Shown here: piece after piece, positions 1 to 23,837 of the stretch | Layout: every line of letters begins with the position of its first letter | Numbering within the stretch: the first letter of the stretch is position 1 | DNA from: a virus | Direction: 5' to 3' (one strand) | DNA length: 23,837 nt | Virus record (IMG/VR): IMGVR_UViG_3300023301_002423 | Coordinates: 1 to 23,837 of that record | Notes under the pieces: generated by a model | The model's database searches: none | What the model was told of the DNA's origin: nothing | The model's input: the letters and a program-made list of their open reading frames with translations, nothing else | Translations under genes and position numbers: made by a program

Positions 1-1
1 T

Positions 2-466
2 CACAAGGCAATCATTACAGGTCCAGAATACGTTTCAATCAAAACAACAATTACGTGGTTTCCTAACTTTGAAACAGATTTTCGTTTTGTGGGATTTTCA
101 TCGCTTGCTTCGGCTCACCTTGGGAATACCGATAGCTTTGCACAAAGATACCTTGTTGAAATCGCAGAAAACCGTGGATTTTGCCGCGCCGTTAGAAACT
201 TTCTAGGAATTCATATTGTTGCTCAAGACGAAGTATCAAAAGATCAAGGTGAGGATAGTGCTGTGACAATGACTAAGAAATTTAGTCCACAACAGTTGTT
301 GGAAGATAAGCTTGGAGAAAAAGGAATTACATTTGATAAGTTCTTAGTGTCTATGCAAAAGCTAGGCGAAGATACTTCTGCGTGGAAAGCGGTTAAGGAC
401 GTGCCTGACGAAAAAATATTTCTGGCTCTTAATAAAATTGCTGAAAAAGAAAAAGTGGAAAAGTAA
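2..466 (+). CDS. Partial phage protein upstream of RecA-like recombinase, possibly a single-strand annealing/recombination factor
   Basis: The frame is already open at the left edge, so the gene starts outside the window; 154 residues are visible. The GTG at 89 is only the first internal start-like codon and I do not use it. The visible part has a beta-rich stretch followed by a helix reading AENRGFCRAVRNFLGI, which resembles the AETRA-xxRAL helix found in some phage Rad52-like or ssDNA-binding proteins. A charged helical tail ends in EKEKVEK. The gene lies 3 nt before the RecA-like recombinase, and recombination mediators often sit beside the recombinase. A recombination role is inferred from this weak motif resemblance and position; the family is not firmly identified. 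Confidence 0.6.
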   Translation, partial: HKAIITGPEYVSIKTTITWFPNFETDFRFVGFSSLASAHLGNTDSFAQRYLVEIAENRGFCRAVRNFLGIHIVAQDEVSKDQGEDSAVTMTKKFSPQQLLEDKLGEKGITFDKFLVSMQKLGEDTSAWKAVKDVPDEKIFLALNKIAEKEKVEK

Positions 467-469
467 CCT

Positions 470-1621
470 ATGGCAATTACATTAAAAAAGATTGAAGACA
501 AAGAACTCGTTGAGAAGGTTGTGTCTGTTGCAACAGGAAAGTCTGTTTTGGCCGCGACACTCAAGGCCACCAAAGACACTCACTACAATTTTCACGAAAG
601 AAAAACTTGGCAATGCTCTACTGGCTCGTTTATACTTGACGCGCTGCTTGGACCTATTTCGCCCGGAGTCGTAAGGCTTTGTGGACCAGCAGGTTCCGGC
701 AAAAGCAGTCAGGCCTTAGAGATTTTAAGAAACTTTTTAATCTCTGGCAAAAATCGCAAAGGCGTTTGGGTATTAGCAGAAGGCAGAGGACTATCCGAAG
801 AAATGATCGCTCGTTGCGGACTAAAATTCGTTTACGACGCCGAAGAGTGGGAAGATGGAACTGTTTTTATTCTCGAAACAAATATCTTTGAAACTTTTAT
901 CAAGGTAATGGCAGATCTTTCAATTAACAATCCCGAAGGAACTTGTTATGGATTCGTTCTGGATTCTGTTGATGGTTTGATCCTAGAGGCAGATTCTAAA
1001 AAAGAAATTGACGGCGAATCAAAAGTAGCAGGAGTTCCCGCGCTCTCTAAGAAAATGTTTCAAAAGTTAAGCGTTTCGCTTTTTAAGCGCGGCCATTTTT
1101 TAATAGCCATGTCTCAAGTTACCTCTGATATTAAAATCAATCCTTACGCAAAGCAAGCCCCAAGACTAGGGAGTTTTTCTGGCGGCTCTGCGTTAAATCA
1201 CGCTGCTGATTGGATCATAGAATACGGGATGTCTTATAAAGGAGATTTTATCATGCCTAGTTCTGGCGGAACTTTAGACGACGGTAAGACCAGAGCTTTA
1301 GGCCGACTAGTCAAGGTTACTATCTTAAAGTCTGTCTTAGAAAAAAGCAAGCTAATCACTACAACATACCCAATTAAATTTGGCCGCAAACCTTCGGGAA
1401 TCTGGTTGGAAAGAGAAATTGGCGATATGTTATTTTCTTGGGGCAAGGCCGTTAAGAAAACATCTTGGATCACCATGTCTCCAGACACCGTGAAAGAAAT
1501 TGCCGACGCTGGTTTTGAGTTTCCCGAAAAAATTCAAGGCGAAGACAATTTCTATCAAGAACTAGAAAACCATCCAGAGATAGTTAAATTCTACTACGAA
1601 AAATTCAAAGCAATCCTGTGA
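470..1621 (+). CDS. RecA/UvsX-like recombinase ATPase
   Basis: A 383-residue RecA-fold ATPase expected to form filaments on ssDNA and drive strand exchange for phage replication and repair. Walker A is GPAGSGKS (residues 72-79). A Glu follows the next strand in VLAEGRG (E104, equivalent to the RecA catalytic Glu in DAEHA). Walker B is GFVLDSVDGL (161-170, D165). A polar loop around MSQVTSDIKINP fits L1/L2-type DNA-binding loops. Length is close to T4 UvsX (about 390) and bacterial RecA (about 350). The C-terminal 60 residues are helical and unrecognised. It starts 3 nt after the preceding gene, and its TGA stop overlaps the GTG start of the nuclease gene. A RecA-core ATPase is certain; whether it is closest to UvsX, RecA or a Sak4-type protein is not. 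Confidence 0.85.
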   Translation: MAITLKKIEDKELVEKVVSVATGKSVLAATLKATKDTHYNFHERKTWQCSTGSFILDALLGPISPGVVRLCGPAGSGKSSQALEILRNFLISGKNRKGVWVLAEGRGLSEEMIARCGLKFVYDAEEWEDGTVFILETNIFETFIKVMADLSINNPEGTCYGFVLDSVDGLILEADSKKEIDGESKVAGVPALSKKMFQKLSVSLFKRGHFLIAMSQVTSDIKINPYAKQAPRLGSFSGGSALNHAADWIIEYGMSYKGDFIMPSSGGTLDDGKTRALGRLVKVTILKSVLEKSKLITTTYPIKFGRKPSGIWLEREIGDMLFSWGKAVKKTSWITMSPDTVKEIADAGFEFPEKIQGEDNFYQELENHPEIVKFYYEKFKAIL

Positions 1622-2031
1622 AGTTTAAAAAACTAAATGGTGCAGTTGTATCAAAAAACATATCAAAGTATGCTGCTGATTGGGACGCAGCTTGTCTTTC
1701 TAAGTTTCAGCGAGGCGTAAAAGATTTCTTTCGGCCATATTGGCAGTATCACTTGTGCTATGAAGAAATTCCGTTAGTTGGAACTCGTTATCGCTTAGAT
1801 CTTTATAACGCATCTTTAAGATTAGCCGTGGAAAGTCATGGCGACCAGCACACCAAATACTCAGAATTCTTTCACGGCAACGTGATTGGATACCTAAACC
1901 AAATAAAAAGAGACTCTAAAAAACTAAATTGGTGCGAAATTAACGGAATTAGACTAATTGAAATTTACTACGACGAATTAAAGTTGCTCACTCCTGAGTG
2001 GATAAAAGAAAAATTCGACATTGAACTATGA
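1618..2031 (+). CDS. Vsr/DUF559-like PD-(D/E)XK endonuclease
   Basis: A 137-residue protein starting at GTG (overlapping the upstream TGA as GTGA) and ending in an ATGA overlap with the next gene. The core reads RYRLDLYNASLRLAVESHG with D61 and E72, followed by GDQH (75-78), then an RD-x-x-K helix (98-102) and WCEINGIRLIEIYYDEL. This is the pattern of very-short-patch-repair and DUF559/EDxHD-type nucleases of the restriction-endonuclease fold: acidic metal ligands on two strands, a conserved HG, and an NG-x-x-(L/V)I-x-I strand. It could be a repair or recombination nuclease working with the adjacent recombinase, or a free-standing homing-type nuclease. The fold call is fairly secure; the substrate is unknown. 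Confidence 0.7.
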   Translation: MKFKKLNGAVVSKNISKYAADWDAACLSKFQRGVKDFFRPYWQYHLCYEEIPLVGTRYRLDLYNASLRLAVESHGDQHTKYSEFFHGNVIGYLNQIKRDSKKLNWCEINGIRLIEIYYDELKLLTPEWIKEKFDIEL

Positions 2032-2861
2032 AAAAATATAATTTGCTTGCAACTCCAATAGAGCCAAAAATAGCATTTATTATTGCTGGATACGAGTGCG
2101 CACACCTAATTAGAAAGTGCGTCACGCCGTTAAAAAGCATTGAGAACTCTAAAACTTATTTTATCCACGGGTTATTTCGTGAATACGAAAAGATGGGTAA
2201 ACCAATCGTTAGTCAGGACGGAACAGCATTAGAAGTTGCCAAGCTGCAATCAGAAAATCTTATTGATAAAGTTGTTTTTTTAAAACACGCTTATCTTGAA
2301 CATGAAATAAGAAACGTAATGCTTGAAGAAGCAAAAGAAGACGCATACGACATTGCGTATATCGTTGATGCTGATGAGCATTACAACGTAGAACAACTAA
2401 AAGATATTATCAAGTTCGTAAAAAACACTCCGCAGTTTTTGTGGTATAAGGTTGCCTTTCAGAACTTTGTGATTAGTCCAGAAACTTACGTTGACAATTT
2501 TATTGCTCCAAGAATATTTAGAATGGCAAGGGATTTCGCGTGGACCTACGATAACGACGCTAAATTTGGAGACTCAAACATGTATTCTGTTCCTTGGTGT
2601 GTTATTCCGCGAAACACTTCTAAATCTATCCGCCACCTTTCTTGGGTTTATGATGGAACGCCAGAAAGTAAAAAAAGACTTATAGATAAAATTGAATTTC
2701 AAAAAGATCATCACAACGGATTATGTTCTTACGCTTGGGACGAGGAAAAAAATAAATTGACATTTGACGAATCATACTATATAGTAACTAACCAAACGAT
2801 TCCTCCACTTCGTAAGTTAGCTGTAAAAAAAGATGAGGATATAAATGAACAAAGAAAATGA
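2028..2861 (+). CDS. GT-A fold glycosyltransferase-like protein
   Basis: A 277-residue protein with a family-2 glycosyltransferase layout. An N-terminal beta strand KIAFIIAGYEC (14-24) starts a Rossmann-like half. The metal/nucleotide-sugar motif is YIVDADEHYN (111-120; D114-x-D116). A later IFRMARDFAW segment and a helix with H-L-S-W and RLIDKIEFQKDHHNG resemble the acceptor half of GT2-like proteins. No membrane segment is seen, so it should act in the cytoplasm. The acceptor could be phage DNA, a virion protein or a host glycan; the sequence does not say. It overlaps the upstream nuclease by ATGA and the downstream gene by 17 nt. It is the first of three dissimilar glycosyltransferase-like genes in the window. 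Confidence 0.65.
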   Translation: MKKYNLLATPIEPKIAFIIAGYECAHLIRKCVTPLKSIENSKTYFIHGLFREYEKMGKPIVSQDGTALEVAKLQSENLIDKVVFLKHAYLEHEIRNVMLEEAKEDAYDIAYIVDADEHYNVEQLKDIIKFVKNTPQFLWYKVAFQNFVISPETYVDNFIAPRIFRMARDFAWTYDNDAKFGDSNMYSVPWCVIPRNTSKSIRHLSWVYDGTPESKKRLIDKIEFQKDHHNGLCSYAWDEEKNKLTFDESYYIVTNQTIPPLRKLAVKKDEDINEQRK

Positions 2862-3150
2862 ACATGAATTTGAAGATAGTGAAGATAATAGACTCAATAA
2901 AGTATCGGCTACTGAGCTACCTCAATGCTTTTTGCACCAACTTAACGAATTTACTACCGGCGGCTTCCTCTATTTTCGGATAGACGAACTAGGCGGCATT
3001 CAACCTGTTTATTGTTTTGATAATGAGGTTTGCGAATTAGCGTTAACTAGTTATGCCACAAAATTCCTAAGACAAATTGAAATCCAATCAAACAAACGAA
3101 TCCAACACGAATTCCTTGAGTCCCAAGGAGATGAAAACGAAGAAGAATAG
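2845..3150 (+). CDS. Hypothetical acidic protein
   Basis: A 101-residue protein I do not recognise. It has acidic ends (EFEDSEDN near the N-terminus, GDENEEE at the C-terminus) and a central hydrophobic part with several aromatic residues and three Cys (CFLHQL, YCFDNEVCELAL). The start at 2845 is supported by GAGG at 2835-2838, six nt upstream, one of very few Shine-Dalgarno-like sites in this window. It overlaps the glycosyltransferase gene by 17 nt and the next gene by about 20 nt. The tight overlaps between the recombinase and helicase suggest cotranscription with replication genes. Its function is unknown. Confidence 0.65.
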   Translation: MNKENEHEFEDSEDNRLNKVSATELPQCFLHQLNEFTTGGFLYFRIDELGGIQPVYCFDNEVCELALTSYATKFLRQIEIQSNKRIQHEFLESQGDENEEE

Positions 3151-3514
3151 TCGTGGGCAAAAAATCGAGTATATACTTTCTCGACTGTTAGAACAAAAAC
3201 CAGACACATCAGCTTCGCTGAAAGCAGAATTTATGTTCTTCTCTCAGGTGTTTAAGAAATATCCAGAGTGGAACTTTTGGAGATTTATTGAACTAGGCTT
3301 TGTTATGAAAAGCGTATCTTGGCTAAAAACCGAGAGAGCAGACCGCATGATAAGCAACATGTGGAAATTGCATCTTGGGCGAAAGAAATTCAAGGTCGAA
3401 GAGTCAGAGTCGCCAGTATATGAAGATTTTTTACCAAAAAAATCAGGAGTTAGATTAAAACAATCACAAGTAGACAAAATAAGAGAATTTGAAAAACTAA
3501 ACAATAATGCTTAA
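3131..3514 (+). CDS. Hypothetical basic protein upstream of the replicative helicase
   Basis: A 127-residue protein using the ATG at 3131; the frame also opens at TTG 3077, but that start would overlap the preceding gene deeply. An AAGGAG lies directly against the ATG with no spacing, so it is probably not a working ribosome site. The N-terminus is basic (MKTKKNSRGQK), and a helical centre contains YPEWNFWRFIELGF and SVSWLKTERADRMISNMW. The C-terminus (GVRLKQSQVDKIREFEK) is amphipathic. It overlaps the start of the DnaB-like helicase by 8 nt. Position just before the helicase would fit a helicase loader or accessory factor, but no motif supports that, so it stays hypothetical. Confidence 0.65.
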   Translation: MKTKKNSRGQKIEYILSRLLEQKPDTSASLKAEFMFFSQVFKKYPEWNFWRFIELGFVMKSVSWLKTERADRMISNMWKLHLGRKKFKVEESESPVYEDFLPKKSGVRLKQSQVDKIREFEKLNNNA

Positions 3515-5027
3515 ATCAAAAGAAATTGCCAGTGCAGATTTAGAAAAAAGTGTAATCTCCGGGGTATTGAATAATCCAGACGTAATTTACGACATAGATT
3601 TTCTAGAAGTCGAAGATTTTTATTCGCATGAATACCACCGCGCAATTTGGAGCGTAGTTAAAGATTTCCATAAGAACGGCCAAGAATTAAATAAATTGTT
3701 AATTGCACAGCGCATTACAGCCTTAAAGCTAGATGCCAGAGCAGAATTTAAGGCCGCTGACTATCTCGATGCATTATTTTATCTTCCTGATGCAAAAACA
3801 GCAGATTCAACGCGAAAATATTCAGCAGAACTAAAAAAGATTAGTATGCGGCGGCATATTATCGAAGCCTCAGAACAAGTAATCTCTGAAATGGTAAGCG
3901 GCGCAGAAGGCAAAACTTACGATGAAATCCAAGAGCTTGCAGACAAAACCTTTAACCACAACATTGATTTTTACGACTACACACAAGAATTTGAAGACAT
4001 TTATGAAGACCTAGAAGAAAAAATGGAATTCTTAGGCGACACTCAGCCTGAACCCCAAGGATTCTACGGACCGTTCAAGCGATACAACGAGCTTTACGGA
4101 CCATACAGACCCGGCTCTATCACCGTTACAGGAGCTAGGAGCGGCGGTTCTAAAACAACTTCTGGAATGTTTATTTGCACGAATATTGCAAAAAACTACG
4201 GCGTTCCAATTTTACATTTAGATCACGGAGAAATGAGCAAAGAAGAATTGCAATTTCGAGTTGTTTGTATGCTTTCTGGCGGTAAAATACCTTTTCATGC
4301 TGTGGAGTCAGGCAAGTGGAAAAGCAATGAAGAATTTCGTAAAATTATGATTAACGATGTTTTTGCTACGATTAAAAAGTATAATTTAAAAAATTACTAT
4401 CGAGATATTAGTCATAAAACAGGCCGAGAAGCAGTATCCATGATTAGAAGGTTTTATTACAAAAACATTGGTCGCGGAAATCCATTTTTCACCCACCTTG
4501 ATTATCTCAAGCCTTTTGATGGCGAAGACCCTAATACTCCCGAGTGGAAAGCTATGGGTAGCTTTGTGCAAAGCATTAAGAGCTTATACAGCAACGAAAT
4601 GAAAACTCAGTTTTACACAAGTCTTCAGCTTAATCGTTCTGGTATCACAAAGAATAAAAACTCAGCCTCGGTTGATGACTCTGAAAACACTTTTGGAATT
4701 TCCGACAGAATTGTTCAGCAAAGCACGCATTCATTTATTTTGCGCGAAATGCTTCTTGATGAAGTTGCGGTAGAAGGCGGCGATGCAAACGCTAAGATGA
4801 TTTGCGTTAAACATAGACACTTAGGCGAAAAAGCAGAAGATGCCATTAAGTATGTAAAGATGCCTGACAATACCTATCGCAAAAACCACATCAGGTTGGA
4901 TATTAAGAACTTTCATATTGAAGAGCGCGGAGATTTAAAACAATATGTCACGGCGCATCGTGATGATATTTTACTTGCACAAGGCGGCGAAATATTTAGC
5001 GAAGAAGATGGATCAATAGAATTTTAA
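3507..5027 (+). CDS. dnaB: DnaB-like replicative helicase with atypical Walker A
   Basis: A 506-residue protein with the two-part DnaB organisation. The N-terminal helical domain begins ASADLEKSVISGVLNNPDVI, as in DnaB (E-x-x-VLG-x-L), and is followed by a linker and a RecA-like C-terminal ATPase starting near residue 195. The Walker A region is TGARSGGSKTT (208-218). Aligned with the DnaB pattern GARPSMGKT, the Gly before the catalytic Lys is Ser (S215, K216). LDHGEMSKEEL (238-248) matches the DnaB SLEMS motif with catalytic Glu E242, and FFTHLDYLKPF (327-337) is Walker B. KHRHLGEK corresponds to the K/R-finger region. It is expected to be a hexameric 5'-3' fork helicase acting with the primase encoded at 5348. 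The family call is strong; full ATPase activity with this P-loop is less certain. Confidence 0.88.
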   Translation: MLKSKEIASADLEKSVISGVLNNPDVIYDIDFLEVEDFYSHEYHRAIWSVVKDFHKNGQELNKLLIAQRITALKLDARAEFKAADYLDALFYLPDAKTADSTRKYSAELKKISMRRHIIEASEQVISEMVSGAEGKTYDEIQELADKTFNHNIDFYDYTQEFEDIYEDLEEKMEFLGDTQPEPQGFYGPFKRYNELYGPYRPGSITVTGARSGGSKTTSGMFICTNIAKNYGVPILHLDHGEMSKEELQFRVVCMLSGGKIPFHAVESGKWKSNEEFRKIMINDVFATIKKYNLKNYYRDISHKTGREAVSMIRRFYYKNIGRGNPFFTHLDYLKPFDGEDPNTPEWKAMGSFVQSIKSLYSNEMKTQFYTSLQLNRSGITKNKNSASVDDSENTFGISDRIVQQSTHSFILREMLLDEVAVEGGDANAKMICVKHRHLGEKAEDAIKYVKMPDNTYRKNHIRLDIKNFHIEERGDLKQYVTAHRDDILLAQGGEIFSEEDGSIEF

Positions 5028-5031
5028 AATT

Positions 5032-5337
5032 ATGAGCAAGAAAAAAGTAAAATTTAATGATAAGGAACTCGACTATGAAAACCTATCGAACATTGCAAAG
5101 GCTGATGTGGTAAAGCTATTGCAGCTTTTTGAAAAGGTTAGCGAGGAAGCTGGTAAAATTGGAATTCCAGTAATGTGTTTAGCTGCCACTACAACTGGCT
5201 GTCTTTTTAACTGCACTTACGAGCCTCAGAAAGACGATGACGAACAAACTAAGCTATGGATGCTACTTGGCGGCGTTAAAGAAAACCTAGAAGAAAGCTT
5301 TGGCATCGAAGTTGAATTTCACTCCACCAACGACTAA
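5032..5337 (+). CDS. Hypothetical protein between helicase and primase genes
   Basis: A 101-residue soluble protein I do not recognise. It opens with a basic stretch (MSKKKVKFNDKELDYENL), then a helix (DVVKLLQLFEKVSEEAGKIG), a hydrophobic strand with two Cys (CLAATTTGCLFNC region), an acidic linker QKDDDEQTK, and a C-terminal helix (LLGGVKENLEESFGIEVEF). It starts 4 nt after the helicase stop in the AAAATTATG context typical of this window, and the primase follows after 10 nt. Placement between helicase and primase suggests replication-linked expression; nothing more can be supported. Confidence 0.65.
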   Translation: MSKKKVKFNDKELDYENLSNIAKADVVKLLQLFEKVSEEAGKIGIPVMCLAATTTGCLFNCTYEPQKDDDEQTKLWMLLGGVKENLEESFGIEVEFHSTND

Positions 5338-5347
5338 GAGAAATAAA

Positions 5348-6352
5348 ATGTTTGACGCAAAAACTAAGCGAGCACTTATTGTTGAACCTAGCGATAACCA
5401 TGAAGACCTAATTTATGATTCTTCTGACGTTAGATCAATTCTTGAATCAATGGGATACGTAGCAATGGATGGCGGTGGAGACTTTTTTCGTTCTGCTGCC
5501 TTGTATCGCGGTGGAAGCAATCCGTCTTCGCTTTCTATCAACAAAAAAACTGGTAGATTCGTAGACTTTGCTGCACAAAAATCAGGCAACCTAAAAGATT
5601 TAATTTCTTTAACAGTTGGCAGCGATCCACAAAATACCGAAAAGTTCCTAAAAGAACTAGGGTCTTTTCAAAAAGAAACTCGTATACGTCCCAACATTAT
5701 AGAGATAAAAAAAACAAAGGTCTATGACGAATCAATGCTATCTAATTTGATTCCAGATTACTCCTACTACTTGTCTCGCAAAATTTCCGTAGCGGTGCAA
5801 AAAAGATTTCAGCTTGGTATTGCCAAACAACACCAAATGGCCAATCGTGTTGTTATGAACCTTAGAAACGACCAAGGACAAATAACAGGCTTTTATGGAC
5901 GGTGGAACAGCGATGATGTTCCAAAGAGCGTATTAAAACACAAAATAGTTGGAGATAAACAAAACTTCTTGTTTCCTTTGATGGCAAAAAAAGCTATAAT
6001 GTATTCAAGGGAAGTAATACTTGTTGAATCACCATCAGATGTTCTTTCGTTATACGAGGCAGGAATAGAAAACTGCATCTGCCTTTTTGGAATAAAAATG
6101 TTTCCCATGCAAATTAAAAATCTAATCAAGTGGGGAACAAAAACAATTTTTATTTCTTTAAACAAAGATGGCACACACAATGAGTATGCCGGACAAAGAG
6201 CAACAGAAGTTATAGGCAAAAAACTAAGCGGCCTATTTTCCAGAATCGAAGGTGTTCAGCCTCCGCTTAACGACTGGAACGAAGTTTTAAAAGCAGAAAC
6301 ACCAAGTTACCTCAGAGACTTTTGGAGACAAAAATTAACAATTCCAGAGTAA
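5348..6352 (+). CDS. DnaG-type (Toprim) primase, atypical motifs
   Basis: A 334-residue protein using ATG 5348; the frame extends upstream to 5300 but that part overlaps the preceding gene. Residues 44-90 (DFFRSAALYRGGSNPSS, then SINKKTGRFVDF and GNLKDLISLTVG) follow the CHC2 primase N-domain pattern but lack the zinc-binding Cys/His set. The Toprim part has the catalytic Glu in VILVESPSDVLSLYEAG (E227), then a strand IFISLNKDGTHN where the usual D-x-D is N-K-D (N272, D274), then AGQRAT and NDWNEVLK. It should make RNA primers on the lagging strand with the DnaB-like helicase. Class assignment is good. Loss of zinc ligands and of the first Toprim Asp makes activity less certain, and a primase-derived helicase partner is an alternative. 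Confidence 0.75.
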   Translation: MFDAKTKRALIVEPSDNHEDLIYDSSDVRSILESMGYVAMDGGGDFFRSAALYRGGSNPSSLSINKKTGRFVDFAAQKSGNLKDLISLTVGSDPQNTEKFLKELGSFQKETRIRPNIIEIKKTKVYDESMLSNLIPDYSYYLSRKISVAVQKRFQLGIAKQHQMANRVVMNLRNDQGQITGFYGRWNSDDVPKSVLKHKIVGDKQNFLFPLMAKKAIMYSREVILVESPSDVLSLYEAGIENCICLFGIKMFPMQIKNLIKWGTKTIFISLNKDGTHNEYAGQRATEVIGKKLSGLFSRIEGVQPPLNDWNEVLKAETPSYLRDFWRQKLTIPE

Positions 6353-6360
6353 GCAAAATT

Positions 6361-7827
6361 ATGATTGATAAAAACATTTCAAACAAAGCCAAGAAACTTA
6401 TCTTAGCTGGTCGCCGCACCGAAGCAAGAAAGTATATTCAAGCAGCCACGGGACTTAAAGAGCGTCAGGCGCAAGAATGGACGAAGAGACTTGCTGAAGA
6501 GCCAGAGGCCGCAGACAGTTGCAGCGAAAAATTTGATAGTAAAAGCTCGCTTGAATTTTCCGAAGAATACGTTTATAATTCCGACACAAAAAAATACATC
6601 TTCTTTTGCAAAAAAGCTGGCAAGAATATTGTTTTAGAATCATCAGTAGTAGAGGCAATTATTTCTAACTATTCTAATTTCGACGGCGAACAAGGATCAA
6701 TCAATCAAATTTCTGCGAAGTTTCAAATTCCAAGAGTTGTTCTTATGGAAATCTTACGCATTCTTTCTTTTACTCACGACTCGGTTCCAGTGACTCAGGA
6801 AAAATTGGCTGAAAAAGATGAAGACGTAATTGTTGAAGACCTATTAAGCGAAAAGCGGTTTTCACTTCTTCAGCGTTTTCAAAAGAAAGATTGGGAACAA
6901 ACAAAAAATGACGCAGTAAAGTGGAATGAATATCAGTCGGGATTAATAAAGCCACTTGAAAATTTCCTTGACACTTGGCAACCGCCAGCATATAAGACGT
7001 ATAAGCCAATCGTTGCCAAAGAAAAAAATGCAGTTTCATTCTTAGCAGTTCTTTCTGACTTGCATTATGGCGCAAAATCAAATGCCAAGTCTATGTTTAG
7101 GGGCGAATCAATGTCAACTCAGTGGACCGTTAATTGTGTAAACAAGTATTGGCAGGAAATCATTACTGATATTAAAAAGTTTAATCTTAACATTGAATGC
7201 CTTAATATTATTTCCTTGGGTGACATTTTGCACTCTTCGAACAATTTGGGCATGACTACCAAAGGCACGCCACTTCGCTGCGACTTGATGAACGAAGAAA
7301 TGTTTGACGCAGCATTTAACTCGCTATGCGAATTTATTGACCAGCTTTCGCGCGTTGCTCAAAAAACAATTATTAGATCGTGTCCCGGCAATCATTTTGG
7401 TGTTGGAGATTCGATTTTATTCAAAGCTCTTTCTATGTATTTTAGAGAACAGCCGAACATTAGCTTTGAAATTATTTATGCGCCACTAGGAGTTTTTGTA
7501 GAAAGAAGTTTGGGTGTAGTCTATGGACACGGAGCTTCTAATTTTTACAAAGCAAAAGTGTTTGGACCAAAACTACAATCTATTGTTCAAAGCGCAATTA
7601 TTCATTGCAATGAGGATTTTCGCGGAGTAAAAGCAAAGGCTGCACTTTTTGCAGATCTTCATCACACCGAGCAAAAACAATTCAATGATTTTGATTTTTA
7701 CTTATTTCCTTCAGTTACTAGGAGTGACGAATATGCCGATTCGTTAGGCTTGTATGGACAGCCGCGCCAACAATCTTTGGTTCTTGACGATGAGGGAATT
7801 AAAGCGGTGCTTAACTATCGTTTTTGA
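6361..7827 (+). CDS. Calcineurin-like metallophosphoesterase with N-terminal helical/HTH region
   Basis: A 488-residue protein; I chose ATG 6361 (AAAATTATG context) over the upstream TTG 6322, which overlaps the primase. Residues 1-50 are basic and helical (ARKYIQAATGLKERQAQEW). Residues 108-140 (INQISAKFQIPRVVLMEILR) look like a helix-turn-helix. The catalytic domain spans about 225-488 with DLH (233-235), GD (287-288), GNH (343-345), GHG (389-391) and DLHH (432-435), the full set of dimetal phosphoesterase motifs. Such phage proteins are often labelled DNA repair exonucleases by resemblance to Mre11/SbcD. The HTH plus position after primase suggests action on nucleic acid, which is inference. 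Confidence 0.75.
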   Translation: MIDKNISNKAKKLILAGRRTEARKYIQAATGLKERQAQEWTKRLAEEPEAADSCSEKFDSKSSLEFSEEYVYNSDTKKYIFFCKKAGKNIVLESSVVEAIISNYSNFDGEQGSINQISAKFQIPRVVLMEILRILSFTHDSVPVTQEKLAEKDEDVIVEDLLSEKRFSLLQRFQKKDWEQTKNDAVKWNEYQSGLIKPLENFLDTWQPPAYKTYKPIVAKEKNAVSFLAVLSDLHYGAKSNAKSMFRGESMSTQWTVNCVNKYWQEIITDIKKFNLNIECLNIISLGDILHSSNNLGMTTKGTPLRCDLMNEEMFDAAFNSLCEFIDQLSRVAQKTIIRSCPGNHFGVGDSILFKALSMYFREQPNISFEIIYAPLGVFVERSLGVVYGHGASNFYKAKVFGPKLQSIVQSAIIHCNEDFRGVKAKAALFADLHHTEQKQFNDFDFYLFPSVTRSDEYADSLGLYGQPRQQSLVLDDEGIKAVLNYRF

Positions 7828-7828
7828 C

Positions 7829-8419
7829 ATGACCATTACTATTGCAGGAACAGCCGGACGCAAAGAAGACGGACCAAAGTTAAATAAGTCTTTATATTCG
7901 GCAATGTGCTTAAAAACACTAGAAATTATTGATTCGTTATATCTAGACAGCGAAAGTAAAATAACCTTAGTTAGCGGTGGCGCGGCTTGGGCAGATCACA
8001 TTGCTGTTTTACTGTTCTTAAAGTATCCCGGAAAACTTAATCTCGACCTATGCTTACCAACGAATATCGAATCAGAAGCATATTTCGATGACGGCTCTAT
8101 TGATTGGGTAAAAAATCCCGGCAGAACATGTAATTGTTATCACAGAAAGTTTGGACTAGCGGTGGACCGAAGACCAATAAGAGATATTAATAAGGCCATA
8201 GAGCTTGGAGCGAAAGCTCAAGTATTTGACGGATTTTACGCGCGAAACGCAACAATGGCACAATCAGATATGGTAATTGCCTTGACATTTGGAAATAATG
8301 TGGTAAAAAATGGTGGAACAAAACACATGACGGATTTATACATCAAGGATGGCGGCAAAGAGCTATTTCATATTTCGCTGCCTTCGCTTGAAATAAAAAG
8401 ATTGGTTCAAAATGAGTGA
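7829..8419 (+). CDS. SLOG-superfamily Rossmann-fold protein
   Basis: A 196-residue protein starting at ATG 7829, just after the upstream stop; earlier start-like codons lie inside the preceding gene. The N-terminal strand is TITIAGTAGRKEDG (2-15), then ITLVSGGAAWADHIAVLL (45-62), matching the SLOG/DprA/YspA signature of a hydrophobic strand, SGG-A-x-x-(V/A)D and a following helix. Later ATMAQSDMVIALTFG (141-155) and NGGTKHMTDLY (161-171) fit the second nucleotide-binding half. SLOG proteins bind nucleotides or nucleotide-derived ligands and include toxin-, defence- and DNA-uptake-related members. It overlaps the next gene by 8 nt. A Cys/His patch (CNCYH, 101-105) is unusual. The ligand and role are not determinable here. 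Confidence 0.65.
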   Translation: MTITIAGTAGRKEDGPKLNKSLYSAMCLKTLEIIDSLYLDSESKITLVSGGAAWADHIAVLLFLKYPGKLNLDLCLPTNIESEAYFDDGSIDWVKNPGRTCNCYHRKFGLAVDRRPIRDINKAIELGAKAQVFDGFYARNATMAQSDMVIALTFGNNVVKNGGTKHMTDLYIKDGGKELFHISLPSLEIKRLVQNE

Positions 8420-8684
8420 GGCAAAAAAAGCTAGACCAGCAATCGCAGCAGAAAGGCGCAAGAAAGATCCCAATAGAAAAGCCAAGTCGCTTAAATTTCT
8501 TGAAAGTTACGAGCCAGCAAGAACAAAAAACGTAAAAACAATTACGCTACTAAAGAATATTGAAGTATTGAAAGCCGAAACAGCAAGCTCTTGTTTTCGT
8601 CCAGACCTTTACCTAAACGGTGGAAGAAGTTGCATTTTCTGCAATTTGTATGAACACTGCGCTTGCCCGATAAAAAGACAATGA
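8412..8684 (+). CDS. Small basic protein with C-terminal Cys cluster
   Basis: A 90-residue protein. The N-terminal half is strongly basic (KKARPAIAAERRKKDPNRKAK), suggesting nucleic-acid contact. The C-terminus holds CFRPDLYLNGGRSCIFC followed by NLYEHCACP, five Cys plus a His, consistent with a small zinc-binding knuckle. It overlaps the SLOG gene by 8 nt and the following 50-codon gene by ATGA, so the three are probably translated as one coupled group. I do not recognise the family. Confidence 0.6.
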   Translation: MSEAKKARPAIAAERRKKDPNRKAKSLKFLESYEPARTKNVKTITLLKNIEVLKAETASSCFRPDLYLNGGRSCIFCNLYEHCACPIKRQ

Positions 8685-8833
8685 ACAGAGAAGAATACGA
8701 TAGTTTGAAAAACTCAGGAATGCTTTGGGAAATCTATCCTGATTTTACGGGATATTTTTTTGAAGATTTAAGAATATTGAAACAGCAAACAGAAAACAAA
8801 GATGAAATTGAAAACAACGAACAGCCGATTTAG
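8681..8833 (+). CDS. Small conserved-looking phage protein (50 aa)
   Basis: A short gene that starts at the ATGA overlap with the Cys-rich gene and ends in TAG inside the first codons of the next gene (which starts at 8802). The 50-residue product begins MNREEYDSLKNSGMLWEIYP and contains DFTGYFFEDLRILKQQ before an Asn/Glu-rich tail. The LW-E-x-YP-x-x-TG-x-x-x-x-D pattern resembles tiny phage proteins found in early regions, though I cannot name a family. The gene-coupled start and otherwise unfilled gap support it being real. Confidence 0.55.
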   Translation: MNREEYDSLKNSGMLWEIYPDFTGYFFEDLRILKQQTENKDEIENNEQPI

Positions 8834-9797
8834 ATTAAGTGCATCAACACTCAAGAGTTATTCTTCTTGCAGTTGGCAGTATTTTGCTAAAAAACACCTT
8901 CGCTTACCCGACGAAGGTAACGATGGAAGCAACAGAGGCACGATTAACCATACGCTCTTTGAATGCCTTACCAAGAGATTTCTACGCTCTGGCTGCAAAA
9001 AGCTCACACAGAGCATCGTGGACGCGGGAAACCCATTCCTAGTTCCAGTTATTAATAGGTTCCTAGAGAAACAGTTTAGAAAATACCAATTAGGAGATTT
9101 TGACAACAAAGATCAAAACAACAGAGACTTGGTTGCGACAATGATTGTTATGGCGTTAACCAGCGATTTCTACAACGAAGGAATGCAAACATTGTCCGCT
9201 GAACAGGAAATTCTAATTGAAACTCCAGAATATGCTTTGGTTGGATACATTGACAAACTCATTCACGACGAAGCGAATGATAAATTCCTAATCATAGATT
9301 ACAAAAGCAGTCAGTCTATTGACGACCACAAAACACAAGCTCTTTGTTACGCCCTTTGGTGTTTGAAAGTTCGCGGCAAACAATCCAAGGCGGTTTTTGT
9401 AAACCTAAGATTTCCTGACGAACCATTTAGTTGCTATGAGTTTTCAGACGAACAGCTTTGGGGCTTTGAACAATACTTAGTATACATGTATGGTCTACTC
9501 ACTAATTTTGACGAAAACAAAGCTAGTGCTAATTTTGCCGCAGACTTAGGTTACTTGCCCAAGGGTGCTCCATTTGGCGGTCGAGCACAATGCGGATATT
9601 CTAAGTTTCCCGGCCACAAAAACAAATTCGGAAAAGAATACTACGTGTGTTTTGCAAAGTTTCCTCGAAAGTATTACGGAATTACTAACGAACAAGGAGA
9701 TATTATTAGAACCGCCGATACAGCAGAACAATTAGGCTGGAAGCCCGGAGACGGACAAATCGTAGAATTAGCATACAAGGGTTGCCCTAAATTTTAA
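8802..9797 (+). CDS. RecB/Cas4-like PD-(D/E)XK nuclease
   Basis: A 331-residue protein with the complete RecB-family nuclease pattern. RLSASTLKSYSSCSWQYFAK (11-30) is the usual entry motif. RGTINHTLFE (45-54) carries the motif-I His, VGYIDKLI (147-154) the Asp, IIDYKSS (164-170) the D-x-K, and QALCYALW (179-186) the Q-x-x-x-Y motif. A C-terminal region of about 80 residues contains C264, C283 and C328, which with C23 could form a Cas4/AddB-type Fe-S or zinc site, although the spacing is wider than usual. It probably acts as an exonuclease in phage recombination or end processing. Its start overlaps the 50-codon gene by 32 nt. Nuclease assignment is strong; the metal cluster is speculative. 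Confidence 0.82.
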   Translation: MKLKTTNSRFRLSASTLKSYSSCSWQYFAKKHLRLPDEGNDGSNRGTINHTLFECLTKRFLRSGCKKLTQSIVDAGNPFLVPVINRFLEKQFRKYQLGDFDNKDQNNRDLVATMIVMALTSDFYNEGMQTLSAEQEILIETPEYALVGYIDKLIHDEANDKFLIIDYKSSQSIDDHKTQALCYALWCLKVRGKQSKAVFVNLRFPDEPFSCYEFSDEQLWGFEQYLVYMYGLLTNFDENKASANFAADLGYLPKGAPFGGRAQCGYSKFPGHKNKFGKEYYVCFAKFPRKYYGITNEQGDIIRTADTAEQLGWKPGDGQIVELAYKGCPKF

Positions 9798-9800
9798 ATT

Positions 9801-10169
9801 ATGAAAAAATACAAAAACATGCAAGAGTGGATAAGCGATCATTCGCCAAAAAACAAAGCCGAAGTTAAACCAAAAAATAAAATAAGTATATTTTGGCGCA
9901 TCAAGTCTTTATTTGAGTTGATTAGGGGTGGTATTGCAGCAATCGTTTTGCTATACAGGTTTAAAAACCTAGACATTAAGGTTTCGCCGCAAGACCCAAG
10001 GCTAAAGAGCAAACCGTTGATCTTAGAATTCGACGAGGACCAAATCGGGAACGTTTCATACGTTGGGATTTCTCGCTCAACACCTAACGATGACCAGCTA
10101 GAGTTAGATTTGGATCAAGATAAAGGCACGAGTAGGTTCACGTTTCCAGAGGGCCATGTAGCTATCTAA
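9801..10169 (+). CDS. Hypothetical protein with one amphipathic/hydrophobic segment
   Basis: A 122-residue protein in the AAATTATG start context, 3 nt after the nuclease gene. The N-terminal third is basic (MKKYKNMQEW, KPKNKISIFWRIK). Residues 37-52 (LFELIRGGIAAIVLLY) form a hydrophobic helix that might contact membrane but is short for a full transmembrane span. The C-terminal part is acidic and strand-rich (LILEFDEDQIG, DQLELDLDQDKG). I do not recognise it. It is the last gene before the putative promoter of the nrd genes. Confidence 0.6.
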   Translation: MKKYKNMQEWISDHSPKNKAEVKPKNKISIFWRIKSLFELIRGGIAAIVLLYRFKNLDIKVSPQDPRLKSKPLILEFDEDQIGNVSYVGISRSTPNDDQLELDLDQDKGTSRFTFPEGHVAI

Positions 10170-10210
10170 TACAGTTTTTTTCGTCTATTACTAGGAATAT
10201 TTTTTCCTTA

Positions 10211-10243
10211 TTGCTTGCTGCAAATAAGTATGTAAAATACAAT
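10211..10243 (+). promoter_or_regulatory. Putative sigma70 promoter for nrdB-nrdA
   Basis: The 101-nt gap upstream of nrdB is AT-rich and holds two overlapping promoter-like pairs. One is TTGCTT (10211-10216), 16 bp, TAAAAT (10233-10238). The other is TTGCTG (10215-10220), 17 bp, TACAAT (10238-10243). Either would give a leader of about 20-30 nt before ATG 10271. It is weaker than the four near-consensus promoters downstream. The rest of the gap shows only a weak inverted repeat around 10190-10206. Confidence 0.45.
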
Positions 10244-10270
10244 ACGACACGAAAAAAGATAAACATAAAT

Positions 10271-11242
10271 ATGATTTTTGAAGAACAGATTAGTAGAAAA
10301 CCCGACAATTACCCTTGGACGCAGCAATTTATCGAAGCAGCACAAAACGGATTCTGGACGCACAGAGAATTTAATTTTCAAAGTGACGTTCAAGACTTTT
10401 TGGTTAAATTAACAGAACAAGAAAGGCAGATTGTAGTGCGGGCACTTTCCACAATAGGCCAGCTAGAGATTAGTGTGAAAAAGTTTTGGAGTAAACTCGG
10501 GGATAATTGTCCGCATCCTTCGCTTTACGACTTGGGCTTTGTATTTGCCTCGCAAGAGGTTATACACGGAGATAGTTACGAAAGTTTGTTGGAAAAACTA
10601 GGATTAGAGCAAGCATTTGACGATCTTTTAAAGCAAGATATTATACAAGGCCGAGTTGGGTATCTCAAAAAGCATTTGCACAAATTTCACGCTGATAATA
10701 AAAAACAGTTTGTTTATTCAATAATTCTTTTTTCTATTTTTATTGAAAATCTTGCGCTCTTTTCTCAGTTTTATACTATAATGTGGTTCGGAAGATTCAA
10801 AAATGTTCTAAAGGACACAGACAAGCAGGTAGATTATACGTCAAGAGAAGAAAACTTGCACTTTGAAGCTGGAGCAAAAATTATCAATACTATTAGAGAA
10901 GAGCATCCAGAGCTTTTTGACGAAGAATTAGAGACTAAGATTCGTTCAGAATGCCAAGAGGCAATCGAGTATGAGTTTAAAATCATTGAATGGATTGTTA
11001 ATGGATATAACGAAGATGGACTAAATTCAGAATTATTGAAAAACTTCATTAAAAACCGCTTGAATGAAAGCTTGGTTAAAATTGGGTATTCTGCAATGTT
11101 TGATATTGATTCGCAATTGTTAGCCAAAACTTCTTGGTTCGACGAACAAATACTTGGCAACAATCACAGCGACTTTTTCTTTGGTCGCCCCACCGAATAT
11201 TCGAAGAAATCAAAAAGTTTCGACGAAAACAGTTTATTTTAA
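10271..11242 (+). CDS. nrdB: Ribonucleotide reductase class Ia, small (beta) subunit
   Basis: A 323-residue NrdB that supplies the tyrosyl radical for ribonucleotide reduction. The start is ATG 10271; the frame opens earlier but that part covers the promoter region. Dimetal ligands are recognisable: QLEI (E66), SQEVIHGDSY (E96, H99), FIENLALF (E159) and SREENLHFEAG (E194, H197). Y103 in GDSYESLL aligns with the radical Tyr of E. coli NrdB (SRSYTH), arguing for the class Ia rather than a Tyr-less subclass. Length is near T4 NrdB (about 390) but somewhat short. The gene is followed after 2 nt by nrdA, so the order is beta then alpha. Confidence 0.93.
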   Translation: MIFEEQISRKPDNYPWTQQFIEAAQNGFWTHREFNFQSDVQDFLVKLTEQERQIVVRALSTIGQLEISVKKFWSKLGDNCPHPSLYDLGFVFASQEVIHGDSYESLLEKLGLEQAFDDLLKQDIIQGRVGYLKKHLHKFHADNKKQFVYSIILFSIFIENLALFSQFYTIMWFGRFKNVLKDTDKQVDYTSREENLHFEAGAKIINTIREEHPELFDEELETKIRSECQEAIEYEFKIIEWIVNGYNEDGLNSELLKNFIKNRLNESLVKIGYSAMFDIDSQLLAKTSWFDEQILGNNHSDFFFGRPTEYSKKSKSFDENSLF

Positions 11243-11244
11243 AA

Positions 11245-13704
11245 ATGCAAAACGACAAATACAAATGGCTTAACAGCGCAAGCAAACAATTTTTAGCCAA
11301 CGGCTACTTAGAACAAGGTGAAGATGCTATTGAAAGGTTTTCTGATATTGCAATGTCAGCAGAAAAATCGCTAGGGATCAAGGGATTTGCGGAAAAATTT
11401 GAAAACTATCTTTCTTTGGGATATTATTCTTTATCTTCGCCTATTGTATCAAACTTTGGCAAAAAAAGAGGAATGCCAATTAGTTGTTTCAGCGTGCTTG
11501 TTCCTGACAATACTGCGGGGATTTTAAACAAAGCCTCTGAAGTTGGCATTATGAGTAAGAGCGGAGGCGGCACAGCAGGATTCTTTGGAAAAGTAAGGCC
11601 AAGGGGTTCTGTTATTTCTACTGGTGGCGCAACAGACGGACCAGTTAGATTCATGCAAATCTTTGAAACAGTTACAGATGTGATTAGTCAGGGCGGAGTT
11701 CGCAGAGGTTCCTTTGCAGCATATCTTCCAGTAGAACATCCAGACATTTTAGAATTTTTACAAATAAGAGGCGAAGGTCATCCAATTCAAAACATTAGTT
11801 TGGGAGTTACTATTACCGACAAATGGATGGAAGAAATGATTGGTGGAGACAAGCCAAAAAGAAAAATTTGGGGAAAGATTTTAGAAAAAAGAAGTGAAAC
11901 TGGATATCCATATATTTTCTTTACTGACACGGCTAATAAAAATGCACCACAAGTTTACAGAGATAAAGGCAAGATTATTCATTCAAGTCAACTCTGTGTT
12001 ACTGGCGATCAAAGAGTCGTGTCGCAGCACGGAATGTTAACCGCCAAAGAGCTTTGTGAAATTGGCGGCGAGCTACAACTATTTGACAATAAAAACATTG
12101 TTGGTGCAGAGCCAATGACTTTGGTTGAAAAAAATGCTGATGTTTACAAGGTTTGTTTGAGCAACGGCATGGAGCACAAAGTAACCGGATATCATAAGCT
12201 GGTGAAATTTATCAACAGAAAACAAAATGTTGGAGAAGAACAAGTAATAACCACAGAAAACACAGAAGTTAAAAACTTAAAAGTTGGTGATTTCGTTGCT
12301 GTTCAAACCGCAAAGGGTATTTTTGGAAATAAAAATATGCCAGTTGAAGCTTTTTCGTTGGGCAAGCAGCGGAGAAACGAAACGAGAGAACATATTCCAA
12401 GCTGGATTTGGCAATCTAATGAAGAAACTATTTGGCAATACATAAGGGGTCTTTTTTATGTAAGGAATGCTGTTCGCGTTGGCAAGTCCAACGGTAAGGC
12501 AATTCAACCCCACCTTTCTTCTACGAATATCGGATGGTTAAAAGAAATTCAGTTGCTCCTAAGCAACCTTGGAGTAAAAACATCTATAAAAATATTAAAG
12601 ACTCTTTTGCCTAGCGTCAAGGGCGACCGCTTAGAATACAAAACAAAAGACTGCTGGAGGCTCACCATAGGCAATGAAGCCGACACCAAGAAATTCCATA
12701 AAATAACCTCGATTAGTTATGAAGGAAAAGAAGATGTTTATTGCACCACGGTTCATTCAAAAGAACACCTTTGGGTTTGCAACGGATTCGTAACGCACAA
12801 CTGCGCTGAAATTTTTTTAAGCACAGACGAGGACGAATCGTTCGTATGCAACCTTTCGTCAATGAATCTTTTGAGCTACGAAGAATGGAAAGATACTGAT
12901 GCTGTAGAAACACTTATTTATTTTTTAGACGCGGTAATGTCTGAATTTATTGAAAAAACAACAGGTGTTCAACACATGGAATGTTCAAGAAAATTTGCTG
13001 TTTCTCAAAGAGCTTTGGGACTAGGCGTTTTAGGTTGGCACAGCTATTTGCAATCAAAATCAATTCCGTTTGAATCAATGGAAGCTAAGATTAAGAATGT
13101 AGAAATATTTAAATTGTTGAGAGACAGGTGTTTACAAGCCTCAAAAGATCTTGCCGTGATGTTTGGCGAACCAGAATTATTAAAAGGATATGGTTTGCGC
13201 AACGTAACGCAAATGGCAATCGCGCCAACAACTTCATCTTCTTTTATTTTTGGCGGGGTTTCACAAGGAATCGAGCCAATGAATAGTAATTATTTTGTTA
13301 AAAAGCTGGCCAAAGGAAATTTTACTTATAAAAATCCTTTCTTAAAAGAAGTATTAAAGAAATACGACAAGAACGACGAAGCCACTTGGAAGTCAATTTT
13401 AGTAAAAGGCGGTTCGGTGCAGCACTTGGAATTTCTTTTGGAAATCGAAAAGAATACTTTTAAAACCTTTGGGGAAATCAGCCAAAAGGAAATTGTTATA
13501 CAAGCCGCGCAACGTCAAAAGTATATTGATCAAGGCCAATCGCTCAACCTAATGATTCCTTCGGATGCAGAGCCTAGAGAGATTAACGCCTTGTTGATTG
13601 AAGGCTGGAGATTGGGAATTAAAACTTTTTATTATCAGCGCGGGGCTAATCCCGCACAAGAATTGGCGAGAAAGTTGAATCATTGCGTTAGTTGTGAGGC
13701 GTAA
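11245..13704 (+). CDS. nrdA: Ribonucleotide reductase class I, large (alpha) subunit, with intein
   Basis: An 819-residue precursor; removal of the 269-residue intein (251-519) leaves a 550-residue NrdA. ATG 11245 follows nrdB by 2 nt. MPISCFSVLVPD (C81) matches E. coli C225. C520, which follows the intein in CAEIFL, matches the thiyl-radical C439, and FVCNLSS matches C462. TFYYQRG holds the two radical-transfer Tyr residues, and the C-terminus CVSCEA carries the redox Cys pair (C814, C817). There is no N-terminal ATP-cone, so dATP feedback through that site is probably absent; the enzyme is much shorter than E. coli or T4 NrdA (about 750). The residue two before the radical Cys is Gln (Q249) where Asn is usual. 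Confidence 0.93.
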   Translation: MQNDKYKWLNSASKQFLANGYLEQGEDAIERFSDIAMSAEKSLGIKGFAEKFENYLSLGYYSLSSPIVSNFGKKRGMPISCFSVLVPDNTAGILNKASEVGIMSKSGGGTAGFFGKVRPRGSVISTGGATDGPVRFMQIFETVTDVISQGGVRRGSFAAYLPVEHPDILEFLQIRGEGHPIQNISLGVTITDKWMEEMIGGDKPKRKIWGKILEKRSETGYPYIFFTDTANKNAPQVYRDKGKIIHSSQLCVTGDQRVVSQHGMLTAKELCEIGGELQLFDNKNIVGAEPMTLVEKNADVYKVCLSNGMEHKVTGYHKLVKFINRKQNVGEEQVITTENTEVKNLKVGDFVAVQTAKGIFGNKNMPVEAFSLGKQRRNETREHIPSWIWQSNEETIWQYIRGLFYVRNAVRVGKSNGKAIQPHLSSTNIGWLKEIQLLLSNLGVKTSIKILKTLLPSVKGDRLEYKTKDCWRLTIGNEADTKKFHKITSISYEGKEDVYCTTVHSKEHLWVCNGFVTHNCAEIFLSTDEDESFVCNLSSMNLLSYEEWKDTDAVETLIYFLDAVMSEFIEKTTGVQHMECSRKFAVSQRALGLGVLGWHSYLQSKSIPFESMEAKIKNVEIFKLLRDRCLQASKDLAVMFGEPELLKGYGLRNVTQMAIAPTTSSSFIFGGVSQGIEPMNSNYFVKKLAKGNFTYKNPFLKEVLKKYDKNDEATWKSILVKGGSVQHLEFLLEIEKNTFKTFGEISQKEIVIQAAQRQKYIDQGQSLNLMIPSDAEPREINALLIEGWRLGIKTFYYQRGANPAQELARKLNHCVSCEA
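11995..12801 (+). other. Intein inside NrdA with degenerate LAGLIDADG domain
   Basis: A 269-residue in-frame insertion between ...SSQL and CAEIFL. Splicing blocks are intact: Cys1 in CVTGDQRVV, block B HKVTGYHKL (T-x-x-H), block F around VYCTTVHSKEHLWVCNG, block G FVTHN with His-Asn, and Cys as the +1 extein residue. The middle (about codons 140-200 of the intein) has HIPSWIWQSNEETIWQYIRG, then LFYVRNAV, then LSSTNIGWLKEIQLLLSNLG. This follows a LAGLIDADG homing-endonuclease half, but the catalytic GLFDADG-type motif reads GLFYVRN and no second copy is seen. So it should splice but not cut DNA. The insertion point is the active-site Cys codon of the extein. Confidence 0.88.
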
Positions 13705-13730
13705 AACAAATTTTAAATAAAAATTGACAA
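13701..13730 (+). repeat. 30-bp exact direct repeat, copy 1 (promoter upstream module)
   Basis: Identical base for base to 14589-14618. It begins one base before the TAA stop of nrdA, runs through a pure A/T block resembling a sigma70 UP element, and ends just past TTGACA. The last 16 bp recur exactly at 22210-22225, and an 11-nt piece of the front half (TAAAACAAATT) lies at 17598-17608 directly before an ATG. Confidence 0.9.
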
Positions 13731-13752
13731 GTTGCTTGTTGGGTGTTATATT
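13724..13752 (+). promoter_or_regulatory. Near-consensus sigma70 promoter P1 with extended -10
   Basis: A perfect -35 TTGACA (13724-13729), 17-bp spacer, -10 TATATT (13747-13752) preceded by TGT, an extended -10. The A/T block at 13704-13723 is UP-element-like. Only 7 nt separate the -10 from ATG 13760, so transcription should begin at or within a few nt of the start codon. Confidence 0.85.
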
Positions 13753-13759
13753 CTGTAAT

Positions 13760-14236
13760 ATGAAAACAGAAATAAAAATATCAGATAGGCTTTTTCACGA
13801 GAACGAGGGTAAAATTGTTTATTGCGTAACCGCTGCTGAAGTTCATCCTTATTATGACCAATCTAATTATGTAAGTAAGGAGCGTTCGTATAGCACTCTT
13901 AGTTCTGACACCATCGAAGAACTATACGAAAAGATGGGCCAAGCAGTCACAGATCATTTACTTTACGGCGAGAAAAATTTCACAGGAAGTCTCAAAGACG
14001 GTTGGGACGTAGAGTTTTCCAATATTTATATTGAGGTAGAAAATTACTCTAAGGACAAAATGAGAGCGTCCAAAGCTTTTCAGAGTATTGGATTAGCGCG
14101 AGAACTCAAAAAGAAAACAGAGGCAGCAATAGAAGCCGCCAACAAAATCAAAAGAGATAAATACAAAGCCGAACAACTTGAAAAGTCAGATCGGGAAGAA
14201 TACGGTCGTCTTTGTAAGAAATTTAGGGATCAATAA
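13760..14236 (+). CDS. Hypothetical protein behind promoter P1
   Basis: A 158-residue protein; the frame extends upstream to a TTG inside the -35 box, so ATG 13760 is the credible start. The N-terminal half is strand-rich (MKTEIKISDRLFHENEGKIV, YCVTAAEVHPYYDQSNY). The centre reads SDTIEELYEKMGQAVTDHLL, and residues from about 105 form a long charged helix or coiled coil (RELKKKTEAAIEAANKIKRD). No family recognised. Predicted to be translated from a leaderless or nearly leaderless mRNA. It is followed after 14 nt by another small unknown. Confidence 0.7.
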   Translation: MKTEIKISDRLFHENEGKIVYCVTAAEVHPYYDQSNYVSKERSYSTLSSDTIEELYEKMGQAVTDHLLYGEKNFTGSLKDGWDVEFSNIYIEVENYSKDKMRASKAFQSIGLARELKKKTEAAIEAANKIKRDKYKAEQLEKSDREEYGRLCKKFRDQ

Positions 14237-14250
14237 CAAGCGCAAAACAA

Positions 14251-14592
14251 ATGAGAATTAAAGCTGAAAAAATCACACTATCTGACGTTTTAACAGAAAC
14301 GTCACAGAAAAATCAAGTAATTATAGAGTTTGACGATAAATCGCTATATTTTTTGCCAAACACCACGATAGAACTCAGATTGGTTCAGAGGTTAGTTTTT
14401 TCCTTAATTACCGAAGAGATTTTTCCGGTGACTAACCTCAAACTTTATGACTTAAAATCAGCAGCAATAATCTGTCATGATAAAGTTTTGATGGATAAAA
14501 TTACTAATGAAAAATTTAAGGTTGGAGATATCAATTTTAGTTCAAGCTTCATGGATGGCTTTGGGCTTATGGCTAACGGCTGGGCTCAGTAA
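14251..14592 (+). CDS. Hypothetical protein
   Basis: A 113-residue protein with an N-terminal strand-helix pattern (MRIKAEKITLSDVLTETSQK) and a strand QVIIEFDDKSLYFLP. It then has a hydrophobic helix RLVQRLVFSLITEEIF and a glycine-containing C-terminus. No recognised domain. It starts 14 nt after the preceding gene and shares its transcript. Its TAA stop lies inside the second copy of the 30-bp promoter repeat. Confidence 0.65.
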   Translation: MRIKAEKITLSDVLTETSQKNQVIIEFDDKSLYFLPNTTIELRLVQRLVFSLITEEIFPVTNLKLYDLKSAAIICHDKVLMDKITNEKFKVGDINFSSSFMDGFGLMANGWAQ

Positions 14593-14618
14593 AACAAATT
14601 TTAAATAAAAATTGACAA
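14589..14618 (+). repeat. 30-bp exact direct repeat, copy 2
   Basis: The second copy of the 13701-13730 repeat, again starting one base before the TAA stop of the upstream gene and ending one base after TTGACA. The two upstream coding sequences are unrelated, so the identity reflects the promoter module rather than gene duplication. Confidence 0.9.
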
Positions 14619-14640
14619 TATTCTAAACACCTGCTATAAT
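14612..14640 (+). promoter_or_regulatory. Full-consensus sigma70 promoter P2
   Basis: TTGACA (14612-14617), 17 bp, TATAAT (14635-14640), preceded by TGC (extended -10) and an A/T UP-like block. Both hexamers match consensus exactly. ATG 14649 comes 8 nt after the -10, predicting a leader of zero to a few nt. Confidence 0.9.
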
Positions 14641-14648
14641 AACACCAA

Positions 14649-14891
14649 ATGGCAAAGCCTCCAACGCAAAAACAAAAAATACAAAAATACGAATCACTTC
14701 TTCACGAAATGAATCTTTGTTTTGTTCTTTTTAATAACGAAATTCTTCGTATCGACAAGAACAGGCTAGGCAAGCTATTAGATAACGTAGACAAATGGAG
14801 CTATGCTCACCGAGTAGGAAACGGAGAAATTAGCGATAAAAAACAACAAGAGCTAATCAATGATAGGTTCTGGCAACTATTAGACAAGTAA
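14649..14891 (+). CDS. Small hypothetical protein behind promoter P2
   Basis: An 80-residue, mostly helical protein (MAKPPTQKQKIQKYESLLHE) with a basic N-terminus and a charged centre (RIDKNRLGKLLDNVDKW). It ends NDRFWQLLDK. No family recognised. It sits behind the strongest promoter in the window with no room for a ribosome binding site between promoter and start. Its stop overlaps the next start as TAATG, so it may act partly as a leader gene for the methyltransferase through translational coupling. Confidence 0.7.
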   Translation: MAKPPTQKQKIQKYESLLHEMNLCFVLFNNEILRIDKNRLGKLLDNVDKWSYAHRVGNGEISDKKQQELINDRFWQLLDK

Positions 14892-15634
14892 TGAGAATCT
14901 TAATCGCCTGTGAATATTCTGGAGTAGTTCGTTCTGCTTTTGACAATTTAGAAAAAAAACATGAAGTTTGGTCGTGCGACTTTTTGCCAACAGAAATTGC
15001 AGGGCTGCATTATCAAGGCGACGTAATAAAAATGCTTGATGGTTGGGCACCTGTAACCCACCAATCTAACTGCGACCCTCAAGGAGAAAATCTTTGTGAA
15101 ATTTCTTGCAAACAAACCAGTGAGTGCAAATGTTTTGGACCGAATCAAGACGACTTGGAATACACCGAGATTAGCGGAGAATTATTTGCTAGACCATTAA
15201 GCGACCCTCATTGGGACTTAATGATAGCACATCCTCCGTGTCAATATCTTTCGGTTAGCGGTATGCATTGGACCACAAGAGGACTTAGAGATCCAGAATT
15301 AACAGAACAAGCACTTGTTTTTGTTCAAAAATTACTAGATGCGCCAATAAATAGAATTGCTCTTGAAAATCCCGTAAGCATTATTTCTTCGCGCATTCGT
15401 AAGCCTAATCAAATAGTTCAGCCTTGGATGTTTGGCCACGATGCCAGCAAAAAAACCTGTTTGTGGTTGAAAAATTTACCAAATTTAATTGCCACGAACG
15501 TTATAACAAAAGATATTTACGCCAATCAAACACCTAGCGGACAAAACAAGCTTGGGCCATCAAAAGACAGATGGAAGATTAGAAGCAAAACTTTTTCTGG
15601 AATTGCCGAGGCAATGGCTAATAGTTGGGGCTGA
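14891..15634 (+). CDS. Phage cytosine DNA methyltransferase-like protein with Cys-rich insert
   Basis: A 247-residue protein of the phage family usually annotated DNA cytosine methyltransferase. The SAM-binding start is MRILIACEYSGVVRSAF with a following acidic strand end (WSCDFLP). LMIAHPPCQYL (110-120) carries the C5-MTase PC catalytic motif. RIALENP (155-161) is the ENV/ENP motif. QPWMFGH and a C-terminal RSKTFSGIAEAMANSWG are typical of this family. Residues about 52-106 are an insertion with C61, C69, C73, C79 and C81, possibly zinc-binding. It probably methylates phage DNA against restriction; target recognition cannot be read. The start overlaps the previous stop (TAATG), and a Pif1-like helicase follows after 20 nt. 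Confidence 0.75.
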   Translation: MRILIACEYSGVVRSAFDNLEKKHEVWSCDFLPTEIAGLHYQGDVIKMLDGWAPVTHQSNCDPQGENLCEISCKQTSECKCFGPNQDDLEYTEISGELFARPLSDPHWDLMIAHPPCQYLSVSGMHWTTRGLRDPELTEQALVFVQKLLDAPINRIALENPVSIISSRIRKPNQIVQPWMFGHDASKKTCLWLKNLPNLIATNVITKDIYANQTPSGQNKLGPSKDRWKIRSKTFSGIAEAMANSWG

Positions 15635-15654
15635 TAACGCCTTATTGACAAACC

Positions 15655-16977
15655 ATGTCGCTATCAAAACAATTAAAATCTCACGCTGACTTCAGCAAAC
15701 TAAATAGCGAACAACAAGATTTCTGCAAACTAGCATGTGAAGGATGGAATATTTTCCTATCAGGAAGCGCAGGAGTCGGCAAAAGTTTTTGCACAAAATT
15801 CCTGTGTGACTTTCTCGACAGCCAAGACGTATCTTATGGCAAAACCGCGCTGACTGGCATTGCTGCGTTAAATATAGGCGGCAGCACAATACATAGTTGG
15901 GCGGGAATTGGCCTTGGAACTGGCGACTTTGACGAAATCATGAAGTGGGTTTGGAGAAACAAAAAAGCAACTGGCAGAATTAGATCGGCCAAGCTTTTGT
16001 TGATCGATGAAATCAGCATGGCATCAGCAAGGATTGTTGATTTAATTGACAGGGTATTTAAAAAAGTTCGCGGAGACAATAGGCCGTTTGGAGGAATACA
16101 AGTTGTTTTGTGCGGAGACTTTTTTCAACTACAGCCAGTTTTTAGCGCAAATGATTTAGAGCAAAACCAATCGCTTGCTTTTGAATCAGCGGCGTGGTCA
16201 AAGGCTAATGTTAGATTAGTTGAGCTAACTAAAATTATTCGCCAAGACCACGAATCAGAATTCGCAAAAGTATTGAATGAGATTAGAGTTGGCAATACTT
16301 CTAATATCAAACTGATTAAAGATAGGATTGGAGTTAAACTGCCGCGAATTAACGGCTCTCTTCCTGTGAGAATTTTCGCGCACAACAAAGTCGTAGAGGC
16401 TTATAACAAAAAGGTTTTTGCAGTAGTGCCCGGCGCAATTAAAGCATTTTGGTGTAAAGACACTGGTGAATCAAAACACTCTGAGTTTTTTGACAAAAAT
16501 TGCAAAGCACCGAAAAAACTCGAACTAAAGATTGAGGCGCAAGTTTCGCTATGCTTTAATATTGATACTGAGGGCGGCTTGGTAAATGGATTAGTTGGCA
16601 AAGTCAAAGGCTTTGTTGAGGGCTATCCAGAAGTTCATTTTGTTAATGGTGTTAAGTCGATTATTCAGCCCGAATGTTGGGAACTAAAAGAACAAGTAAC
16701 GGTTGGCGGTAAAATTAAATATCGGGTAGTGGCAACTAGAACGCAAGTGCCATTGAGATTAAATTGGGCTTCAACTGTTCATTCTAATCAAGGCGTTACG
16801 TTAGAAGCGGTATCGGTTGATTTATCAGCCATTTTTGGCGAAGGTATGGGATATTCTGCACTTTCTAGGGTCAAGTCGATTGAAGGACTTAGTATTTTAA
16901 GAGATTTTGATGAATCGAGAATTGTTGCGAGCCAAAAGTGTTTAGATTTTTATAGGAATCAAAAGGTTAACAAGTAA
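15655..16977 (+). CDS. Pif1/RecD2-like superfamily 1B DNA helicase
   Basis: A 440-residue helicase. Walker A is GSAGVGKS (37-44). TGIAAL and STIHSWAGIG (67-72, 77-86) are motifs Ia-Ib of the Pif1 type. LLLIDEISM (114-122) is Walker B/motif II, and VLCGDFFQLQPV (151-162) motif III. Late in the protein STVHSNQGVTLEAVSVDLS and YSALSRVKSIEGL correspond to motifs V and VI. Length matches phage Dda (439 in T4). It is expected to be a 5'-3' helicase used in replication initiation, recombination or protein displacement. A TTGACA lies 4 nt before the start but has no usable -10. Its stop overlaps the next start by TAATG. Confidence 0.9.
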   Translation: MSLSKQLKSHADFSKLNSEQQDFCKLACEGWNIFLSGSAGVGKSFCTKFLCDFLDSQDVSYGKTALTGIAALNIGGSTIHSWAGIGLGTGDFDEIMKWVWRNKKATGRIRSAKLLLIDEISMASARIVDLIDRVFKKVRGDNRPFGGIQVVLCGDFFQLQPVFSANDLEQNQSLAFESAAWSKANVRLVELTKIIRQDHESEFAKVLNEIRVGNTSNIKLIKDRIGVKLPRINGSLPVRIFAHNKVVEAYNKKVFAVVPGAIKAFWCKDTGESKHSEFFDKNCKAPKKLELKIEAQVSLCFNIDTEGGLVNGLVGKVKGFVEGYPEVHFVNGVKSIIQPECWELKEQVTVGGKIKYRVVATRTQVPLRLNWASTVHSNQGVTLEAVSVDLSAIFGEGMGYSALSRVKSIEGLSILRDFDESRIVASQKCLDFYRNQKVNK

Positions 16978-17600
16978 TGGATTTCAACGATATAGATATT
17001 CGGACCATTAGTAGAAACGACTGCAAACCATTTTTATTGCAAATACATTATGCAAAAAGAATGCCTCACGTAAAATTCGCATTTGGTGCTTTTTACAACG
17101 ACGATTTATTAGGCGTAATAACTTATGGCGTTCCAGCAAACAGCAATTTAAATTCATTAGGCAATTTTGGCTGCTTAGAATTAAACCGACTATGCCTAAA
17201 AGATAATATTAAAAACCTATCGTCTTTTTTAATTGGTAATTCACTAAAATTGCTTCCAAAGCCGCTGGCGTTAGTTTCTTATGCGGATTCCTTACACAAT
17301 CATTGCGGTTATGTCTATCAGGCGACTAATTGGATATACTGCGGAATATCAAAAGGTGACAAAGAATATCAAATAAACGGCAAGCTGTTTCATAGAAAAA
17401 ATTGTTTTAATAAATTTGGAACAGGATCGCTAGTAAAGATTCAAGAATTGTTCGGCGTAGATAACGTGAAAGTCATTATGCAGGGAGACAAATATCGGTA
17501 TTTTCAACTACTAGGCGATAAAAAACAAAAAAAAGAAATGAAGATAGCCTTGGAGTCTAAATACAAAATATTGCCCTACCCAAAAATAACCAAAGAATAA
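16977..17600 (+). CDS. mom: Mom-like DNA adenine modification protein (GNAT-related)
   Basis: A 207-residue protein resembling Mu Mom and its phage relatives, which convert adenine in DNA to a carbamoylmethyl (acetamido-type) derivative that blocks many restriction enzymes. Signature features, in order: IHYAKRMP (H24, Y25), GVITYGVP (Y50), CLELNRLCL (R71), LVSYADSLHNHCGYVYQATN (99-118) and a following IYCG. The HY, Tyr, Arg and SYAD positions correspond by pattern to residues reported as important in Mu Mom; I matched them by memory, not alignment. The C-terminal 60 residues are basic. It lies directly after the helicase (TAATG) in a run of modification genes. A general acyltransferase is the alternative. 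Confidence 0.68.
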   Translation: MDFNDIDIRTISRNDCKPFLLQIHYAKRMPHVKFAFGAFYNDDLLGVITYGVPANSNLNSLGNFGCLELNRLCLKDNIKNLSSFLIGNSLKLLPKPLALVSYADSLHNHCGYVYQATNWIYCGISKGDKEYQINGKLFHRKNCFNKFGTGSLVKIQELFGVDNVKVIMQGDKYRYFQLLGDKKQKKEMKIALESKYKILPYPKITKE

Positions 17601-17608
17601 AACAAATT

Positions 17609-18142
17609 ATGGAAAACCCACAACAAAGAGTAAAAACTTGGATGCAATCGTTTGAGCAAGAAACGCCTCAATCGCCCACCCAACTAGACGAAAAAACCTG
17701 CAAGCTACGTGCTGCACTAATCCTAGAAGAAGCATTAGAAACAATTATTGACGGATTAGGGCTGCAAGTTACCTTTGGCGACAAAATAATTATTGACAAA
17801 TCCTCGTTGAAAAACACCAAGATTGAATTCGACAAAGAATCAGAGTGTGATTTGGAAATGATTGCTGATGGCGTTGCCGACTTGGCTTTTGTTGGCTATG
17901 GAACCGCCGTTGCAGCAGGAATTGATATGCAAGATGTTGAAATAGAAGTGTTCGATAGCAACATGTCAAAGCTATGGGAACCCGAAGACTTCGACTTAGC
18001 CGTGGAAAGTAATTTTTTCCCTGTAATGACAAAGTGCGGCGAAAAAGTCTTGGTTAGACGGCCCGACGGCAAAATCGTAAAATCCCCAAAGTATGTTGCC
18101 GCAGAGATTAAACAAATCATTGAGAAACAAAAAAATAATTGA
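17609..18142 (+). CDS. MazG/PRA-PH-like nucleotide pyrophosphohydrolase
   Basis: A 177-residue all-alpha NTP pyrophosphohydrolase. LRAALILEEALETI (33-46) holds the first metal motif E-E-x-x-E (E40, E41, E44), and DLEMIADGVADLAFVGYGTA (81-100) the second E-x-x-x-D. Then come AAGIDMQDVEIEVFDSNMSK and a C-terminal RRPDGKIVKSPKY, typical of phage PRA-PH/MazG-like proteins. Such enzymes hydrolyse (d)NTPs or related nucleotides to monophosphates and may cleanse nucleotide pools or lower alarmone levels during infection. It starts in the CAAATTATG context, 8 nt after the Mom-like gene. Its TGA stop overlaps the -35 box of promoter P3. Substrate is unknown. Confidence 0.75.
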   Translation: MENPQQRVKTWMQSFEQETPQSPTQLDEKTCKLRAALILEEALETIIDGLGLQVTFGDKIIIDKSSLKNTKIEFDKESECDLEMIADGVADLAFVGYGTAVAAGIDMQDVEIEVFDSNMSKLWEPEDFDLAVESNFFPVMTKCGEKVLVRRPDGKIVKSPKYVAAEIKQIIEKQKNN

Positions 18143-18167
18143 CAATTAGATAGAGATAAGAGATAAT
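18139..18167 (+). promoter_or_regulatory. Sigma70 promoter P3
   Basis: TTGACA (18139-18144) overlapping the upstream TGA stop, 17-bp spacer, GATAAT (18162-18167; five of six consensus). It lacks the extended -10 TG. ATG 18174 lies 6 nt after the -10, again predicting a leaderless transcript. Confidence 0.75.
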
Positions 18168-18173
18168 AATAGT

Positions 18174-18434
18174 ATGAAAACACTTAATGCAAAAACAGCA
18201 AAAAAGCTTGCAATCAAAGCGAGATATTTAGAATCCACCAGAACACATGTTTATGAATCCATTGAGCTTCTGGCGCGAACTTACGGCACGCAAACAATCA
18301 CAATTAAACTTTTGCCACTAGAAGAGTTTTGCGGATACAGTTATTTTCCGCAAAAACTCATTGACGAGTTGCGCTCAAAAGGCTTTCACGTTGAATATCT
18401 GGCGGGAGGACATTACCTGATTTCTTGGGAATAA
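18174..18434 (+). CDS. Small hypothetical protein behind promoter P3
   Basis: An 86-residue protein: a basic helical N-terminus (MKTLNAKTAKKLAIKARYLE), a helix with HVYESIELLARTYG, and strands TITIKLLP. The end reads LIDELRSKGFHVEYLAGGHYL, an alpha-beta element ending in a short strand. The final part resembles small phage proteins where a helix precedes an L-x-x-x-GF-x-V hairpin, but I cannot name the family. It is probably the first gene of a transcript including the next gene, 4 nt downstream. Confidence 0.68.
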   Translation: MKTLNAKTAKKLAIKARYLESTRTHVYESIELLARTYGTQTITIKLLPLEEFCGYSYFPQKLIDELRSKGFHVEYLAGGHYLISWE

Positions 18435-18438
18435 AATT

Positions 18439-18765
18439 ATGAGCAGAAAAAACACAAAAACAAAAGATGCAAAAGTTGCCCCAGTGGCTTTCAGCGCAGA
18501 AGCAAACAAAACCGCAAACGCAGAATATATCAAAGTCGTGAATCTCACAGAGCTAGATTGTGGTGGCGTTGATATGGAATACGAACCGTCAGACGATTGC
18601 AAAGCCGATGCAGCAAAATGGGCTGGCGTTGAAAAAGCAAATGATCAGCAAATTGGAGAGTTTGTGTTAAAAATTCTTGAGTCTGGAATTGATCGTTACG
18701 AAAACGCACTAGAGGAAAAGTTACTAAAGAAAGCCGACGATGCAATTAGTTCAGCCGAAGCCTGA
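18439..18765 (+). CDS. Hypothetical acidic protein
   Basis: A 108-residue protein with a basic, low-complexity N-terminus (MSRKNTKTKDAKVAPVAF), an acidic centre (DCGGVDMEYEPSDDC) and helical C-terminal half (GEFVLKILESGIDRYENALE, then EKLLKKADDAISSAEA). No domain recognised. It starts in the AAAATTATG context and overlaps the following glycosyltransferase-like gene by 26 nt, so the two are likely translationally coupled. Confidence 0.65.
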   Translation: MSRKNTKTKDAKVAPVAFSAEANKTANAEYIKVVNLTELDCGGVDMEYEPSDDCKADAAKWAGVEKANDQQIGEFVLKILESGIDRYENALEEKLLKKADDAISSAEA

Positions 18766-19540
18766 CCCCTGCGATGTTTCCTATCTCGTTTTGGACTATA
18801 ATCGCCCAAGCAAGGTAGCAAAATTACTTGAGTCTATAAAGACCTTTGCTCATCACAAATATCGCGTAACATTATTAGTTAATGGCGGGGCACAAGAAGA
18901 ACATCACAAACTTTATGCAAAGCAAGATTCTATTATTGACGACTTGATTTTGTCTCGTAGAAATTTCGGCTGTGGCATTGGAACGGTAGATCTAATTGCT
19001 TCGTGCAAAACAACTTATGCCATTTATGTTCAAAGCGATCAGTTTTTAGGTCGCGCTTTAAGTGAAAACGATATTGATTATTGGAAAATGATCTTACGTG
19101 GCACTAGCTACAAATGCATTGATCTTGCTGGAGCACAGGCTGGCGATAGTATTTACTCTGAAAGAGCACAATTTATAAAAGTCTCTGACTATTTAGATTT
19201 AGGTCCGTTTCCTGCTGGTGGCCCCGGACCTTTTACTTCTCATAAATGGACAGAAACTCACGTTCAAGAACATTGGAACAATAAGGTTATTCACGGCCAT
19301 TATTTCGTTGACAACGGAAGTGATAGCATTAGACAGCTTGAAAACGGCGGGGTATTTCGCCACGAACCCGACACAAAAAGACTGTTTGTTGTTGAACCCG
19401 TTAAAGACTACGATGGTTATTACAAAGACATTTTGAGCGAACAAGAATGGCAACAAGTTTTTGCTGGTGAATGGCCAGCAGAAGGAAAAATTCCCTCGGG
19501 ATGGATCAAAGATTCTTTTGTTGTTCAAGGGTGGCATTGA
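18740..19540 (+). CDS. Glycosyltransferase family 2-like protein
   Basis: A 266-residue protein. The N-terminus VSYLVLDYNRPSKVAKLLES (13-32) is the GT2 opening strand plus helix, then YRVTLLVNGG (41-50), and LSRRNFGCGIGTVDLIASCK (71-90), typical of the region contacting the nucleotide sugar. The position of the metal D-x-D is AIYVQSDQF (Q98-S-D100), so the first acidic residue is lost. A Gly/Pro-rich loop GPFPAGGPGPF follows. The C-terminal part contains FVDNGSDSIRQL and a conserved-looking DYDGYY. It may act on DNA, virion proteins or host glycans; altered metal binding leaves activity uncertain. Confidence 0.6.
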   Translation: MQLVQPKPDPCDVSYLVLDYNRPSKVAKLLESIKTFAHHKYRVTLLVNGGAQEEHHKLYAKQDSIIDDLILSRRNFGCGIGTVDLIASCKTTYAIYVQSDQFLGRALSENDIDYWKMILRGTSYKCIDLAGAQAGDSIYSERAQFIKVSDYLDLGPFPAGGPGPFTSHKWTETHVQEHWNNKVIHGHYFVDNGSDSIRQLENGGVFRHEPDTKRLFVVEPVKDYDGYYKDILSEQEWQQVFAGEWPAEGKIPSGWIKDSFVVQGWH

Positions 19541-19573
19541 AAAAGAGATTAACGGCATAAAAAAATTAAAATT

Positions 19574-20305
19574 ATGATACAAGAATTATGGCATGGAGAT
19601 TGCTTAGAGTTGATAGAGAATATTCCCGATAAGTCGATAGATGTAATACTAACCTCTCCGCCATATATACAAGTTGGAAAATCTTACGATGAAAATATTA
19701 ATTATGAACAGGTTATTGACTCCTTATCCAATAAGCTCAAAGATAATGGCATATTTATTTGGCAAGTCGGCTGCTACATTAAAAAAGGATTTGTTCATTT
19801 TCTTGATATAGAAACCAACCCCTTTTTCGTAAAAAACAATTTTTCCTTAATTAACAGGGTTATATGGCACTATGGCCACGGACTACATTGCAAAAATAGA
19901 TTCTCAGGGAGATATGAAACCATTTGTTTTTACTCTAAGAATAAAGATCACGTTTTTAATTTAGACTCGATCAGGGTGCCATCTAAATATCCAAACAAAA
20001 AACACTTTAAAGGGCCGCGAAAAGGTGAGCTATCAGGGAATCCGCTTGGAAAAAACCCTTCGGATATATGGGCGATAACAAATGTAAAACACAACCATCC
20101 CGAAAAAACAGGCCATCCTTGCCAGTTTCCAGAGGAACTAGTTAGTCGGTGCATATTAGCTTTTTCCAACGAAAATGATATTATTTTTGATCCATTTTTG
20201 GGAAGCGGCACGACTTGCTTAGTCGCCAAAAACCTCAACCGCCAATTTATCGGCATTGAAAAAGAAAAAGAATATTATGATATCTGCACAGAAAGATTAA
20301 AATGA
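19574..20305 (+). CDS. DNA methyltransferase, beta-class amino-MTase (TSPPY)
   Basis: A 243-residue site-specific DNA methyltransferase. The catalytic motif VILTSPPYIQ (24-33) precedes the SAM-binding motif, which appears near the C-terminus as DPFLGSGTT (206-214). This order is that of beta-class N4-cytosine or N6-adenine enzymes, and the Ser in SPPY is compatible with either. GHPCQFPEELVSRCILAFS and FIGIEKEKEYYDICTERLK are characteristic C-terminal elements. No restriction enzyme gene is adjacent, so it is probably an orphan phage methyltransferase. It starts in the AAAATTATG context and ends in an ATGA overlap with the next small gene. Confidence 0.85.
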   Translation: MIQELWHGDCLELIENIPDKSIDVILTSPPYIQVGKSYDENINYEQVIDSLSNKLKDNGIFIWQVGCYIKKGFVHFLDIETNPFFVKNNFSLINRVIWHYGHGLHCKNRFSGRYETICFYSKNKDHVFNLDSIRVPSKYPNKKHFKGPRKGELSGNPLGKNPSDIWAITNVKHNHPEKTGHPCQFPEELVSRCILAFSNENDIIFDPFLGSGTTCLVAKNLNRQFIGIEKEKEYYDICTERLK

Positions 20306-20514
20306 AAAAAGAACAAGTAGCAACACTAAAAGACGAAGAATTACAACGTCTATTAATCACCGATGATGGCAAAGGCAGAGAAATTAAAACCCTAGCACTC
20401 CAACAACTAACACTCAGAATACAACACCGAGCCAATAAATATTGGAACGAAGAGACCCAAAATGAAAAGTTGGCACAAGAAATGCTTGACTATAGATTTC
20501 ATCAAGGCAATTAA
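20302..20514 (+). CDS. Small hypothetical helical protein
   Basis: A 70-residue protein starting at the ATGA overlap with the methyltransferase. It is charged and helical (MKKEQVATLKDEELQRLLIT, then a Gln-rich helix LALQQLTLRIQ and NEKLAQEMLDYRFHQGN). It has no recognised motif and no cysteines. Coupled translation with the methyltransferase suggests a linked role, which is only an inference. Confidence 0.6.
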   Translation: MKKEQVATLKDEELQRLLITDDGKGREIKTLALQQLTLRIQHRANKYWNEETQNEKLAQEMLDYRFHQGN

Positions 20515-20532
20515 ATTTAACAAAAAAACATT

Positions 20533-20697
20533 ATGATTGAATCAGTTCTCAGAGCATTACTCGCAGTTTTCGTGGCCTATCTTATTTATTGGATTTGCGC
20601 GCTATTAATTACAGGGATTTTTTTAAGTATTGCCTTGGCAATTATTTTGATTTCCTTGGTGATTTATTTGTTTCGAATTTTCGGAATTAATTTTTAG
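20533..20697 (+). CDS. Small membrane protein (54 aa, two hydrophobic segments)
   Basis: A 54-residue product, starting in the CATTATG context and ending in TAG. After MIESVLR the sequence is almost wholly hydrophobic: about residues 8-27 ([20 protein letters not shown]) and 29-48 ([19 protein letters not shown]), with a short charge-poor turn between. This is a two-helix membrane hairpin. It has no signal-peptidase site. Phage proteins of this kind can be holin-like or act in superinfection exclusion, but neither is supported by neighbours, which are methyltransferases. Confidence 0.6.
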
Positions 20698-20714
20698 TTT
20701 GCGCCTATCGTATT

Positions 20715-21383
20715 ATGAAAGCACACGTAATGAAAAATGAATCTTTAGTGCTGTCCGCACATGTTGGACAGAACGCTAAAGTATTCGAGCAACTTATGAG
20801 TTTGCACGTTCCTCACGGTTCTGTTGTAGCTGATGTGACCTATGGAAAAGGGTGCTTCTGGAATACTATGCCGCAAGACCAATACAATCTTAAGGCAACA
20901 GACATTAAGGATGGGGTGGACTGCCGAAAACTCCCGTATGCTACAGGCACAATCGACTGTTTAGTGCTTGATCCGCCATACATCGAAGGCTTCTACCGTC
21001 GCCACAAAGATCACCTTGCTGGAACAGGATCGCACGCAAACATGCGAAACTATTACGGGAATCACTCTGCAACAGGAATCGTTGCAAAATGGCACGGTGC
21101 TGTTCGAGAAATGTATTTAGAATCCGCCAAGGAAGCCCGCCGCGTATTACGAAATAAAGGAATCCTCGTGGTCAAATGCCAAGACGAAGTGAGCGCCAAT
21201 AAGCAGTGGCTTACCCATGTCGAAATAATCAATGATTGCGCCGAGTTAGGCTTCTATGCAAAAGACCTGTTCGTAGTAGTGCGAACGAATCGACCAACAT
21301 GCTCAAAAATCTACAAACAGGCACACGCCCGCAAGAACCACTCTTACTTTTTAGTTTTTGAGAAACGCCAATCTCTTCCATAG
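20715..21383 (+). CDS. SAM-dependent DNA methyltransferase-like protein (DPPY)
   Basis: A 222-residue methyltransferase with the SAM site first and the catalytic motif second. [16 protein letters not shown] (37-52) is motif I, with D40 and the G-x-G-like loop, and [13 protein letters not shown] (82-94) is motif IV with DPPY, typical of N6-adenine methylation. [19 protein letters not shown] is the following strand pair. The C-terminal [11 protein letters not shown] gives the last strand. No clear target-recognition domain is seen, and the protein is short, so specificity is unknown. A hand count at 20761-21000 gives 112 G+C of 240, slightly above a sample elsewhere (100 of 240 at 6361-6600), not enough to claim recent transfer. 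Confidence 0.75.
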
Positions 21384-21407
21384 TAAGAAAAGCAACCAAA
21401 AAACAAA

Positions 21408-22208
21408 ATGATAATTAATTCACGAGCCAAAAACTTTTTCTCTTCCCTTGCTGAAAATTCAGTCAGCCTCACTGTGACTTCGCCTCCATACGACGACCTA
21501 AGAGACTACGGTGGCGAAAAATGGGACAACTCTATATTTAAAGAGATAGCAGATGAACTATATCGCGTCACAAAAGTTGGGGGTGTTGTAGCTTGAGTTG
21601 TTGGCGATCAAATGGTGAATGGATCAGAAAGCCTTTCGTCATTCAAGCAAGCTATTTATTTCAACTCTATTGGATTTAATCTAGACGATACGATAATCTA
21701 CAAGAAAAGAAACTTTGCCTTTCCTAGCAAAACCAGATACCACCAGACTTTTGAATATATCTTTGTGCTTTCTAAAGATCGTTCTCCGGTGACATTTAAC
21801 GCGATCAAGGATCGCCAAAATATTTACGTTGGCCAAAAGTCTCACGGAAAAAACAGAACCAAAGACGGGTGGCAACAAAACAAAGGTGGAGAAACCCGAG
21901 ACGAAATGGGAATGAGACATAATGTTTGGGAATACGTTACTGGCGGGGGACACGTAAGCCAAGAAAAAGTGGCTCACGAACACCCTGCGATATTTCCTTT
22001 TAAGCTGGCTTGTGATATTATTTATTCTTAGTCAAACGCCGGAGATTTAATTATTGACCCAATGGCAGGATCAGGAACAACAGGAATTGCCGCCAAAGAA
22101 CTCGGTAGAAATTTTTTGCTTAACGATGCGAATTTTGATTATTGCGAAGTGATGCAAAAAAGATTTTTAGAAAGGTTCGAGGAATTTGTTGAAATTCAAT
22201 ATTTGTAA
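21408..22208 (+). pseudogene. Beta-class DNA methyltransferase interrupted by in-frame TGA and TAG
   Basis: One continuous 267-codon frame that encodes a full methyltransferase except for TGA at 21594-21596 and TAG at 22029-22031. Before the first stop it has TVTSPPYDDLRDYGG (catalytic motif) and ELYRVTKVGGVVA. Between the stops are VVGDQMVNGSESLSSFKQAI, TFEYIFVLSK, NVWEYVTGGG and HPAIFPFKLACDIIYS. After the second stop come LIIDPMAGSGTTGIAAKELG and a normal C-terminus. Related enzymes read GGVVVWVVGD and SWSNEGD across these sites, so both stops replace expected Trp codons by G-to-A changes; three other TGG codons remain. No frameshift is seen. Most likely a recently inactivated gene; readthrough is an alternative. 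Confidence 0.85.
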
Positions 22209-22209
22209 G

Positions 22210-22225
22210 AAATAAAAATTGACAA
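22210..22225 (+). repeat. 16-bp partial copy of the promoter repeat
   Basis: Identical to the last 16 bp of the 30-bp repeats at 13701 and 14589 (A/T block plus TTGACAA). It lies immediately after the TAA stop of the broken methyltransferase, the same stop-codon-proximal position as the full copies. Confidence 0.8.
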
Positions 22226-22247
22226 TTTCAATAGCGGCTGATATTGT
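22219..22247 (+). promoter_or_regulatory. Sigma70 promoter P4 with extended -10
   Basis: TTGACA (22219-22224), 17 bp, TATTGT (22242-22247) preceded by TGA as an extended -10. Unlike P1-P3 it leaves a leader of about 20-25 nt before ATG 22278. A 6-bp inverted repeat, GTAGAT (22246-22251) and ATCTAC (22265-22270), overlaps the end of the -10 and the early leader and could be an operator or leader hairpin. Confidence 0.7.
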
Positions 22248-22277
22248 AGATCAAACATCTTTCAATCTACCCACAAC

Positions 22278-22493
22278 ATGCAAACAACTATACAAAAACA
22301 AACAATAACTATTGATGAATTTTGTGGATCACCACAAGGCAGCTTTGCCAGAATGATTCGCGGCAGTAGCATATTATGGAAAATCAGCCACGGAATAACC
22401 ATTGCATCGTTTCGCGGCAAAAGTGAACGAGTTGAAACCTTGAATCGTCGCAGAGCTAGGCTTGAAAATGCAGGATTTACAAAAATATTTTAA
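22278..22493 (+). CDS. Small hypothetical protein behind promoter P4
   Basis: A 71-residue protein: MQTTIQKQTITIDEFCGSPQ, then GSFARMIRGSSILWKISHGI, a strand TIASFRGKSER and a basic helix VETLNRRRARLENAG ending in FTKIF. The basic C-terminal half could contact nucleic acid. I recognise no family. It is first behind P4 and 2 nt before the next glycosyltransferase-like gene, with which it is presumably cotranscribed. Confidence 0.65.
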   Translation: MQTTIQKQTITIDEFCGSPQGSFARMIRGSSILWKISHGITIASFRGKSERVETLNRRRARLENAGFTKIF

Positions 22494-22495
22494 AA

Positions 22496-23311
22496 ATGAA
22501 AATTGAAATCTATTCTTCAGCATTTAACTTAAACAAAAATGGCTTTATCGCGCCAGATCACATTCAAAATTTTTGCAGATTCGCAGATCGAGTAACCATT
22601 GCTGTGAACACCAGTAATGATGGCACATTAAAAATGCTAAACGACATTAAGGGAATCAACGATTACCGCAACCTAAACATTGTTTCTTGTGATTTTAGTT
22701 ACGAAGACCCGCTGCTTGACGGAAAAATAAAGAATTTCGCACTCAGCAGGACGAAACTCGAAGTTAAGTTGGGAATCGATCTTGACGAACTAATCAATTT
22801 GGATCAAAGGCCGCTTTGGGACACACAGGCCAGCTACTTATTAAACAATAAAGATATTAGCAGTCTCCTAATACCCTCTGTTGACCTCTACGATAGCCTA
22901 GAAACCGTTAGATGGGATTCTAGGAAGAACATTGCTGCCAAGTGGTATTTGCACAAACACGGCTGTTTTCGCGGTCCTATACAACAAGCCGTGCAAGCGA
23001 ATGGAACAATTGATGTTTCTAAATCAGATGGCTGTGAACTTATTGACGGCCAAGGCAATTTAGTTAAGTTCCAAAGCTTAGTTCCGTTCGAAGCTAAAAC
23101 TCACGACGAATATTACAACAAACTATTTCAGCTTGGAATTTGGGTTTGGCATACTGGACACGTTGACAAAGGCGAAAGGGTGATTAGAAATCGTGAATTT
23201 TGGGCCGAACATTGGAATAGGGCATCGGGACAGAAAATCAAAGTTCCGGTTTCTATTGGAGAGTTTGAAGAATATGATCTTTTTGAACATGGATTGCCTT
23301 GGAATATCTAG
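22496..23311 (+). CDS. GT-A fold glycosyltransferase-like protein
   Basis: A 271-residue protein starting 2 nt after the preceding gene. The N-terminus (MKIEIYSSAFNLNKNGFIAP) and FADRVTIAVNTSNDGTLKML (29-48) form the first strands of a GT2-like fold. DGKIKNFALSRTK (75-87) then KLGIDLDELI (91-100) give the metal motif D95-x-D97 followed by E98, as in glycosyltransferases that read DxDE. The C-terminal GIWVWHTGHVDKGERVIRNR segment, with NREFWAEHW, resembles the acceptor half of such proteins. It shares little visible sequence with the other two glycosyltransferase-like proteins, so the three probably have different acceptors or sugars. Substrate unknown. Confidence 0.65.
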   Translation: MKIEIYSSAFNLNKNGFIAPDHIQNFCRFADRVTIAVNTSNDGTLKMLNDIKGINDYRNLNIVSCDFSYEDPLLDGKIKNFALSRTKLEVKLGIDLDELINLDQRPLWDTQASYLLNNKDISSLLIPSVDLYDSLETVRWDSRKNIAAKWYLHKHGCFRGPIQQAVQANGTIDVSKSDGCELIDGQGNLVKFQSLVPFEAKTHDEYYNKLFQLGIWVWHTGHVDKGERVIRNREFWAEHWNRASGQKIKVPVSIGEFEEYDLFEHGLPWNI

Positions 23312-23328
23312 GAAAATAAAGCGAACAA

Positions 23329-23837
23329 ATGAAAATTTTAATCATAGCAGACGTTCACCAAGATACTGATTATGTAAAAAAATCGTTTGCAGCTTGCGCT
23401 AACTTCGATCAATGCGTTTTTCTCGGAGATTTCTTTGATTCGTTCAAGACTCCGCCCGAAGTCTCGGGATTTCAAGAAACTTGCGAATATCTTAAATATC
23501 TTGTATTAAACCACCCGCAAAAAGAAAAGTTTAAGTTTTGCGTGGGAAACCATGATATGAAATATATCTACGAGAACAGACATAGCAGTTCTGTTCCAGT
23601 AAGTATAAATCCCCACTATGACTGTTCAGGCGTGACTGGTTCAAAAATAAAACGCTTTCGCAAAGAATTTTTTGATAAAAATTTAGGGGATCAATTTTTC
23701 ATTGATAATTTTCGCTTGGCACACAGAATTGATGGCTGGACATTTTCGCATGGCGGCGTAATAATGCAACACTTGCCCTACGGCCACACAATCGACTCTT
23801 TTGTTGATGATATTTGCGTAGATGCTTGGAAAAACTT
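23329..23837 (+). CDS. Calcineurin-like metallophosphoesterase, 3' truncated by window
   Basis: A 169-codon open frame that runs off the right edge; the start is ATG 23329. Motifs: MKILIIADVH (D8, H10), FLGDFFDSF (G33-D37), CVGNHDMKY (71-79) and TFSHGGV (138-144), the dimetal phosphoesterase set, in the order and spacing of phage phosphatases such as the lambda Ser/Thr protein phosphatase group. It lacks the N-terminal extension of the metallophosphoesterase at 6361 and differs in motif III (GNHD against GNHF), so it is not a recent duplicate. Possible substrates are phosphoproteins, nucleotides or nucleic acid ends; the missing C-terminus leaves this open. Confidence 0.8.
   Translation, partial: MKILIIADVHQDTDYVKKSFAACANFDQCVFLGDFFDSFKTPPEVSGFQETCEYLKYLVLNHPQKEKFKFCVGNHDMKYIYENRHSSSVPVSINPHYDCSGVTGSKIKRFRKEFFDKNLGDQFFIDNFRLAHRIDGWTFSHGGVIMQHLPYGHTIDSFVDDICVDAWKN

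Follow-up and report, generated by a model that had tools for sequence, protein, structure and literature searches.

Phage methyltransferases play a role against host restriction. The described group closest to the gene analyzed here is that of the phage orphan beta-class enzymes (PF01555; PDLC03714; phrog_67), with which it has in common the motif order and the TSPPY and DPMAGSGTT motifs. Genes that carry transient in-frame stops have been described in bacteria, and the mobilome contains more than its share of them (Belinky et al. 2021, PMC7918605), and a low-level leaky reading of UGA as Trp is known, as in E. coli (PMC7918605). In phages, recoding has been reported that relies on suppressor tRNAs or on reassignment, with TGA read as Trp (table 4) or TAG read as Gln (table 15) (PMC11210395), and one crAss-like phage possesses suppressor tRNAs with both TCA and CTA anticodons, yet is without signs of amber suppression (PMC12386605). 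As for bacterial A-to-I editing, TadA is the only known enzyme and needs TACG within a YTACGAA loop (PMC12255301). Here we describe a phage gene with two premature stops which, in our assessment, is very probably a recently inactivated, nonsense-bearing orphan beta-class DNA methyltransferase, located beside two intact ones.

The gene is found in the window, by which we mean the whole stretch of 23,837 nucleotides that was analyzed (IMG/VR record IMGVR_UViG_3300023301_002423). Its frame runs from the ATG at 21408 to the TAA ending at 22208 and comprises 266 residues plus the stop, without frameshift. The relevant features are as follows.

16977..17600, plus strand: intact Mom-like DNA modification gene (Pfam Mom 1.4e-35; phrog_1384)
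19574..20305, plus strand: intact neighboring beta-class methyltransferase with TSPPY and DPFLGSGTT (Pfam 1.2e-50)
20715..21383, plus strand: intact neighboring DNA methyltransferase with a DPPY motif (phrog_24333, E 1.6e-69)
21408..22208, plus strand: interrupted beta-class N6/N4 DNA methyltransferase frame, 266 codons plus TAA (translation, Pfam, PADLOC)
21477..21491, plus strand: catalytic motif IV, TSPPY, codons 24-28, 5′ of the first stop (translation; conserved in the homologue alignments)
21594..21596, plus strand: premature TGA, codon 63, at a Trp column and within strand 55-65 of the predicted structure
21612..22031, plus strand: possible restart ORF, from the ATG of codon 69 to the TAG, with neither motif IV nor motif I (ORF list, start scan)
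22029..22031, plus strand: premature TAG, codon 208, at a Trp column (Phe in two homologues) and at the end of helix 198-208 of the predicted structure
22056..22082, plus strand: SAM-binding motif I, DPMAGSGTT, codons 217-225, 3′ of the second stop (translation)

Translation bears out what a preliminary description of this DNA had reported, namely a single unshifted frame in which both motifs are kept and which two stops prevent from encoding the whole enzyme without interruption; at the three remaining Trp codons (39, 155 and 174), TGG is indeed unchanged. TSPPY (motif IV) precedes the GxG SAM motif (motif I), which is the order of the beta class. Directly 3′ of the gene, a sigma-70-like promoter (TTGACA-17-TATTGT, the second hexamer being preceded by TG) can be recognized at 22219-22247, 5′ of a small ORF (22278-22493).

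When the stops are read through, the product is assigned to the N6_N4_Mtase family (PF01555, Pfam 2.4e-37), with 129.5 bits against a curated cut-off of 26.7, its best PADLOC profile is the orphan methyltransferase PDLC03714 (1.3e-68), and sequence comparison returned known DNA methyltransferases. We assembled homologues from IMG/VR viral sequences and from bacterial and archaeal genomes, 111 of which were aligned, 34 of them viral. These viral and cellular orphan enzymes are about 36-53% identical to the read-through product across most of its length; the alignment search of bacterial and archaeal genomes contributed 80 loci with 42-53% identity, a single-protein query against such genomes found no closer relatives, and annotated phage records contained no near match. 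The column of codon 63 is occupied by Trp in all homologues (34/34 viral, 111/111 in total) and that of codon 208 by Trp in 32/34 viral and 109/111 total homologues, the remaining two having Phe, so that the Trp expected at both places in the preliminary description is found in the relatives. Apart from its two premature stops, the window gene differs from the orphan beta-class enzymes by the lack of a GDC-like motif near the N terminus and by its residue 20, a Ser in place of the Asp present in nearly all homologues (111/111 of those aligned; one further homologue, L133, has Asn). This last homologue, an intact relative with 52% identity, is located downstream of Mom in a Mom-bearing phage contig.

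The remainder of the gene is well preserved. With the stops read as Trp, 52 of the 54 conserved columns are kept, the two changes being D20S and M118I, and the structure predicted for the read-through protein is a complete enzyme fold with high confidence (pLDDT 92, pTM 0.89). After correction for overall divergence, the gene ranks 90/112 for excess damage. The absence of excess damage at conserved sites besides the stops, in a frame that has not shifted, suggests a recent inactivation, as in genes that have acquired premature stops before any wider decay. Bacterial genes with transient stops (PMC7918605) likewise combine in-frame nonsense with an otherwise conserved sequence; unlike them, the window gene has two stops, and no relative found here is close enough for a dN/dS estimate.

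Translation would end at codon 62, giving a product that keeps motif IV and has lost the SAM site. The fragments might be produced separately by reinitiation and reassembled as a split enzyme, since the ATG of codon 69 opens an ORF of 139 residues, but the first in-frame start past the second stop is the ATG of codon 219, which lies inside motif I, so that D217 is lost. We consider this scenario to have almost no chance of being correct, and rejected it for want of a usable start 3′ of the second stop. Any restarted fragment would lack either the catalytic motif or a complete SAM motif, and no active enzyme would be expected to result.

The mutation spectrum of the lineage was taken from a sister contig (IMGVR_UViG_3300035698_018157), which is 94% identical over 13.7 kb (window 1-13730). 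Two side observations concern other genes of the window: the gene at 7754-8419 terminates a few codons sooner in the sister, whose TAA lies opposite the CAA at window 8408, and the large ribonucleotide reductase subunit (11242-13704) contains an apparent intein, its Pfam Intein_splicing score of 35.1 bits falling just short of the cut-off of 35.8. The two contigs differ by 696 transitions and 108 transversions overall, and by 190 transitions and 48 transversions at fourfold sites (path kappa 7.9). Such a transition-rich spectrum makes the conversion of TGG into a stop common. With the spectrum of this lineage, the probability that both nonsense mutations fall on TGG by chance is ~0.065 in simulation, and the overall coding spectrum gives ~0.11; two stops both at Trp are therefore only mildly unusual for a dead gene (p 0.06-0.11). 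When the second nonsense mutation arose, simulated genes had accumulated on average 6.8 missense changes at the 52 conserved columns (stop columns excluded). Two or fewer such changes occurred in 20% of the runs, and in 1.3% of the runs together with both stops on TGG. The low frequency of this combination points to recent events rather than to long drift, and the joint value of ~0.013, which purely neutral decay would rarely produce, mildly favors two events in quick succession, a selected loss, or an explanation linked to Trp.

It had also been proposed that the two changes reflect a deamination-like strand bias. G-to-A on the coding strand is the sole transition that makes TGG a stop. That both changes are G-to-A thus follows from the position of both stops at Trp and provides no separate evidence for strand-biased deamination. 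Moreover, the fourfold-site changes relative to the sister are balanced (GA 40, AG 50, CT 48, TC 52), without strand bias, and we do not retain this part of the proposal.

A Trp-related explanation would be that both stops are read as Trp, via suppressor tRNAs or lax host termination, so that the enzyme is still produced, perhaps in small amounts or late. Both stops do occupy Trp columns while the other conserved sites are kept, as in phage recoding the in-frame TGA stands at a Trp column, a phage with both suppressor tRNAs exists (PMC12386605), and leaky reading of TGA as Trp occurs in E. coli (PMC7918605). This reading would, however, need two different Trp-inserting suppressors, one for TGA and one for TAG, the phage TAG reassignment reported so far inserts Gln (PMC11210395), and a low-level UGA leak would leave the TAG unexplained. 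Furthermore, the 30 other genes of the window contain 111 TGG codons and no internal stop, and they end with TAA (16), TGA (11) or TAG (3), so that TGA and TAG terminate 14 of them; in several cases a gene ending in TGA overlaps its successor, which is read in another frame (for instance 470-1621 and 1618-2031). Read with the standard code, 10 further genes of the sister contig are likewise intact. The termini of the 30 genes, together with their Trp codon usage, thus rule out a global recoding of TGA or TAG as Trp, and the recurrent in-frame stop use across genes that marks recoding is seen in 0/30 of them. A tRNA scan of the window and of the sister contig found none, including tRNAs with TCA or CTA anticodons, although both contigs are genome fragments and a tRNA could be located elsewhere; an Rfam search of the window gave no match. 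The locus therefore departs from described phage recoding in that one gene only is affected, by two different stops both at Trp, with the standard code elsewhere and no tRNA found. We regard suppression of both stops as very unlikely.

Since each site is a Trp codon with A in place of G, a single mechanism, A-to-I editing of the mRNA, could in principle yield a Trp codon at each stop (UGA to UGI, UAG to UIG). The contexts of the two sites, GCTTGAGTTG and TTCTTAGTCAAA, are both devoid of the TadA motif, and no deaminase gene was recognized in the window. TadA editing was discarded, as TACG/YTACGAA is absent at both sites, and we give editing next to no credence. Likewise, we find it most improbable that phage or host decodes both the TGA and the TAG of this single gene as Trp, through paired suppressors or an unknown mRNA editing, as a conditional methylation switch. 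Of the two possibilities left open in the preliminary description, recent inactivation is thus supported by the intact frame, the conserved columns, the damage rank and the confident read-through model, while the suppression of both stops is disfavored by the standard code of the 30 other genes, by the lack of a tRNA in the window and sister fragments, and by the need for two suppressors.

The stops could also result from a consensus or assembly artefact, or from a minority strain variant captured in the metagenome contig while the dominant phage carries an intact gene. The site is represented by a single contig, the sister contig ends before the methyltransferase gene, and no second strain covering the stops was found in IMG/VR, whether searched with the protein or with a DNA pattern allowing either base, a search that possibly left out records very near the window. 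Nevertheless, the 30 other genes are intact, and random errors would be unlikely to produce two independent transitions within one gene; we thus hold an artefact or minority variant to be improbable.

We return to the reading of a recently inactivated gene, in the context of its neighborhood. Two intact methyltransferases lie upstream of the broken gene, and the Mom-like gene is kept in the sister contig, where its protein is 93% identical. In the sister, an m5C methyltransferase-like gene with GGSPCQSFS precedes the Mom-like gene (L006/L008, G001 22834-24385), whereas the window has at the same place a phrog_757 gene and a PIF1-like helicase, which indicates turnover among the modification genes of this lineage. 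Other members of the family are broken as well: a homologue from a Poribacteria MAG is interrupted at an Arg column by an in-frame TGA (L070:1501-2214), a phage homologue is truncated after about codon 98, beyond which the frame is lost (L046, from 1501), and a third is frameshifted (L044). Together with the gene replacement in the sister, these broken relatives suggest that loss or replacement of such genes is ordinary here. The loss may have been favored by selection to shed one of several methyltransferases, which would be in keeping with this neighborhood.

In its intact form, the enzyme is predicted to methylate phage DNA at adenine N6 or cytosine N4, probably against host restriction, and this marking role may be shared with, or have been taken over by, its two methyltransferase neighbors and the Mom-like protein. 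If both stops were truly read as Trp, the locus would represent a gene-specific dual stop suppression, for which we know of no precedent; beyond the Trp columns, we found nothing that points to it. The simplest reading is that of a recently disabled gene rather than of a new way of reading stop codons. With three methyltransferase genes close together, one of them recently broken, the locus would provide a modest example of how phages gain and lose DNA-modification genes.
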